Positions 1 to 64,000 of a DNA stretch of 64,000 bases are shown here, piece by piece. How positions within the stretch are numbered: the first letter of the stretch is position 1; each line of letters begins with the position of its first letter. A program made the position numbers and the translations under genes. A model generated the notes under the pieces. That model did no database searches. It worked only from the letters and a program-made list of their open reading frames with translations, and was not told the DNA's origin. This stretch comes from Desulfofarcimen acetoxidans DSM 771 (lineage in GTDB: Bacteria > Bacillota > Desulfotomaculia > Desulfotomaculales > Desulfofarciminaceae), in NCBI RefSeq assembly GCF_000024205.1, contig NC_013216.1, positions 2,108,001 through 2,172,000 on the forward strand, in the 5' to 3' direction.

Positions 1-114
1 GCAATTTCCGAGGTCATAGGCGCGGATGACATCCGATTAGAGGATGGGGATTATATCCAGTGGCGTATCGGAGAGTATGATGATCACGATTTCCCGGCGT
101 ATATCAACCGCTAG
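1..114 (+). CDS. C-terminal end of a DUF4430-like protein (partial)
   Basis: The first 37 codons are open in frame 1 and end at TAG (112-114). The residues LEDGDYIQWRIGEYDD resemble the closing strand of the DUF4430 domains in this window, such as VKDGDIIEWCY in the gene at 22388. The start and most of the gene lie outside the window. An intrinsic terminator follows at 126. It has no dockerin at its C-terminus, like the small DUF4430 protein at 6703. The assignment rests on a short stretch and its neighbours. Confidence 0.5.
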   Translation, partial: AISEVIGADDIRLEDGDYIQWRIGEYDDHDFPAYINR

Positions 115-125
115 ACATAAGTAAA

Positions 126-148
126 GGCATGGTTGCCATGCTCTTTTA
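126..148 (+). terminator. Intrinsic terminator
   Basis: GCATGG / CCATGC stem with a 3-nt loop, followed by CTCTTTT. It closes the partial upstream gene. A second, weaker GC-rich hairpin (CCGGG/CCCGG, about 165-200) with a TTTTATT tail lies before the next gene. No riboswitch is visible between 115 and 278. Confidence 0.65.
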
Positions 149-278
149 GATTTTCAGTAAATCCGGTCCGGGAACTGTTTTAAGCCCCGGTCCGGGTTTT
201 ATTGTATTATCAAAAATCAGGAAAACAGAGGTCATTTAAAGAGAAGGCAATTCACAATCAGAAAGAAAGGGAAGGATA

Positions 279-3200
279 ATGGTACTCAACTGGAAAAAAG
301 CAATGTACACAGCACTAATGCTGCTGGCCGCATTTATACTGGCACTGGCCATGCTTCCGGCGCAGAGCGCCTGGACTAATCAGGAGGCTGCAACGGATTC
401 CGTGGTTACGGCAACTTACAATGATTTGGATATGGTAGTGCCGGCGGAGGATGAGATTGCAAAATCCTCTGTGGCCGCCGCAACTTACAGCTGTTCAGTG
501 GAGGTTCAATACCCCAAAACTGCCAGCCGTAATGGCGGCCTGATCGACGACAACGCCGGCGATGCCATTGAAATATACAATTCCGCCGGTGAACCGGTGC
601 CGGTGACCGCGCCGGAAGATACACAAACTGGAAAGAAAATAATTTTTAATGCCGAGCCCGGCAAGTACAAATTTAAAGTATACTATACAAAAGATGGCGT
701 GCGCACAGTGGGCGGCGAAGGCACATTTGAAGTAGTGGATGTGCAAGGCAAACAGACATTTTACCTGGGCTATTTTAATATTAAAGTAGGAATCGACCCC
801 GAGACAGGCAAAGCGCCCGGCTTTAATATAGTACTGCGCAATTCCCAGGGAGAGATTCAAAATCCGGGAATGGTGATCGGGGCGGAGGATGGACAGGGAG
901 ATATTGAGCATAGTTACATCGTTCTTGCCTGCGATGGGAGCAATCCCTATTACTGGGATGCTACTCCTGTAAATGACGCTTTCAGCCCCAAAGACGGCAG
1001 TTTTTCTTGGTCAAGGCTCAATGCTGTAGTATTAGGATCAAAGAAAACAGAAAGGGTTGCAATAACCAGGAGTATTGAGACTACATTCCAGGTTACAAAA
1101 GGCGCCGACCTGCGGGTCTTTCGCAAAGGCAAAGCACACTTCATTCCTTTTACCGAGTATACTCCGACTTATATGGGTACCACCGGTGATGAAAAATATG
1201 ACATCTATAAATTTAATATTCCCTCCGGCGCGGATGGTATTCATTACGAGGCGGGCGGCGGCGAATGGCTGAAGCAGTGCCAGTGTTTCACCGTGAACCC
1301 GGGAGGCACGGATTTGACAATAACCCTGGACCTTGCCGTGCTGGACAATAGCCACCGCGTAGATAACGGGTTTATTGATGATAACCTGTACATGAATCTG
1401 GACGACAGCAAGTATGTGGTGTTAAAAAAAGGGGAAAGCTTTGACCTGTTTCCCATACGCGTCTGGCAGGCGCAGCTCGGTGTGGTAGATAATTATTTTG
1501 TTGAGCCGGACTACCATGTTGAGGTGATGGGCGGTTCGGTGTCCGAGCAGTGGACAGGCAAGCCAGGCAGAGAGTTGCTTAAAGTAACCGGGAAGCAGAC
1601 AGGTATCAGTATTATAAAAATATCCTATGATGCCTTGGGCTGGCTTGAATCACCGGGTAATGTCATTTCCGGAAGCTACTCTCCTCCCAGTGGGATAAAA
1701 TATTATTTCAACGCCATCGACCCCATTAACACGGGTATAGTGGTGGTAAATGTGGTGGATGATGCGGACTCTGGGAATGCAGCCAACATCAAAACCAATA
1801 TTGATCAGAGAGAATATGACACCGTTTATTTCGATAAAAATAAAAGCGATTCCGCGCCTTACACCTTCAAGCCCACGGCGGACAGCGGAACCATATCGGT
1901 ACGCGTGCATGACCCGCTGCATAACACCGGGTGGGGCGAAGGGTGGACAAGCTGCGCGGCAAATCCGGACGGGAGCTTTACGGTAAACCTGAAAGAGGGC
2001 CGCAGCATTATCGAAGTCAGCGCGGGAGATTCGGTGCGGTACCATGTGGTGAACGCCAAAGGCCTGCAGGTCAACATTGTCAATAAAAGCAATCCGGACT
2101 GGAAACCAGGCGAACCCTTCAATTTGGGTGAAACCGCGTCGGTCAGCTTTGAAGGACTGGAGATCCCCATCCAGAAAATTGCGGGCATATACAATCCCGG
2201 CTATCCATACACGCAATATGTGCAGTATGAGACACAGGACGGGCGGTTGTGCCTGGGTCCTCCCACACAATACGATATCACTTCGTATAATACGGTCAGT
2301 GTATTGTTGTCCGAACCGGGAGAATTTTTACTCCATAAGGGCCGGATACATTGCGGACATCTGGGCAGCGCGCTTAACGCGCACCGCAACATATCACCCT
2401 CGGGAGTGATGCCCAATTTCAACGCTTCCGAAGGGGAAAACAATCCTTTGTTCAGCACCCTGCCGGACATTACATTTGAAGTGCAGGACAACGAATTTGC
2501 CTCTGAACAGGCAAAATTGGAATACGCCGCTCTGAAGGAGCTATTTTACAATTATTACGGGCCTAATTATGCTCCACTTGAAGGAATAAACAGTTCCCAG
2601 CTTAATATCACGGGAATTGATATTTCAAATAATAATCTTAGTGTGTATATATACCCTAAAAATAATGATGTCAGTGTGAAAGCGCGCTGTTGGTTCCAGT
2701 CTAATCCAGGCAATGTTACGGAGACAAATATGCCTATACGCGACAACGGCATAGCATCGGGGATTTTAATCGGTGCCGTTACCGGTCCCGACGTCGGTTA
2801 TGGTGAACTGACCTTAACGCCGCTGGATCCGGAAAAGGGCTATCCCATTACCTACACCTTCCGGCTGGTGTTTGACGAAGGCATAGGCAAGTATCCCTAC
2901 ATCACAGGCATAAAAATAAATCCGGTTAACGGCACGCAGGATATGAACTTCCAGCACGGCAAGCTGCGGGCTGTCGCGGAGGAGGACCTGGGCTACGGCT
3001 TCCTGTCCACCAGGCATGAGTTTACAGCCACGGTTCCTTACAGCACGGACAAAATCATCATCACCGCCAGTCCATTAACGGAAGGCGAGGTAACCACCGC
3101 CGTGACAGTGAACGGTGAAGCGTTGGGCGGCAGCGGGATTTCCCAGGAAATCTCCTTAAATGAAGGGGAGAACACCATTACGGTTGCCGGTTCAGTTTAC

Positions 3201-4787
3201 AGCAATGAAACTCCCGTGCAGTACACCCTGCTGGTAACCCGTGAAAAAGCGCCCAACAAGGTGACATTTGAAGGGGCGGAAGGCGGCCGGCTGGTAATCA
3301 AAAGCGCCGGCGGCAAAACGATGACTGCCAACGAAGACGGCAGCTATTACCTGCCGGTAGGCCAGGGGTATATTTACTACTACGGCCGGAACGGATACCT
3401 GACGGCAACCGGTACCTTTGATGTAACGGAAAGCACTACCGGCATTACACTGCCGGCTTTAACAGAGCACCAACAGTCCGACGGTAAGGTTACCGTCAGC
3501 GCGGTATCCCTGAACAGCGTCCTGCGGGACAAACAAGAGGTTAGCTATAAAGCCGGTGAAGCCACCGACCTGGCTTCGGCAGGCTATGTTGAGTACAATA
3601 ACGGAGGTTATACCGTCCTTCACGCGCTGATCGACGCATTCAACCAGGGCAACACCAAAATACCCTTCACCTGCGCCAGAGGAAATCTCACCCCCGACAT
3701 TGCTATCAATGGCAATACGGCGGAGGGCGCGGGCTGGGTATGCGAAGTTGCGGGTAAAGAGCTTTCCGGTGACAAGCTGGCCTCAACTCTCGTTAAAAAC
3801 GGCGACCGTATAGTATATTATTACAATGCAAATTTTGCAGGTATGCAGAACGCCTGGTTTGAGGAAACCAATGTAACCGTTACGCAAGGCGAAGACGCGG
3901 AACTGACTCTTGTGGGCGCTGACGTGAAAAACGACGGCGGCGGCGTAGCAGGTATCAGCGGCGCGAAGATTTTAGTTAACAGCCAGAACACCGGTCTGAG
4001 TACCGGTGCCGGCGGAAGTGTAACTCTGCCCGGCTCGCTTATAGACACTCCCGGTCAATATATAGTTACCGCGGTAAAAGAAAATGAAGACGGCAATAAC
4101 ACGCTGGTATACAACCAGGCGATTATCCGGGTGAATAAAACAGCTTCAGGCGGCAGTGGCACCACCGTTAAATTCCGTTTGATCGGTGACTCCCTGCATG
4201 GCGGCGGGTGTGACGACCACAGCCAATATCTGAATTGGATCAAGACCAAAAACTATAGCTTCAGCGGAAGCAGCGTCACAGTTTACCAGGTATTTATGAG
4301 AGCATTGGAAGAAGCGGGTCTGGAGCAAACCGGCGCGGAAAATAACTATGTGTCCGGTATCTATGCGCCAGCCGGTTATGGCGGCTATTTGCTGCGTGAG
4401 TTTGATAACGGGCCGAATTCCGGCTGGATGTACACAGTTAACGGTGACCACCCCAATGTCGGCCTTAAATACTGCTATGTAACAAACGGAGATTCCATCG
4501 TTTGGCACTATACAGATGATTACAGATTGGAAACCAGCTTTGAAGGCAACACACCGCTCTACCCCAACCGTTGGCTGGAAGCGGAAGATGTAGATCCTCC
4601 GTCCGCGGGAGGCGAAACCGACTGTGATCTGAACAGCGACGGCAGCGTGGATGTGCTGGACATGATTCTGGTGGGCCAGCATATCGGCGAGAGCGGCGAT
4701 CCTGGCTGGTGCAGCCTTGACCTTAATCAGGATGGCCATGTGGATTTATTGGATATGGTTTTGATTGGACAGAACTTTACAATATAA
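279..4787 (+). CDS. Exported multidomain protein with two DUF4430-like domains and dockerin
   Basis: 1502-residue secreted protein. Residues 1-32 are a signal peptide (basic start, LLAAFILALAML core, cleavage near AQSA). The following 700 or so residues contain a beta-rich region related to a module shared with the genes at 15603 and 22388 (motifs such as YDTVYF and LPDITFEV). A cadherin-like beta-sandwich lies at about 876-989, a first DUF4430-like domain at 1067-1197, and a clearer DUF4430 at 1287-1420 (GWMYTVNGDHPNVG). A type I dockerin with two EF-like loops (DLNSDGSVDVLD, DLNQDGHVDLLD) ends the chain. DUF4430 is the fold of the transcobalamin C-terminal domain, so corrinoid binding is the inferred role; the dockerin should dock onto the cohesin protein at 29705. 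The start has a good site (GGAAGGATA before ATG). No catalytic domain was recognised. Confidence 0.85.
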   Translation: MVLNWKKAMYTALMLLAAFILALAMLPAQSAWTNQEAATDSVVTATYNDLDMVVPAEDEIAKSSVAAATYSCSVEVQYPKTASRNGGLIDDNAGDAIEIYNSAGEPVPVTAPEDTQTGKKIIFNAEPGKYKFKVYYTKDGVRTVGGEGTFEVVDVQGKQTFYLGYFNIKVGIDPETGKAPGFNIVLRNSQGEIQNPGMVIGAEDGQGDIEHSYIVLACDGSNPYYWDATPVNDAFSPKDGSFSWSRLNAVVLGSKKTERVAITRSIETTFQVTKGADLRVFRKGKAHFIPFTEYTPTYMGTTGDEKYDIYKFNIPSGADGIHYEAGGGEWLKQCQCFTVNPGGTDLTITLDLAVLDNSHRVDNGFIDDNLYMNLDDSKYVVLKKGESFDLFPIRVWQAQLGVVDNYFVEPDYHVEVMGGSVSEQWTGKPGRELLKVTGKQTGISIIKISYDALGWLESPGNVISGSYSPPSGIKYYFNAIDPINTGIVVVNVVDDADSGNAANIKTNIDQREYDTVYFDKNKSDSAPYTFKPTADSGTISVRVHDPLHNTGWGEGWTSCAANPDGSFTVNLKEGRSIIEVSAGDSVRYHVVNAKGLQVNIVNKSNPDWKPGEPFNLGETASVSFEGLEIPIQKIAGIYNPGYPYTQYVQYETQDGRLCLGPPTQYDITSYNTVSVLLSEPGEFLLHKGRIHCGHLGSALNAHRNISPSGVMPNFNASEGENNPLFSTLPDITFEVQDNEFASEQAKLEYAALKELFYNYYGPNYAPLEGINSSQLNITGIDISNNNLSVYIYPKNNDVSVKARCWFQSNPGNVTETNMPIRDNGIASGILIGAVTGPDVGYGELTLTPLDPEKGYPITYTFRLVFDEGIGKYPYITGIKINPVNGTQDMNFQHGKLRAVAEEDLGYGFLSTRHEFTATVPYSTDKIIITASPLTEGEVTTAVTVNGEALGGSGISQEISLNEGENTITVAGSVYSNETPVQYTLLVTREKAPNKVTFEGAEGGRLVIKSAGGKTMTANEDGSYYLPVGQGYIYYYGRNGYLTATGTFDVTESTTGITLPALTEHQQSDGKVTVSAVSLNSVLRDKQEVSYKAGEATDLASAGYVEYNNGGYTVLHALIDAFNQGNTKIPFTCARGNLTPDIAINGNTAEGAGWVCEVAGKELSGDKLASTLVKNGDRIVYYYNANFAGMQNAWFEETNVTVTQGEDAELTLVGADVKNDGGGVAGISGAKILVNSQNTGLSTGAGGSVTLPGSLIDTPGQYIVTAVKENEDGNNTLVYNQAIIRVNKTASGGSGTTVKFRLIGDSLHGGGCDDHSQYLNWIKTKNYSFSGSSVTVYQVFMRALEEAGLEQTGAENNYVSGIYAPAGYGGYLLREFDNGPNSGWMYTVNGDHPNVGLKYCYVTNGDSIVWHYTDDYRLETSFEGNTPLYPNRWLEAEDVDPPSAGGETDCDLNSDGSVDVLDMILVGQHIGESGDPGWCSLDLNQDGHVDLLDMVLIGQNFTI

Positions 4788-4793
4788 AGGATT

Positions 4794-4880
4794 CGGCCAC
4801 TGTAAGCGATGAGCGTCGTTTTTCAAGCATCAGTGGGAGTTTTAAAATGTTGCGTTTTAAAACTCCCCGGCTTCTTTATT
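4794..4880 (+). other. Decayed cobalamin-riboswitch/terminator remnant
   Basis: Just after the stop of the preceding gene the words CGGCCACTGTAAG (4794-4806) match the B12-box region of intact riboswitches. The following 13-bp hairpin (4835-4847 with 4855-4867) and CCCCGGCTTCTTTA match the expression platform at about 31530-31575. The core between them is missing. The hairpin may still end transcription of the upstream gene. Confidence 0.5.
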
Positions 4881-4912
4881 ATGGGAAAAGGGAAGTAATC
4901 ACAAAATAATGA

Positions 4913-4941
4913 TGGACAAATTCATCAAACAGTGTTAATAC
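4913..4941 (+). promoter_or_regulatory. Promoter for the riboswitch at 4966
   Basis: TGGACA, 17 bp, TAATAC. The same arrangement with the same flanking words (AAACAGTGT) occurs at 31255-31283, where the -10 is a perfect TATAAT. Confidence 0.5.
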
Positions 4942-4965
4942 AACTTTAACTCAATATTAATATGT

Positions 4966-5139
4966 AATTGATCAGATTCCCCGGTTATGTCGGGGATGAA
5001 ACGGGAATTGGGTGTGAATCCCGGACGGTCCGGCCACTGTAAGTGGGGAGCGGTTCCTCCATATGCCACTGGGTTTTGTGCCTGGGAAGGCTGGGAATAC
5101 GCTTTGAGCCATAAGTCAGGAGACCTGCCAGGTTAATTT
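4966..5139 (+). promoter_or_regulatory. Cobalamin riboswitch 1
   Basis: It has the conserved aptamer words GGGTGTGAATCCCGGACGG, CGGCCACTGTAAG, ATGCCACTGGG and AGTCAGGAGACCTGCC in the right order. A strong terminator follows at 5205, so bound cobalamin should stop transcription. The next gene downstream is the response regulator at 5472. Confidence 0.93.
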
Positions 5140-5204
5140 GAATGCTGCCTTCCGAGAAAAGGCCAGGGCTTTATCTAGGACTATTAATACTTATTAATAT
5201 ATTT

Positions 5205-5263
5205 ACACATGAAAAAACCTGGCCTCTTTGTGGTTGAAGCCGGGTTTTTTCATGTGTTTTTTT
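5205..5263 (+). terminator. Intrinsic terminator of riboswitch 1
   Basis: Long stem ACACATGAAAAAACC pairs with GGTTTTTTCATGTGT and runs into a T-tract. It is the off-state of the expression platform. The 200 bases between it and the response regulator hold no recognised feature. Confidence 0.85.
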
Positions 5264-5471
5264 CTTTCCCTTTGTGTTAGTTAATTGTGACAGGAAAGGT
5301 GCCGGATATCATAAAAAGCAAACCTGAGAATATGGAAGCAGTATTTACCGGCAGGTATGCTCCGCGTTATAAAAGCAGTACAATTTCAATTATAGAGACT
5401 TACCTGTAGAAGCACTGACTGGGAGGGCCTTCTTTAAAGAAAATTACGGAGAATTTTTGGGGGGGGTATCC

Positions 5472-5855
5472 ATGAGGAATTATGATGTTCTTATCGTTGA
5501 TGATCGGTGCGGAATACGTCGGCTGCTATATGAAGTACTGAATGATGACGGTTATCGTGTAGCAGTTGCTGCCGGGGGGCAAGAGGCCTTAAAAATAGCA
5601 TCTAATTTTAGACCCCGGGTAATTTTACTGGATATTAAAATGCCGGGCATGAGCGGGCTTGAAACGCTTAAGGAACTAAGGAATATTTATAGCGAGTTTG
5701 TTGTTGTGCTTATAACAGCATATGGCAACCAGGAAATATTTGAACAGGCTAAAAAGTTAGATGTGCATCACTATATAAACAAACCTTTTGATTTTGAAGA
5801 AATTAGACTACTAATGAGATTTTTTTTATTGGAGGGGCTGCCGCAATTACCTTAA
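5472..5855 (+). CDS. Spo0F-like single-domain response regulator
   Basis: About 127 residues forming one receiver domain and nothing else. It shows the acidic pair (LIVDD), the phospho-acceptor Asp in LLDIKMPG, the conserved Thr (LITAYG) and Lys (INKPFD). A stand-alone receiver usually relays phosphate within a phosphorelay or sets a partner's activity. ATG 5472 is chosen because a G-rich site lies just upstream; an in-frame TTG at 5457 would overlap it. The gene lies after riboswitch 1, so read-through could make it cobalamin-responsive. Its last three codons fall inside a scrap of DNA homologous to the toroid gene at 7722, so its C-terminus was set by a recombination event. No kinase gene is nearby. 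Confidence 0.85.
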   Translation: MRNYDVLIVDDRCGIRRLLYEVLNDDGYRVAVAAGGQEALKIASNFRPRVILLDIKMPGMSGLETLKELRNIYSEFVVVLITAYGNQEIFEQAKKLDVHHYINKPFDFEEIRLLMRFFLLEGLPQLP

Positions 5856-5893
5856 ATCTCAGGGACAGCTTCACCGACCCGGGAGCGGCTGCC
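5844..5893 (+). repeat. Scrap of a DUF5011-type Ig domain gene
   Basis: About 50 bases are nearly identical to 10239-10288 inside the toroid gene (coding for ITLNLGESFTDPGA). In a shifted frame here they read ITLNLRDSFTDPGAAA and stop being similar after GCTGCC. The response regulator stop codon lies inside. This is a footprint of another copy of the toroid gene or of a recombination. Confidence 0.75.
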
Positions 5894-5906
5894 TTTTTTC
5901 GACAAT

Positions 5907-6077
5907 AAAAAAATGAAGTTTTCGGAAAAAACTTTTCTCAAAATCATAAAACTTAGAAATAAATAAACATTAAATTAGTACGTTTATACACAATAAATGA
6001 TTAAATAAACAATAAATCCGGCATTATTTGCAAAGTATTGCAAAATCATATAATAAATGCTAAACTAATTAATAAGT
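5907..6077 (+). repeat. Upstream promoter repeat, copy 1
   Basis: About 170 bases align closely with 14841-15011 (shared words AAACTTAG, AATAAATAAACATTAAATT, AATAAATCCGGCAT). Both copies precede a riboswitch. A possible promoter, TTGCAA (6038) - 17 bp - TAAACT (6061), sits at the end. Here the adjoining riboswitch start is decayed (6078-6130) and an intact one begins at 6173. Confidence 0.7.
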
Positions 6078-6172
6078 TTATGGAAAATTGCTCCTGAAAG
6101 TCCACAGGCTTGATCCGGAGGAGATTCACTGGATATATGTTAAATAATTAAACAATTAAATAATATGGAACA

Positions 6173-6332
6173 AAACAAGTGCTTATAAGAGAAGCTTAAT
6201 TGGGAAACCGGTGCAAGTCCGGTGCGGTCCCGCCACTGTGAAGGGCAGTAGTCTTACAAGATGTCACTGGGTTTAATAATCCGGGAAGGCGTAAGACAAG
6301 GTTGACCCCTGAGCCAGGAGACCAGCTTGTTT
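6173..6332 (+). promoter_or_regulatory. Cobalamin riboswitch 2
   Basis: The P1 stem AAACAAG (6173-6179) pairs with CTTGTTT (6326-6332). Core words: ACCGGTGCAAGTCCGGTGCGG, CGCCACTGTGAAG, TGTCACTGGG, TGAGCCAGGAGACCAGC. It leads to a terminator at 6431 and then the DUF4430 gene at 6703. It is nearly identical to riboswitch 3 (10902). Confidence 0.95.
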
Positions 6333-6430
6333 GATAGTCGCCGCCAGATACCCACGGAGAATGGGGAGGGGATTAACTGACTCGCGCATGGATTACCATT
6401 TTATGCTTTATAAATGTGGTTGCCTGCTTC

Positions 6431-6458
6431 CCTCTACAATTCGTGTAGAGGTTTTTTT
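6431..6458 (+). terminator. Intrinsic terminator of riboswitch 2
   Basis: CCTCTACA / TGTAGAGG stem with ATTCG loop and seven T. The same hairpin is preserved at 11160. Confidence 0.92.
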
Positions 6459-6482
6459 ATTTCAGTAGCTGAAAACAGTAGC

Positions 6483-6671
6483 TAACATTCAGTTTTACGG
6501 TTTGCATCCCGGGGGTGAGGGGGGTGTCTCGCACACGTTCCAAGCCCCTTTGGCTGCAGGGTGCAATTCTGCTTAGAAAAAAGGGTGGATTTCCACCGTT
6601 AGAGAGGTGATGCCTATGATCTGAAGAAACCCGGCTGTTTGGTTCCCCGAGAGGGAAAAATGCGGGCAGAA
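6483..6671 (+). ncRNA. Conserved structured leader of unknown class, copy 1
   Basis: About 190 bases lie between the riboswitch terminator and the DUF4430 start and are conserved at 11260-11446. Visible hairpins: GCAG-CTGC (around 6556-6571), GGTGG-ATTT-CCACC (6584-6597), TTCCC-CGAGA-GGGAA (6643-6657) nested inside CCCG...CGGG. Long single-strand-like words (TTAGAGAGGTGATGCCTATG) are identical in both copies, while the first third varies. It could be a second riboswitch, an mRNA stabiliser or a translation control element. I do not recognise the class. Confidence 0.6.
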
Positions 6672-6702
6672 AATTTAAATTTAATTTAAGGAGGTTTTTG
6701 CT

Positions 6703-7587
6703 ATGAAATCAGGTAAAATCATGAGTAAAATGATGCTGCTGGGCTTGGTTGTAATGCTTGTCTTAGCCATGTCCGTTCCGGCCTTTGCCCAGGATTACTT
6801 AACCTCGACAAGCGCTTCCTATATCCAGGGCACGGCGCCCATCTATACAGATCAAACGATTAACGTTGATTTGGTAGTGGAAAGCCGGACCATCAGCGGC
6901 AGCTACATTTACACAACCATTAATAATGTTCTATTGACGGCCGGTGAAACCGCCCAGTCCTTCTTTGTTCGGGACGTGCTGCTGGCGGTGCAAGATATGG
7001 GGAACTATACGTTTAACGGTACTGATGGAAATCCCATTGATTCCGGCGACAGTTATTTCTATTCCGTTACCGATGAAAATAGCATTGTGACCTATGGTCC
7101 CACTAGCCAATATGCCTGGGACGGCTGGGTCTTCCGGATCAACAACAAGTTTCCTCTGGAAAGTGCAGGCTTGGGTGCTTCCATCGCCACCGCTTATGTG
7201 ACAGACGGGGATGTAATCAATATCTATCATGACGATGCGAGCAGTTCCACCAGTTGCGCCGATTTTGCCAAAATCGCCAGCATTACCGATAACGACAGCA
7301 ATACCCTGACGGTTAACGTGAAGGCTTCCTGCCAATATTACGGGCCGGCGCCGACCTATACCTGGAATCTGACGAATTTTGCTAATTATCAGGGCGTGAC
7401 GGTCAAAGCCTATAATGAAAGCGGGACTCTTGTGACCAGTGGCACCACCGATTCTTCCGGCAATGTCGATCTCAATGTCGGCAGTTTCGGAAGTCATACC
7501 TATAAGGTGGAAGTAGTACGCACCACCTTTGGCAATGGGCTGATCGAGAATACCACCGATACCGTAACCGGTTACGATCCTATCTAA
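6703..7587 (+). CDS. Small secreted DUF4430 protein
   Basis: 294 residues. The signal peptide spans 1-29 (MKSGKIMSKMMLLGLVVML, cleavage after AFAQ). Residues 30-175 or so form a DUF4430 domain with the telltale WDGWVFRINN and VTDGDVINIYHDD segments, the second being the last strand of the domain. The rest is a beta-rich tail (VTVKAYNESGTLVTSGTTD) like a carboxypeptidase-regulatory-type repeat. It has no dockerin, SLH or sortase signal, so it is either freely secreted or held by a partner. DUF4430 corresponds to the transcobalamin beta domain, and the next gene encodes an alpha-toroid like the other half of transcobalamin, so the pair may work as a split cobalamin binder. The start is supported by TAAGGAGG. 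Expression should be shut off by cobalamin through riboswitch 2. Confidence 0.85.
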   Translation: MKSGKIMSKMMLLGLVVMLVLAMSVPAFAQDYLTSTSASYIQGTAPIYTDQTINVDLVVESRTISGSYIYTTINNVLLTAGETAQSFFVRDVLLAVQDMGNYTFNGTDGNPIDSGDSYFYSVTDENSIVTYGPTSQYAWDGWVFRINNKFPLESAGLGASIATAYVTDGDVINIYHDDASSSTSCADFAKIASITDNDSNTLTVNVKASCQYYGPAPTYTWNLTNFANYQGVTVKAYNESGTLVTSGTTDSSGNVDLNVGSFGSHTYKVEVVRTTFGNGLIENTTDTVTGYDPI

Positions 7588-7603
7588 AGAAGAGGGGTGC
7601 GGA

Positions 7604-7648
7604 AGTGGGCGGTTTGCCAAAAAACCGCCCACTCCCTCTTTTTGTTTT
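7604..7648 (+). terminator. Hairpin/attenuator between DUF4430 and toroid genes
   Basis: 12-bp stem (7604-7615 with 7622-7633) followed by CCCTCTTTTTGTTTT. The paralogous hairpin at 11666 keeps the stem through several compensating base changes. It probably lowers expression of the downstream gene relative to the DUF4430 gene. Confidence 0.8.
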
Positions 7649-7721
7649 AAAGTACAGGGGAAATGGAGGAGGTTAGCGGCTTTTCTTTACAGAATATTTC
7701 TAAGAAGGCGGAGGAAAACAG

Positions 7722-10625
7722 ATGTTGAAATATCACCAGAGGGGACTATTTTTTGCCCTCTTTTGTGCTTTGCTGTTTGTTTTTGCGACCGGCGGCACTG
7801 CGTTAGCCACGGAAGTAGAGGAAGTAAATGGTTTGTATGTAATTGCCACATTGCCGGGAAGCGACACACCCCTTCCGGTTAAGTACTATGGCGATATAGC
7901 GGGTAGTGTTGCTGCTTCTCCTTGCTATATCACGGTGCCGGCGGGGACGACCCAGATTACCATAAAGAAAGATCCAAATTTAAATACAGATTACACTTTT
8001 ACCTCTTTAAGGGTGTATAAGCCGCCCTATAAGGCTGCAGATAAATATCCCCTTGATGCCGGGGCGGAATTTTCCGTAACGGTGCCCGCCACGGCCACCC
8101 GGCAGAATCCTTATCGAATAAACTCTGCTATTAAAAACTCTAACGGTGCTGATACTAGTAATACTATATTTTTCTACTGTGTGGAGGAAAACGGTCCCAA
8201 TCCCTTTGTAACACCGGATCGCCAGGAAGTGGCGGAGGGAAGCACCGTATCTCTGAATGTGTACGGCACCGGGAATCCGGCCCAACCGGTGGAATGGTAT
8301 TACGGCTATTATGATAGTAACTCGTCGACAAGAATTTACGAGAAACTGGAAGGGGAAACCGGCGCCGACCTGAATATCACCGCTGTCCAGGATTCTTTGA
8401 ACCTGGGATCTTTTAACGAGGAAACCAGCCAGTATTCTCTTCGCTTTTACACCAAAATCGGCACATATATCTCCAATGAAGTTTATGTGACAGTGAACGG
8501 AACCCCGGTCTCCAAACCGGATATAAAATCCCTGGATGCCAGTCACTGGGGTAGCTATGCCGGGGCGAAGCTCTGGCTGAATGTGGGAGCCGCCTTTAAC
8601 GATACGGTGGCCGCGGAGACTCCGGTGAAATTCTATCTGACCGCCGCGGAAAACGGCACGCCGGATACGGCTATTGCCGGCACCCTGGTGGAAAGCACTG
8701 TGGCCGCGGTACCCGGCGCCGCTGCCGAGGATTATAAGGATCTGGGTTTTCTGGTGCAGGATCTGCCCGCCGGCAGCTACTGGCTCGCCATCCAGCTGGG
8801 CACGGACAATCCTTCCTACAGCTACAGAGCCTTTACAGTTTATCCGGGCGTGAAGGAATATGTCAAAGCTTCTCTGGACAAAATGATCTCCTGGTATCAA
8901 ACGAAGATATTTGTAAAAGATGGAATTTATGTGGGCCTTTCCGAGCGTAGAGACGGTACGGACTGGGATGCCTGGATCTTTCCCAATTACGGCTATGCCG
9001 TCACCGATCCCCTGCTGGCTGGCGCCGACGGCAAGACCTATTTGGACGGCCTGGAAGCGGCTTTAAAAAGCCGGGACGCCGGCGGTACACTCAATTCGCC
9101 CAAAGACGATTTCCGTTATGTGGCTGCCCTTTGTGCCGTGGGGGCGGACCCCCGGAATTTCAACGGCCGGAATCTGGTGGCGGAGCTGATCGGCCACGCC
9201 TATAACGCGGACGGCACCCTGAAGTTGGGGAAAGACGGCGTGCTGGATCTAAAAATTGATATCCTGACCGTCTCCTATCTCCTCCTGGGGGCGGAAATTG
9301 CCGGGGCCACGGAGGCGGAAGGCTATACCGACGCCCTGAAAAAAGCCGGGATCAAGGCCATTCTGCCCACCGTGGAAATGTCTGTCGATGAGCGCAGTGA
9401 TATCAGTATGATCTCTTCCAGCGACTGGCTGGCCATGCAGAGCTATCCCCTATATTTCCTGCAGGATGATCTGGAATACGGGGATCGCATTAGAGACGCC
9501 GTCGGCAAAATGGCGGCAATGGTATCCACTCATTTATACGCTAACGGCGGCGTAACCATGAACTGGCCCGGGGTGAGCAGCCCGGGATCCTTTGATACCC
9601 CTCTGCCTGCCACGGCTTACGCTGTCAATCCTAACAGCATGGCCGTGATGCTCAATGCCCTGGTCCTCTTCGGCGCCACGGCGGAAGACCTGGGCAGCAA
9701 TGCCTGGCAGGAAGATTGGGGCACTTATATGACCGCCCTTCTGAGCTTGCAGATGGATGACGGCTCCGTGGGCTTCAACGGTGGCAGCAATGACATGGCC
9801 ACCTACCAGACACTGGGGGCCCTGGTGGAACTGCATACGGGCAGGAGCTGCTTTGTTAACGCCCGGGACACCTATCTGAGCAAGTATCCCGATTATGCCG
9901 CCCAGATCACCGCTCCCTTTATTTCCGACGGAAGTGGGGCGCGCTTGTCCGCCGGGGAAGGGAAGGTCACCTTTACCTCCAATGAAGGAGGACAAGCCTA
10001 TTACGCCGTGGTGGACCGCGGGGCCGCCGCTCCCGTCATCGACACCTCCGGAGCGGGAACAGATTGTGTGTCCGGGGTCAATACCATAGTGATCGGGGAT
10101 TTGGTGGATAGCAGCGCCAAAGATGTCTACCTGCTGGTAAAGGACGGAGACGGCCACAGCAGCAAAACCTTGCAGATCAGCATGGCGGATTCCTCCGCGG
10201 ACACCGGAGCACCGGTGATCACCTTAAACGGTGCCTCGGCAATCACCTTAAATCTCGGGGAAAGCTTCACCGATCCGGGAGCGACGGCCACAGACAATGT
10301 GGACGAAGACCTGACGGACCGGATCACCGTAGGCGGAGACACGGTGGATGTCAATACGCCGGGAACCTACACCATCACCTATAATGTCAGCGACGCCGCC
10401 GGCAACTCGGCAGCACAGGTAACCAGAACCGTCACCGTGCAGGGAACAGAAACCGGAGACGGGGATGTAAACCGGGACGGCAAGGTGAATGTGATGGATA
10501 TGATTCTGGTGGGCCAGCATTTCAATGAAAGCGGAGCGGCCGGCTGGATCAGCGCGGATACGAATAAAGACGGGAAGATCGATGTATCGGATTTGATCTT
10601 CATCGGACAGCACTGGAAAGATTAA
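7722..10625 (+). CDS. Secreted alpha/alpha-toroid protein with dockerin (transcobalamin alpha-like)
   Basis: 967 residues. Signal peptide 1-30 (FFALFCALLFVFATGG, cleavage near ALA). Two Ig-like beta domains follow (about 35-160 and 165-260), then a linker beta domain to about 375. Residues 385-726 are all-helical and resemble an alpha/alpha toroid (terpenoid-cyclase/transcobalamin type), with the family-like repeats NPNSMAVMLNALVLFG and LLSLQMDDGSVGFNGG. A beta domain (735-825), a DUF5011-type Ig domain (828-907, ITLNLGESFTDPGA) and a type I dockerin (DVNRDGKVNVMD, DTNKDGKIDVSD) complete it. In transcobalamin this toroid plus a DUF4430-like domain sandwich cobalamin; here the second half may come from the gene at 6703. 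The start has GGCGGAGG upstream. Specificity for a corrinoid is inferred from fold and riboswitch control. Confidence 0.82.
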   Translation: MLKYHQRGLFFALFCALLFVFATGGTALATEVEEVNGLYVIATLPGSDTPLPVKYYGDIAGSVAASPCYITVPAGTTQITIKKDPNLNTDYTFTSLRVYKPPYKAADKYPLDAGAEFSVTVPATATRQNPYRINSAIKNSNGADTSNTIFFYCVEENGPNPFVTPDRQEVAEGSTVSLNVYGTGNPAQPVEWYYGYYDSNSSTRIYEKLEGETGADLNITAVQDSLNLGSFNEETSQYSLRFYTKIGTYISNEVYVTVNGTPVSKPDIKSLDASHWGSYAGAKLWLNVGAAFNDTVAAETPVKFYLTAAENGTPDTAIAGTLVESTVAAVPGAAAEDYKDLGFLVQDLPAGSYWLAIQLGTDNPSYSYRAFTVYPGVKEYVKASLDKMISWYQTKIFVKDGIYVGLSERRDGTDWDAWIFPNYGYAVTDPLLAGADGKTYLDGLEAALKSRDAGGTLNSPKDDFRYVAALCAVGADPRNFNGRNLVAELIGHAYNADGTLKLGKDGVLDLKIDILTVSYLLLGAEIAGATEAEGYTDALKKAGIKAILPTVEMSVDERSDISMISSSDWLAMQSYPLYFLQDDLEYGDRIRDAVGKMAAMVSTHLYANGGVTMNWPGVSSPGSFDTPLPATAYAVNPNSMAVMLNALVLFGATAEDLGSNAWQEDWGTYMTALLSLQMDDGSVGFNGGSNDMATYQTLGALVELHTGRSCFVNARDTYLSKYPDYAAQITAPFISDGSGARLSAGEGKVTFTSNEGGQAYYAVVDRGAAAPVIDTSGAGTDCVSGVNTIVIGDLVDSSAKDVYLLVKDGDGHSSKTLQISMADSSADTGAPVITLNGASAITLNLGESFTDPGATATDNVDEDLTDRITVGGDTVDVNTPGTYTITYNVSDAAGNSAAQVTRTVTVQGTETGDGDVNRDGKVNVMDMILVGQHFNESGAAGWISADTNKDGKIDVSDLIFIGQHWKD

Positions 10626-10649
10626 GTTTTCACACGGCATATCAACCTA

Positions 10650-10682
10650 ATGGTGCCATGGAGATTGTCTCCATGGCACCAT
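10650..10682 (+). terminator. Hairpin after the first toroid gene
   Basis: 14-bp stem ATGGTGCCATGGAG / CTCCATGGCACCAT with a 5-nt loop but no real T-tract. The duplicate at 14434 has a changed but still paired stem ending in TTTT. Confidence 0.6.
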
Positions 10683-10719
10683 CATTATCATACCTTAAAT
10701 TTTTACCACACCCATGATG

Positions 10720-10813
10720 AAGATTTGGGAAACACTGCGCCTATACAAGGGTGCCCGGCTTAATTGTGGATTTGGCCACCATGATGTACCGCTATTTCCT
10801 TATACTGGGGTAA
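10720..10813 (+). pseudogene. Possible CbiQ-like (ECF T component) remnant
   Basis: The frame at 10751-10813 reads VPGLIVDLATMMYRYFLILG then stops. This matches the CbiQ/EcfT pattern VPxLxVxLxxxMYRYxFxL. Upstream, in a neighbouring frame, LRLYK precedes it. The fragment is far too short to work. With the CbiO-like scrap at 14531 it suggests that an energy-coupling transporter for cobalt or cobalamin once sat here. The match is short, so this stays tentative. Confidence 0.4.
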
Positions 10814-10846
10814 ACGGTACGCAACATGCGCTGCTCTAAATTTTTA

Positions 10847-10876
10847 TTGACATTATTGTTAACTAAATGATATAAG
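10847..10876 (+). promoter_or_regulatory. Promoter of the second cassette
   Basis: TTGACA, 18 bp, TATAAG, about 26 bases before the P1 stem of riboswitch 3. Confidence 0.65.
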
Positions 10877-10901
10877 TTAAGTAATTAAATAATATGGAAC
10901 A

Positions 10902-11061
10902 AAACAAGTGCTTATAAGAAAAGCTTAATTGGGAAACCGGTGTAAGTCCGGTGCGGTCCCGCCACTGTAAAGGGTAGTAGTCTTACAAGATGTCACTGGA
11001 TTTAATAATCCGGGAAGGCGTAAGACAATGTTAACCCCTGAGCCAGGAGACCGGCTTGTTT
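10902..11061 (+). promoter_or_regulatory. Cobalamin riboswitch 3
   Basis: P1 AAACAAG (10902-10908) pairs with CTTGTTT (11055-11061). The core is nearly identical to riboswitch 2 (CGCCACTGTAAAG, GAGCCAGGAGACCGGC), with the same length of 160. It heads the duplicated cassette, whose first intact gene is now the toroid gene at 11782. Confidence 0.95.
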
Positions 11062-11159
11062 GATAGTCGCCGCCAGATACCCACGGAGAATGGGGAGGGG
11101 ATTAACTGATTAGTATATGGATTACCATTTTATGCTGTATAAATATGGTTGCCTGCTTC

Positions 11160-11187
11160 CCTCTACAATTCGTGTAGAGGTTTTTTT
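11160..11187 (+). terminator. Intrinsic terminator of riboswitch 3
   Basis: CCTCTACA / TGTAGAGG stem followed by seven T, identical to the terminator at 6431. Confidence 0.92.
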
Positions 11188-11259
11188 ATTTTAGCAACGG
11201 AAAACAGAAGCTGTAAATCTTGGTTAAATGATTGGAAACCGGTAAGCCGGCTCGTGTTA

Positions 11260-11446
11260 ATCACATTCAGTTTTACGGTTTGCATCCGGGGCTGAGGGGC
11301 GCCACCCATACGGGGCCAAGCCCTTTTGGCTGCAGGGTGCAATTCTGCTTAGAAAAAAAGGTGGATTTCCACCGTTAGAGAGGTGATGCCTATGATCTAA
11401 GGAATCCAGGCTGTTTGGTTCCCCGAGAGGGAAAATGCGGGTAGAA
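11260..11446 (+). ncRNA. Conserved structured leader of unknown class, copy 2
   Basis: Second copy of the element at 6483. From CTGCAGGGTGCAATTCTGC to the GGTTCCCCGAGAGGG hairpin it is almost unchanged, while the first 60 bases differ in sequence but keep G-rich/C-rich pairing partners. It is kept although the gene it once led (DUF4430 copy 2) has lost its start. Confidence 0.6.
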
Positions 11447-11454
11447 AATTTAAT

Positions 11455-11650
11455 TTAAAATCAGGGTGTGACGGTCAAAGCCTATAATGAAAGCTGGACT
11501 CTTGTGACCAGCGGCACCACCGATTTTTCCGGCAATGTCAGTCTCAATGTCGGCAGTTGCACCTATGAGGTGGAAGTACAACGCACCACCTTTGGCAATG
11601 GGCTGATCGAGAATACCACCGATTTCGTAACCAGTTATGATCCTATCTAA
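11455..11650 (+). pseudogene. 5'-deleted copy of the DUF4430 gene
   Basis: Codes for the last 60 residues of the protein at 6703 (VTVKAYNESWTLVTSGTTD to VTSYDPI) and then stops. The ribosome site, start codon, signal peptide and the whole DUF4430 domain are gone. The junction lies at a short AT-rich word (TAATTTAA joined to AATCAGGG) that occurs near both deletion ends in copy 1. A GTG at 11468 is in frame but has no ribosome site. Confidence 0.85.
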
Positions 11651-11665
11651 AGGATAGAGGTGCGG

Positions 11666-11706
11666 AAAGGGATGGCTTGCCAAAGCCGTCCCTTTCCCCT
11701 CTTGTT
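11666..11706 (+). terminator. Hairpin/attenuator, second cassette
   Basis: 13-bp stem (11666-11678 with 11683-11695, one G-T pair) followed by CCCCTCTTGTTTT. It is the partner of the hairpin at 7604, with compensating changes. Confidence 0.75.
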
Positions 11707-11781
11707 TTATGGTACAGGGGAGATGGAGGAGGTTTGTGTCTTATCTTTGCAGGATATTTTTAAGAAGGCAGGGGAAAACAG

Positions 11782-14409
11782 ATGTTTAGAAATCACCGGA
11801 GGGGGTTATTTTTTGCCCTCCTTTGCGCTTTGTTGTTTGTTTTTGCGGCCGGCGGCACTGCGGTGGCCGCGCAGGCACCGAGTTTATATGCCATTGCCAC
11901 AGTACCTGGAAGCGACACACCCCTTCCGATTGAGTACTATGGCGATAATGCGGGTACTGATGTTAATCCTTACTATATCACGGTGCCGGCGGAGACGGAC
12001 CAGATCACGATCAAGGCAGACCCCAATAAAAAAGTTAATTATAAGTATCTTCATGTAAATGAGGACGGCAATGAATTTGCCCCCGATGCAGGGGCGGAAT
12101 TTTCCGTAACGGTGCCCACCGCGGCCACCCGGTCGAAACCATATGGAGTATCTGTTAGTTATAAATCATCTAGTGGATCACCAGGAAGTAAATCATTTAA
12201 ATTTTACTGCGTGGAGGAAAACGGCCCCAATCCCTTTGTAACGCCGGCTTCCCAGGAACTGGCGGAGGGAAGTACCGTATCTCTGAATGTGTACGGCACC
12301 GGGAATCCGGCCCAACCGGTGGAATGGTATTACGGCTATTATAGTGACAGTAGCTTTTCGACAAGAGTTTACGAGAAACTGGAAGGGGAAAACGGCACCG
12401 ATTTGAATATCGACGCCGCCCGGGATTCTTTGAACCTGGGGTACTTTGACGAGGCATACGCCAAGTATTATCTTAAATTTTACGCCAAAATCGGCACATA
12501 TATTTCCAATGAAGTTTACGTGACAGTGAACGGAACCCCAGTCTCCAAACCGGATATAAAATCCCTGGATGCCAGCCACTGGGGCAGCTATGCCGGGGCG
12601 AAGCTCTGGCTGAATGTGGGGGCCGCCTTCAACGATACGGTGGCCGCGGAGACTCCGGTGAAATTCTATCTGACCGCCGCGGAAAACGGCACGCCGGATA
12701 CGGCTATTGCCGGCACCCTGGTGGAAAGCACTGTGGCCGCGGTACCCGGCGCCGCTGCCGAGGATTATAAGGATCTGGGTTTTCTGGTGCAGGATCTGCC
12801 CGCCGGCAGCTACTGGCTTGCCATCCAGCTGGGCACGGACAATCCTTCCTACAGCTACAGAGCCTTTACAGTTTATCCGGGCGTGAAGGAATATGTCAAA
12901 GCTTCTCTGGACAAAATGATCTCCTGGTATCAAACGAAAAAATTTATAAAAAATGGAATTTATATGGGACTTTCCGATTATAGAGACGGTACGGACTGGG
13001 ATGCCTGGATCTTTCCCAATTACGGCTATGCCGTCACCGATCCCCTGCTGGCCGGTGCCGACGGCAAGACCTACTTGGATGGACTGGAAACGGCTTTAAA
13101 GAGCCGGGCCGCCAGCGGTATGCTCAATTCGCCTAAAGACGATTTCCGTTATGTGGCTGCCCTTTGCGCCGTGGGGGCGGACCCCCGGAATTTCAACGGC
13201 CGGAATCTGGTGGCGGAGCTGATCGGCCACGCCTATAACACGGACGGCACCCTTAAGCTGGGGAAAGACGGTGTGCTGGATATAAAACCCGATATCCTGG
13301 CTACCTCCTATTTCCTTCTGGGGGCGGAAATTGCCGGGGCCACGGAGGCGGAAGGCTATACCGACGCCCTGAAAAAAGCCGGGATCAAGGCCATCCTGCC
13401 CACCGTGGAAATGTCGGTCGATGAGGGCAGCGATATCAGTATGATCGCTTCCAGCGACTGGCTGGCCATGCAGAGCTATCCCCTATATTTCCTGCAGGAT
13501 GATCCGGAATACGGGGATCGCATTAGAGACGCCGTCGGCAAAATGGCGGCAATGGTATCCACTCATTTATACGCTAACGGCGGCGTAACCATGAGCTGGC
13601 CCGGGGTGAGCAGCCCGGGATCCTTTGATACTCCTCTGCCTGCCACGGCTTACGCTGTCAATCCCGACAGCATGGCCGTGATGCTCAATTCCTTGGTCAT
13701 CTTCGGCGCCACGGCGGAAGACCTGGGCAGCAATGCCTGGCAGGAAGATTGGGGCACTTATATGACCGCCCTTCTGAGCTTGCAGATGGATGACGGCTCC
13801 GTGGGCTTCAACGGCGGCAGCAATGACATGGCCACCTACCAGACACTGGGGGCCCTGGTGGAATTGCATACGGGCAGGAGCTGTTTTGTTAACGCCCGGG
13901 ACACCTATCTGAGCAAGTATCCCGATTATGCCGCCCAGATCACCGCTCCCTTTATTTCCGACGGAAGTGGGGCGCGCTTGTCCGCCGGGAAAGGGAAGGT
14001 CACCTTTACCTCCAATGAAGGAGGACAAGCCTATTACGACGTGGTGGACCGCGGGGCCGCCGCTCCCGTCATTGACACCTCCGGAGCGGGAACAGATTGT
14101 GCGGCCGGGGTCAATACCATAGTGATCGGGGATTTGGCGGATAGCAGCGCCAAAGATGTCTACCTGCTGGTAAAAGACGGAGACGGCCACAGCAGCAAAA
14201 CCTTGCAGATCAGCATGGAGGATTCCTCCGCGGACACCGGGGATGGGGATGTAAACCTGGACGGCAAGGTGAATGTGATGGATATGATTCTGGTGGGCCA
14301 GCATTTCAATGAAAGCGGAGCGGCCGGCTGGATCGGCGCGGATACGAATAAAGACGGGGAGATCGATGTATCGGATTTGATCTTCATCGGACAGCACTGG
14401 AAAGATTAA
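11782..14409 (+). CDS. Secreted alpha/alpha-toroid protein with dockerin, paralogue 2
   Basis: 875 residues, paralogue of the protein at 7722. Signal peptide 1-30 (LLCALLFVFAAGGTAVAA), two Ig-like domains, linker domain, toroid at about 373-715 (NPDSMAVMLNSLVIFG, LLSLQMDDGSVGFNGG), beta domain and dockerin (DVNLDGKVNVMD, DTNKDGEIDVSD). It lacks the DUF5011 domain; the deletion joins similar ACACCGG/AACCGGA words. The first 150 residues are clearly diverged from the paralogue (for example around residues 70-130), whereas long stretches after residue 250 are nearly identical at DNA level. Its own upstream DUF4430 partner is broken, so it would need the one from 6703 or the domains carried by the large dockerin proteins. 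Controlled by riboswitch 3. Confidence 0.82.
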   Translation: MFRNHRRGLFFALLCALLFVFAAGGTAVAAQAPSLYAIATVPGSDTPLPIEYYGDNAGTDVNPYYITVPAETDQITIKADPNKKVNYKYLHVNEDGNEFAPDAGAEFSVTVPTAATRSKPYGVSVSYKSSSGSPGSKSFKFYCVEENGPNPFVTPASQELAEGSTVSLNVYGTGNPAQPVEWYYGYYSDSSFSTRVYEKLEGENGTDLNIDAARDSLNLGYFDEAYAKYYLKFYAKIGTYISNEVYVTVNGTPVSKPDIKSLDASHWGSYAGAKLWLNVGAAFNDTVAAETPVKFYLTAAENGTPDTAIAGTLVESTVAAVPGAAAEDYKDLGFLVQDLPAGSYWLAIQLGTDNPSYSYRAFTVYPGVKEYVKASLDKMISWYQTKKFIKNGIYMGLSDYRDGTDWDAWIFPNYGYAVTDPLLAGADGKTYLDGLETALKSRAASGMLNSPKDDFRYVAALCAVGADPRNFNGRNLVAELIGHAYNTDGTLKLGKDGVLDIKPDILATSYFLLGAEIAGATEAEGYTDALKKAGIKAILPTVEMSVDEGSDISMIASSDWLAMQSYPLYFLQDDPEYGDRIRDAVGKMAAMVSTHLYANGGVTMSWPGVSSPGSFDTPLPATAYAVNPDSMAVMLNSLVIFGATAEDLGSNAWQEDWGTYMTALLSLQMDDGSVGFNGGSNDMATYQTLGALVELHTGRSCFVNARDTYLSKYPDYAAQITAPFISDGSGARLSAGKGKVTFTSNEGGQAYYDVVDRGAAAPVIDTSGAGTDCAAGVNTIVIGDLADSSAKDVYLLVKDGDGHSSKTLQISMEDSSADTGDGDVNLDGKVNVMDMILVGQHFNESGAAGWIGADTNKDGEIDVSDLIFIGQHWKD

Positions 14410-14433
14410 GTTTTTGCACGGTCTATCAACCTA

Positions 14434-14469
14434 ATGGGGTCATGGGGATTATCTCCATGGCCCCATTTT
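14434..14469 (+). terminator. Terminator after the second toroid gene
   Basis: ATGGGG...CCATGGCCCCAT hairpin with a TTTT tail; the counterpart of 10650. Confidence 0.7.
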
Positions 14470-14530
14470 CGCTTTACTGTACGATAAGGAAAACGGCCTA
14501 ATTATTTTATTACCGGCTGAAGGCCGAGCC

Positions 14531-14792
14531 GGGAAACCTGCTGTAAGAACTGTAGGCCCGAGGCACGGCTGTTGTGGTTGTAACCCACGATGTGGATTTG
14601 CCGCCGAGTACGCCCGGGATATTGTGCTGGTGGCCGGGGCACGGTTATTGGCAGGGACGACAAATACGAAATGCTGTCGGGCCCTACCTTTTATTCGCCC
14701 AAACCGGCAAGCTGTTCAACAATCTTGTCGACGGAGTGGTAACCCTGGAACAGGGCTGCACAGTTTTGCGGCATCTGGTGCTGGGTAAATAA
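14531..14792 (+). pseudogene. CbiO/EcfA-type ABC ATPase remnant
   Basis: Reading through stops and frame changes gives LL*EL*ARGTAVVVVTHDVD, then in the next frame AEYARDIVLVAG, then SGPTFYSP and KLFNNLVDGVVTLEQG. That is the end of an ECF-type ATPase: H-loop (VVVTHDVD) and the C-terminal tail. The Walker A, Q-loop and signature parts are missing. An open frame at 14574-14792 covers part of it but starts inside the H-loop. The gene is dead. The family feeds cobalt, cobalamin and other vitamin transporters, which fits the locus. Confidence 0.65.
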
Positions 14793-14840
14793 AAAAGACT
14801 GATTGGGGATGTTTTCGATTTTTTTCAGCAAGTTATAACA

Positions 14841-15011
14841 AAAAATGAATTTTGTCAGAAAAATTTTTCTCCAAAGGCTATAAAACTTAGCAATAAATAA
14901 ACATTAAATTGGCATATTTACACACAATAAATAATTAAATAAACAATAAATCCGGCATAATTTGCAAAGTATTGTCAAACTATAGGATAAATGCTAAGCT
15001 AATTAATAATT
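14841..15011 (+). repeat. Upstream promoter repeat, copy 2
   Basis: Aligns with 5907-6077 over about 170 bases. It ends in the promoter used by riboswitch 4. The repeated AT-rich tract suggests that promoter and riboswitch were copied together. Confidence 0.7.
14972..15000 (+). promoter_or_regulatory. Promoter of riboswitch 4
   Basis: TTGTCA, 17 bp, TAAGCT. The same AAGTATTGTCAAACT word with a 17-bp spacer occurs at 21831; related versions occur at 35420 and 42580. The -10 is weak in all of them. Confidence 0.45.
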
Positions 15012-15024
15012 TCATACTTATTTT

Positions 15025-15217
15025 TGCTCAGGTGCTTTGGATTTTATCAAAGCTGAAAAGGGAACCGGGTGCAAATCCCGGACGGTCCGGCCACTGTGAA
15101 TGGTTAGCTGTCCCCCATTATGTCACTGTTCTACTCTGTCACTTAAAAGAGTGCCGGAAGGGATGGGAAGGCGGGGGGATGGCAATGAGCCATGAGTCAG
15201 GAGACCTGCCCGGGCAG
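15025..15217 (+). promoter_or_regulatory. Cobalamin riboswitch 4
   Basis: Core words GGGTGCAAATCCCGGACGG, CGGCCACTGTGAATGG, TGTCACTG and GAGTCAGGAGACCTGCC. A longer variable arm (15130-15175) is present compared with riboswitches 2 and 3. It leads to a terminator at 15333 and the 2031-residue protein. Confidence 0.94.
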
Positions 15218-15332
15218 AACAGTACAATAGGCCTTCCGCGAAAAAGGCAAAGTGCTGGAGGAGTGAGTTGCAATATCTGTGTATCAGGTTTTCTCTAAAA
15301 AGCCGATACAGACAGCTTATAAGCAAATGACA

Positions 15333-15377
15333 AAACAGCCCCAGTTTCTGCGGAAGCCGGGGCTGTTTTGTTTTATG
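15333..15377 (+). terminator. Intrinsic terminator of riboswitch 4
   Basis: ACAGCCCC...GGGGCTGT stem with the inner arm GTTTCTGCGGAAGC and a TTTTGTTTT tail. Confidence 0.88.
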
Positions 15378-15490
15378 CAGATAGTTTTGCCTATTTGGGG
15401 AAAGGGGGGTGGTTAACAAGTCAGTCAATATGTATTTTGTCACTGTAAACTGTTGATTGGAAAGTTAAGAAAAAAAGAAGGGAGTAATTC

Positions 15491-15520
15491 ATGAATAGGG
15501 CTGGAAAAAATCAACGTTAA
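15491..15520 (+). CDS. Possible 9-residue leader peptide
   Basis: ATG with a good ribosome site (GAAGGGAGTAATTC) opens a frame of MNRAGKNQR and stops about 80 bases before the next gene. It may be a leader peptide or the start of a former gene. No homologue can be recognised at this length. Confidence 0.2.
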   Translation: MNRAGKNQR

Positions 15521-15602
15521 ACATTGCTTGCTCCAACATATGAGAGCAGGGGGATGGCTTTGCGGCATCTCCAGCGTCAATTGAAAAACGGGGGAGATAG
15601 AA

Positions 15603-18600
15603 ATGAGCAGACTGTTAACCGGACAGAGCGGGAGAAATGTCAAAAAAGGCATATCTTTGCTTCTCGCGCTGGTGATGCTGTTGTCTCTGCTGCCTGTGCA
15701 GGTAATTGCTTCAGAAGGGGAGCCGGAACTGACGGCTACGGGCATTAACCTGTCTGAAGGAGTGATTGCGGGACAACCGGCCAGCGTGACCGCTGGGGTC
15801 TACAACACCGGGAATGCAAATGAGGATGAGTTTTCGGGGGTCCTTCATATTGCTGAGCAAGAGACGCCGTATGAAGAGCAGACCGACAGCACAGATGCTA
15901 TAAGTGAAACAGGTGAAAACAATAACGAACAGAATATAGCTGCCAATGTCCTGAAGGAGAGCGGCACAGAGGCACTGGAGCTGGTATCGTTGAGCCCGGC
16001 AAACGGTGCGACGGGAGTGGCGGTCGACGCGCCGCTGACCCTGACCTTCAACCGGCCGGTGGAGGCGAATCCTGATTATTCATCAGGCTATTTAGGCATC
16101 AAGGTGGCTATAATTCAGGAATCGGATGGGGACTGGTACGGGGGAGAAGCTAACGTGCTCAAGTTCAGTACCGAGAATCCTGAACAGGTAACCGTCGATA
16201 TAGCTGACAGTGCTCCGTATGGCGGCGAACTGAAGCCGGGAGAAAGCTACACCGTATACATTGACAATGATTGCATAAGGGCTAAGGATACGGGAGAAAC
16301 ATTTAAAGGTATCATGGGAGGAGCTATGGACCCTGATACCGATATTTGCTGGAGTTTCCGGACGGGAGAAGCACTGAGCGCACGGATCAATGGCGGCGAA
16401 GCTGTGGGAGGAAATTCTTTACAGGCCATTGTCGAGGCGGCAGAAATCAGCCCGGCTGAAGTAACTTCCGTTGAAGTTACGAGGGGGGCTGTGTCTGCGG
16501 ATGATTTGGCCTATATTGAAAGCAGCCTGATCAATCTGGAAACCCTGACCGCGTCTTATACTGTGAATATTAACGACGGGGTATTGCCGGCCGAGGCTTT
16601 TATCATGCACGCCGCATTACGAACCGTGAACCTTCCCTCTGTTGTTTCAATTGGAGAAAATGCATTTGGCTATTGTGGCAATTTAAAAACTGTCAGATTA
16701 AACAACCTGCGCAGCATGGGAGATTATGCATTTACATGCTGTAGTTCACTGGATACACTGGTGGTTCCGAATCTGCAGGATGTGAGCGATTCAGCCTTTT
16801 CGTTATGCTTGTCCCTGGAATATGTTTACATGCCCAAGGCGGTATCCATGTCCGGAATGACCGGTTTCGTCTTATCCGGCTCCCTTGCCGGCGCGTGGTT
16901 CCCCAAGCTGGGCAATATTGCGCCGTATGCGTTTGAAGGAGACACTTCTTTTAGGGAAATGTACCTGGAAACCGCTCCCTTTCATTATTCAGAAGGTCTG
17001 GGAGGTGCCTTTTTGGATCTGCCGGCGGACAGGATCGTATATGTGCCGGAGGATTATGTGGCCGCTTACCTGGGATATGCTGACGACGATCCTGAGGATG
17101 GCAAATGGTACGGCTGGACTGTCAAGTCCTTTGCCGAATCGTCCACTCTGGGAGCTTTTGTTGAAGTATTAATCAATCAACTGCCTGAAAATGACCGGCT
17201 CACTTACGGGGACATCCCCCAGGTGCAATCGCTGAGGGCCGCCTACAATAGGCTGACTGCTGTGCAGCGGGAATCCGTCAGCGGCGCTGTTTATGAGAAA
17301 TTGACAGCGGCGGAAGCAACCTTATTGGGCCAGGGAAATACGATTGTTGAAGGGATAATAAACCGGATCGATGCTTTACCGTCAACGGTCACTATGGAAG
17401 ACAAAGCAGAAATCCGGTCCATTCGCCAGGCTTACGATAACCTGCCGGAAATGTACCGGGAGCTTATAACCAATCTGACGGCATTAATAGCGGCGGAGGA
17501 AGTCATTGCTGAACTGGACATCAAGGATGTGGAACAATTAATTGAACGGCTTCCTTCTGCGGATGAATTAACGCTTGCAAATGAAGCAGACGTGCAGGCC
17601 GCAAGAAGCGCCTATGACGCTTTAATTGCCGGACAGCAGGCATCTGTAAGCAATTATAATGTATTGCTGGCGGCGGAGGATGCCATTGCCCGACTGGGGT
17701 TCAAATCAGTTGAACAATTGATTGAACAGCTTCCTTCTCCGGATGATTTAACGCTTGACAATAAATCTGCCGTACAGGCCGCAAGAAACGCCTATGACGC
17801 TTTAAGCGCCGAACAGCGTGTGGCAGTGGGCAATTATGAGTTGCTGCAGGCGGCGGAAGCTAAAATCTACGATTTGGAGGCGCAAGAAGCGGCCCGGGCG
17901 GTGGACAGCCTGATCGACGAACTGCCGTCTGCCCAGGAGGCGCAAATTGCGGACAAGACGGCGGCATTGGGGGCCCGAGCTGCCTATAATGCCCTTAATG
18001 ATCAGGCTAAAACTTATGTTGCCGCGCTCCAGAAGCTGACTGATGTGCTGGAGGCTATCTCCGGTTTGGAAAGACAAACCCTGAAAGGGGGCGCGGTTAA
18101 CGACAGGATTTCCGCCCTGCCGGCGGTGGAAGCATTGACCCTGACCGATAAAGCAGCCGTTTTGGAAATAAGGGCGGATTATGATGCCTTAACCGAGCAG
18201 GAAAAAGCTTTGGTTACCGCGGACAATTTGAGTAAGCTGCAGGAGGCGGAGGCGAAAATCGCCCGGCTGGAGTCGGAAAATCCGGCCTCCTCTGTCACCG
18301 TTACCATTGAAAAATTCACCCTGGGGCAGGGTTTTGTCCGGAAGCCGGTGCAAGTTTCCATCAATGCCGGGGAAAACGGCGCTGCCGTTGTTACCAGGCT
18401 GCTGGGCATGGGCAATTATACCAATACCGGAAGCATTGACAGTGCCTTTTATCTGGCCAGCATCAAAGACAACGGGTCCGCCCAAGCGGATATTCCGGCA
18501 TATATAATTGATGCCATTACCGCCGGCGAAGGCACGGTGGGCACAAGAGCCAACGCCAATTATCTGGGGGAATTCGACTACTACCATACATCCGGCTGGA

Positions 18601-21600
18601 TGTACACGGTCAATAATATATTGCCCAACTACGGGCTGTCGGATTACATCCCGCAGGACGGAGATGTTTTCAGGCTGCAGTTCACTCTCTACGGCTACGG
18701 CGGGGATTTGGGCTTCGGTGACAACAAGCTCATCGATACGGCGGATAAGGGTGCCCTGATTAAAAAATTGGCGGCCATCGACGCCAGTGAAGACAGGCTG
18801 ACAATGTTAGCCGACCCGGTCTATAAAGGTTATTATGACAAGGCGCTGCTGGTTTTGCAGAACCTGCAGGCCAGCCAGATCCAGGTGGACGCCGCACTGG
18901 CGGATTTGAACACGGCTCCCAATCCTCCCTCCAGCCTGGGTAAGGTTACCGTAACAGTGCGGGATGTTGTTGATAGAAAATGGACAACCTGGAATTATCA
19001 TGGCGGCGAGACGACGGTTGAACAACTCAGCGGCTTGGGTGATTACCAGGAATCCTTCGGCGTGCTGCTGGAGGACGTGGAAGTGTCCATCACCCCCGGG
19101 ATGACAGTGCGCCAGGCCGTTGCAGCGGCGCTCAGGTCACGGGGCTACCAGGTTACCGGCACTCCCACCTATATCAAAGGCATCGGTCCGGTAACCTCAG
19201 ATGATTACACCAGGACGGTGGCGCATCTGTCCGAAAATGATGCCGGAAGCCGGAGCAAGTGGGTGATGAGCCAGAACGACTGGTGCATCTGGGATACTTC
19301 GCAGGCTTACCCGGTCGAGGACGGAGACGTGCTGAAGCTGGAATATTCCGTGGACGGCGGCATCGACATCCATTGCCACCCGGGTTCCGGCAGCTATCTT
19401 ACAGTCAATTTCACCATAGACGGGACAACTTATGATGTTTCTTCTTCCGCCGGATATTATATGGTGCCCGCGGGAACGGAAGAAATCACTGTTTCCGCTG
19501 AACGATTGTTAAGATATGCAGGCAAGGATATCGACCGCTACCTGGTAGTCGAGCTGCAGTCGGAGGGTGTCAGCGTATTAAACAAGCCGGCCACCTTTGC
19601 CGTAAGTGACGGGCAGGTTATCAAGGCTATAATTGACGATCGCTATAACAGTCCCAATACCGATACCAATTCAGGGAAGACATACACATATACTATTGAA
19701 ATCAAGCGCACGCCTGCCCAGGTTGATGCCATGATCGCGGCTATTCCGGGTTTGGAAAATATCGTTTACGCCGATAAAGCTCAGATCGAGAAGGTGCGAC
19801 GGTGTTACAACTATTTGACGGTTGGAGAAAAGACCGGTGTTGCGGGGCTTGCCGTACTTGAGGCAGCGGAGGCGCGGATAACGGCGATTTATGATGTCAA
19901 CAGGGCAGAAGCAAACAGAGTCATTGATTTGATTAAGGTGCTGCCCAATACAATGAAGAATGAAGTTGTTACCCTGGAACACCGGGCGGCTATTGAGTAT
20001 GCCCGGGCCCAATACGAGGCGCTGACAGAGGACCAAAAGGTACTGTGCAGTTCCTGGTTGGGATATATGGAAAGAGCGGAAGCTGCCCTGGCGGAATTGC
20101 TGGATGCGCAGCAGGCCGTGGAAGGAGTGCCCAAGGATTACAGCAAGGATTTCCTGCTCAGCACCATGGCTCTAAATCTCAGCGTGGGTGAGGAAGAAGA
20201 GATGGTGATGTTCGACACGCCCAGGGTGGGGAGTGATAATTGCGCATATAACCTGGACGACTTAATCCTGGAATACTCCGGTCAAGAGGGCGTTTTTGAG
20301 ATAGAAAAGAGGGTTGTCAATAAAGATGGACAGGATCTGACCAAATATTACGTTAAAGGTCTCAGCGATGGAGTGGGGTATTTTACCGTTAAATATCTGG
20401 GCTATTCCGGTCAGATTCCCGTTATACCGGTGTGCGTGCAAGCTTCCGGAAGCCGGAGCCCCGCTCTCAGCACCGATATTGATGAACAGGTGAGCAAATA
20501 CGACACCATGTATTTTACCGAGGAAGAAGGAAGCTATCCCTTCACCTTTACAGCGGAGAGCGAAGACGGTGCCAGCGTGTCCGCCATGGTCTACGGCGTA
20601 ATGTATGAACCGAATGCCGGCGGCGTATTCACCGTACCGCTGCGGGACAGGTACAATCCCATTATCGTGACCGCAGCCAAAGACGGCCAGACCACCTCCA
20701 TTGCCTATGGCATCAGGGCCAAAGTGATTGCTTTAAAAATCACCAATGAATCCAGGGGTGGCAACGTATTTTACCAGGGAGACACCGTCAGCATCGGCTG
20801 TACCGGCGTCATGCTGCCGGTGCCAAAGGTATCCAGAATTTATAACCCGGCTTCTTCGCGCCTGGAATACCATACCGATATGCCCCGTTATGATTTAGTC
20901 GGCTCCAGTTCAAGCCAGTATGCGGCGGGAGCGCTGACTTTTGAACTGACGGGATACGGCGATATTGCTTTAACCGGCGGGCATGTCCATTTGAGCTGGT
21001 TCGGCAGCGGGCTTTATGCCGAAACACCGATAGGTGGGGCTCCGCCCAATCTCAACGCGGATCAGATAGCAAACAATTTTTCCAGCCTGCCGGACATTCG
21101 TCTGACGGTGATCAGAGATCCGTATTATGCGCCTGAGGATGTGCTGTCCGCCGGTATGGTGGGTGCGAGTACGATCCATGCGGGTGATGAAGTGACTGTC
21201 TCCATCCCCGGCATCGACACGGATATGCTTAAAAAGAACCATACCACCAACAGTGGGGAAATTGTGGACCTGTTGGACTCCTACACCGTTTTTGCCACAG
21301 ATATACCCGGACTTAAACAGGTGAAATCGGTCAACGTTAAAACCACGGATCAATTGAAAAACTTGAAGACAATCACCTTTACCGTTCCGGAAAATACCCC
21401 GTCCGGAGATTATAAGCTCAAGGGCGGCTATATCTGGGTTAAATACGGGCCCACCTGGTGGACACATGAAAAAGAATACTATGTGACCAAAATGGAAGAT
21501 GTGGATTTAACGGTAACCGGCGAGACCGGTGCCGGGGATGTAAACCAGGACGGCAAGGTGGATGTGCAGGATATGATTCTGGTGGGCCAGCATTTCAATG

Positions 21601-21698
21601 AAAGGGGAGCGGCCGGCTGGATCAGTGAAGATATAAATAAAGATGGGGAGATCGATGTATTGGATATGATCTTTATAGGACAGCACTGGAAGGATTAA
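15603..21698 (+). CDS. Giant exported protein: Big_5, LRR, helical repeats, two DUF4430, dockerin
   Basis: 2031 residues. Signal peptide 1-37 (KGISLLLALVMLLSLLPVQVIAS). An SbsA-type Ig domain lies at about 122-256 (SPANGATGVAVDAPLTLTF). A BspA-like leucine-rich block covers 310-475 (SIGENAFGYCGNLKTV). Several three-helix repeats of about 60 residues cover 512-894 (VEQLIERLPSADELTL, AAEAKI). DUF4430 domains sit at 896-1039 (SGWMYTVNNILPNYGLSDY) and 1112-1252. Then come a cadherin-like sandwich, two more helical repeats (1368-1500), a 460-residue module shared with the genes at 22388 and 36021 (1513-1970), and a type I dockerin (DVNQDGKVDVQD, DINKDGEIDVLD). Many parts are spacer or adhesin types; the DUF4430 pair is the likely ligand-binding part. 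The start has GGGGGAGAT upstream. Riboswitch 4 controls it. Confidence 0.85.
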   Translation: MSRLLTGQSGRNVKKGISLLLALVMLLSLLPVQVIASEGEPELTATGINLSEGVIAGQPASVTAGVYNTGNANEDEFSGVLHIAEQETPYEEQTDSTDAISETGENNNEQNIAANVLKESGTEALELVSLSPANGATGVAVDAPLTLTFNRPVEANPDYSSGYLGIKVAIIQESDGDWYGGEANVLKFSTENPEQVTVDIADSAPYGGELKPGESYTVYIDNDCIRAKDTGETFKGIMGGAMDPDTDICWSFRTGEALSARINGGEAVGGNSLQAIVEAAEISPAEVTSVEVTRGAVSADDLAYIESSLINLETLTASYTVNINDGVLPAEAFIMHAALRTVNLPSVVSIGENAFGYCGNLKTVRLNNLRSMGDYAFTCCSSLDTLVVPNLQDVSDSAFSLCLSLEYVYMPKAVSMSGMTGFVLSGSLAGAWFPKLGNIAPYAFEGDTSFREMYLETAPFHYSEGLGGAFLDLPADRIVYVPEDYVAAYLGYADDDPEDGKWYGWTVKSFAESSTLGAFVEVLINQLPENDRLTYGDIPQVQSLRAAYNRLTAVQRESVSGAVYEKLTAAEATLLGQGNTIVEGIINRIDALPSTVTMEDKAEIRSIRQAYDNLPEMYRELITNLTALIAAEEVIAELDIKDVEQLIERLPSADELTLANEADVQAARSAYDALIAGQQASVSNYNVLLAAEDAIARLGFKSVEQLIEQLPSPDDLTLDNKSAVQAARNAYDALSAEQRVAVGNYELLQAAEAKIYDLEAQEAARAVDSLIDELPSAQEAQIADKTAALGARAAYNALNDQAKTYVAALQKLTDVLEAISGLERQTLKGGAVNDRISALPAVEALTLTDKAAVLEIRADYDALTEQEKALVTADNLSKLQEAEAKIARLESENPASSVTVTIEKFTLGQGFVRKPVQVSINAGENGAAVVTRLLGMGNYTNTGSIDSAFYLASIKDNGSAQADIPAYIIDAITAGEGTVGTRANANYLGEFDYYHTSGWMYTVNNILPNYGLSDYIPQDGDVFRLQFTLYGYGGDLGFGDNKLIDTADKGALIKKLAAIDASEDRLTMLADPVYKGYYDKALLVLQNLQASQIQVDAALADLNTAPNPPSSLGKVTVTVRDVVDRKWTTWNYHGGETTVEQLSGLGDYQESFGVLLEDVEVSITPGMTVRQAVAAALRSRGYQVTGTPTYIKGIGPVTSDDYTRTVAHLSENDAGSRSKWVMSQNDWCIWDTSQAYPVEDGDVLKLEYSVDGGIDIHCHPGSGSYLTVNFTIDGTTYDVSSSAGYYMVPAGTEEITVSAERLLRYAGKDIDRYLVVELQSEGVSVLNKPATFAVSDGQVIKAIIDDRYNSPNTDTNSGKTYTYTIEIKRTPAQVDAMIAAIPGLENIVYADKAQIEKVRRCYNYLTVGEKTGVAGLAVLEAAEARITAIYDVNRAEANRVIDLIKVLPNTMKNEVVTLEHRAAIEYARAQYEALTEDQKVLCSSWLGYMERAEAALAELLDAQQAVEGVPKDYSKDFLLSTMALNLSVGEEEEMVMFDTPRVGSDNCAYNLDDLILEYSGQEGVFEIEKRVVNKDGQDLTKYYVKGLSDGVGYFTVKYLGYSGQIPVIPVCVQASGSRSPALSTDIDEQVSKYDTMYFTEEEGSYPFTFTAESEDGASVSAMVYGVMYEPNAGGVFTVPLRDRYNPIIVTAAKDGQTTSIAYGIRAKVIALKITNESRGGNVFYQGDTVSIGCTGVMLPVPKVSRIYNPASSRLEYHTDMPRYDLVGSSSSQYAAGALTFELTGYGDIALTGGHVHLSWFGSGLYAETPIGGAPPNLNADQIANNFSSLPDIRLTVIRDPYYAPEDVLSAGMVGASTIHAGDEVTVSIPGIDTDMLKKNHTTNSGEIVDLLDSYTVFATDIPGLKQVKSVNVKTTDQLKNLKTITFTVPENTPSGDYKLKGGYIWVKYGPTWWTHEKEYYVTKMEDVDLTVTGETGAGDVNQDGKVDVQDMILVGQHFNERGAAGWISEDINKDGEIDVLDMIFIGQHWKD

Positions 21699-21830
21699 GT
21701 TTTCGCCCGGTGTTGGCTTAACCAATACCTCCATAATAAATCAAAAATATGTAATAAGCATAAAAATAAGCTATATATACACCGATATGGGGAGAATAAA
21801 CAAGTAAAAATACGTTATATACCAAAAGTA

Positions 21831-21859
21831 TTGTCAAACTTTATGTTTCATGATAAATT
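21831..21859 (+). promoter_or_regulatory. Promoter of riboswitch 5
   Basis: TTGTCA, 17 bp, TAAATT. The upstream AT-rich words (AATAAGCATAAAAATA, CTATATATACA) recur before riboswitch 7 at about 35320-35355. Confidence 0.5.
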
Positions 21860-21902
21860 AATGAAGAATTAATAGAGTAGTTAAATAGTTTACTGATAAT
21901 TT

Positions 21903-22099
21903 CTGTTCAGGTGCTTTGTTATCAAAGCTTGAAAGGGAACCGGGTGAGAATCCCGGACGGTTCGGCCACTGTGAATGGTTAGCTGCTTCCATAACGCCAC
22001 TGTCCTGCCCCGGCACTTAAAAATTGAGTGCCAAAGCGGATGGGAAGGCGGGAGCTGAGCAATGATCCATGAGTCAGGAGACCTGCCCGAGCAGAACAG
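21903..22099 (+). promoter_or_regulatory. Cobalamin riboswitch 5
   Basis: P1 CTGTTC (21903-21908) pairs with GAACAG (22094-22099). Core words GGGTGAGAATCCCGGACGG, CGGCCACTGTGAATGG, CGCCACTG and GAGTCAGGAGACCTGCC. A terminator follows at 22202. Confidence 0.94.
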
Positions 22100-22201
22100 C
22101 ATACTTAAAACCTTCCGTGAAAAGGTGAAATGCTGGAGTGGGTTTACGATGCCCGTGTGCCATATTGTTAAGTGGTTGTGGCGGGCGGCATTAAATTGCT
22201 T

Positions 22202-22236
22202 AAAACCCCGGCTTCTGCGGAAGCCGGGGTTTTATT
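22202..22236 (+). terminator. Intrinsic terminator of riboswitch 5
   Basis: AAACCCCGGCTTC / GAAGCCGGGGTTT stem with a TTATTT tail. About 110 bases of leader after it (22262-22370) resemble the leader at 35880-35990. Confidence 0.9.
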
Positions 22237-22387
22237 TGTTGGTTGATAGATATAACACCAAACATTTAAAGAGAGGGGGGATTAAACAGAAGATTCTAAA
22301 AAAGTGTTATCTTACAACTGACAGTAGGCAAGATATTTTTGCCATTCTCAAAGTACTGAGGCTGAAATTAAAGGAAAGGAGTTGTTT

Positions 22388-25300
22388 TTGAAAATATTGA
22401 AGAAATCGAAAATAATAAATATACTACTGGTTTTGCTTATGCTGTTTACGATAGTTAATCCCGCGCTGGCGGCAGGATTAACTATCAATCCCGATCAGCC
22501 TGCGTACAGCGGCGGGGAAAATGCCGCAGTTGCGGCGTCTGTCTATGACGACGGCACGAATGCAGCCGGCGGCACAGACGGGAGTTCCGCCGCTGAAAGC
22601 GAGGACAACCGTGAAATTGCGGAGGATAATGAGTCCGCCGGTGTCACCGAGCCCCAAAACAACTCTGACCAAACTGTGAGCAATTTGGTTTATCCCGCCA
22701 ATGATACCGAAAAGCAGGCGGCAAGCCCGGCTATCGTGCTCAATGAGGTAAGTCCGGACTTGGGAACAGTTAAAGTCCGGGTAATGGATAATGTGCAAAG
22801 ACTGGCGGGGGATATGCCAAATATTTCTCCCGCATACCGGGAGCCCTTTGGCGAAATACTGCCGTGGACTGAAGTGAAAATTACCGGAGGACTTACTATT
22901 CGGGGTGCCCTGGAAAAGGCTCTGGCCGCCAAAGGCATAACCGCTTACGGGGCCGAGAGTTACCTGAGCGGAATAGGTCCTGTTATCTCCGAGGATGGCA
23001 GCAGAACCGTTGACAAGCTTTCCGAGTTTAGCAGCGGCAATAAGAGCGGCTGGATGGTCACCCTGAACGATTGGTTTATCAATGCCGGGGCCAATACCTT
23101 TATGGTTAAAGACGGCGATATAATAGAATGGTGTTATACCTGCGATCTGGGAGCCGACTTGGGCGCCGATTTTAACAACAACGACACTGCCTTAAAAGCA
23201 CTTTCGGCGGACAAAGGAATTTTTACCCCGGTATTTGCGCCGCAGGTCAAAGAATATACATTGACCCTGCCGGCTGAAACACAGATTAAGGTTGCCCCTA
23301 CCGCTGCAAACCGTTATAATCAGGTAACCATTCAGTCAAACAATGCAACCTACCGCAGTACAGACGAGATTGCCGTGGTCGATAACCAGGTGATATCCGT
23401 TACCTGCGGCAAAAACATCTATAGAATAACCGTAGTCATTTCAAATAACGACCAGAGCAACGCCAATGCAGTCATTGATTTAATAGGGGCGCTTCCGGCT
23501 GTTGATGATATTGATCTGTCGGACAGAGAACAGATAGAAGCGATACGCACGGCCTATGAAAATTTGACAGATACGCAAAAAGCGCTGGTTGCCAATTATT
23601 CCGTACTGATAGAAGCAGAAAGCAAAATAGCCCAAATCGATGGAGATAACAAAACGGCGGCTGATCATGTTATTGCTTTAATCACCGCGCTGCCCGCCGT
23701 TAATGCCATTACTCTGGCGGACAAGGAACAGGTGGCAGCCGCCCGAACCGCTTATAACTCTTTAAGGGAAGAACAAAAAGCTTTGGTGGATAACCTGGAC
23801 GCACTGACGGCGGCGGAAGCCAAAATTGCCTCCCTTGAGAATACCGGCGGCAGTGTGGTACAGAATTATCCCGATGATTTCTTGCTCAGTGCCCTTAACC
23901 TGGAAATGGAGAAAGGGGAAAGAAAAGAACTCGTCGTGCTGGATACCCCCAGAGTTGGTTTGGATGATCAGGCCTTTAACAGAGATGATTTAATTTTTTC
24001 TGTTAATAATCTGTCGGTGGCGGGAGCGGTTTATGATGATGTTGTCGCCGTGGAGAAAGAAAATTCAGATGGCAGCAAAAAAGGGACAAGATATTATGTC
24101 AAAGGCTTGAATGAAGGTGTAGCTCAAATAAAGGTCACCTATCCCGGGTATAGGGGGCAGGATACCGTTGTTGCCGTGAATGTGAAAAAACTGTCTGCCG
24201 CCGGGCCTGAACTGACAACAGACATAGCTTTAACCAAATACGACATTCTTTATTTTATCGGAGACAGTCTGGACTATACTTTTAATGTCAGCACAGATTC
24301 TGATGCCTCGGTTGCTGCCAGTGTATACGGGCAGGAGTATGCGGCACAGGCGGGCAAAATTACGGTGAGGTTAAAAGACGGCTATAATCCCATTGTCGTT
24401 ACCGCCGGCAATGCCGGTGGCACAACAACAAAGGTCTTTAACATTCGGGCCAAAAAAATGGCAATACAAATGGAAAATTTAACTCGAACTGGGTCAGCGG
24501 ATATGTATGAAGGGGATATCATTCAAATTTCATACTCGGGACTGGTAACTCCGGTTCCCAAGGTTTCCCGGATTTATAACCCGGCGGCCGTGGGTGTTTC
24601 CCACTCCTGTAAAATGCCGCGCTATTCCATTGTTTCCGGGAGCTTCTCCCAGTACGATCTTGCTACTTCCAACGGTATCCGGATGGAATTGACCGGAGCG
24701 GGTGAATTTATGTTAACCGACGGTCATATAGACGAAAACTGGTTTGGTGACGGTCTCTATAGCGAAGCTCCGGTGGGAACCGCTCCCCCGGTTACAGGCG
24801 CCGGCCAGACAGACCACAGGTTTTCCGTGCTTCCGGACATTCGTCTTACCGTGAAAGAAAATGCGGAATATAATCCTCAATTGTTTACGGTTAATTTAGA
24901 AAATACGGAGGGTATCTGGCCGGGTGATGAAGTTAAAATTAATATTCCCGATCTGGATATCCAAACACTGGCCGCAAACCATCCTAAGGCCGATGAGGAG
25001 TGGATGACTCAAGAAATAATTAATTCCTACACCGCCTTTAACACTAATATTCCCGGATTGAATACGGTAAAGTCAGAAAGTGTAAAAATTATTGAGGATT
25101 TAGAGAAGCTAAAAACAGTCAAGTTTATTGTTCCTAAAGATACCAGACCGGGTATTTATAATTTAACAGGCGGCTATGTCTGGGTTAAATACGGACCCGC
25201 CTGGTGGACAAAACAAAAAAATTATTTCATTACGGAAATCCCGGATATTTCTATTGAAGTAAAAGAAGGGGTTCCGGGTGCCGAACACGGGACTATAGTT

Positions 25301-28300
25301 ATCAGCAATACGGCACTCAAAAACAAACTGGCAATGGCGGCAGGAAAGGGAAGCGGTTATACAGGAAATTTAACCAGAAATGATCTGGAAGCCATTACCG
25401 GAGCTGTGGATCTGTCCCATACAGATATTAGTGATCAGGATATGTCTTTGCTGCAGTATTTGAAAGGTGTTTCCTCTATCGACCTTTCCGGGAACACCGG
25501 CATCACCGCTGCCACAGTCAGGGAAAGCACTTTTGATTGGACTGTGCCCAAAAGCCTGAATTTCAGCGGTTGCGGCGGTGTTACGGCAATAACGACGGCG
25601 GCTTTTTATGAGTGTGCCAATTTAACGGCAATAACCCTGCCGGAAGGTATCGCAAGTATCGGGGACAGGGCTTTTTATTCCTGTAAAGCTCTTACTTCCA
25701 TAACCTTGCCGGATACTGTGACTGCCTTGGGCAGCAATAGCTTTAGTCGTTGTACCGGTCTGACCGGTATCGTTTTATCAAAGAGTCTGCAAAGCATCGG
25801 GGAAGAAAGTTTTCAAGGCTGCACGGCCCTTGCCGGCATCGTTCTGCCGGATCCGGTGACAACCTTGAAGCAGCAAACTTTTTATGATTGCAGAGGACTT
25901 GCCAGCATTACATTGCCAAAGAATTTACAAAGCATCGGTGAGAAGTGCTTTATGAATTGTGGGGCTCTTGAGAATATCACCCTGCCGGATTCGGTGACAA
26001 CCCTGGGTGATTTCAGCCTTGCCTTTTGCCGGGGCCTTACCGGCATCGAATTGCCGAAAGGCATACAAAAAATGGGTGTCGGATGTTTTGCCGGTACTTC
26101 CCTTGCTATACTGGATTTGCGGGGAACAACGTTTACGAATGTGGATAACAACTGGCAGTGCCCGGGCTACACTATTGTGCTTTTGGGGCAAGCCGCTCAG
26201 CTATCTCCCCTGGCAGGCGTCCTATTGCCCGGCGGGTCAACGCTGACTATTACACACGATATTCCGCAGGATAAAGCCGTGGTGTGGAGCAGCAGCAATA
26301 CTTCGGTAGCCATTGTTGCAGGCGGTGTGGTGTCGGGTGTAAACCCCGGCAAGGCCTACATTGGAGCAAGAGCCGACGATAATACCTACAGCGGGTATTG
26401 TCAGGTGACAGTTGCGGATGCGGAAAACGTCAAATTAGATGAGCTGTCTCTATCAGGTATCACCCTAAAGGAGAACTTTGATCCCGCAAAATATACTTAT
26501 ACCGCTAAAATAACAGGGGAGATAACCAGTACTGCCGTAACTGTGAAGGCGGCAGTTGAGGGACTGGTCCTGACAGTCAATAATAAGCAGGTGGCGGACG
26601 GTACCCCCTCGGAGCCGGTTCCTTTGCAGGTAGGCAATAACAGTATTGAAATAAAGGTAACATCGGCAGACGGAATGATTGTCAAAACCTATACCATTAC
26701 CATTACTATGGCGGCGATTTCCGTAGTGGATGACGGTATTGTTTTCGGCAATCCGCTGCTTCGGGAAAAAATGGCCGTGGCTGCCGGGAAAGAAAGCGGC
26801 TACACAGGCAAGCTGACACTGGCGGAACTGGCTGCCATTACGGGAACCGTTGACCTATCCAACGCCGGCATTACAAATGATGATATGGCTGTAATGAAGT
26901 ACCTGACAGGGGTTTCCGTGATCAATCTGTCCGGCAACACGGCCATCACCTCATCCGCGTTTAAGAAGGACTACTTCGACTGGAAAACGCCGAAAAGCTT
27001 GGATTTCAGCGGCTGTACCGGTATTACCGGCATGAACAGCCAAGCCTTCCGGAATTGTGCAAATCTGACAGGGATAGCAATGCCGGAGACTTTGACAAGC
27101 ATATCCAGTTATGCTTTTGAAAATTGCATTAAACTTACTGTCGTGAGTATCCCCCGGAGCGTTGGCAGTATCGGCAGCAATGCCTTTTATGGTTGCGTTT
27201 CGCTTACTGATATTAGTTTGCCGGACAGTTTAACCAAAATGGACGCTAACTGTTTATCTCAAACAGGGTTAAAAGAAATACCGGTGCTCCCTTCCGGGGT
27301 TACGGCCCTGCCGGGCCGCTGTTTCTACGGGTGCAGCAAACTGACCTATGCTAAAGTTTCGGGTTATGTGACACAAATAGGAGCTTCCTGTTTCGATGTG
27401 TGCCCTGCCCTGGCCATTTTGGATTTGCGGGCAACAAGCTTTTCCAGTGTGGATGCCAACTGGAAAGTTCCAAGCTCTACAATTTGTCTCCTTCCGGGCT
27501 CAGATGCCGGGCTGTTGCCTGAGACATCAACCATAAAGCTGGGTGAAGAAACTCTGACCATTTCTCACAGCATTCCTCCGGATAAAACTGTAATCTGGGG
27601 AAGCAGTGATACCGGTGTGGCTGTGGTTGCAAACGGTGTGGTCACAGGGGTTGAGCCCGGCGACGCGATCATCTGTGCGAAAACAGACGACAACAGCTAC
27701 AGCGGGATTTGCCATGTAAGTATTGTCGATACGGATAATGCCAAGCTGCAGTCGCTGTCCTTATCCGGTATTGTTTTGAACGAAGCTTTTAACCCGTCGA
27801 GAAATTTTTATACCGCCGAAACAGGGTGTCATCTGAAAGAAACTGCCGTAACTGCCCTGGCCGCGGAAGCGGTTTCAGGCATAACGGTTAATGATTTGCC
27901 CGCGGCGGAGGGAATTCCCTCGGAACCTGTTGCTTTATCACTGGGAGATAATATCATTCGGGTGAAAGTGACAACGCCGGACGGGACGGTGACCAAAACC
28001 TATACCGTCAGTATCACGGTGAAAACCGTATATGAAGGGGATGGCTTTGTAGCTATTGACAACCGGGAATTAAAGAACAGATTGGCCCTGGCCGCGGGCA
28101 AGGAAAGCGGTTATTCGGGAAATCTGACATTTGCGGATTTGGCCGGAATTACGGGCAGCATTGATTTGTCCAATGCGGGTGTTACCGATGAGTATATGAC
28201 TGTCATGAAATATCTGAAGGGCGTTTCCTTAATCAAGCTGTCCGGCAACAGTGCTATTACCGCTGCCACGGCACAAGCTAGCAGCTTTGATTGGACAGTT

Positions 28301-29566
28301 CCGAAAAGCTTGGATTTCAGCGGTTGTACAGGAATTAAGGAAATAGTTCAGAATGCTTTTAAAGACTGTTCCAATTTGACGGGCATCATCCTGCCGGAGA
28401 CGGTGGCAAGCCTGGGCAACAACAGCTTTTACAACTGCTCGGGGTTGACCGCAATGGTTATTCCCGAAGGAGTTACAAGTATTGGGGGCGGTTGTTTCAG
28501 AGGCTGCGGCGGCTTGTCTTCAATTACACTGCCGGCCGGCATAAAAAGCCTGGGAAACGGAGCGTTTAATTCCTGCATCGGCTTAACATCAGCCGATCTT
28601 TCAGCTGTAGACGGAAATGTTCTCAGCAGCAGTTTGTTTCAAGCTTGTACCGGAATTACAGATCTGAGCAATATAAAATTACCTCCCGGTATTGAACATT
28701 TGCCGGATAGTTTCTTTTATGGCTGCACTGGGATAACCGTTATCAAGCTGCCGGAGAGCATCAATAGTCTGGGAAACAGTGCTTTTAGCGGTACCGGTGT
28801 TATAGAAGCGGATCTGTCGGCTATAAACACATTAGGTTCGTCTTTGCTGCAGAATTGCCCGAACCTTAAAACAGTAAAGCTGGCCCAGGGAATAACCGGC
28901 CTGCCCGATAATTTCCTGAACGGCTGCACCGCGTTAAGCTCAATTGATCTGCCGGACAGCCTGACCAGTATTGGTTACAATTGTTTTCAAAATACGAAAT
29001 TAACCTATATTGCTGTTTCCGCTAATGTGACAAGCCTGGGGAACAACTGCTTCAACGGTGTGGGAACACTGGCCATTCTCAATTTGCGCGCTACAAACTT
29101 TACCTCAGTAAACAGCAATTGGAAAGTGCCTGCCGCTGCCTTTGTCCTCTTGCCGGGGGCGGATGCGCAGTTGTCTCCCGGATCCGGCAAAATCGAACCG
29201 GGTGCCGCTTTGACCATTAGTCATGGCATTCCGCCGGAAAAAACAATAGCCTGGTGCAGCAGCAATCCCGCCGTGGCCACTGTTGCCGGCGGTGTAGTAA
29301 CAGCGGTAGCTAAAGGCAGCGCCGTTATTGCCGCCAAAGCCGGTGACGACAGCTACAGCGGTGTTTGTACCGTGACAGTGGGAGAAGCCGTCGCCGGTAT
29401 TTGTGATTTGAACAGTGACGGAAGTGTAAATGTGCAGGACATGATTCTGGCCGGCCAGCATTTCGGCGAGAGCGGCACTCCTGGCTGGAGTGAGTTTGAC
29501 ATTAACCGGGACGGTATTGTGGATGTATTGGACATGATCCTGGTGGGCCAGCACTTTACAGTCTAA
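22388..29566 (+). CDS. Giant exported DUF4430 / LRR / BIG2 / dockerin protein
   Basis: About 2392 residues from TTG 22388, which has AAAGGAG six bases upstream and aligns with the ATG of the paralogue at 36021. Signal peptide 1-30 (IINILLVLLMLFTIVNPALAA). DUF4430 at 125-260 (SGWMVTLNDWFINAGANTF, VKDGDIIEW), cadherin-like domain 267-357, two helical repeats to 490, then the shared module 495-962. Three rounds of BspA-like leucine-rich block plus BIG2 domain follow (LRR at about 968-1258, 1450-1697, 1888-2252), the first two rounds also carrying a cadherin-like domain. A type I dockerin (DLNSDGSVNVQD, DINRDGIVDVLD) ends it. LRR-BIG2 arrays usually make stalks or adhesive surfaces. The DUF4430 near the N-terminus would sit at the tip of a cohesin-anchored protein. 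Controlled by riboswitch 5. Confidence 0.85.
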   Translation: MKILKKSKIINILLVLLMLFTIVNPALAAGLTINPDQPAYSGGENAAVAASVYDDGTNAAGGTDGSSAAESEDNREIAEDNESAGVTEPQNNSDQTVSNLVYPANDTEKQAASPAIVLNEVSPDLGTVKVRVMDNVQRLAGDMPNISPAYREPFGEILPWTEVKITGGLTIRGALEKALAAKGITAYGAESYLSGIGPVISEDGSRTVDKLSEFSSGNKSGWMVTLNDWFINAGANTFMVKDGDIIEWCYTCDLGADLGADFNNNDTALKALSADKGIFTPVFAPQVKEYTLTLPAETQIKVAPTAANRYNQVTIQSNNATYRSTDEIAVVDNQVISVTCGKNIYRITVVISNNDQSNANAVIDLIGALPAVDDIDLSDREQIEAIRTAYENLTDTQKALVANYSVLIEAESKIAQIDGDNKTAADHVIALITALPAVNAITLADKEQVAAARTAYNSLREEQKALVDNLDALTAAEAKIASLENTGGSVVQNYPDDFLLSALNLEMEKGERKELVVLDTPRVGLDDQAFNRDDLIFSVNNLSVAGAVYDDVVAVEKENSDGSKKGTRYYVKGLNEGVAQIKVTYPGYRGQDTVVAVNVKKLSAAGPELTTDIALTKYDILYFIGDSLDYTFNVSTDSDASVAASVYGQEYAAQAGKITVRLKDGYNPIVVTAGNAGGTTTKVFNIRAKKMAIQMENLTRTGSADMYEGDIIQISYSGLVTPVPKVSRIYNPAAVGVSHSCKMPRYSIVSGSFSQYDLATSNGIRMELTGAGEFMLTDGHIDENWFGDGLYSEAPVGTAPPVTGAGQTDHRFSVLPDIRLTVKENAEYNPQLFTVNLENTEGIWPGDEVKINIPDLDIQTLAANHPKADEEWMTQEIINSYTAFNTNIPGLNTVKSESVKIIEDLEKLKTVKFIVPKDTRPGIYNLTGGYVWVKYGPAWWTKQKNYFITEIPDISIEVKEGVPGAEHGTIVISNTALKNKLAMAAGKGSGYTGNLTRNDLEAITGAVDLSHTDISDQDMSLLQYLKGVSSIDLSGNTGITAATVRESTFDWTVPKSLNFSGCGGVTAITTAAFYECANLTAITLPEGIASIGDRAFYSCKALTSITLPDTVTALGSNSFSRCTGLTGIVLSKSLQSIGEESFQGCTALAGIVLPDPVTTLKQQTFYDCRGLASITLPKNLQSIGEKCFMNCGALENITLPDSVTTLGDFSLAFCRGLTGIELPKGIQKMGVGCFAGTSLAILDLRGTTFTNVDNNWQCPGYTIVLLGQAAQLSPLAGVLLPGGSTLTITHDIPQDKAVVWSSSNTSVAIVAGGVVSGVNPGKAYIGARADDNTYSGYCQVTVADAENVKLDELSLSGITLKENFDPAKYTYTAKITGEITSTAVTVKAAVEGLVLTVNNKQVADGTPSEPVPLQVGNNSIEIKVTSADGMIVKTYTITITMAAISVVDDGIVFGNPLLREKMAVAAGKESGYTGKLTLAELAAITGTVDLSNAGITNDDMAVMKYLTGVSVINLSGNTAITSSAFKKDYFDWKTPKSLDFSGCTGITGMNSQAFRNCANLTGIAMPETLTSISSYAFENCIKLTVVSIPRSVGSIGSNAFYGCVSLTDISLPDSLTKMDANCLSQTGLKEIPVLPSGVTALPGRCFYGCSKLTYAKVSGYVTQIGASCFDVCPALAILDLRATSFSSVDANWKVPSSTICLLPGSDAGLLPETSTIKLGEETLTISHSIPPDKTVIWGSSDTGVAVVANGVVTGVEPGDAIICAKTDDNSYSGICHVSIVDTDNAKLQSLSLSGIVLNEAFNPSRNFYTAETGCHLKETAVTALAAEAVSGITVNDLPAAEGIPSEPVALSLGDNIIRVKVTTPDGTVTKTYTVSITVKTVYEGDGFVAIDNRELKNRLALAAGKESGYSGNLTFADLAGITGSIDLSNAGVTDEYMTVMKYLKGVSLIKLSGNSAITAATAQASSFDWTVPKSLDFSGCTGIKEIVQNAFKDCSNLTGIILPETVASLGNNSFYNCSGLTAMVIPEGVTSIGGGCFRGCGGLSSITLPAGIKSLGNGAFNSCIGLTSADLSAVDGNVLSSSLFQACTGITDLSNIKLPPGIEHLPDSFFYGCTGITVIKLPESINSLGNSAFSGTGVIEADLSAINTLGSSLLQNCPNLKTVKLAQGITGLPDNFLNGCTALSSIDLPDSLTSIGYNCFQNTKLTYIAVSANVTSLGNNCFNGVGTLAILNLRATNFTSVNSNWKVPAAAFVLLPGADAQLSPGSGKIEPGAALTISHGIPPEKTIAWCSSNPAVATVAGGVVTAVAKGSAVIAAKAGDDSYSGVCTVTVGEAVAGICDLNSDGSVNVQDMILAGQHFGESGTPGWSEFDINRDGIVDVLDMILVGQHFTV

Positions 29567-29596
29567 AAGAAATGGGAAATAATGAAAGCTTGTAAT

Positions 29597-29675
29597 AATC
29601 CATGAGTTAGGAAACCTTCCAATTGATTCGTTGATTGCAGCGGAAGGGACAGGCATTCTCAGCCTGTCCCTTCCC
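29597..29675 (+). other. Riboswitch 3' remnant plus hairpin before the cohesin gene
   Basis: AATCCATGAGTTAGGAAACCTTCC (about 29596-29620) matches the riboswitch word ATCCATGAGTCAGGAGACCTGCC with three changes; the rest of the aptamer is missing. A strong 12-bp hairpin (GGAAGGGACAGG / CCTGTCCCTTCC, 29643-29674) follows but has no T-tract. The cohesin gene therefore seems to have lost its own switch and is probably transcribed from the preceding gene. Confidence 0.55.
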
Positions 29676-29704
29676 ATGACATGACTTAAGGAGGCACTGG
29701 CGGT

Positions 29705-31225
29705 ATGAATAATCTAAACATGCCAATATATAAAACCCCGCTGCGGTTTTTGCTCATCTTGGTCTTGGCGGCGGGATTTATCTTTAACTTTTATAACCCG
29801 CAAGAAGTAAAAGCCGGGGAATCCACCGGCAGCGCCACCACAGTGAGTATCGATCCGGCGACAAAGAATGTCAGCGCCGGCGATACTTTTACCCTGAATG
29901 TGCTTATCTCACCTGCCACAGCGATAGCCGGCGCTCAGTTCAATCTGAGCTATAATCCGGCGGTGCTGCAGGTTGACACGGTAACCGGGGGCGGATTGCT
30001 CAACCAGAACGGCAACACCTCCTTTTTCATGCCAGGCGTCATTGATAACACCGCCGGGTTGCTCAAAAACGTTGCCGGAGCCATCACCACCCCCGGCGGT
30101 GAAGTGAGCGAGGCGGGAGCCCTGGCTGCCGTATCCTTTAAGGCCAAGGCTTCCGGTACATCCGACCTCGTTTTGAGCAATGTCAAAGCCGGTAATAAGG
30201 AAGGCCAGGCCGTGCCGGTACAAATAACCGGCGGCAGCGTTGCCATACAAGGAGGAACAACAGGCGAACCGGTCAGTGGAGGAAGCGGCGGCGGAGGAGG
30301 CGGAAGCACTATTGTGACTCCCGGTGTCCAGACAGGTGATGCGGCAGGTATTACAGACAGCTCTGTTATACTGAACGGCAGCATTACCTCCAATGGCGGA
30401 TCGGCTATCAGCTCATACGGTTTTGCTTGGGGTACTGATCAAAACAATCCGGATAAACGAGTGACGGTGGGAACAGACAACCACAGCGGATCTTTCCAGA
30501 CAAGTCTCAGCGGACTGTCAGGCGGGACCACTTACTATTTTAAGGCCTATGCGGTTAACTCCAAAGGGACGAAACAGGGTGAAATAAAGCGGTTTACCAC
30601 TGCTGCTGAGTCCCAGCAACCTTCTGGAGATGATAAGTTACCGAATGTCATATCGGGCAATGCAAAGAGCTTTACTGATGTTGCCGGGAGCCACTGGGCA
30701 TATGACGCTATCTCCCAGTTAAGTGAGAGTGCCCTAATCAATGGCTATCCTGACGGCACCTTCCGGCCCGACAGGGAGATGAGCAGAGCGGAATTTGTCA
30801 CCGTCTTGGACAAGGCGCTGCAACTGCCGGATTATAAGCCGGTGGCTTCCTCCTTTGGAGATGTTTCGCTCTCCGATTGGTACGCCGGAGCGGTGGAAAC
30901 CGTTGTGCATGCCGGTATTATCAGCGGTTATGGGAATGGCAGCTTCGGACCAAACGATCCGGTTACCAGAGAACAGGCATCAGTCATTCTGATTAAAGCT
31001 TTGGGCAAAGACAGTGAGGCTGCAGCCAGGATGGGTGATTCCACCAAGTTTACCGATGATGCGGCCATTTCCTCCTGGGCACGGGGCTTTGTGGTGACGG
31101 CGGTAGAGCAAAACCTGCTTAAGGGATATCCTGACGGCACCTTCCGCCCGCAGCAAAATATGACTCGGGCGGAGATTTGCACCGTAGTTAAAAATCTGCT
31201 TGCCAGCCTAAAAGAAACAGATTAG
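29705..31225 (+). CDS. Cohesin-like, SLH-anchored surface scaffoldin
   Basis: 506 residues. Signal peptide 1-38 (FLLILVLAAGFIFNF). Residues 42-180 look like a cohesin: SAGDTFTLNVLISP, AQFNLSYNPAVLQVDTV, a GGLL turn, GALAAVSFKAKASG and a closing beta strand. A Gly-rich linker, a fibronectin-III-like domain (about 210-300) and three SLH repeats (about 317-500; FTDVAGSHWAYDAI, GYPDGTFRPDREMSRAEF) follow. SLH repeats bind pyruvylated wall polymer, so this protein should hold dockerin proteins on the cell surface, and six such proteins are encoded around it. With a single cohesin it can hold one partner at a time. The start has AAGGAGG upstream. The cohesin match is by pattern only. A decayed riboswitch lies upstream, so it is likely co-transcribed with the gene at 22388. 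Confidence 0.85.
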   Translation: MNNLNMPIYKTPLRFLLILVLAAGFIFNFYNPQEVKAGESTGSATTVSIDPATKNVSAGDTFTLNVLISPATAIAGAQFNLSYNPAVLQVDTVTGGGLLNQNGNTSFFMPGVIDNTAGLLKNVAGAITTPGGEVSEAGALAAVSFKAKASGTSDLVLSNVKAGNKEGQAVPVQITGGSVAIQGGTTGEPVSGGSGGGGGGSTIVTPGVQTGDAAGITDSSVILNGSITSNGGSAISSYGFAWGTDQNNPDKRVTVGTDNHSGSFQTSLSGLSGGTTYYFKAYAVNSKGTKQGEIKRFTTAAESQQPSGDDKLPNVISGNAKSFTDVAGSHWAYDAISQLSESALINGYPDGTFRPDREMSRAEFVTVLDKALQLPDYKPVASSFGDVSLSDWYAGAVETVVHAGIISGYGNGSFGPNDPVTREQASVILIKALGKDSEAAARMGDSTKFTDDAAISSWARGFVVTAVEQNLLKGYPDGTFRPQQNMTRAEICTVVKNLLASLKETD

Positions 31226-31254
31226 AAAAATTATTTAAATTTAAGAAATAATGA

Positions 31255-31283
31255 TGGACAAAGTTTGTAAACAGTGTTATAAT
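31255..31283 (+). promoter_or_regulatory. Promoter of riboswitch 6
   Basis: TGGACA, 17 bp, TATAAT; a close relative of the promoter at 4913. Confidence 0.7.
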
Positions 31284-31303
31284 ATAGCTAATTAAATAAT
31301 GTA

Positions 31304-31475
31304 GTTAATCAGGTGCCCCGGCCATGCCGGGGGTGAAAAGGGAACCGGGTGTAAGTCCCGGACGGTCCGGCCACTGTAAGTGGGGAGCGGTTTTCCAAAT
31401 GCCACTGGGTTTTTTGAATCTGGGAAGGCTGGAAATGCGCTGTGAGCCACAAGTCAGGAGACCTGCCTGGTTAAT
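31304..31475 (+). promoter_or_regulatory. Cobalamin riboswitch 6
   Basis: P1 TTAATCAGG (31305-31313) pairs with CCTGGTTAA (31466-31474). Core words GGGTGTAAGTCCCGGACGG, CGGCCACTGTAAGTGG, TGCCACTGGG and AAGTCAGGAGACCTGCC. No gene follows directly: after the terminator come a structured RNA and then a nitrilase-type gene behind two more terminators. Its present target is unclear. Confidence 0.94.
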
Positions 31476-31556
31476 CTAAGTGCCGCCTTCCGTGAAAAGG
31501 CCAGGGCTTTGTTTTAGTTCATTAATTTGAATTTTTAAAATGTTTTCATTTTAAAA

Positions 31557-31592
31557 AACCCCGGCTTCTTTACGAAGAAGTTGGGGTTTTTT
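31557..31592 (+). terminator. Intrinsic terminator of riboswitch 6
   Basis: AACCCCGGCTTCTT / AAGAAGTTGGGGTT stem followed by TTTTTT. Confidence 0.92.
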
Positions 31593-31621
31593 ATTAGGAA
31601 GTAAACTTATCTACTATGATT

Positions 31622-31801
31622 AGTAGATGCCCCTGAACCGGGCCAAGGCTGTGGCAGCACAGTGCTGTAGCTCATGAGAGAGTGTAAGTTCCTGCTTTGC
31701 CAGGGCAGTTCTCAATGAAATGAGAAACCTCTCGGGCAGAAGCCTCTCAGGCTTTCCCGGAGGAGGTTCGTATAGCTCCCCATTTTCCGTCTACTTTTTT
31801 T
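31622..31801 (+). ncRNA. Structured RNA candidate of unknown class
   Basis: About 175 bases closed by AGTAGA (31622-31627) and TCTACT (31790-31795) and followed by seven T. Inside are CAGCA-CAG-TGCTG, TTCTCA-ATGAAA-TGAGAA and a long arm AACCTC...CGGG...AGCC-TCTCA-GGCT...CCCG...GAGGTT. The 5' side has CCCCTGAACCGGGCCAAGG. A second TCTACT (31610-31615) just upstream can pair with the same AGTAGA, so two exclusive folds are possible. There is no open frame. The size and the terminator at the 3' end suit an abundant stand-alone RNA; raiA-type and 6S-type RNAs are candidates that I cannot confirm. Confidence 0.65.
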
Positions 31802-31818
31802 GTTAATTAACCTTTTGC

Positions 31819-31860
31819 CACATAGGAGTTGGTAATTGCTCCTATGTGGGTTTCTTTTTT
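31819..31860 (+). terminator. Intrinsic terminator
   Basis: CACATAGGAG / CTCCTATGTG stem then GGTTTCTTTTTT, 18 bases after the structured RNA. Confidence 0.85.
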
Positions 31861-31901
31861 GAGATAATTGCAACTATTAAGAAAAGCTGATTGAAAATCT
31901 G

Positions 31902-31953
31902 ACCATGAAGGTCTGTACCTTGTTGGAACAAGGCGGTCCTTCATGGTTTTTCT
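31902..31953 (+). terminator. Long terminator hairpin before the nitrilase gene
   Basis: ACCATGAAGG / CCTTCATGGT with an inner stem CCTTGTT / AACAAGG, then TTTTTCT. It ends about 40 bases before the next start and could serve as an attenuator. Confidence 0.8.
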
Positions 31954-31990
31954 ATAATTAAAACATATGTTAATGAAAGGACGGGTGTTT

Positions 31991-33703
31991 ATGGGGGGAA
32001 AATTCCAAGAAGAAAATGCAGACCAGGAAGTTAAATTTGCCTTAATCCATCCTGCTTTGGAATGGAAGAATAAAGAAAACAATATCCAAAAACTAATGAT
32101 TTTGAATGAGAAGGCCGCCAGTGAGGGTGCCAGGATAATTTTAAATACAGAAATGGCTGCAACAGGCTACTCCTTTGCCGGCAGTTCTGAGATTGCTCCA
32201 TTGACAGAAGTTATACCAGGTCCTACTACTGAGCGCTTTGGCAGCATTGCCCGGAAATATCATTGTTATATTTGTATCGGGCTGCCGGAAGTGGATCCAG
32301 GAGTAGGTAGTTTATATAATTCAGCAGCCCTGATTGGACCTGATGGTGAAGTGATCGGTAAGTACCGAAAGGTTTTTCCGGCTTTTAAAGAAAACCTTTG
32401 GGCCAGAAAAGGGAATCTTCCCATACTGGTGGCAGAAACTGAGTATGGTAAGTTGGGAGTGATCATTTGTGCCGATGCCTATTCCTATAAGCCGCCTAGG
32501 ATTGCAGCTTTAAAAGGCGCCAGATTGCTGCTCATATTGGCCAACTGGCCCCCTCACCACCATAACCCGCAGGATATCTGGCGTGCCCGGGCGGTTGAAA
32601 ATGGGATATATATACTGGTCTGTAATCGGACAGGAAAAGATAAGACTATGAACTATATTTTTGCCGAATCTTTCATTATTGACAATAAGGGAAAGATAAT
32701 AACAAGAATGCAATCGGCAGAGGATACCATTATTTATGGGACAGTGCCATTGGTAAAGGGAACCTTTATCTCGTCAGCAGATTTCATTCTTGGCCAGAGA
32801 CAGCCCGAATTGTATGGAAAAATATCTTTAGATACTTTTTCCCAGCCGGTCCCGGAGGCGCTTCTCAGTCTGCCCGAGCCTAAATTATTTGGTGTGGCGA
32901 CTGTGCAATTTCGCCCCGTCGCTGAAAAGGTGGAAGAGAACAGACAAAAGATGCTGGAATTGATTGACCGGGCAACAGCTGTTGCCGCCCAAAAGGGTAT
33001 AGAGCTTAACCTTATTCTTTTCCCTGAATTAGCTGCCACAGGAGCTATTTCAGATGCTCGCAAGATACAAGAACTTGCCGAAGAGATTCCGGGTGCCGGT
33101 ACAGCGGTGTTCACCGAGAAGGCCGGAGAGAACAATGTTTACATAGTGCTGGGGATAGTGGAAAAGCAAGGAGTGGACTATTTTAATACCGCTGTTTTAA
33201 TCGGAGCCGAGGGGATGCTGGGGAAATACAGAAAGGTGCATCTTACCTCACAGGATAAAACATGGGCCTGTGCGGGAAAAGAAGGTTTCCCTACTTTTGA
33301 TCTCCCTTTTGGCAGAGTGGCTATTTTAATCGGTTATGATCTGATTTTTCCTGAAAGTGTTGAATGCCTGGCCAAGTGGGGTACTGATCTGCTATGTGTT
33401 CCCTCTCTTTGGGGTGATGAGAAGAGCAAGTTCATCTGGGAAGCCAGAATAACAGAACAAATGCATCTTGCTATAGCTAACCAGTGGGGAGATTCCGGCG
33501 ATTATCAGTCCTTGGGAGAGAGCCTTATCTATAGTTATAGTTCTTATCCGGAAAAGAGGATAAGACGGAAATCTCCTGCCGCAGGGGACATGATTAATAT
33601 TTTAACGTTAAACTCAAAAAGTACCAGAGAAAAAAGGTTTTTGGAAAATATAGATTACGATATAATACTTGGAGTGACAAAAAGGGAAAAGATTAAGACG
33701 TAG
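31991..33703 (+). CDS. Tandem nitrilase-superfamily protein, second active site dead
   Basis: About 570 residues made of two carbon-nitrogen hydrolase domains. The first (about 10-255) has the full Glu-Lys-Cys set: NTEMAATG, KYRKVFPAFKE and VIICADAYS. The second (about 300-555) keeps Glu (FPELAATG) and Lys (KYRKVHL), but the Cys position reads LIGYDLIFPE, with Gly where family members have Cys. One half is therefore probably active and the other structural or substrate-binding. The family cleaves amides or nitriles in the cytoplasm; the substrate is unknown. ATG 31991 is chosen over 31967 because AAAGGA lies nine bases upstream. No signal peptide. Three terminators upstream separate it from riboswitch 6. 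Confidence 0.85.
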   Translation: MGGKFQEENADQEVKFALIHPALEWKNKENNIQKLMILNEKAASEGARIILNTEMAATGYSFAGSSEIAPLTEVIPGPTTERFGSIARKYHCYICIGLPEVDPGVGSLYNSAALIGPDGEVIGKYRKVFPAFKENLWARKGNLPILVAETEYGKLGVIICADAYSYKPPRIAALKGARLLLILANWPPHHHNPQDIWRARAVENGIYILVCNRTGKDKTMNYIFAESFIIDNKGKIITRMQSAEDTIIYGTVPLVKGTFISSADFILGQRQPELYGKISLDTFSQPVPEALLSLPEPKLFGVATVQFRPVAEKVEENRQKMLELIDRATAVAAQKGIELNLILFPELAATGAISDARKIQELAEEIPGAGTAVFTEKAGENNVYIVLGIVEKQGVDYFNTAVLIGAEGMLGKYRKVHLTSQDKTWACAGKEGFPTFDLPFGRVAILIGYDLIFPESVECLAKWGTDLLCVPSLWGDEKSKFIWEARITEQMHLAIANQWGDSGDYQSLGESLIYSYSSYPEKRIRRKSPAAGDMINILTLNSKSTREKRFLENIDYDIILGVTKREKIKT

Positions 33704-33864
33704 CTTTTGAACGAAAAATTTTAGACAGGTACTTTAATGATATTTTTAAGTTTTTCGCAAAAACTGTGATGGCGAAAGCGGGAAAGGTTTTGCCAAAAGA
33801 CTTTGCGATAAAAGATTTGGTCCCGGAAATTATGATCCAAGAGGGAGTGACTTTAATAAAATAA
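33697..33864 (+). other. Unrecognised open-frame remnant between genes
   Basis: The frame 33697-33864 reads FERKILDRYFNDIFKFF and onward to EIMIQEGVTLIK and looks protein-like. It has no proper start: only an ATG at 33769 without a ribosome site. It is probably the C-terminal end of a lost gene. Just after it, ATAGAAGAT / ATCTTCTAT (33877-33885, 33908-33916) can form a weak hairpin before the next gene. Confidence 0.3.
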
Positions 33865-33945
33865 GGAAATGGGGGGATAGAAGATTTAAATAATAATATA
33901 AAAACTTATCTTCTATTTGTTGTATGGGAGTGTGAATACGATTTT

Positions 33946-34701
33946 ATGTATACGGCTGAACTTATTTTTAAACTTGAACAAGGTAAGGATACTAAGAATG
34001 CTGAGGAAGCGATTGATGTGCTGCTAGGTGCTCTGCGAATGAATGGCCAGATTTTAGGCCGGGAGTTTCCGGTTGGACGGAAGGATGAAAATTATCGTGC
34101 CTATCTTCTTTTGCCTACAACTGATTCTTTAGATAAAAAATGTGCTAATAACTATGTTCGGGATGCCATTCACAAATTGGACGAGGTGGGACTCAACTAT
34201 TCCTCGGTATTAACCGGAAAAGAGCCCTATGCTGCATCTGCCTGTCGCTGTGGTGCATCAAAGAGCTTTATTCTCTATACGCACTATATCTCTCTTGAAT
34301 CTCCCCTTCGTTGTGGATGTTGTTTTGGGATTATTCCACTTTATCGACTCCATCCTACTTCTAACGGTGAATACGTTGATATCCTTACTTGGCAAAGTGA
34401 TTACCAAGCATGTGATACTCTTCAGATGAACTCCGCTACAGGAGAGCGTTTTGCTCTCCATCAGATTAGCAGGTTCGATAGTAGTTTATCACAAAGAGGT
34501 ATTGAAATTTGCAATAATATTACTTCATTAACAGGGATTCCTACTTACTACTACTTGTATCGGGCTATAAGGCGTGGAAAGAAATCCGAGCAAAAAAGAA
34601 AATGTCCATCATGTACTGATGATTGGTTTCTCAAAGAACCGCTTCACCAATTGTTTGATTTCCGCTGTGACCGTTGCAGGCTGTTATCAAATTTTGCATA
34701 A
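33946..34701 (+). CDS. DUF2310-like Zn-ribbon protein
   Basis: 251 residues, cytoplasmic. It resembles the DUF2310 family: an N-terminal domain, a central metal-binding pair of motifs (CRCG at about 97 and CGCC at about 124) and a C-terminal Cys cluster (CPSC, CDRC) that looks like a second zinc site. The family is described as possibly nucleic-acid-binding; its function is not settled. It sits directly before an Rhs toxin remnant, so an orphan immunity protein is a possible role. The ribosome site is poor (GGGAG 15 bases upstream). Codon use and AT content are like the neighbours. Confidence 0.6.
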   Translation: MYTAELIFKLEQGKDTKNAEEAIDVLLGALRMNGQILGREFPVGRKDENYRAYLLLPTTDSLDKKCANNYVRDAIHKLDEVGLNYSSVLTGKEPYAASACRCGASKSFILYTHYISLESPLRCGCCFGIIPLYRLHPTSNGEYVDILTWQSDYQACDTLQMNSATGERFALHQISRFDSSLSQRGIEICNNITSLTGIPTYYYLYRAIRRGKKSEQKRKCPSCTDDWFLKEPLHQLFDFRCDRCRLLSNFA

Positions 34702-34744
34702 AATAGTTGTTGACAATTAAATAGCGGTATCCGGTATTTAAGTT

Positions 34745-34965
34745 TTAAGTTATACTTATGACGAGTGGGGAAATATACTTTCCAAGCAGGAACAGGTGTC
34801 AAATCCGTTGAAATATGCAGGGGGGTATTATATGACGAAAGCGGGTTGTATTGTCCTTAACGTATTTATTGCTGATGATGGCAATCCGGGAGACGTGCGC
34901 AATAAGGATTGCGGTAAAAAGCACAACCTATACATTCAGAGGGGGAGCGGAAATGATTCGTAAGC
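34745..34965 (+). pseudogene. Rhs/YD-repeat protein remnant
   Basis: One frame reads SYTYDEWGNILSKQEQVSNP, then LKYAGGYYMTKAG, the end of an Rhs core (YDxxGNIxSK...NPxxYAGxYYD). After that the frame degrades; a shifted frame resembles the LYYLNARYY-type hyperconserved segment. Upstream Rhs repeats and the downstream toxin tip are absent. Confidence 0.75.
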
Positions 34966-35201
34966 AGACATATATTAAATCTCACCAAGAGGTGCTTTTA
35001 AAAAATAAAGCCAAGGCATTAGGATTGACGGAAGCAGAATTGATTCGGTGTGCTATTGATGAGCATCTAAAAACCAAATTTGCAATTCATAAAGATACTT
35101 CGGCCTGGGAGACTGAAAAACAATTTATTATAAGCAGAATGAAAGAGGAAAATTATTCGTTACAACGAGGTTGGCGGCGGGAGGAACTCTATGGACTCTA
35201 G
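34953..35201 (+). CDS. Antitoxin-like ribbon-helix-helix protein
   Basis: 82 residues from ATG 34953, with GGGGGAGCGG just upstream. RKQTYIKSHQEVLLKNKAKALGLTEAELIRCAIDEHL is a ribbon-helix-helix DNA-binding pattern (beta strand, two helices). The C-terminal tail WETEKQFIISRMKEE is typical of the toxin-binding part. The stop overlaps the ATG of a PIN toxin start at 35191 by 11 bases, the usual operon layout of such pairs. The toxin is truncated. A longer frame from 34851 belongs to the Rhs remnant. Confidence 0.7.
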   Translation: MIRKQTYIKSHQEVLLKNKAKALGLTEAELIRCAIDEHLKTKFAIHKDTSAWETEKQFIISRMKEENYSLQRGWRREELYGL

Positions 35202-35292
35202 AGTGTTTGTAGATACTAACGTTTTGGTTCACAAATCCTTTTGACGGGGATTTTAAAGTAACTCAAATCAAACTGTAAAAAGAAAAATATGT
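35191..35292 (+). pseudogene. Truncated PIN-domain toxin
   Basis: ATG 35191 reads MDSRVFVDTNVLVHKSF and stops at 35244. VFVDTNVLV is the first strand of a PIN (VapC-type) ribonuclease with its first metal-binding Asp. In the next frame the following bases read TNPFDGDFKVTQIKL then stop, which may be the end of the same gene after an internal deletion. Confidence 0.6.
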
Positions 35293-35319
35293 GCAATATC
35301 CTACGTAAATGGGCTATTA

Positions 35320-35455
35320 ATGAATGCAATAAGCATGAAAATAGTCTATATATACATAAAAAACGACATAATACGCGCAAAATTAGGCATTATTTACCAA
35401 AGATATTGCCTAATTTTGTTTTTAGTGGTATGTTAATTAAATAGTTGCAAAATAA
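35320..35455 (+). promoter_or_regulatory. Upstream region and promoter of riboswitch 7
   Basis: AT-rich tract sharing words with the tract before riboswitch 5 (AATAAGCATGAAAATAG, CTATATATACAT). A promoter TTGCCT - 17 bp - TATGTT lies at about 35424-35452. Confidence 0.5.
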
Positions 35456-35461
35456 TATTTT

Positions 35462-35663
35462 CTGCTCAGGTGCTTTGATTCTATCAAGGCTTAAAAGGGA
35501 ACCGGGTGAAAATCCCGGACGGTTCGGCCACTGTGAATGGTTAGCTGCTTCCAAAATGCCACTGTGCTGCTCCGGCGCTTAAAAATTGAGTGCCTAATCA
35601 GGATGGGAAGGCGGGAGATGAGCAATGATCCATAAGTCAGGAGACCTGCCCGAGCGGAACAGC
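35462..35663 (+). promoter_or_regulatory. Cobalamin riboswitch 7
   Basis: Core words GGGTGAAAATCCCGGACGG, CGGCCACTGTGAATGG, TGCCACTG and AAGTCAGGAGACCTGCC. It is a close copy of riboswitch 5 and leads to the paralogue at 36021. Confidence 0.94.
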
Positions 35664-35762
35664 ATATATTAAACCTTCCGTGAAAAGGTGAAGTGCTGGA
35701 GTGGGTTTACTCTCTGTATGCCAGGTATTTGCGGGCTGTATCAGGCGGCATTAAATTGTTTA

Positions 35763-35796
35763 AAACCCCGGCTTCTGCGGAAGTCGGGGTTTTTTG
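35763..35796 (+). terminator. Intrinsic terminator of riboswitch 7
   Basis: AAACCCCGGCTTC / GAAGTCGGGGTTT stem with a T-tract. Between it and the next gene lie an extra inverted repeat (CCAAGAAAG / CTTTCTTGG, about 35842-35872) absent from the copy at 22237, and a leader tract (35880-35990) shared with 22262-22370. Confidence 0.9.
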
Positions 35797-36020
35797 TGCT
35801 CTAGGAAATCATAATTTCCGACGAGTACAGGTGCCTATGGTTGCCAAGAAAGTTGCTTAAATCGGCTTTCTTGGTGGATGGCAGGTTACGCCAAATATTT
35901 AAAGAAAGGGGGGATTAAGCAGAGCAGTCTTGAAAAAAGGTGTTATCTGACAGCTAACAGTTTGCAGAGGTATTTACCGTTATAAGGTATGGTGGTGAAA
36001 ATTAAAGAAAGGAGCAGCCC

Positions 36021-37175
36021 ATGAAAAAACTAAGAGGATTAAAAATAATAAACATAATATTAGTCCTGCTCATGATGCTCAGCATAGTTAATCCCGCTCT
36101 GGCGACAGGATTAACTGTCAATCCCGATCAGCCGGCGTATAGTGGAGGAGAAAAAGCCGCAGTTGCAGCATCTGTTTATGACGACGCTACGAATGCAGGT
36201 GGCGGCACAGACGGGAATTCCGACGCTAAAAGCGAGGAAAACCATGAAATTGCGGAGGATAATGACTCCGCCGGTGTCACCGAGCCCCAAAACAGCTCTG
36301 ACCAAACTGTGAGCAGCTTGGTTTATCCTGCCAATGACACCGAAAAGCAGGCTGCAAGCCTGGCTGTTGAACTCAATGATGTTAATCCGGACCTGGGAAC
36401 AGTTAAAGTTCGGGTAGTGGATAACGTACAAAGACTGGCAGGAGATTTGGCAAACATTTCTTCCGATTACCGGGAACCCTTTGGTGAAATATTGCCGTTG
36501 ACAGAAGTCGAGATTACCGAGGGGCTTACTATGCGAGGGGCCTTGGAAAAGGCTCTGGCTACAAAAAGTATAACGGTTTATGGCGCGGTAGATTATGTAA
36601 GTGGGATTGGTCCTGTTACATCTGCCGACGGAAGCAGAAAAGTTGCCAAGCTTTCCGAGTTTGACAGTGGCAGCCAGAGTGGCTGGATGGTCACACTAAA
36701 TGATTGGTTTATCAATGCGGGGGCCAATACCTTTACAGTTAAGGACGGCGATGTGGTAGAATTCTGCTACACATGCAATCTGGGGGCTGACCTTGGCTCC
36801 GGCTTTAACAACCCGGATACATCCTTAAAAGCCCTTTCCGTTAATAAAGGAGTCCTTAACCCGGTATTTGCGCCCGGAACCAAAGAATATATATTAACTC
36901 TGCCTGCAGCAACACAAATAATGGTTACTCCTACCGCTGCAAACAAAAACAATAAGGTAACAATTCAGTCGGGAGACGTAACCTATCGCAGTACAGATGA
37001 AATTGCCGTTGCAGATGAACAAGTAATCACTGTTAAATGCGGTCAGAACACCTATAAAATAACCGTAGCTGTCTCAAATAATGACCAGAGCAGTGCCGAC
37101 GCGGTCAATGATTTAATTGAGGCACGTTTACCCAGTATGATATTGCCACAAGCAACGGCATTCAAATCGAATTAA
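36021..37175 (+). CDS. N-terminal piece of a DUF4430/dockerin giant (frame-broken)
   Basis: 384 residues, closely related to the start of the protein at 22388: signal peptide (IINIILVLLMMLSIVNPALA), DUF4430 at about 125-260 (SGWMVTLNDWFINAGANTF, VKDGDVVEF), cadherin-like domain to about 360. After DLIEA the frame leaves the homologous reading and stops 17 codons later. A secreted DUF4430 fragment without dockerin could still be made, resembling the small protein at 6703. The start has AAAGGAG upstream. Confidence 0.75.
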   Translation: MKKLRGLKIINIILVLLMMLSIVNPALATGLTVNPDQPAYSGGEKAAVAASVYDDATNAGGGTDGNSDAKSEENHEIAEDNDSAGVTEPQNSSDQTVSSLVYPANDTEKQAASLAVELNDVNPDLGTVKVRVVDNVQRLAGDLANISSDYREPFGEILPLTEVEITEGLTMRGALEKALATKSITVYGAVDYVSGIGPVTSADGSRKVAKLSEFDSGSQSGWMVTLNDWFINAGANTFTVKDGDVVEFCYTCNLGADLGSGFNNPDTSLKALSVNKGVLNPVFAPGTKEYILTLPAATQIMVTPTAANKNNKVTIQSGDVTYRSTDEIAVADEQVITVKCGQNTYKITVAVSNNDQSSADAVNDLIEARLPSMILPQATAFKSN

Positions 37176-40100
37176 CCGGTGCCGGAGATTGTACGCTATC
37201 CGACGGTCATATTGATGAAAATTGGTTTGGCAACGGTTTATACAGTGAAACGCCGGTCGGTGACGCACCCCCGGTCACAGGTGCCGGCCAGACAGATCAC
37301 AGGTTCTCTTCATTGCCGGATATTCGTTTTACGGTTAAAGAAAATGCGGAATATCAACCCCAATTGTTGGCGGTAAATGTTGAAAACACGGAGGAAATCT
37401 GGCCCGGAGATGAAGTGAATATTACCGTTCCAGATCTTGATATTGCGACACTGGTTGTAAACCATACTACCATTGACCAGTCGAATATAGTCGATTTGCT
37501 AGACTCTTACACAAGTTTTGTTACCGACATTCCCGGACTGGATACTGTTAAATCGGAAAATGTTAAAGCCATTGGAGACTTAGAAAAGCTAAAAACAATC
37601 AGGTTTGTTGTGCCGGAGAATACAATACCTGGTACTTATACGATAAAAGGCGGCTATGTCTGGGTCAAATACGGACCTACCTGGTGGATGAAGCAAAAAA
37701 ACTATTTTACAACAAAGATATCTGACATTACCATTGAAGTAAAAGAACCGGATACTGATGGTCAACATGGTTCCGTAGTTATTAACAATGCAGTACTCAA
37801 AAATAGGCTGGCCCTTACTGCAGGTAAGGAAGACGGCTACGAAAAAGACTTGACCGTTAGGGATCTGGAAGCCATTACCGGTGCAGTGAATTTATCCGAC
37901 GCAGGCATCACCGATGGGGACATGGCTGTTATGCAGTATTTAAAGGGTGTTTCCTCTGTCAACCTGTCCGGTAACACAGATATTACGACGGCAACGGTGA
38001 AAAAAGTGACTTTTGATTGGACTACGGCCAAAAGCCTGGACTTCAGCGGCTGCACCGGTGTTACGGAAATAGCGGCGCAGGCTTTTGAAGAATGCAACAA
38101 TTTAACGGCTATCATCCTGCCCGAGGGTACTGCAAGTATCGGAGATAAATGTTTTCGTTCATGTAAAGAATTAATATACGTTAGCCTTCCTGATACGGTG
38201 ACAAGCATAGGGGCACAAAGCTTTATCGGTTGCACCAAACTGGCCAGCATTAGATTATCGAAAAACTTGCAAAGTATTGGAGATGAAAGTTTTGAAGGCT
38301 GTTATGCCCTTAAGGACATTGCTTTGCCGGATAGTATGACCGCTTTAGGCAAAGGAATTTTTTATGGCGTTATTTATCTTGAAAGTATCAAATTGCCGGA
38401 AAATTTGCAAAGTATCGGCCAGGATTGTTTCCGAGGCTGTAATTCCCTTTCTGACATTATCCTGCCGGATACTCTGACAACTTTGGGTGCAAACAGCCTA
38501 AGCTTTTGTTATAAGTTAAGATATCTTAAATTGCCGAACAGTTTGCAAAGTATTGGTGATGGATGTTTTAGTGGTGACTCTCTTGCTATACTTGATTTTC
38601 GTCAAACAAATTTTACAAATGTGGATACTAAATGGGGAATTCCGACTTCCGCCATTGTGCTTTTGGGAACAGATGCGCAATTTTCTCCTCTAACCGGGTC
38701 TGTTAAGCTTGGTGAGGAAACTTTAGCCATTAACCATATCATACCTCCGGATAAAACGGTGATCTGGGGCAGCAGCGACAATACTGTAGCCACAGTTGAA
38801 AACGGTGTGGTGACAGGGGTGCAAGCCGGTACCGCATTTATTTATGCGACAACCGCTGATAATACCTACAGCGGCTGCTGCCAGGTGACGGTTACGGATA
38901 GCGGCGGAGTGGTATTGCAGGAATTATCCTTATCCGGAATCACATTAAATGAAACTTTTGACCCCACAAAATATATTTATACCGCCGAAATAGCGGGGGA
39001 CGTCAGAAGCACCACCGTTATTGCCAGGGCAGCAGATACTGGTTCAATCCTGACAATAAACAATGAGGTTGTGGAGGACGGCACTCCTTCAGGAGCTATT
39101 GCTTTAAAAGCGGGTGTCAACACAATTCAGATTAAAGTAGCATCGGCAGACGGAACCGTAATCAAAAATTATACCGTCAACATCACCATGAAAGCGGTTT
39201 CTATAGGGGATGGCTATGTAGCCGTCGGTAACTCGGTGCTCCAGGAAAAACTGGCAGTTGCCGCTGGGAAAGAAAGCGGCTACACAGGTAAACTGACATT
39301 TGTTGAGCTTGCCGCTGTTACGGGAAGCATAGACCTGTCCAACGCAGGCATTACCAACGATGACATGGCTGTGATGAAATATCTGCAAGGTGTTTCCGCT
39401 ATCAATCTATCCGGCAACACTGCCATTACCTCTGCCACGGTTAAAAAAGACACCTTTGACTGGAGAACCCCAAAAAGTCTGGACTTCAGCGGCTGCACAG
39501 GTATTACCTCCATCGGCACAAATTTCCGGGAATGCTCCAACCTTACAGGGATAATGTTGCCGAATACGGTGAAAAAGGTAGATAATTATGCATTTTATAT
39601 GTGCACGGGACTTGTTGACATAGGCTTACCTGAGGGAATTACAAGTATCGGGGACTCTGCCTTTGTTGGTTGCAGTGCCCTTATCCAAATTGATTTGCCG
39701 GACAGCGTCACCGGTCTGGGAGGCAATTGCTTCGCTCTCGCAGGGTTTCAAGAAATACCTGTGCTTCCCTCCGGGATCACAGCACTTCCTAATGGTTGTT
39801 TCGCAGAATGTGCGAAATTGACCTGTGCTGCCATTCCGGATCATGTGATTTCAATTGGCAGCAACTGTTTCAATAAATGTACGGCATTAAATTATGTTGT
39901 TTTCCAAAATAATGGGATTGCAATAGCCAGTAATTGTTTTAATAATTGTACGTCTCTTGCTATTCTGGACTTGCGCAAAACAAATTTTACCAGTGTGAAT
40001 GCCGCTTGGAAAGTGCCAGGCACAACTGCGGTACTTTTTCCGGGATTAGATGCCGGATTGCCTGAGTCGGCAAATATAAAGCTGGGAGAAGAGACAGTGA

Positions 40101-42511
40101 CTATCGCCCACAGCATACCGCAGGATAAAAATGTAGTGTGGGTCAGCAGTGATACGGGAATCGCCACAGTTTCAAACGGGGTGGTGGCAGGTACTAAGTC
40201 CGGTACCGCCATTATCTGCGCGAAAACAGATGACAACAGTTACAGCGGTATTTGCAGGGTAACGGTTGCTGATACGGATAATGCCAGATTACAGGAATTA
40301 GTCCTATCAGGCATTACCTTGAAGGAAGCTTTTGACCCGTCAGTTATTTTTTATACTGCCGAAACAGGGTGTCATCTTACCGGTACCACTGTCAATGTCA
40401 GGGCGGCAGACGCGGGCTCGGCTATAAAAATCAACAACCAGATGTTAACGGACGGTGTATCTTCAGCTTTTATTCCATTAGCGCTGGGTGCCAATACAAT
40501 TCTGGTGAAAGTGACCACACCGGATGGGACGGTTACAAAAACCTATACTATTACTGTCACCATGAAAGTTGTTTTTGAAGGGGATGGTTTTGTCGCCATT
40601 AACAATTCCGCTTTCAAAAGTAAGCTGGCTATCGCGGCGGGTAAAGAAAGTGGCTACAGCGGTAATTTGACACTGACAGAGCTGGCTGCCATTACGGGTA
40701 CTATTGACTTGTCCAATGCAAGCATTAACAATGAGGATATGGCTGTGATGAAATACTTAAAAAGTGTTTCTGCCATTAATCTGAGTGGAAATACCGTTAT
40801 TACTTCCGCTGTTGTTAATGGAAGCATCTTTGATTGGACAGTGCCCAAAAGTTTGAATTTCAGCAATTGTACAGGTATTAACGGAATAACTGCAAATGCC
40901 TTTAAGGACTGCTCCAAGTTGACGGGGATAGTTTTGCCGGATACGGTGGCGAGCCTGGGGGACAACAGTTTTTACGGTTGCAAAGCTCTTACCGGAATAA
41001 ATATACCGGAGGGAGTTAACGTTATTGGCCGGGCATGTTTTAGTGCTTGTACCGGTCTTACGTCTATTACATTACCCAGTAGTGTCAATAGTCTTGGCAA
41101 CAGTGTTTTTTTAGGGTGTACTGGTTTAACAGAGGCCGACTTCAGTGGGATAGCTACAACCACTCTTAGTCCAAATATCTTCCAAGGCTGTACCGGTATT
41201 ACGGATCTAACAAAAATAAAGCTTCCCCAGGGGATAACCGGTTTGCCTGATTATTTCTTTAGCGGTTGTACCGGAATAAAGAAAATTGAGCTGCCAGACA
41301 GCATTAACAGCCTTGGTAACGGCGTTTTTCAGGAATGCACTAGTATTACAGAAATAGATCTTACGGGAATGAGTGTTTTGGGATTATCTTTGCTGCAAAA
41401 TTGCATAAACCTTAAAACAGTAAAATTGCCTCAGGGAATGACCAGTTTGCCCGCCAGTTTCTTTAAAGACTGCACTGGTTTAAATTCCATTGAACTTCCG
41501 GATAGTATAACCAGCATGGACAACAGTTGTTTTTATGGTTGTACCGGATTAAGCTCCGTTGTGCTTCCAGACAGTATAATTAGCATGGACAGCAGTTGTT
41601 TTTATGGTTGTACCAGATTAAGCTCTGTTGTGCTCCCAGACAGTATAACCAGCATAGGCAACAGTTGTTTTTACGGCTGCATAGGATTAAGCTCTATTGA
41701 GCTTCCGGAAAGCATAACTAGTCTTGGTAAAAATTGTTTTCAGAATGCCGGATTAACCTATCTTGACGTTCCAAGCAGTGTGACAAGCATAGGCAGCAGC
41801 TGTTTCAATATTGTCACGCTTACCGTTCTGAATTTGCGTACCACAGGTTTCACAAGTGTAGATGCCGGTTGGAAAGTACCCGCCGCGGCAACAGTTCTCT
41901 TGCCGGGAGCAGATGCAGGTTTGTCTTCCGGGTCGGGGATAATTAAACCCGGTGATACTTTAACCCTTACTCATGGCATCCCGAGCGGGAAAACAGTAGT
42001 TTGGGTTAGCAGCAATCCTGCCGTTGCCACCGTGGCAGAGGGTGTGGTGACGGGTATGGCCAAAGGTACCGCCGTTATCGCCGTAAAAGCCGGTGACGAT
42101 AGTTACAGCGGTGTTTGCCGGATTACGGTCGCCGATTCTGCTGCGGATCCCGTTGCTGCGGTAATAGAAATGATTGAGGCATTGCCTGCTTCCGACAACA
42201 TCACCCTGGCTGACAAAGTCAGTGTGGAAGCAGCCCGCACAGCCTATAACGCTCTTACAGAAGCGCAGCAAGGAATGGTTGTCAACCTGGCCAAGCTGAC
42301 CGAGTCGGAAACAAGAATTGCTCAGCTTATGGAAGATGAAACCGACTGTGATCTGAACAGTGACGGCAGCGTGGATGTGCTGGACATGATTCTGGTGGGC
42401 CAGCATATTGGCGAGAGCGGTACCCCCGGTTGGTGCAGCTTTGATATTAACCAGGACGGCCAGGTGAATTTATTGGACATGGTCCTGGCCGGCCAGAATT
42501 TTACGATATAA
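37121..42511 (+). pseudogene. C-terminal part of the frame-broken DUF4430/LRR/dockerin giant
   Basis: Open from 37121 to 42511 with no usable start. At 37127 it picks up FTQYDIATSNGI, matching residue 754 or so of the protein at 22388. About 1.16 kb (helical repeats and most of the shared module) is missing and the frame shifts by two. Downstream are the tail of the shared module (to 37740), LRR blocks (about 37765-38640, 39210-39990, 40580-41875), each with a BIG2 domain, two cadherin-like domains, one helical repeat (42145-42325) and a type I dockerin (DLNSDGSVDVLD, DINQDGQVNLLD). The third LRR block has near-identical consecutive repeats at 41500-41700. The long frame has not yet picked up stops, so the break is recent. 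Confidence 0.8.
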
Positions 42512-42524
42512 AGTGTTCGCTGTG

Positions 42525-42558
42525 CAACCCCCGCATATTCTGCGGGGTTGTTGTTCTT
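42525..42558 (+). terminator. Intrinsic terminator
   Basis: CAACCCC(C)GCA / TGCGGGGTTG stem then TTGTTCTTT; it ends the island. Confidence 0.8.
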
Positions 42559-42579
42559 TAGTGAAATTTACCAAAACTA

Positions 42580-42670
42580 TTGTCAAATTCTGATTATTGT
42601 GATATTTTAGACAAAATAACTGTGTGTTTTTTGTTCAGGCCGCTTTGTATTAGCAGGGCTTAGCTGTTGC
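42580..42670 (+). other. Vestigial promoter and riboswitch start
   Basis: TTGTCA - 17 bp - TATTTT (42580-42608) and then TTGTTCAGGCCGCTTTG (about 42630) followed by GGGCTTAG align with the promoter and first bases of riboswitches 5 and 7. The aptamer core is missing. A TATAAT at 42711 probably serves the citrate synthase gene instead. Confidence 0.5.
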
Positions 42671-42751
42671 ATCTTAGCCTCTTCGGGTTCTCTTTTAACT
42701 GATTATATGATATAATATGAATTAGGAATAATTATGAGTGGGGTATAATTT

Positions 42752-44113
42752 ATGCAAAAATATGAAACTTTTGAAAGAAATGCGTTGGATGAGTTTATTA
42801 AGCTGGCTCAAAAGACAAATAAGATTAATTCCGAGTTGTATGATAGATATCATGTAAAGAGAGGGCTTCGGGATCTGGACGGTAGAGGTGTGCTTGTTGG
42901 CTTGACTGAAATCGGTGAAGTACATGCCTATATCGTTGACGAAGACGATATGATACCGGTTCCGGGAAGATTATTGTACAGAGGTATTGATATAAATGAT
43001 ATTGTGGAAGGTTTTCTCAGAGAAGATCGCTATGGCTTCGAAGAAACTGCCTATTTATTGCTTTTTGGTAATTTGCCCGGCAAAAAAGAACTCAATAATT
43101 TTGAACAATTAATGTGTTCATTTCGTAAGCTGCCTGAAAACTTTGTTCGGGATATGATTCTGAAAGCTCCCAGCAGAGATATCATGAATGCTTTGGCCAG
43201 AGGTGTTTTGGCTTTGTACAGTTTTGATGAAGAGGCGGACAATACCTCAATTGAAAATGTATTTAAACAGTGTATTAAGCTCATTTCATGTTTGCCCACA
43301 CTGGCGGTATATGCCTATCAGGCTTTATCCCACTATCATTCGGATAAGAGCCTTTATATACACCCGCCAAGACTGGATTTAAGCACTGCTGAGAATATCT
43401 TGCATATGATTAGACCGGACAGTAAATTTACAAAACTTGAGGCCAAGCTTCTTGATCTCGCACTGGTGCTTCATGCCGAGCATGGTGGTGGAAACAATTC
43501 TACTTTCGCAACTCATCTCGTAACATCCTCGGGGACAGACACATATTCTACCATAGCTGCGGCACTGGGATCACTGAAGGGGCCAAGGCATGGGGGAGCA
43601 AATATTAAAGTTGTTCAAATGTTTGAAGATATGAAACGAAATGTGAATGATTGGTATGATGAAGACGAAATTGAAAACTACCTGATAAAAGTTTTAAATA
43701 AGCAAGCCTTTGATAAATCAGGACTGATTTATGGTATAGGACATGCTGTTTACTCGATATCAGATCCCAGGGCTGTCATATTAAAGGAACATGTTGCTCA
43801 ATTGGCGGAGGAAACCGGACTGGAAGATGAATATAGTCTTTATATGAAAGTTGAGAAGCTCGCACCAAAAGTAATTGGTGAATCACGAAAAATATATAAA
43901 GGTGTCAGTACAAATATTGATTTTTATTCAGGTTTTGTATATAGGATGCTTAATATACCACCTGAAATGTATACTCCAATCTTTGCTATTTCCAGAATAA
44001 CCGGATGGAGTGCGCACCGCATAGAGGAGATTGTTAATGCCGGTAAAATTATAAGACCTGCATATAAATGCGTGGCAAGAAGACGGGAGTATATTGATTT
44101 ATTAATGCGCTAA
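42752..44113 (+). CDS. Citrate/2-methylcitrate synthase family protein
   Basis: 453 residues, cytoplasmic. It joins acetyl-CoA (or another acyl-CoA) to oxaloacetate. The active-site pattern is present: His in LHAEHGGGNNSTF, His in GIGHAVYSISDPRA, Asp in STNIDFYSGFVYRML. Length and N-terminal extension (DRYHVKRGLRDLDGRGVLVGLT) fit the clostridial type of citrate synthase that groups apart from the enterobacterial one. The start follows GAGTGGGG. It stands alone with its own terminator at 44151. Substrate choice between acetyl- and propionyl-CoA cannot be told from sequence here. Confidence 0.9.
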   Translation: MQKYETFERNALDEFIKLAQKTNKINSELYDRYHVKRGLRDLDGRGVLVGLTEIGEVHAYIVDEDDMIPVPGRLLYRGIDINDIVEGFLREDRYGFEETAYLLLFGNLPGKKELNNFEQLMCSFRKLPENFVRDMILKAPSRDIMNALARGVLALYSFDEEADNTSIENVFKQCIKLISCLPTLAVYAYQALSHYHSDKSLYIHPPRLDLSTAENILHMIRPDSKFTKLEAKLLDLALVLHAEHGGGNNSTFATHLVTSSGTDTYSTIAAALGSLKGPRHGGANIKVVQMFEDMKRNVNDWYDEDEIENYLIKVLNKQAFDKSGLIYGIGHAVYSISDPRAVILKEHVAQLAEETGLEDEYSLYMKVEKLAPKVIGESRKIYKGVSTNIDFYSGFVYRMLNIPPEMYTPIFAISRITGWSAHRIEEIVNAGKIIRPAYKCVARRREYIDLLMR

Positions 44114-44150
44114 TATCTTTTCAGGAATTGTAAAATTCATATGATCGTGA

Positions 44151-44181
44151 ACGCCCGGGAATTAGTCCTGGGCGTTTTTTA
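44151..44181 (+). terminator. Intrinsic terminator
   Basis: ACGCCCGGGA / TCCTGGGCGT stem with a T-tract, after citrate synthase. Confidence 0.92.
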
Positions 44182-44219
44182 GGTAGGCAAGTAATTTCAC
44201 TAAAGGAATTTATTCCGTC

Positions 44220-45431
44220 ATGGCGAACTTTAAAAATTATTATAGGGAATATCGGGTGGTGATTGATATGCGTACAGGAATGGCGAATCTGCCTCTGCAC
44301 CCGGGAAAATGCCCATCCTGGTTATTTTCTCATATGAAGGAACTGGGCTCAGCCATAATCCGGGCAGTAGTGGAGGACTATGGTTCAAGAGAGGTTTTGG
44401 TGCGCCTGTCAGACCCTTTCTGGTTCCAGGCAATGGGCTGTGTTTTAGGTTTTGACTGGCATTCATCCGGGTTGACCACTACTGTTTGCGGTGCTTTAAA
44501 AGAAGGGTTGAAGCCTTACCAGGGAGAACTGGGTCTTTTTTTAGCCGGGGGTAAGGGAAATACTTCCCGCAAAACGCCACAGGAGATACTCACAGCCGGG
44601 GAGAAGTATGCTCTTTCCAATAACCTGCAGTCCCTGGTTTATGCCAGTAAAATGGCAGCTAAGGTTGACAGTGCTGCTTTGCAGGACGGGTACCAGCTGT
44701 ATCATCACTTTTTTGTCTTTAATTCAGCCGGCAACTGGGCTGTTGTTCAGCAGGGTATGAACGAGCTCAACTGTTATGCCAGGCGCTATCACTGGCTGGG
44801 TGAGGGGCTATCCGATTTTGTCTGCGACCCCCATTCAGGTATTTCCTGTGAACAAAAAGGCCATGTTCTGAATATGGTGGCGGCTGAAAGTGGGGAGGCC
44901 CGTGCTGCTTCTGCCCAATTAGCCCGGGAAAAGCCGGAGTTGGTTCTCAAGGTGTTGAAAAAAATGCGGCAAAAACCGGTACCTCCAGGCCGGCCGGTGC
45001 AGTTAGCCTTTGATTTTGACAGTGTTGCTGACCCGGTTCAAGGGGAACCGGATTCAATGCTTACGCTGGATTTACCGGCTGAACACCATATCCCAAATTC
45101 AGGACGGATGAATAGCATACTCTATAAAGTTTATGAGCGCCAGCCTGAGGATTTTGAGACTTTACTGTCTATGCCGGGAGTGGGGCCTGCCTCTGTTCGG
45201 GCGTTGGCCATGGTGGCTGAGCTGGTACACGGGGTAAAGTTAAGTTTCCGGGATCCGGTCAGGTATTCCTTTGCTCACGGGGGCAAGGACGGGATACCCT
45301 TCCCGGTAGACAGGGGGATCTATCGCCATACCATCAATGTTCTGGAGGGGGCATTAAAGCGGGCTAAACTTGGCCATTCAGATAAGTTGAAGGCCTTTAA
45401 AAGGCTGGCCCTTTTGCAGAAAGACGTTTAA
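44220..45431 (+). CDS. DUF763 family protein
   Basis: 403 residues, cytoplasmic. The family begins with a RTGxAxLPLHxGKxPxWLF motif, here RTGMANLPLHPGKCPSWLF, so ATG 44269 may be the true start; ATG 44220 has a weak site (AAAGGA 12 bases upstream). A helix-hairpin-helix-like segment (LLSMPGVGPASVRALAMVAEL, about 314-334) is visible, and the C-terminal YSFAHGGKDGIPFPVDR is conserved in the family. Function is unknown; the HhH-like motif suggests nucleic-acid contact. The next gene is a DNA helicase in the same direction 140 bases on. Confidence 0.8.
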   Translation: MANFKNYYREYRVVIDMRTGMANLPLHPGKCPSWLFSHMKELGSAIIRAVVEDYGSREVLVRLSDPFWFQAMGCVLGFDWHSSGLTTTVCGALKEGLKPYQGELGLFLAGGKGNTSRKTPQEILTAGEKYALSNNLQSLVYASKMAAKVDSAALQDGYQLYHHFFVFNSAGNWAVVQQGMNELNCYARRYHWLGEGLSDFVCDPHSGISCEQKGHVLNMVAAESGEARAASAQLAREKPELVLKVLKKMRQKPVPPGRPVQLAFDFDSVADPVQGEPDSMLTLDLPAEHHIPNSGRMNSILYKVYERQPEDFETLLSMPGVGPASVRALAMVAELVHGVKLSFRDPVRYSFAHGGKDGIPFPVDRGIYRHTINVLEGALKRAKLGHSDKLKAFKRLALLQKDV

Positions 45432-45573
45432 AAGACGTAAACTTTGATATACTGGAATCAGAGAATTATTTATATGAGAGGCTTTCACGGTTTTTGCCGG
45501 CAGATTAAACTATAAACAGTCAATTTGCTTTACGCCAGTTGGATAGCGCGGTATTGAGGAAGAGGGGAAAATT

Positions 45574-47547
45574 GTGTGTGCTCTTGTCAGATCAGAATTA
45601 CCTTTTAAATACCGGGGCAAAGCAGATTTTCCGGCCAGGCTGGCCGGCTGGATCGGCGATGTGTTCTATGATGTTTTGCCGGAACATGGCTATGAAATAC
45701 GTGAAGAACAAATTTTCACGGCTTACCAGCTGGCAGATGCTGTGTGTAAACAAAAGGTTCATTTTGCTGAAGCAGGGCTTGGTACGGGAAAAACCTTTGC
45801 GTATTTGCTTTGCGCGCTTCCCTACGCCCGTTTTACAGGAAAACCTGTTGTGATAGCCTGCGCTTCCACAGCTTTACAGGGACAGCTGGCCGGGCCTAAA
45901 GGGGATATAGAGATACTGTCCAACCTTCTTTCTTTAGACATCAATGCACGCATGGCCAAGGACCCGCGCCAGTATATCTGCGACGAAAAAGTCAACCAGA
46001 ACTCTTTTACTGCTCTCACAAGTGAAAACTTCAAGAAAATTTTTCACTGGGCGGAACAGACCAAACTGGGTGAGCGCTCTGAGATGCCGCATGTGCCCGA
46101 TAAGGTATGGAAACAGGTAGCCTGGGATGAGACCATGAACTGTGAGTCCTGCACTTGCAGGGGTTATTGCAAGCTCGTCAGAGCCAGGGAACATTACCGA
46201 TCGGCCCGTGATTTGATAATATGTGACCACGCTGTCTTCTTTGACGATCTCTGGAGCAGAGAGGAAAGAATGGCTGACGGTAAGCTGCCTTTGCTGCCTG
46301 AATACTCAGCAGTGATCTTTGATGAAGGCCATAAAATAATTCCGCCGGCAGCCATGAAAGCAGGTCACCGGATTGTTGAGGAAGACATTGTAAGCATGCT
46401 CTCCTGTCTTGAAAGCATTCAGGGGGCCAGAACTGCTCTACTCTCGATTGTCGTTGCCATGAGTAAGGCCGCCTCAGATTTCTTTAAAAAGCTGCGCGGC
46501 TCAACAATCAGGGATGAGACAGCAGACCGGCTTGCTGTGCAGGCGGATGATCAACTGCTGGAAGCTGCACTTAAATTACGGTGTGCTCTGGATGTGCTGC
46601 TCTCCGAGTTGCAAAATGAAACAGGACTGCACCTTCATTCCCTTCCATCGAATCAGCTTCAGTCATTTGAGACCATAGTTGAGAGAGCGGCAGAGGCTCT
46701 GAACAGGTTTCTCCGCAAGGGAGGAGAAGATGCAATTGTCTGGGTTGACCGGGCGGACGGAAGTTTTTGCGTCGTTCCCAGGCATCTAAGCGAGTTGCTC
46801 AATAAGCACCTCTTTACCAGGAAACTTCCCGTGGTCTTTTCTTCCGCAACCTTGAGCAGTGGTAAAGAATTTGGCTATTTTGCCCGTACCCTGGGAGTAG
46901 ATGATTATTCCAGTTCGTCAATAGAAAGCTCTTTTAACTTTGAACAACAGGTGCTTATCTACTTACCGAAACATTTGCCTGTTGAAGATGAAATCAGGTT
47001 TATCCCGGCCCTGCAGCAACTGGTGCAATTATTACGGCTTTCCGGAGGTCGGGCTCTGGTGCTGGTTAACTCTATGTCCGAAGTCAGGAAAATTAGGAGA
47101 GGCCTTAAAGAGTTTTCACTGCCCTTTGAATTCTTGTGGGAGGATAGGGGAGAACGTGGCTACCTGGCACAAAGATTTCGTGAAGAGGTTTCATCCGTGC
47201 TTGTTGGTACCGGGTTTTGGGAAGGGATTGATGTTCCCGGTCCGGCACTGTCTCTTCTTGTTATCTGGCAATTACCTTTTCCAAAACCGGATCCGCTAAT
47301 CGAAGCCCGGTGCCAGGAGGTAAAGAAAAAGGGGCTAGACCCGTTGATCTCAGTAGATTATCCTGAAATGGGTCTTAAATTGAAACAGGGTTGCGGCAGG
47401 TTGATCCGAACCAAAGATGACAGGGGTGCTATTGCCATCATGGAACCTGTCAGGGGGGTGCCGTGGGAGCCATTTGTTACAGCTGCTTTGCCTCAGGGAG
47501 CCAGAGTGATTGAAAATATTGATGCTCTAGTTCAAATTTTTCAATAA
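45574..47547 (+). CDS. DinG/XPD-type ATP-dependent DNA helicase
   Basis: 657 residues. Superfamily 2 helicase with Walker A (EAGLGTGKTFAYLL, about 66), DEGH box (VIFDEGHKI, about 247) and the C-terminal motif VI region (QGCGRLIRTKDDRG). Cysteines at about 131, 191, 194 and 198 (YICDEK, CESCTCRGYC) match the iron-sulfur cluster of the XPD/DinG group. It should unwind DNA 5' to 3' in repair or at R-loops. GTG 45574 is preceded by AGGGGAA. The family is sure; the exact orthologue (dinG or yoaA type) is not. Confidence 0.88.
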   Translation: MCALVRSELPFKYRGKADFPARLAGWIGDVFYDVLPEHGYEIREEQIFTAYQLADAVCKQKVHFAEAGLGTGKTFAYLLCALPYARFTGKPVVIACASTALQGQLAGPKGDIEILSNLLSLDINARMAKDPRQYICDEKVNQNSFTALTSENFKKIFHWAEQTKLGERSEMPHVPDKVWKQVAWDETMNCESCTCRGYCKLVRAREHYRSARDLIICDHAVFFDDLWSREERMADGKLPLLPEYSAVIFDEGHKIIPPAAMKAGHRIVEEDIVSMLSCLESIQGARTALLSIVVAMSKAASDFFKKLRGSTIRDETADRLAVQADDQLLEAALKLRCALDVLLSELQNETGLHLHSLPSNQLQSFETIVERAAEALNRFLRKGGEDAIVWVDRADGSFCVVPRHLSELLNKHLFTRKLPVVFSSATLSSGKEFGYFARTLGVDDYSSSSIESSFNFEQQVLIYLPKHLPVEDEIRFIPALQQLVQLLRLSGGRALVLVNSMSEVRKIRRGLKEFSLPFEFLWEDRGERGYLAQRFREEVSSVLVGTGFWEGIDVPGPALSLLVIWQLPFPKPDPLIEARCQEVKKKGLDPLISVDYPEMGLKLKQGCGRLIRTKDDRGAIAIMEPVRGVPWEPFVTAALPQGARVIENIDALVQIFQ

Positions 47548-47587
47548 ACACGTCCCGTTTTTTTGGAAGCTTATTGTTATATAAGAA

Positions 47588-47622
47588 GGACAGGGTTAGC
47601 TCTAATCAACCCTGCCCTTGTA
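47588..47622 (+). terminator. Terminator hairpin between convergent genes
   Basis: GGACAGGGTT / AACCCTGCCC stem after the helicase gene; the tail is poor in T. Confidence 0.55.
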
Positions 47623-47685
47623 AAAAGGTTTCATTTTTTATTGGCATCATGGCAGAAATGAAAAAATTAATTTATTAAAGAAGTA

Positions 47686-47862
47686 TTAATGATTTTTTTC
47701 ATCTTTCTGAATTGCCAGTTTGTATAAGCATTCTTCATCTTTTTTCTTTTCATCCATTTTGCAGCCCCAGTAATCATAACCGGCAACGAAAAGGCGGTAA
47801 TTACACCAGCTGCAAAAGGTATGGGCAATTTGCGCTTGGTTCATATCCTTAGCTTTTGTCAT
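47686..47862 (-). CDS. Small Cys-rich protein
   Basis: 58 residues starting MTKAKDMNQAQ. The start at 47862 is chosen because AAAGGAGAAGTG lies just upstream; the longer frame (93 residues) has no site. CSWCNYRLFVAGYDYWGCKM followed by a final Cys (EEC) gives four cysteines that could bind a metal. No family is recognised. It lies downstream of, and in the same direction as, the CDF transporter gene, 143 bases away. Confidence 0.6.
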   Translation of the reverse strand: MTKAKDMNQAQIAHTFCSWCNYRLFVAGYDYWGCKMDEKKKDEECLYKLAIQKDEKNH

Positions 47863-48004
47863 TTTCCACTTCTCCTTTAGATTATATTTTAAAAATGCAT
47901 AACTAAGCTTATATCTTCTACCTTCCTCTGTGAATTCCTGCTCATGGACGGATAAAAATATCCCCAAAAATAAACCCGTATCAAATAATGATACAGGTTG
48001 AAGT

Positions 48005-48997
48005 TTAACTATTATATCTATCCATTTTTCTTTTTGTATTCTGCCAGTCCGCTATTTTATCGTCCGCCAGAAGCTCTATGCTCATCTCTTTGACTATAGC
48101 CATTTTGCTGATAATTTTTCTTTCTACCTCAGCGACTATGTCATCGGCCTGATCAACTTCCAGTGAAGGTTTGGTTTCTGCCGTCATGTTAATCAGCAGG
48201 GAATTAGCTCCTATATACATGGTTTTTATTTCTTTTATGTCTATGATTCCGGGAACTTGCATGGCAATATCCCCGATACACTTAACTATATTGGGATGAG
48301 CTGCCCTTCCTACAATCATAGCTCTGTTTTCATAGGCCAGCATAATAGCCAAGCTGCCTAATACAATTCCTATTATCATTGAAGCAATTCCATCATATAC
48401 AAGGTTGCCGGTCGTATCACTTATAAAAACGGCAAGGAGTGCTATAGTTAAACCGGTTAATGCGGCCAGGTCTTCCCAAAAAATAAATTTAACAGCCGGA
48501 TTGGCAACATTGTTAATATTTCGGAAAGCAGTCGAGAATATTCTTACACCCTTTGCCTGTGCACCAACATCTTTTAATACTGCTCGCATAGCCTCGCGCA
48601 GGGAAAAGGATTCAAAAATAACAGATAGAAAAAGAGTAAAAAACATCAGCCTGGCAGCAGCTATTTCGTGCGGGCTGACTATTTGGTGATAGCCTCCGGT
48701 TATTGAGCCCATACTTGTGACTCCGAACATGAATACAGAAGCTATAAAGGACCAGAAATAGACTTCTTTGCCATAGCCGAAGGGGTGCTGCTGGTCTGGC
48801 GGGCGGGAAGCCAGTTTCATTCCTATCAATAGAAAAATGCTGTTGACCAGGTCTGACAGTGAGTGCAGCGCTTCTGAAAACATTGCTGCACTATTGCCAA
48901 TCCAAGCTGCCACGGCTTTAGTCAAAAAAATTGATGTATTGGCCAAAAGAGCTATCCATATAGCACGGGATCCATGTGATGTCAAATTGCAGCACAT
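48005..48997 (-). CDS. Cation diffusion facilitator family transporter
   Basis: 330 residues, inner membrane. Six hydrophobic helices with the CDF signature HSLSDLVNS in helix 2 (about 45-53) and the family word HPFGYGKEVYFW after it. The C-terminal 90 residues are a cytoplasmic ferredoxin-like metal-sensing domain. Members export Zn, Fe, Mn or Co in exchange for protons; the metal is not clear from these motifs. The N-terminus is short with a close ribosome site (AAGG directly before ATG). Cobalt export would suit a corrinoid-rich organism but is a guess. Confidence 0.85.
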   Translation of the reverse strand: MCCNLTSHGSRAIWIALLANTSIFLTKAVAAWIGNSAAMFSEALHSLSDLVNSIFLLIGMKLASRPPDQQHPFGYGKEVYFWSFIASVFMFGVTSMGSITGGYHQIVSPHEIAAARLMFFTLFLSVIFESFSLREAMRAVLKDVGAQAKGVRIFSTAFRNINNVANPAVKFIFWEDLAALTGLTIALLAVFISDTTGNLVYDGIASMIIGIVLGSLAIMLAYENRAMIVGRAAHPNIVKCIGDIAMQVPGIIDIKEIKTMYIGANSLLINMTAETKPSLEVDQADDIVAEVERKIISKMAIVKEMSIELLADDKIADWQNTKRKMDRYNS

Positions 48998-49243
48998 CCT
49001 TATTTCGAAAAATAACAGCAGTGTAAGTTAAAAGCTATAGATAAAGCTAGTTTTATATTATTTTTTCAAAATATAGCTGTTAACAATTACTAAAGCGCTG
49101 TCTTTTTTATTTTTATGCCATATCATTATTTTGGCCGGATTTGAGTTGTTATTGGGTCGTTATTAAGATTAATAGTTTTTTTATGGCATTATTATATGCT
49201 GACTAATTGACGTGGCAAATTGATGGAATGTTTCGGCTAAAAA
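48998..49243. other. Intergenic region without recognised features
   Basis: AT-rich, probably holding the promoter of the CDF gene on the minus strand. I see no open frame or structured element before the terminator at 49244. Confidence 0.5.
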
Positions 49244-49272
49244 ATACAAGCCCTGCATAGCAGGGCTTGTAT
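49244..49272 (-). terminator. Intrinsic terminator
   Basis: 13-bp stem ATACAAGCCCTGC / GCAGGGCTTGTAT with a 3-nt loop. On the minus strand it is followed by TTTTTT, so it serves the rubredoxin-like gene. Confidence 0.88.
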
Positions 49273-49311
49273 TAATGAAATTTGTTCAGGAGTGCTCTTT
49301 GGAAAGGTTAA

Positions 49312-49488
49312 TTAGTCCTTTTTGCCAATTCTGGGATCAATACCAGAACCTTGCGGTATTTGGCATTCAGGCGTATAGCAGGTGATGTTGAGAAAAGTGC
49401 ATTTTTGCTGACAGGAAGGACATTTTTCCGGCAGCTTGTCTGGCTCAGACTCAAAAGTATAACCACAATTATCACATTTCCAATTCAT
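49312..49488 (-). CDS. Rubredoxin-like zinc-ribbon protein
   Basis: 58 residues starting [13 protein letters not shown]. The second of two close ATGs is preferred because AAAGGAGG then lies eight bases upstream. CDNCG and CPSCQQKC make a rubredoxin-type knuckle pair, with extra cysteines CYTPEC. Such small proteins bind Fe or Zn and may carry electrons to oxidative-stress enzymes in anaerobes. It is transcribed alone. Confidence 0.75.
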
Positions 49489-49787
49489 TTGCATAGCCTC
49501 CTTTAAAATAATTATATACTAGCAATCATTGTAATTATATCATGAATTTTTATCTGTGTAGTGAAAACTTTGAAAATAAAAAATTTTTTTATTTATTGTC
49601 TAGTTCTCGATCTATATAAAGTTCAATTTTCTACCAAAGTAGTTCAACTAAAAATCAGGCTAATAATATTTCTATAAAGTTACATTAAAAATAGACAAAT
49701 GATTGTTATTACTGTAATAACTGTCTCGTATGATAAGTATTAAAAAGTGCAAAATTATTTACATAAACTTTTACGGGAGGGGAATAT

Positions 49788-50378
49788 GTGGAGCAAGATA
49801 ATCAAAGCCAGTATATGAAACAATGGTCAAATAAGAGTGATTTGGAACAGTCTTTGCTGGTCGGGCTAAATGGAGCGCCTGAACTTAAAATTGATGAGAA
49901 AAGACAATACCTGGGTGAGTATAGGGAGCGGGTATTAAAGTTATTGACCAAGCATCAGGTTGAGGAACCGGGTCTTTACCCGGAAATAAAACAGTTACTG
50001 CAGGACAGCAGGGCGGATAAATTGATCATCAGCGGGGATGTTTCCGACAGTGCTGAGAATAAGTACCGGAAGCTGGCGGAGCAAGTTGGAAAAAGGCATT
50101 CCGTTATTCATGATCCGGAGTTTAAAGGTAATGCCGGTTTGATTGTGGTAAGCAACAACGCGGTGGATGAGGAGAACATATCTATTCAAGATAGGAAAGA
50201 AAAATTTAAGCAACTGGGATTGTCAGCAAAATTAGCTGATTGTGCAGGGAAAAAATTATGTGAGAATTGTCTGCATAAAATATTAAGTGCGGCACCGGAA
50301 GAAGAAATAAACTATCAAAAGCTCACCTTTTGGGATCGTTTCTGGGGGGAAGCATGTCCCGCCTGTGTGAATAATTAA
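49788..50378 (+). CDS. YueI-like (DUF1694) protein
   Basis: 196 residues, cytoplasmic. The opening segment LEQSLLVGLNGAPELKIDEKRQYLGEYRERV is typical of the YueI family of Gram-positives. The middle (KLIISGDVSDSAENKYRKLAEQ) is also conserved. The C-terminal half has CAGKKLCENC and a closing CPACVNN, an extra cysteine-rich tail that may bind metal and is not usual for short YueI proteins. Function unknown. GTG 49788 follows GGGAGGGGAA. Confidence 0.75.
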   Translation: MEQDNQSQYMKQWSNKSDLEQSLLVGLNGAPELKIDEKRQYLGEYRERVLKLLTKHQVEEPGLYPEIKQLLQDSRADKLIISGDVSDSAENKYRKLAEQVGKRHSVIHDPEFKGNAGLIVVSNNAVDEENISIQDRKEKFKQLGLSAKLADCAGKKLCENCLHKILSAAPEEEINYQKLTFWDRFWGEACPACVNN

Positions 50379-50614
50379 TGTCAGGGCATTTTTTGATTAT
50401 TAAACTAAACTTAAAAAAATTTATCTTTGACTGGAACAAATTCATTATTGATAGCGTCATATAAATAAAACCATATTCAGGTTGCAATCCCTCATGATAA
50501 GGTTCTTAGGGATTGTTCCTTTGAAAAAGGCAGGTGAGCGGGAAAACATAATGCAATTTATATCTAATCCCTGGTCTGGTAATGAAGAACTTTGAGTTTG
50601 AAAGGAAGGTTTTG

Positions 50615-51355
50615 ATGAACTTTTCTGAAGGTGAAAAAAAAATATTATATGCAGTGATTATTTTGGCAGTATCTTTGGTGCTTTGTTCTTTTATCATAGC
50701 AGGTGGTATTAAAGACTTTTCCGGCGACAAGAATACTGTTACTGTAACTGGTTCAGCTAAAAAATTAATTCGATCGGATTTGGTATTATGGCGAGGAAAC
50801 TTTTCAGAACAGTCTGCCCAATTGCCTGAAGCATACAGTAAACTCAAGGAAAGTTTAAATAAAGTGGTCGGTTATCTGAAAACAAACGGTATTGAGGAAA
50901 AAGATATTATTATAAGTGCTATTCAGACCTTCCCCTTATATCAGATGAACCCTAACGGGATGCAATCAAACCTGGTAGAGGGTTACCGGTTGATGCAGTA
51001 TATTGAAATAAAATCTAATAATGTTGAAAAAATTACAGAACTTTCTCGTTCTTCTACAGAACTGATTAATCAGGGAGTTCATTTTGAGTCCCAGCAACCC
51101 CAGTATTTTTATACCAAGCTTAATGAATTAAAGGTCAGCATGCTGGCGGAAGCAGCCAAGGATGCAAAAAACAGAGCCGAATCACTGGCCGATAATTCCG
51201 GCAGTAGGATAGGTATACTGCGCTCCGCCAAAATGGGAGTATTTCAAATTACCCAGCCCAATTCAACTGATGTATCCGATATGGGTATAAATGATACGTC
51301 TTCCTTGGAGAAGGAAATAACCGCGGTGGTAAATGTTGAGTTCAGTATAAAATAG
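50615..51355 (+). CDS. SIMPL-domain (DUF541) protein
   Basis: About 246 residues. One N-terminal membrane segment (ILYAVIILAVSLVLCSFII) then a SIMPL/DUF541 domain (NTVTVTGSAKKLIRSDLVLW to VNVEFSIK). The domain forms ring-like oligomers outside the membrane or in the periplasm in other bacteria; its role is unsettled. ATG 50615 is chosen since GAAAGGAAGG lies upstream; an ATG at 50582 has no site. Confidence 0.85.
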   Translation: MNFSEGEKKILYAVIILAVSLVLCSFIIAGGIKDFSGDKNTVTVTGSAKKLIRSDLVLWRGNFSEQSAQLPEAYSKLKESLNKVVGYLKTNGIEEKDIIISAIQTFPLYQMNPNGMQSNLVEGYRLMQYIEIKSNNVEKITELSRSSTELINQGVHFESQQPQYFYTKLNELKVSMLAEAAKDAKNRAESLADNSGSRIGILRSAKMGVFQITQPNSTDVSDMGINDTSSLEKEITAVVNVEFSIK

Positions 51356-51369
51356 ATTGAATGTGATGG

Positions 51370-51402
51370 AAAAGCACCTGGAAAAATATTCAGGTGCTTT
51401 TC
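51370..51402 (+). terminator. Intrinsic terminator
   Basis: AAAAGCACCTG / CAGGTGCTTTT stem after the SIMPL gene. Confidence 0.88.
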
Positions 51403-51438
51403 TGTGCGCGCCCGGAAGTTATGCTTATGATGGATCTG

Positions 51439-51579
51439 TGGCTGCCCGAAAGCTGTTTAAGGCGATTTTCCTGTTAATAAAATTGCTCAATCGGGAGGAA
51501 TATCTTCTTTAAAAGAAGAATTACAGAATGATTCAGACCCGGGACAAGAAAGTCTCTTTAAGCAGCTTTCGGGCAGCCA
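51439..51579. repeat. 141-bp element with 22-bp inverted ends
   Basis: TGGCTGCCCGAAAGCTGTTT (from 51439) is repeated inverted at 51558-51579 with one mismatch. Inside are a smaller palindrome (TCTTCTTTAAAAGAAGA) and CGGGAGG / CCCGGG words. It could be a miniature inverted-repeat element or a long-stem RNA. No coding frame. Confidence 0.65.
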
Positions 51580-51657
51580 TAGCACTTGTGATCAATGGAA
51601 ATAAAAAATTTAAGCTTTAGCAATATATTGCTAAAGCTTAAAAGCTAAGGAAAAGAA

Positions 51658-52929
51658 GTGAATATCTTGAGCAAAAACAATTATCATAAGGCGAGTATCA
51701 CCTTAGCAGTCGTAACTGTTGGTTTTTTAATCAGCTTCCCTTTCCGCTCAAGCTTTGCCGGAGGATTATTGGAAAGCCTTTTCGGTGCTGCTATGATTGG
51801 TGGGTTAGCGGACTGGTTTGCTGTTTCGGCGCTGTTTCGCAAGCCTTTAGGTATACCCTGGCGAACGGAAATAATCCCTAAAAACCGTGATAAAATTTTC
51901 AATACTTTAATTGATATGGCTGAGAACGAACTGCTGACCAGGGATAACATTAAAAAGAGATTGGCCGGCTACAATATTTCAGATCTGTTAATAAGATATA
52001 TTACAGAATATGGGGGAAATAAAAATATTAAAGTCATCCTAAACAGAATTATAAGGGATATTTGGGTTAATATTAATCCAGAGGATACCGGTAAATATTT
52101 AGAAGATTTATTGAAAGAAAATGCCTTAAAAATAAAATTGTCCCCCTTGCTGCTGGAGGTTGTGGAATGGTCCCTGAAAAACGGCTATGATGAAAAAGTT
52201 ATTGATTACTTTCTTGACGAGTTAATCAGAATTTGCGGTCACCGCCAAATGAAAATCATGATTTTAAACCTTTATTGCAATTTCAGAAAACTATACGAGC
52301 AAGGTTTGTTGAGAAGAAAAGTAGCTAACGAAATAATATTAAGTTTTATACTGCGTCTGCCTCCGGAGATTATTGCTGACTACCTTCAAGCGGAACTGCT
52401 TAAATTTCTCAAAGAGATAAAAGAACCTGCTTCATTTTGGCGCGATAAAATTAAAGTCAGAATTCAGGCTATACTTTTAAATCTTAAGCAGGATACAAGA
52501 ATAATTAATAAACTGGAAGCCTGGAAAATAAACCAGATTGAGCAAAACTTGCATATACAAAATGCTGTGGTTGCTTTTATACGGGCTTTGCGGGAGGAAG
52601 CGGCGGCAGCGCAGGATAAAACCTGGCAATTATACAGTTGGACAGACGGATACATAGATAGATTAATTAAAAACTTTAAAAAAGATTATGTAAAGCAGGA
52701 CAGGCTCAATGAGGTTGTTAAGTCAGCTCTGAATAACTGGATTGATCGCCAGCACAAACAAATAGGAATAATTATCAAGGAAAGCTTGAACCGCTTTTCA
52801 GGATATTTACTGGTAGAATTTATAGAAAACAGGGTGGGTAATGATTTGCAGATGATACGCATTAACGGGTCTGTAGTTGGTGGTTTAACGGGCGTATTAA
52901 TATTTTTATTAACCTTTTGGATGACATAG
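51658..52929 (+). CDS. DUF445 membrane protein A
   Basis: 423 residues. N-terminal membrane segments, the DUF445 signature GLADWFAVSALFRKPLGIPW (about 48-67), IIPKNRDKI, a long helical cytoplasmic or external middle and a C-terminal membrane segment after the family word IRINGSVVGGLTGVLIFLL. Function unknown. GTG 51658 follows AAGGAAAAGAA. The next gene, 13 bases on, encodes a relative, so they form an operon of paralogues that may make a hetero-oligomer. Confidence 0.85.
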   Translation: MNILSKNNYHKASITLAVVTVGFLISFPFRSSFAGGLLESLFGAAMIGGLADWFAVSALFRKPLGIPWRTEIIPKNRDKIFNTLIDMAENELLTRDNIKKRLAGYNISDLLIRYITEYGGNKNIKVILNRIIRDIWVNINPEDTGKYLEDLLKENALKIKLSPLLLEVVEWSLKNGYDEKVIDYFLDELIRICGHRQMKIMILNLYCNFRKLYEQGLLRRKVANEIILSFILRLPPEIIADYLQAELLKFLKEIKEPASFWRDKIKVRIQAILLNLKQDTRIINKLEAWKINQIEQNLHIQNAVVAFIRALREEAAAAQDKTWQLYSWTDGYIDRLIKNFKKDYVKQDRLNEVVKSALNNWIDRQHKQIGIIIKESLNRFSGYLLVEFIENRVGNDLQMIRINGSVVGGLTGVLIFLLTFWMT

Positions 52930-52942
52930 GACGTGAAAATTA

Positions 52943-54286
52943 ATGGTGTATAATAAATTTGCTAACCGGATCCTGGCACTTTCTTTTGCTATATTCCTTG
53001 CGGCGACTTTTTTGAAGTATTATTTAGGTAATTTGTTTATTGTAAATCTTATATTTTTTGTGATGCAAGCAGCGCTGGTAGGTGGTATTGCGGACTGGTT
53101 TGCCGTTACCGCTTTATTTAGAAAACCGCTCGGTTTTCCCTGGCATACTGCTATTATACCTTCCAACCGGGAAAAGCTTATTGACTCTCTGGCAGGTATG
53201 ATTGAAGAGGAGTTATTGAGCACTGCTTCTATTAAAAATCGATTGAATAGGCTGCATTTGGTCAACATGTTTATTGATTGGGCGGAGAAGCAGGGTTCTC
53301 CATACTTTATAGAAATAGCGGCTAAATTTATACAAAAAATTTTCGACAAGATCGACATTGCCAAAACAGCTCAGTATATTGAAAGTATGATTAAAGAAAA
53401 TGCCGATAGGCTGGATATAGGACCATTGTTGAAAAGGCTGGGCACATGGTTGACGGAAAAGGGGGAAGATGAGAAATGGCTGAATCTTATACTTGATGAA
53501 ATGATTTTGATTGCTGAGAAACCCGGTACCAGAGATAGAATTCGTGAGATTATGGAAGAAATAAAAGATAGGAGAACTCAATCATTATTGAGCAGAGCTT
53601 TAGGGAAGATAGCTGAAATTACCAACACGATAAATCTTGATGATGCGGCAGAAGCCTTGCAATTTGAATTACTGGAAGTGCTGCGGGACTTAAAGAATGA
53701 GGGACATCCTTTGCGACTCAGGCTGAAGACAATATTTTCCGAGCTTCCGTCTAAATTTGACCGTAATCCTTCCTGGTCTAAAACCCTAAATATTTGGAAA
53801 AAAACAATTATAGAACGTGTGGATTTGGGTTCCATACTGGAAGTACTGATAAATTCAGCGATAAAAAAGGTAAACCAGCCTTTATATGGAACAGAAGATG
53901 GTTTAGCGGGAAATAAGCAGAAGCCAATTGATAGTGAGATTTCTTCATTTGTCAACTGGCTGATCGGACAAGTTAATATATTCTGGCAGCGATTAAAACA
54001 GGATTCTAAAAATAAAGACCGGCTTAATAAATATTTTAAGAAAATAATATTCCAAATTATTGAATCGGAGCATAAATTGATTGGTAATATAGTCAGAGAA
54101 ACGCTTAGTTCTTTGACCAATGAAGACCTGAACAGGTTTGTTGAGGATAAGGCAGGAAATGATTTGCAATGGATTAGAGTCAACGGTTCATTAGTCGGTG
54201 CCTTAGTCGGTCTCCTGATTTTTTTGTTTTTAAATTTGTTTTATGATCCGGTAGTAGTACCGGTTATAAAATCCTGGTTAATGTAG
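52943..54286 (+). CDS. DUF445 membrane protein B
   Basis: 447 residues, paralogue of the previous gene: GIADWFAVTALFRKPLGFPW (about 50-69), IIPSNREKL, helical middle and C-terminal IRVNGSLVGALVGLLIFLFL. The spacing of 13 bases after the first gene shows co-transcription. Function unknown. Confidence 0.85.
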   Translation: MVYNKFANRILALSFAIFLAATFLKYYLGNLFIVNLIFFVMQAALVGGIADWFAVTALFRKPLGFPWHTAIIPSNREKLIDSLAGMIEEELLSTASIKNRLNRLHLVNMFIDWAEKQGSPYFIEIAAKFIQKIFDKIDIAKTAQYIESMIKENADRLDIGPLLKRLGTWLTEKGEDEKWLNLILDEMILIAEKPGTRDRIREIMEEIKDRRTQSLLSRALGKIAEITNTINLDDAAEALQFELLEVLRDLKNEGHPLRLRLKTIFSELPSKFDRNPSWSKTLNIWKKTIIERVDLGSILEVLINSAIKKVNQPLYGTEDGLAGNKQKPIDSEISSFVNWLIGQVNIFWQRLKQDSKNKDRLNKYFKKIIFQIIESEHKLIGNIVRETLSSLTNEDLNRFVEDKAGNDLQWIRVNGSLVGALVGLLIFLFLNLFYDPVVVPVIKSWLM

Positions 54287-54354
54287 AACGTGACAGTTAA
54301 CGGTTATAATGGAATAATTTAATACTTATAAAAAGATAATAAGGGAGCATAATA

Positions 54355-54725
54355 GGATCAACGGGTTCACATTGATTAAAACCGAGGTCGTTGCAATGAC
54401 AAAGAAATTTGTAGCAACAGCCGGCCGCAGGTAATATTGACTGGTAAAGTCAGTTAGCCGGAGGGCAAATCGGTAATTTTCGCACGATTATTATATGGTC
54501 GTAAATGATACTTACCGGTTAGGATAAGATTGTTATGAGTTTCGAATAAAACTTTTTTGAGTTTTTGAGGTTTATAACAGTCGAGAGATTGTTGTGAGCT
54601 TCTAAGATATTCATAACAGTCAAGCAAAGGTTACTGTGTGTTCTGCAATGGTTCAGATTAGTCGGAAGATTTTTCTGAGTTGTGTAGGGATGCATAGCAG
54701 CCGGCGATAAAATCATTTGTGAACC
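54355..54725 (+). ncRNA. Structured non-coding region with a row of hairpins
   Basis: No convincing gene in about 490 bases. GTTGC...GCAAC (about 54391-54419) and CCGGC...TGACT-GGTAA-AGTCA...GCCGG (about 54422-54465) can fold. Then come about four related hairpin-forming units of roughly 40 bases with the words GATTGTTATGAG / TTATAACAGTC, ATTGTTGTGAG / CATAACAGTC and weaker later copies. A terminator closes the region at 54732. It may be a transcribed RNA or a decayed repeat array. Confidence 0.4.
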
Positions 54726-54731
54726 CTTAAA

Positions 54732-54770
54732 AAGGAACCTTTCTCTTGCCAGGGAAAGGTTCCTTATTTT
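54732..54770. terminator. Terminator between convergent genes
   Basis: AAGGAACCTTTC / GAAAGGTTCCTT stem with TATTTT on the plus strand; on the minus strand the tail is TTTTTAAGGG, so it can serve menG as well. Confidence 0.85.
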
Positions 54771-54782
54771 GAGTTGGATGCC

Positions 54783-55490
54783 TTATTGAGGCTTAAACCC
54801 CATGTGCATAGCTGCAACACCAAGGGTATAAGGTTTTACTATGACATTGATCAGCCCTGCTTGTCTGAACATATCGGCCAGCTCTTTTCTGCCCGGAAAA
54901 TCCCTGGCTGATTCCTGCAGCCAGGAATACTGGCTATAGCTTTTAGCAATCATTTTACCTAAAAGTGGCATAACATGGCGGAAATAAGCATAATAAAACT
55001 GGCGAAAGATCGGGATCTCCGGCTGAGATGTTTCCAGGCAGACCACCTTTCCGCCCGGCCTGGCTACCCGTCGCATTTCCTGCAGCGTTTTCAGATAATC
55101 AGGCACATTTCGTAAGCCGAAGCCTATGGTTACATAATCAAAAGAGTTATCCTCAAAAGGCAGATCCATAGCGTTTCCGTGAACCAGCTTAATTTGTTTC
55201 AATCCTCTTTCAGCTATTTTGTCTTGACCTATCTTGAGCATGTTTTTACTAAAATCCAGGCCATATACAGTTCCTGTGGAGCCTACTGCAAGAGCCAGGG
55301 CAATCGCCCAATCCGCCGTACCACAGCATACATCCAGAGCTGACGAACCTTTTTTAACTTCCATCTTCTTCATCGTATCTTTTCGCCAGGCAATATGGCG
55401 CTGAAAACTGATCACGGAGTTCATAAAGTCATATTTTTCGGATATTGTTTCGAAAACATCATGAACGCGTTCTTCTTTGGACTTTGCCAT
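54783..55490 (-). CDS. menG: Demethylmenaquinone methyltransferase
   Basis: 235 residues, class I SAM methyltransferase of the UbiE/MenG family. It methylates demethylmenaquinone to menaquinone at the membrane. Visible are the family start [20 protein letters not shown], motif [11 protein letters not shown], the acidic residue in [22 protein letters not shown] and the C-terminal [15 protein letters not shown]. Length is usual. Menaquinone suggests anaerobic respiration. It is transcribed alone here. Confidence 0.92.
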
Positions 55491-55748
55491 AGCTTAACCT
55501 CTTTCAGAAGTGAATTTTAGTCCGGTGACAATGATAGTAAGCTTGTCTCCAAACAATATTATACAATAACCAGAGGTATTGCAATACAATTTATCATGTT
55601 GAGATTTCTATTTTTAAGCTTGTACGAATATTTAATATAATATTTTCCGATAAAAATGCTAATATTCTCAGATATTTTATTATTTTGTTAATATGTGTAT
55701 TGCTCTTCTTTTCTACATATTTTAAAATGTATGTAGGAGTTGATCAAG

Positions 55749-56387
55749 GTGGATAAATTACTGACAGTAAACCAGGTGGCAAAGTTATTAAATGTTTGGC
55801 CGGAAACCGTCAGAAGATGGGATAATACCGGTCAGTTAACTTCCGTAAGAACCCCTGGTGGTCACAGGCGTTATAGGGAGTCACAGGTTCTGGCACTTTT
55901 AGGTACCCCCGAAACTATCGGTGCACAGCTGCGCTGTGCTGTTTACGCCAGGGTTGCCAATCAGGAATATGCTGATAACGGGAGTTTGCAGCGACAGAAA
56001 GAGAGATTAATTACTTATGCGGTTGAAAAGGATTACCGTGTGGCAGCTGTATATACGGAAATAAGCTCGGGTCTGAAAGAGAACAGGGAAGAACTTGCTA
56101 AATTGCTAAAGCAGGCCATAAAAGGGGAAGTTGACATTGTATTAACTGAAAATAAAGATCGGTTGGCCGGTTTGGGGTACAATTATTTACGGGAGTTTTT
56201 ATTATCATATAAGGTGAAGATAGAGTTTATTGAATTGAATGAAAAGTCTGAAAACCAGGATGAATTACTGGAGGATTTAATATATATAATTACTTCTTTT
56301 TCTTCGAGGATATATGGAAAGCGTGGTAATAGGGTAGCCAAAAAAATAACTGATATTATTAAGGAAGAAATCTTATTGGTAAAGTAA
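55749..56387 (+). CDS. IS607-type serine recombinase without catalytic serine
   Basis: About 212 residues. The N-terminus is a MerR-like helix-turn-helix (LTVNQVAKLLNVWPETVRRW, GGHRRYRESQV) and the rest a small serine-recombinase domain (YARV, DRLA, LIYIITSFSSRIYGKR), the layout of IS607 TnpA. The catalytic Ser after YARV is Ala (YARVANQE) and the Arg in DRLAR is Gly (DRLAGLG), so DNA cleavage should be lost. No TnpB gene or element ends are visible. It may be a tamed DNA-binding regulator. GTG 55749 is preferred to TTG 55740 because AGGAG lies nine bases upstream. Confidence 0.85.
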   Translation: MDKLLTVNQVAKLLNVWPETVRRWDNTGQLTSVRTPGGHRRYRESQVLALLGTPETIGAQLRCAVYARVANQEYADNGSLQRQKERLITYAVEKDYRVAAVYTEISSGLKENREELAKLLKQAIKGEVDIVLTENKDRLAGLGYNYLREFLLSYKVKIEFIELNEKSENQDELLEDLIYIITSFSSRIYGKRGNRVAKKITDIIKEEILLVK

Positions 56388-56401
56388 TACCTGCGGGAAG
56401 G

Positions 56402-56433
56402 CCGGAATCTTCCTTGGATTCAGAAGACTCCGG
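56402..56433. terminator. Terminator between convergent genes
   Basis: CCGGAATCTTC / GAAGACTCCGG stem between the recombinase gene and topB; weak tail. Confidence 0.5.
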
Positions 56434-56443
56434 AGTTTGCAGA

Positions 56444-58609
56444 CTAATCACTTTTTTCTTTAGCCCCGTTAAATTTAAAATTGGCCAGAATTGACAGGTT
56501 TGTTACCAGAGGCGCGCTGTCACTGTAAGCCTTTATATTGACCTTTGCTTCACGTTTAGGCTGTAATACATATTTTTCCTGGTACCGGCAGTGAGTGCAG
56601 ACAATAATCTTACCGCCCTTGCCTTCTCTGATTTCCATCCTTCTCTTTTTACACTGGGGGCAGGGCCTGTTGCTGGTTTCTTTTTCTACCTGCCTGTGTC
56701 CGCAGCTACGGTCAGGACAGACCAGGTTGCTGCCTCTTTTAGTTTTTACTGAAAGCAGAAACTTTCTACATTTGGGACACTTGTTGCCGGTAACATTATC
56801 CGGTTTAAAAGTGCTGGAACTGTTCAATACGGTAGTTACAATTTTCTCTGCGTGCTCTCTGATGCCTGAAATGAACTTTGTGCGTTTGGATTTACCCATA
56901 GCTATATCATGCAGCTGCTGCTCCCATTTAGCAGTTAAGTCTGCCTGCTTTAGCTCAGGCGGTACGAGTTCTACTAATTGAATGCCTTTGGCTGTGGGGA
57001 TTAACTCTTTTCCACGCCGTTCGACATAATTAGAGGAGATAATCTTTTCTATTATTTCCGCCCTTGTCGCGGGGGTGCCCAGTCCACTTTCCTTCACAGA
57101 TTCTTTCAGTATCTCGTCCTCAATAAATTTACCCGGGTGTTCCATAGCCGAAAGTAAGCTGGCTTCTGTATAGCGGGCCGGCGGTTTGGTTTGTCCTTTA
57201 ACAGACTTGCAGGACAGTACCTTTACTTTGTCACCTTTTTTAAGCGGCGGCAAATTCTGTTCCGGAGTGTCGTCATAGCCTGTGTCTTTCTCCCTTGATT
57301 CATTATTATAAACAGCCTTCCAGCCTGGATTGGTAACTACCTTACCTGATGCATGAAAATGTTCACCTGCTATGAGCACTATAACAGTTGTTTGCTTATA
57401 GCTGTAGGCCGGGTAGAATACAGCTATGAAACGCCGTACTATTAAATCATAGATATTTTTTTCCTCGGCAGTCAATGCCGCCAGGTTGGCTCTTTCTGTG
57501 GTAGGTATAATTGCGTGGTGGTCGGTAACCTTGCTGTTATCCACCAGTCTTTTGTTTATCGGCAAGGGTTTTGCGGTCAATGGCTTAACCAGTTCTGCGA
57601 AATAACCGCCCGATACGGCTTTCAATCTGGGCATCAGTGTTGGTACCATATCAGAGGTTAAATAGCGCGAGTCGGTTCTGGGATAAGTTACTAACTTATG
57701 TCTTTCATACAGCATTTGCAGGCCTGCAAGAGTTTTCTGTGCTGTGTAGCCGAACTTTTTATTGGCATCCCTTTGCAGTTCGGTCAAGTCATAAGCCAGA
57801 GGAGGTTGCTCACTTTTTTCCTGAGTTATAAGATCGATTACTTCTCCGGACTTTTCTTTTACCTTATTAACAATTGTTTCTGCTTGCAGGCAATCAGAAA
57901 ATCGGTTATGTTTTCCTGACTTATCTCGCCATTCAGCCTGGAATTTGCCCAAATTAGCCTTGACTGTCCAGAAATCAGTCGGCACAAACCTTTTTATCTC
58001 TTTTTCCCGGCTAACCAGCATGGCCAGAGTGGGGGTCTGTACCCGTCCGGCAGACAGCTGGGCATTGTACTTAACAGTAAGGGCCCGGGTTACATTGAGT
58101 CCGATTAACCAGTCAGCCTCGGCCCGGCAGATTGCTGAATCATACAGGTTATTATACTCAGTACCTGGTCTTAACCTGGTAAAGCCTTCTCTGATAGCTT
58201 CGTCAGTCAGCGAAGATATCCATAGGCGTTTAAAAGGTTTTTGGCAGCGGGCCTGTTTCATGATCCATCTGGCCACAAGTTCTCCCTCCCGCCCGGCGTC
58301 GGTGGCAATAATCAATTCCCGGACATCCGGACGTTTCATCAATTTGCTTACTATATGAAACTGTGGACCTGTTTTCTTGATTACCACGGTTTTCATTTCA
58401 GCAGGCAGCATGGGCAGGTCTTCTGTTCGCCAGGTCTTGTATTTCTCGTCATAATCCTCCGGTTCTGCCAGAGTTACCAGGTGCCCCAGAGCCCAGGTGA
58501 CAATATATTTGTTGCCCTCAAGGTATCCTTTACCCTTTATAGTACAGTTCAGTATCCTGGCAATTTCCCTGGCGACACTAGGTTTTTCCGCTAAGACTAG
58601 TGATTTCAT
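56444..58609 (-). CDS. topB: DNA topoisomerase III
   Basis: 721 residues, type IA topoisomerase. Toprim domain at the N-terminus (LVLAEKPSVAREIARIL, ATDAGREGE), active-site Tyr in VTYPRTDSRYL (about 318), family words SAGRVQTPTL and GLGTPATRAEI, and C-terminal zinc-ribbon-like Cys motifs (CPKCRKF, CPQCKKRR). It relaxes and decatenates DNA by single-strand passage. Length and order fit the TopB of Gram-positives. The start has GGAGG upstream on the minus strand. Confidence 0.93.
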   Translation of the reverse strand: MKSLVLAEKPSVAREIARILNCTIKGKGYLEGNKYIVTWALGHLVTLAEPEDYDEKYKTWRTEDLPMLPAEMKTVVIKKTGPQFHIVSKLMKRPDVRELIIATDAGREGELVARWIMKQARCQKPFKRLWISSLTDEAIREGFTRLRPGTEYNNLYDSAICRAEADWLIGLNVTRALTVKYNAQLSAGRVQTPTLAMLVSREKEIKRFVPTDFWTVKANLGKFQAEWRDKSGKHNRFSDCLQAETIVNKVKEKSGEVIDLITQEKSEQPPLAYDLTELQRDANKKFGYTAQKTLAGLQMLYERHKLVTYPRTDSRYLTSDMVPTLMPRLKAVSGGYFAELVKPLTAKPLPINKRLVDNSKVTDHHAIIPTTERANLAALTAEEKNIYDLIVRRFIAVFYPAYSYKQTTVIVLIAGEHFHASGKVVTNPGWKAVYNNESREKDTGYDDTPEQNLPPLKKGDKVKVLSCKSVKGQTKPPARYTEASLLSAMEHPGKFIEDEILKESVKESGLGTPATRAEIIEKIISSNYVERRGKELIPTAKGIQLVELVPPELKQADLTAKWEQQLHDIAMGKSKRTKFISGIREHAEKIVTTVLNSSSTFKPDNVTGNKCPKCRKFLLSVKTKRGSNLVCPDRSCGHRQVEKETSNRPCPQCKKRRMEIREGKGGKIIVCTHCRYQEKYVLQPKREAKVNIKAYSDSAPLVTNLSILANFKFNGAKEKSD

Positions 58610-58723
58610 CAGTGCCTCCTCAATAGGTTCCGATTTCTTTTATTTCTTTATCTTGCCTTGATTTTTTTGAATTATAAAATATATTGTAAAAGTGATAGAG
58701 ATTAATGTCTGGTTTATGCCTGG

Positions 58724-60508
58724 CTATAACTTTAAAATAGACGAAAGTTGTTTTACCGAGTTTTCAAAATCATTTAAAGCATCTTGGATGGGCTGTGGTG
58801 TTGACATATCCACACCTGCCTCTTGCAGCAAGTTTATTGGGTGTTTAGAACCTCCGGATTTAAGAAAATTCTTATAGCCTGTTAAAAATGACCGGTTTTT
58901 ATTCAAGATGCCGGCTGCTATGCTTATAGCCGCTGAAATACCTGTTGCATACTGGTAGACATAAAAGGGGGAGTAAAAATGAGGTATTCGCAGCCATTCA
59001 CAGGTTAATTCCGTATCAATGACAAAATTCTCTCCATAATACAGTTTATATAAGTCTTTATAGACGGTTTGCAGTGTCTCCGGGGTTAGAGGCTGATTTT
59101 TTTCCACGGTTTCGTGAACCTGCTTTTCAAAATCCGCAAAAAATGTCTGGCGATAAAGGGTCGAGCGGATGCTGTCCAGATGCATGCTCAACAAGTTGGC
59201 TTTTTCCTGCTCAGAGGTTGATTTCTTTAATAAAAAGTTTAAGAGCAGAGTCTCGTTTACGGTTGAGGCCACTTCGGCCGTAAAAATTACATAATGTGAA
59301 TTTATGTAAGGCTGGTTTTCATTGCTGAAATAACTGTGCATTACATGGCCTAACTCATGGGCCAGGGTGAAAATATCCTCTACAGTACCGGAGAAGTTTA
59401 ACAGGGAGAAAGGGTGAGTGCCGTAAATTCCCATAGCGTAAGCACCTGATCTCTTGCCTTTAGCCGGGTAGACATCGATCCATCGCTCGGAAAAAGCCCG
59501 CTTCAGTATTCCTACATAATCCTCTCCCAGAACAGCCAGTGCCTCCAGCACAATATCTCTGGCCTCTTCAAAAGTGTAGGTTTTATTCATATCTTTGACC
59601 ACCGGGACAAACAGGTCGTAAAAATGAATTTCCGGCAGACCAAGGATTTTTTGACGCAAAGCTATATAGCGCTGCAGCTTGTCGACATTGCTGCGCACGG
59701 TGCTGATTAAGTTATCGTAAACTCCCGGCGGTATGAAGTTGCTGGAAAGGGCCATATCCAGTGATGAGCTGAAGTTTCTGATACCGGCAGTGAATATGCT
59801 GTTTTTAACTGCTCCATAATAAGTGGAGGTAATGGAATTTTTGTGTGAGGCGTAAGTATTGAGCAGTCCCTTAAAATAATTCTCACGCAAAACCCTGTCT
59901 TGAGAAGTCATGCACTTGAGATAATTAGCCTCGCCGGCGGTAAACTTTTGCCCGTCGGAACCTGCCACTTCGGGAAAATCTAAATCATTGACAGCTATAT
60001 CGTCAAATATTTTTTTAAAGGAGCGGCCCAGAGAGTTCATTTTAGTCAAAATTTGTTCAATATCCGGTGAGAGGACATGTTTTTTCAGAGCAAATAGTTT
60101 TTCAAATTTAAAAGAGTATATTTCCAGTTCCGGCAGCTGTTTTTTATAAGATAGGAAGCTTTCTTCATTTAATTGGAGCAGTTCCGGTTCAACAAAAGAC
60201 AATTGTGCGTCTATTCCCGAAGACAAAGCATCAATTCTCTCATAGCGTGTTTTGGCTGTGTTGTCACCCATGGAAGTGTCAAAAGCCAACCTGGCGTAAC
60301 TATAAGCCTGCTCCAGTTTGATGGATAACCGGTCAATATCGGCCAGAGCGGCATACAGGTTTTCTGCCGAAACGGTTAGATTGCCCTGCATAGAGGTGAC
60401 TTTGGAGGTTAGCTCCTGTATTTGCTTTAAGGCATCTTCCCAGGCTGTGTCAGAGGGGAAGATAGCGGTTAAGTCCCAGGAGTATTTGTCTGCTGTTGCG
60501 TTTATCAT
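58724..60508 (-). CDS. pepF: Oligoendopeptidase F
   Basis: About 594 residues, M3 family zinc metallopeptidase of the cytoplasm that cleaves short peptides. Zinc motif HELGH in TLAHELGHVMHSYF (about 387), the family start YSWDLTAIFPSDTAWEDAL and the C-terminal FYVYQYATGISAA. Start 60508 (MINATADKY) is chosen since AAAGGAGAAGCT precedes it; the longer frame overlaps that site. Confidence 0.92.
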   Translation of the reverse strand: MINATADKYSWDLTAIFPSDTAWEDALKQIQELTSKVTSMQGNLTVSAENLYAALADIDRLSIKLEQAYSYARLAFDTSMGDNTAKTRYERIDALSSGIDAQLSFVEPELLQLNEESFLSYKKQLPELEIYSFKFEKLFALKKHVLSPDIEQILTKMNSLGRSFKKIFDDIAVNDLDFPEVAGSDGQKFTAGEANYLKCMTSQDRVLRENYFKGLLNTYASHKNSITSTYYGAVKNSIFTAGIRNFSSSLDMALSSNFIPPGVYDNLISTVRSNVDKLQRYIALRQKILGLPEIHFYDLFVPVVKDMNKTYTFEEARDIVLEALAVLGEDYVGILKRAFSERWIDVYPAKGKRSGAYAMGIYGTHPFSLLNFSGTVEDIFTLAHELGHVMHSYFSNENQPYINSHYVIFTAEVASTVNETLLLNFLLKKSTSEQEKANLLSMHLDSIRSTLYRQTFFADFEKQVHETVEKNQPLTPETLQTVYKDLYKLYYGENFVIDTELTCEWLRIPHFYSPFYVYQYATGISAAISIAAGILNKNRSFLTGYKNFLKSGGSKHPINLLQEAGVDMSTPQPIQDALNDFENSVKQLSSILKL

Positions 60509-60668
60509 AGCTTCTCCTTTCAAAACTGTGGTATCTTACAATATTATCTGTTTTATGTTTAAATTATGCAATGTTTTTTTTATACTTAAGGAAATTTAAG
60601 ACGACTTTCTTGAACAGAATTCTTTTCTAATATTATTAAAAATTCAAGAAAAAACTAAAACTATATTA

Positions 60669-60697
60669 TTGACAGGGGAATTTAATTGATGTATATT
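60669..60697 (+). promoter_or_regulatory. dnaK promoter
   Basis: TTGACA, 17 bp, TATATT. Confidence 0.8.
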
Positions 60698-60699
60698 AA

Positions 60700-60716
60700 G
60701 GTCAAAGATGGTCAGA
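60700..60716 (+). promoter_or_regulatory. CtsR-type operator before dnaK
   Basis: GGTCAAA-GAT-GGTCAGA fits the CtsR box (RGTCAAA-NAN-RGTCAAA) with one mismatch and covers the expected start of transcription, right after the -10. No CIRCE inverted repeat was seen. Confidence 0.75.
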
Positions 60717-60781
60717 GATTGATTCCGGCAAGTCAAACTGTTAACAAAAAATAATTAATATAATCTAAGGGGGTTTGTATT

Positions 60782-62674
60782 ATGGCTAAAACTGTAGGTA
60801 TTGACTTGGGTACTACTAATTCAGTTGTTGCGGTTATGGAAGGCGGTAAGCCGGCAGTCATTGTAAATGCGGAAGGAGCCCGTACTACACCCTCGGTGGT
60901 GGCATATAAAGAGGACGGGGAAAGGTTGGTAGGGCAGGTTGCCAGACGGCAGTCTGTATTGAACCCGGAGAATACTTTATATTCTGTAAAACGTTTTATC
61001 GGTCGCCGTTTTTCTGAAGTGGCCGAGGAAAGACAATTGCTGCCTTATAAAACAGTTGCAGGGGCCAATGATACAGTAAAATTTGATATTCGCGGTAAAT
61101 TGTACTCTCCTGAAGAAGTATCCGCTATGGTTTTACGCAAACTGGCAGATGATGCCGCCAAGTATTTGGGTGAAAAAGTAACTGATGCTGTTATCACTGT
61201 ACCTGCATATTTTAATGATGCCCAGCGCCAGGCTACCAAAGATGCGGGCAAGATTGCCGGTTTAAATGTATTGCGGATTATTAACGAGCCTACTGCCGCG
61301 GCCCTGGCTTATGGCCTGGATAAAAAAACAAACCAGACTATCCTGGTCTTTGACCTGGGTGGCGGTACTTTTGACGTATCCATACTGGACGTGGGTGATG
61401 GTGTGTTTGAGGTTAAAGCTACCAACGGTGATACTCACCTGGGTGGCGATAATTTTGACAAAGTGCTGGTAGACTGGATGGCAGAAGAGTTTAAAAAGGA
61501 TAACGGGATCGATTTGAGAAAAGATAAGCAGGCTTTGCAGCGTTTGAGCGAGGCGGCGGAGAAGGCCAAAATGGAGCTTTCCACTACTATGGAAACTCAG
61601 ATTAACCTGCCTTTTATTACGGCTGATGCTTCCGGTCCCAGACACTTGGATATGAAATTAACCAGAGCTAAATTTGATGATATTACCCACCATCTGGTTG
61701 AACGCTGCCGCGGCCCGGTAATGGCAGCACTGTCTGATGCCAAACTGACGGAAAAAGACATTGATGAAGTAATTCTGGTAGGTGGTTCTACCCGTATCCC
61801 GGCTGTGCAGAAAATGGTGCGCCAGTTGACAGGTGGCAAAGAACCGCATCAGGGGGTAAACCCGGATGAAGTAGTGGCAGTGGGAGCGGCTATTCAGGGC
61901 GGTGTATTGGCCGGTGAGGTAAAAGATGTACTGCTTTTGGATGTAACTCCTCTGTCCCTGGGAGTGGAAACTCTGGGCGGGGTTATGTCAAGAATTGTAG
62001 AGCGAAATACTACTATCCCGGTTAGACGCAGCCAGGTATTCAGCACGGCGGAAGACAATCAACCGGCAGTTGATATTCATGTACTGCAGGGTGAGAGAGA
62101 AATGGCCCGTGACAACCGCTCGCTCGGCCAGTTCAAGCTTGACGGAATTCCTATGGCTCCCAGGGGGATACCGCAAATTGAGGTAACCTTTGATATTGAT
62201 GCTAACGGTATTTTGAAAGTCAGCGCTAAAGATAACGGAACCGGAAAAGAGCAAACAATAACCATCAGCGGTTCCACCAGCTTGGATCAGTCGGAAATTG
62301 ACCGTATGGTGAGAGAAGCCGAGGCCAACTCAGTTGAAGATAAAAAACGCAAGCAGGAAGTAGAAGCGCGCAATGAGGCAGATACTTTGGCCTACCAGGC
62401 AGACAGACAGCTGAAAGATTTGGGAGATAAAGTTCCGGTACACGAGAAAGCACGTATAGAAGAATTGCTGAGCGATTTAAAGACTGCACTGAAAGAAAAT
62501 GCACCGGTTGACCGTATTAGAGCCCTGCAGAGTGATTTGCAGCAGGCTGTCTATGCCTTATCACAAGCAGCTTATCAACAGCAGGGTGAAGCAGGTGGCT
62601 GCAGCGGCGGCAACTGCGGTGGCGGGCACCGGAATGACAGCGGTGTGGTGGATGCGGAATTTGAAGAAAAATAA
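60782..62674 (+). CDS. dnaK: Molecular chaperone DnaK (Hsp70)
   Basis: 630 residues. ATPase domain motifs [63 protein letters not shown] and [12 protein letters not shown]; substrate-binding domain from about 390 ([17 protein letters not shown]). The C-terminal tail is Cys- and Gly-rich ([15 protein letters not shown]) before VVDAEFEEK, unlike the plain Gln/Gly tails of most. It folds proteins with DnaJ and GrpE, whose genes follow. AAGGGGG precedes the start. It appears to be under CtsR rather than HrcA control. Confidence 0.96.
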
Positions 62675-62923
62675 TATTGAGGCAATATAATCGCTTTAGG
62701 TAATATGGGAGTAAGGCATATTTCAACAGCTTCTTAATGAGGCTGCATCAAGGTAGTTTAAGATGAAAATACGGTCTGGCACTGGGATAAAGGTAATCTA
62801 TCTTTGCCTCTTTGCCGGGCCGCAAACTAAAATAAATTATTTTTTATAATATATTGGAAATATGAATGTGAATTACATAATATAAATTTTACTCTCAAGT
62901 AATACAATGAGAGGAGGGCTTAA

Positions 62924-63394
62924 ATGAAAAGAAGTCCGGAAAAACCGTTAGAATTGCAAGCAGCGGAATTGCAGCATGAATTGGAAGAAGAAAAAAACCG
63001 CCATTTGCGAACACTGGCGGATTTTGATAACTACCGAAAAAGAATGGAAAGGGAAAGGGATAGCATATCCTTAAGCGGCAAAAAACAGGTTATAAAAGAC
63101 CTCCTGCCTGCCTTGGATAACCTGGAAAGGGCTATGGGACAAGTACAGGAGGATTCTGTCAAGCAGGGTTTAGTGATGGTTCGCCAGCAGTTTTTCGATA
63201 TACTCAAGCAGCACGGGTTGGAGTTGATCGAATGTAAGGGCCAAATCTTTAACCCGGCTGAGCATGAGGGAGTCGGCTTTATAGAAGATGAGCATTGCCC
63301 GCCCGGGCATGTTGCAGAAGAATTGCTCAGCGGTTACCGTTTAGGACAGGAATTGCTTCGTCCGGCTGCGGTCCGTGTAGCGAAAGGCAGGTGA
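62924..63394 (+). CDS. grpE: Nucleotide exchange factor GrpE
   Basis: 156 residues, a short GrpE. Long N-terminal coiled coil (LELQAAELQHELEEEKNRHLRTLADFDNYRKRM), then the beta-wing domain with family words LLPALDNLERAM and FNPAEHEGVGF. It drives ADP release from DnaK. The gene lies 249 bases after dnaK with AGGAGGG upstream and is followed at once by dnaJ; the order dnaK-grpE-dnaJ differs from the usual grpE-dnaK-dnaJ. Confidence 0.92.
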   Translation: MKRSPEKPLELQAAELQHELEEEKNRHLRTLADFDNYRKRMERERDSISLSGKKQVIKDLLPALDNLERAMGQVQEDSVKQGLVMVRQQFFDILKQHGLELIECKGQIFNPAEHEGVGFIEDEHCPPGHVAEELLSGYRLGQELLRPAAVRVAKGR

Positions 63395-63401
63395 ATAGGC
63401 A

Positions 63402-64000
63402 ATGAGTGTTGCTTTTCAAGATTATTATGAAACTTTAGGCGTAAAAAGGGATGCTGCTGATAAAGAAATAAAATCAGCCTATCGCAAGCTGGCCCGCAAA
63501 TGGCACCCGGATTTAAACAGCGGCAAAGAAAAAGAAGCGGCTGAAGAGAAGTTTAAGCAGATTAATGAAGCGTACGAAGTCTTAAGTGACCCGGAAAAGC
63601 GCAGCAAATACGACATGTTGGGAGCTAATTGGCGCAGCGGGCAGGATTTCAGACCTCCGCCGGATATGGACGGTTTTCATTTTTATACCAATGCAAATGG
63701 TGGCGAGGGGGGCTTTAGCGACTTTTTTGAAATGCTTTTCGGAGGCGGTGGTTCCCCGTTCGGTCGAGGTGCCAGAGCAACCAGGCGTGGCCCGACGCGC
63801 GGTCAGGATGTGGAGAGTGAGATTGAACTGTCACTGGAGGATGCCTACAGAGGCGGGGAAAAATCCTTACAGCTGGCACAGCGGGAAGCCTGTCCGACCT
63901 GCGGCGGCACCGGTTATGCCCAGGATACTTTTTGCAATCGCTGCGGCGGCACGGGTGTTAAGTCCGGCACTAAAACTCTGGCCGTAAAAATACCGCCGGG
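63402..64000 (+). CDS. dnaJ: DnaJ-type co-chaperone (partial, runs off the window)
   Basis: The first 199 residues are visible. J domain at 6-75 with the HPD motif (KWHPDLN), a Gly/Phe-rich linker ([14 protein letters not shown]) and a zinc region in which only two CxxCGGTG motifs are seen ([16 protein letters not shown]) before the beta domain begins ([10 protein letters not shown]). Full DnaJ has four such motifs, so this is a shortened type. It starts seven bases after the grpE stop. The 3' end is outside the window. Confidence 0.88.

Follow-up and report, generated by a model that had tools for sequence, protein, structure and literature searches.

In mammals, transcobalamin, intrinsic factor and haptocorrin combine an alpha6/alpha6 barrel with a beta-domain (PDB 2BB5, 2PMV), and intrinsic factor cleaved into the fragments IF30 and IF20 retains tight binding of CNCbl with its two chains in complex (PMC6257451). 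Human transcobalamin matches the DUF4430 family (PF14478) at 25.0 bits. The capture of B12 ahead of the transporters is poorly known in Gram-positive bacteria; the surface B12 binders found in the literature, BtuG and BtuH, belong to Bacteroides, where BtuG is a surface beta-propeller with femtomolar B12 binding (PMC6143338). In the open-licence literature, bacterial DUF4430 and cobalamin are brought together in passing mentions only, and no paper was found that joins cohesin or dockerin with cobalamin riboswitches.

Here, two neighbouring genes of Desulfofarcimen acetoxidans DSM 771 are described within a stretch of 64,000 nt (NC_013216.1, 2,108,001-2,172,000), referred to as the window, whose positions are used as coordinates. 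Comparison with relatives gives good support for the view that the two products match the modules of a protein like transcobalamin and are partners. That they form a corrinoid (B12) trap of two chains anchored at the cell surface is the reading which we prefer, at about even odds. If correct, it would imply that the transcobalamin clamp can be divided over two chains with a dockerin as tether, and that cohesin-dockerin assembly serves vitamin capture as well as the digestion of plant fibre; how the animal B12 carriers arose would become testable, and a defined two-gene system would be available for testing the bacterial use of this clamp.

Architecture of the gene pair

The pair is preceded by a cobalamin riboswitch aptamer (6160-6344, + strand; Rfam RF00174, 128.8 bits, full model) and by a terminator-like hairpin followed by seven T (6431-6451, +; fold z -3.1), probably the expression platform of an OFF switch; an identical copy of this hairpin is found at 11160-11180, behind a duplicated riboswitch. 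The gene encoding the DUF4430-like protein (6703-7587, +) lies directly upstream of the toroid gene (7722-10625, +) on the same strand with a gap of 134 bp, and both products begin with a Sec-type signal peptide, read by eye, in agreement with the preliminary description of both as secreted. The same description placed the two genes under one riboswitch, which holds by position and is put in question by a strong terminator-like hairpin between them (7604-7633, +; 12 pairs, T-rich tail, fold z -4.0). Similar hairpins occur at the equivalent place in the downstream copy of the locus and in a related locus of the MAG nzgw226 (L042). This intergenic hairpin may set the level of the DUF4430 protein above that of the toroid protein.

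The first protein (294 aa) contains the signal peptide, a DUF4430 core (GWVFRIN...VTDGDVINIYHDD) and a C-terminal Ig/CarboxypepD-like domain, and no anchor was seen in it. It had been described as a DUF4430 protein lacking a toroid; the lack of the toroid stands, and the DUF4430 assignment holds by profile comparison and not by Pfam, as PF14478 does not match at its gathering cut-off of 23.8 bits (a homologue in another locus, L040, reaches 17.2 bits against the same cut-off), evidencing a divergent domain. Aligned by hhalign with a profile of 32 bacterial DUF4430 domains, the protein gave a match of 87% (E 4e-6, 38 columns), above that of the positive control, the beta-domain of human transcobalamin (51%, E 1.5e-4), with negative controls below 1%.

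The second protein (967 aa) consists of an Ig-like N-terminal part, an alpha/alpha toroid (about 8829-9890), an Ig domain and a type I dockerin (10461-10601, +, genome 2118461-2118601; Pfam Dockerin_1 37.7 bits, cut-off 22.9), the latter as anticipated. Pfam calls neither the toroid nor a cyclase family in this protein and detects no DUF4430 at E<=0.1. The toroid was recognized by comparison with a profile of bacterial DUF4430-linked toroids (98.7%, E 3e-16, 287 columns), and the protein was recovered at E 3.4e-9 when the whole genome was searched with an alignment lacking it; its earlier description as a toroid without DUF4430 is thus confirmed. In the window toroids SSDWLAM(QSY) occupies the place of the DXDD acid motif of cyclases, and a squalene-cyclase function was set aside because this motif is absent.

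By phmmer, the sole PDB match for the pair was a weak one of alpha-2-macroglobulin to the C-terminal domain of the first protein, with no PDB relatives of the toroid. AlphaFold models failed, with a pLDDT of 40 for DUF4430 (2 sequences) and 37 for the toroid (3 sequences). Both genes are under similar purifying selection, with dN/dS values relative to the L042 homologues of 0.22 for the first gene and 0.20 for the toroid of the second.

Fused and adjacent relatives

Across 113 genomes of this class, a toroid is joined to DUF4430 in a single chain in 42 proteins (40 genomes), and the two are encoded by adjacent genes, DUF4430 first, in 20 pairs, commonly beside EcfT/EcfA. In the 19 split loci that were fetched, EcfT and EcfA genes commonly follow and a cobalamin riboswitch stands upstream in 15, the other four being cut by contig ends. 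A strong toroid match was obtained in 37 genomes, every one of which also contains DUF4430, a domain present in 62 of the 113; this co-occurrence (Fisher p 2e-13; 2e-8 at the genus level) is biased by the use of a toroid profile built from DUF4430-linked toroids.

The pair is kept in a second genome, at L042, the one locus given by a scan of genome contigs, in which the riboswitch, the DUF4430 gene (69%) and the toroid-dockerin gene (53%) follow each other as in the window. A further genome (G108) keeps the riboswitch and DUF4430 with a broken or rearranged toroid; this locus can also be read as a toroid-DUF4430 fusion, on a contig that looks rearranged at that place. In genome G091, one chain (L062:129-3248) carries DUF4430, a CarboxypepD-like domain, the toroid, an Ig domain and a dockerin, and is followed by two cohesin proteins. 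Scans of viral contigs returned no relatives of the window proteins.

Altogether, the original proposal of a split transcobalamin is partly supported, through the modules and their pairing in relatives (the fusions, the adjacent pairs and the second genome). For the homology of the toroid to the alpha-domain of human transcobalamin, the bacterial toroid profile gave an equivocal 13.7% (E 0.002); compared directly with the human transcobalamin domains, the window proteins matched at less than 1%.

One site or separate binders

Directly downstream of the pair there are not EcfT/EcfA genes but a second cobalamin riboswitch (10889-11073, +; RF00174, 127.6 bits), with a leader 93% identical to the first, and a second toroid-dockerin protein of 875 aa (11782-14409, +), whose toroid domain is 94% identical to that of copy 1 (dN/dS 0.30). 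This copy has no DUF4430 gene of its own: about 700 bp were deleted from the duplicated gene, leaving a remnant (11423-11647, +) that encodes the C-terminal 78 aa, 75% identical. The survival of the second toroid despite this deletion, together with the excess of DUF4430 domains over toroids in the surrounding cluster, weakens a strict one-to-one complex, and the many cluster DUF4430 proteins without a toroid suggest that DUF4430 may act alone. Along with the sub-cut-off DUF4430 and the intergenic hairpin, the toroid without a partner and the toroid-less DUF4430 proteins count against a two-chain trap, whose probability we put at about one half.

The second toroid, the several toroid-less DUF4430 proteins and the intergenic hairpin speak for two independent corrinoid-scavenging surface proteins, each binding alone and co-regulated as neighbours with no common site, and so does the DUF4430 protein gene reported near rtpR in L. 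rhamnosus (PMC9963975). We consider this explanation rather unlikely, since exactly these two modules are repeatedly fused and repeatedly adjacent in the class, the single chain of G091 repeats the domain order of the two window genes taken together, and the toroid was found only in genomes with DUF4430.

It is improbable, in our estimation, that the toroid (and DUF4430) bind a ligand other than a corrinoid (polysaccharide, terpenoid or surface partner, for example), with cobalamin control reflecting a B12-dependent lifestyle. Toroid folds, those of the ECF-linked toroids included, are common to squalene-hopene cyclases and prenyltransferases, corrinoid binding by the window pair is a prediction and the dockerin setting recalls cellulosomes; however, the genes are found together with cobalamin riboswitches, ECF modules and a cob(I)alamin adenosyltransferase, the window toroid lacks a Pfam cyclase match, and in place of DXDD most ECF-linked toroids have DVDST or DVDMT and the window toroids SSDWLAM. 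That the pair represents a family member in decay or without function, as the deleted DUF4430 copy, the divergent domain of the first protein and the toroid of G108 might suggest, is very improbable in view of two open genes with signal peptides and dN/dS of about 0.2 relative to L042.

Surface assembly and comparison with known systems

All cohesins (5/5) and dockerins (9/9) of the genome are confined to 67 kb, among 13 cobalamin riboswitches; four of the cohesins belong to one scaffoldin. Type I dockerins co-occur in this genome with SLH-cohesin proteins, as in cellulosome-type assembly; there are two of the latter, one of them within the window (29705-31225, +; Pfam SLH x3, Cohesin 47.2 bits), a candidate cell-surface anchor for dockerin proteins, which fits the suggestion that the pair could be anchored. 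An ECF module is located ~13 kb upstream of the pair, adjoining another DUF4430 gene, and an S component is encoded with an ECF module of the cluster. Dockerin-bearing beta-propellers are also present in the cluster. Six other cohesin regions of the class (L064-L069) contain no cobalamin riboswitch, so that the cohesins of this class are not linked to B12 in general.

Based on these features, the two-chain capture protein can be envisaged as follows. When cobalamin is scarce, the riboswitch, identified by covariance model and with an OFF logic deduced from the terminator hairpin, would permit transcription, and both proteins would be exported by means of their signal peptides. Domain content and fused relatives suggest a corrinoid site with its beta-type half in the DUF4430 protein and its alpha-type half in the toroid protein, and the two chains would grip the ligand from both sides, as the fragments of cleaved intrinsic factor do. 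The dockerin of the toroid protein may hold the complex to an SLH-cohesin scaffold on the cell wall, from which the corrinoid could be handed to a transporter. More tentatively, and with a probability nearer one third, the cluster may constitute a cellulosome-like B12 machine, with SLH-cohesin scaffolds and dockerin-tagged, cobalamin-repressed corrinoid binders, including a two-protein transcobalamin that closes only on its ligand.

With BtuG the pair would share the capture of B12 at the surface before the transporter, whereas BtuG has an unrelated fold and is a lipoprotein of the outer membrane. The cohesin-dockerin logic and SLH anchoring, in the window deduced from the genes, are common to cellulosomes, from which the cluster differs by its cobalamin riboswitches and by its dockerin proteins, as no glycoside hydrolase domain was called by Pfam in those scanned. 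The bacterial single-chain toroid-DUF4430-SLH proteins and adjacent EcfT-EcfA-linked genes (for example L011:4935-10685) have a homologous toroid, DUF4430 and cobalamin riboswitch; these use SLH or an N-terminal membrane segment as anchor and adjoin transporter genes, whereas the window pair is divergent, bears a dockerin and lies inside a cohesin-dockerin cluster. The protein of G091 resembles the pair in its domains and their order, its dockerin and the cohesin proteins nearby, and differs in being one chain instead of two, in a locus cut by the contig end. In comparison with mammalian transcobalamin, the window encodes two separate proteins, with a dockerin, a riboswitch and a toroid without demonstrable sequence homology to the alpha-domain, while the types of module are alike, a helical toroid and DUF4430.

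Two exported proteins behind a cobalamin riboswitch

In the D. acetoxidans genome (a single contig of 4.55 Mb, the window being positions 2108001-2172000), a full cobalamin riboswitch (6160-6344) precedes a hairpin with a run of seven T (6431-6451), probably the terminator of the riboswitch, and genes for two exported proteins of 294 aa (6703-7587) and 967 aa (7722-10625), the latter ending in a type I dockerin. This agrees with the preliminary description; the signal peptides of both proteins were called by eye.

The first protein, described as a DUF4430 protein, obtained no DUF4430 call by Pfam, and its homolog in genome G108 scored 17.2 bits, below the cut-off of 23.8. It carries the DUF4430 core motif (GWVFRINNKFP ... 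VTDGDVINIYHDD) and matched a profile of 32 bacterial DUF4430 domains at 87% (E 4e-6) in profile-profile comparison. On the same profile the beta-domain of human transcobalamin, an accepted DUF4430 member, reached 51% (E 1.5e-4), and four cross-comparisons between unrelated pairs, serving as negative controls, all stayed below 1%; no match was obtained by this method between the 294-aa protein and the transcobalamin domain directly. Judged from sequence, the protein is accepted as a divergent DUF4430 member, on an alignment limited to 38 columns. Its C-terminal part resembles bMG3/CarboxypepD-like Ig domains.

The assignment of the second protein as a toroid was confirmed by its match to a bacterial toroid profile (98.7%, E 3e-16, 287 columns, profile-profile) and by its recovery at E 3.4e-9 in a whole-genome HMM search with a query alignment that did not contain it. 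The bacterial toroids of the profile hit Pfam Prenyltrans and SQHop_cyclase; the cyclase acid motif is absent. Single-chain AlphaFold models of the toroid and of DUF4430 failed, the usable alignments being only 2 or 3 sequences deep.

Association of DUF4430 and toroid

In a set of 113 genomes from the class, a single chain combines toroid and DUF4430 in 42 cases (40 genomes), a DUF4430 gene lies directly upstream of a toroid gene at 20 loci (gap between domains <800 bp), and in 28 genomes a fused chain coexists with a separate toroid that lies within 6 kb of some DUF4430. DUF4430 was found in 37/37 genomes with a strong toroid hit vs 62/113 overall (p 2e-13; genus-collapsed 2e-8), figures that are inflated because the genomes are related and DUF4430-linked toroids were the source of the toroid profile. 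A cobalamin riboswitch lies upstream in 15 of the 19 split loci fetched, the other four ending at a contig edge. Their usual order is riboswitch, fused toroid-DUF4430-SLH protein, DUF4430, toroid, EcfT and EcfA; the second cobalamin locus of D. acetoxidans (L011:4534-13358, genome 574534-583358) likewise encodes an SLH-anchored toroid-DUF4430 chain, separate DUF4430 and toroid genes, EcfT and EcfA.

The order of the window (riboswitch, DUF4430, toroid-dockerin) recurs in the MAG nzgw226 (locus L042; 69 and 53% identity, respectively), and both genes are under purifying selection at similar rates (dN/dS 0.22 for DUF4430, 0.20 for the toroid domain). By domain content, the nearest thing to a fused window pair is a chain of genome G091 (L062:129-3248) with DUF4430, CarboxypepD-like, toroid, Ig and dockerin domains, in the order of the two window genes; downstream of it are two cohesin proteins and two dockerin-bearing propellers. 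G108 retains riboswitch and DUF4430; its toroid is rearranged and comes in two pieces. These pieces (G108:C38, L040:14234-18179) are order-swapped and on the strand opposite the DUF4430 gene, reflecting either a rearrangement or an assembly error, and the C-terminal one may end in the start of a DUF4430-like domain.

A strict pair is weakened by three observations. The unit is duplicated in tandem (leader 93% identical), and the second toroid (11782-14409) stays open (domain dN/dS 0.30 vs the first copy) after loss of ~700 bp of its DUF4430, of which a 78-aa remnant is left (11423-11647); this toroid could either share the DUF4430 of the first copy or do without one. A hairpin separates the DUF4430 and toroid genes in both copies and in nzgw226, with a T-rich tail in the window, and could either keep DUF4430 output above that of the toroid or stop most transcripts. 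Finally, several DUF4430 proteins of the surrounding gene cluster lack a toroid.

A proposed two-chain corrinoid binder

In transcobalamin and intrinsic factor, cobalamin sits between an alpha6/alpha6 barrel and the beta-domain, and cleaved intrinsic factor keeps tight binding as IF30.Cbl.IF20 (PMC6257451); since two fragments still bind cobalamin, a natural split version is plausible. The most likely reading, held with middling confidence, is that the DUF4430 and toroid chains would jointly bind a corrinoid, the dockerin of the toroid tethering them to an SLH-cohesin protein. Ranked next, and rather doubtful, is that the two proteins are independent, co-regulated binders: the toroid that outlasted its DUF4430 is compatible with this, the fused chains less so. 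The split transcobalamin initially proposed is partly supported. The fusions, the adjacent pairs, the nzgw226 order and the G091 chain favor a variant of the known transcobalamin-like module pair; homology of bacterial toroids to the transcobalamin alpha-domain is not established by sequence, the match (13.7%, E 0.002) lying around a common VDT/VDS stretch.

A cohesin-dockerin cluster rich in cobalamin riboswitches

The genome has five cohesin domains and nine dockerins, every one of them within 2.083-2.151 Mb, and 13 of its 21 cobalamin riboswitches fall within 2.078-2.151 Mb. From these elements, the region 2078120-2150484 (window 1-42511 plus the upstream stretches L009 and L010) is read as a cellulosome-like cluster under B12 control. 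Its products include an SLH scaffoldin with four cohesins (L009:10156-15621), a cob(I)alamin adenosyltransferase, and an ECF T/A module with S component adjoining a DUF4430 protein gene. PQQ-type beta-propellers with dockerin, or with DUF4430 and SLH (L009:7860-9314, L009:15721-17400, L010:4739-7384, L010:1509-4538), are possible functional analogs of the B12-binding propeller BtuG; PQQ-type propellers with dockerins were also seen in two other genomes (L062:6036-10255, L063:112-1080). The same B12-regulated surface set apparently includes giant secreted LRR proteins of the BspA type (15603-21698, 22382-29566, 37313-42511), which carry a dockerin and, in two cases, a DUF4430 as well.

Two further riboswitches of the window precede other genes. 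One (4957-5146) stands before a gene on the same strand (5457-5855) that codes for a stand-alone response-regulator receiver. The other, in the stretch 31294-33703, lies ahead of a gene for a tandem double carbon-nitrogen hydrolase (578 aa, no signal peptide seen), an unusual cargo for a cobalamin riboswitch; the enzyme possibly acts on corrinoid side-chain amides.

No account of such a cohesin/dockerin cluster with cobalamin riboswitches was found in the literature searched. Compared with the cellulosome, the cluster is alike in assembly logic and unlike in cargo.
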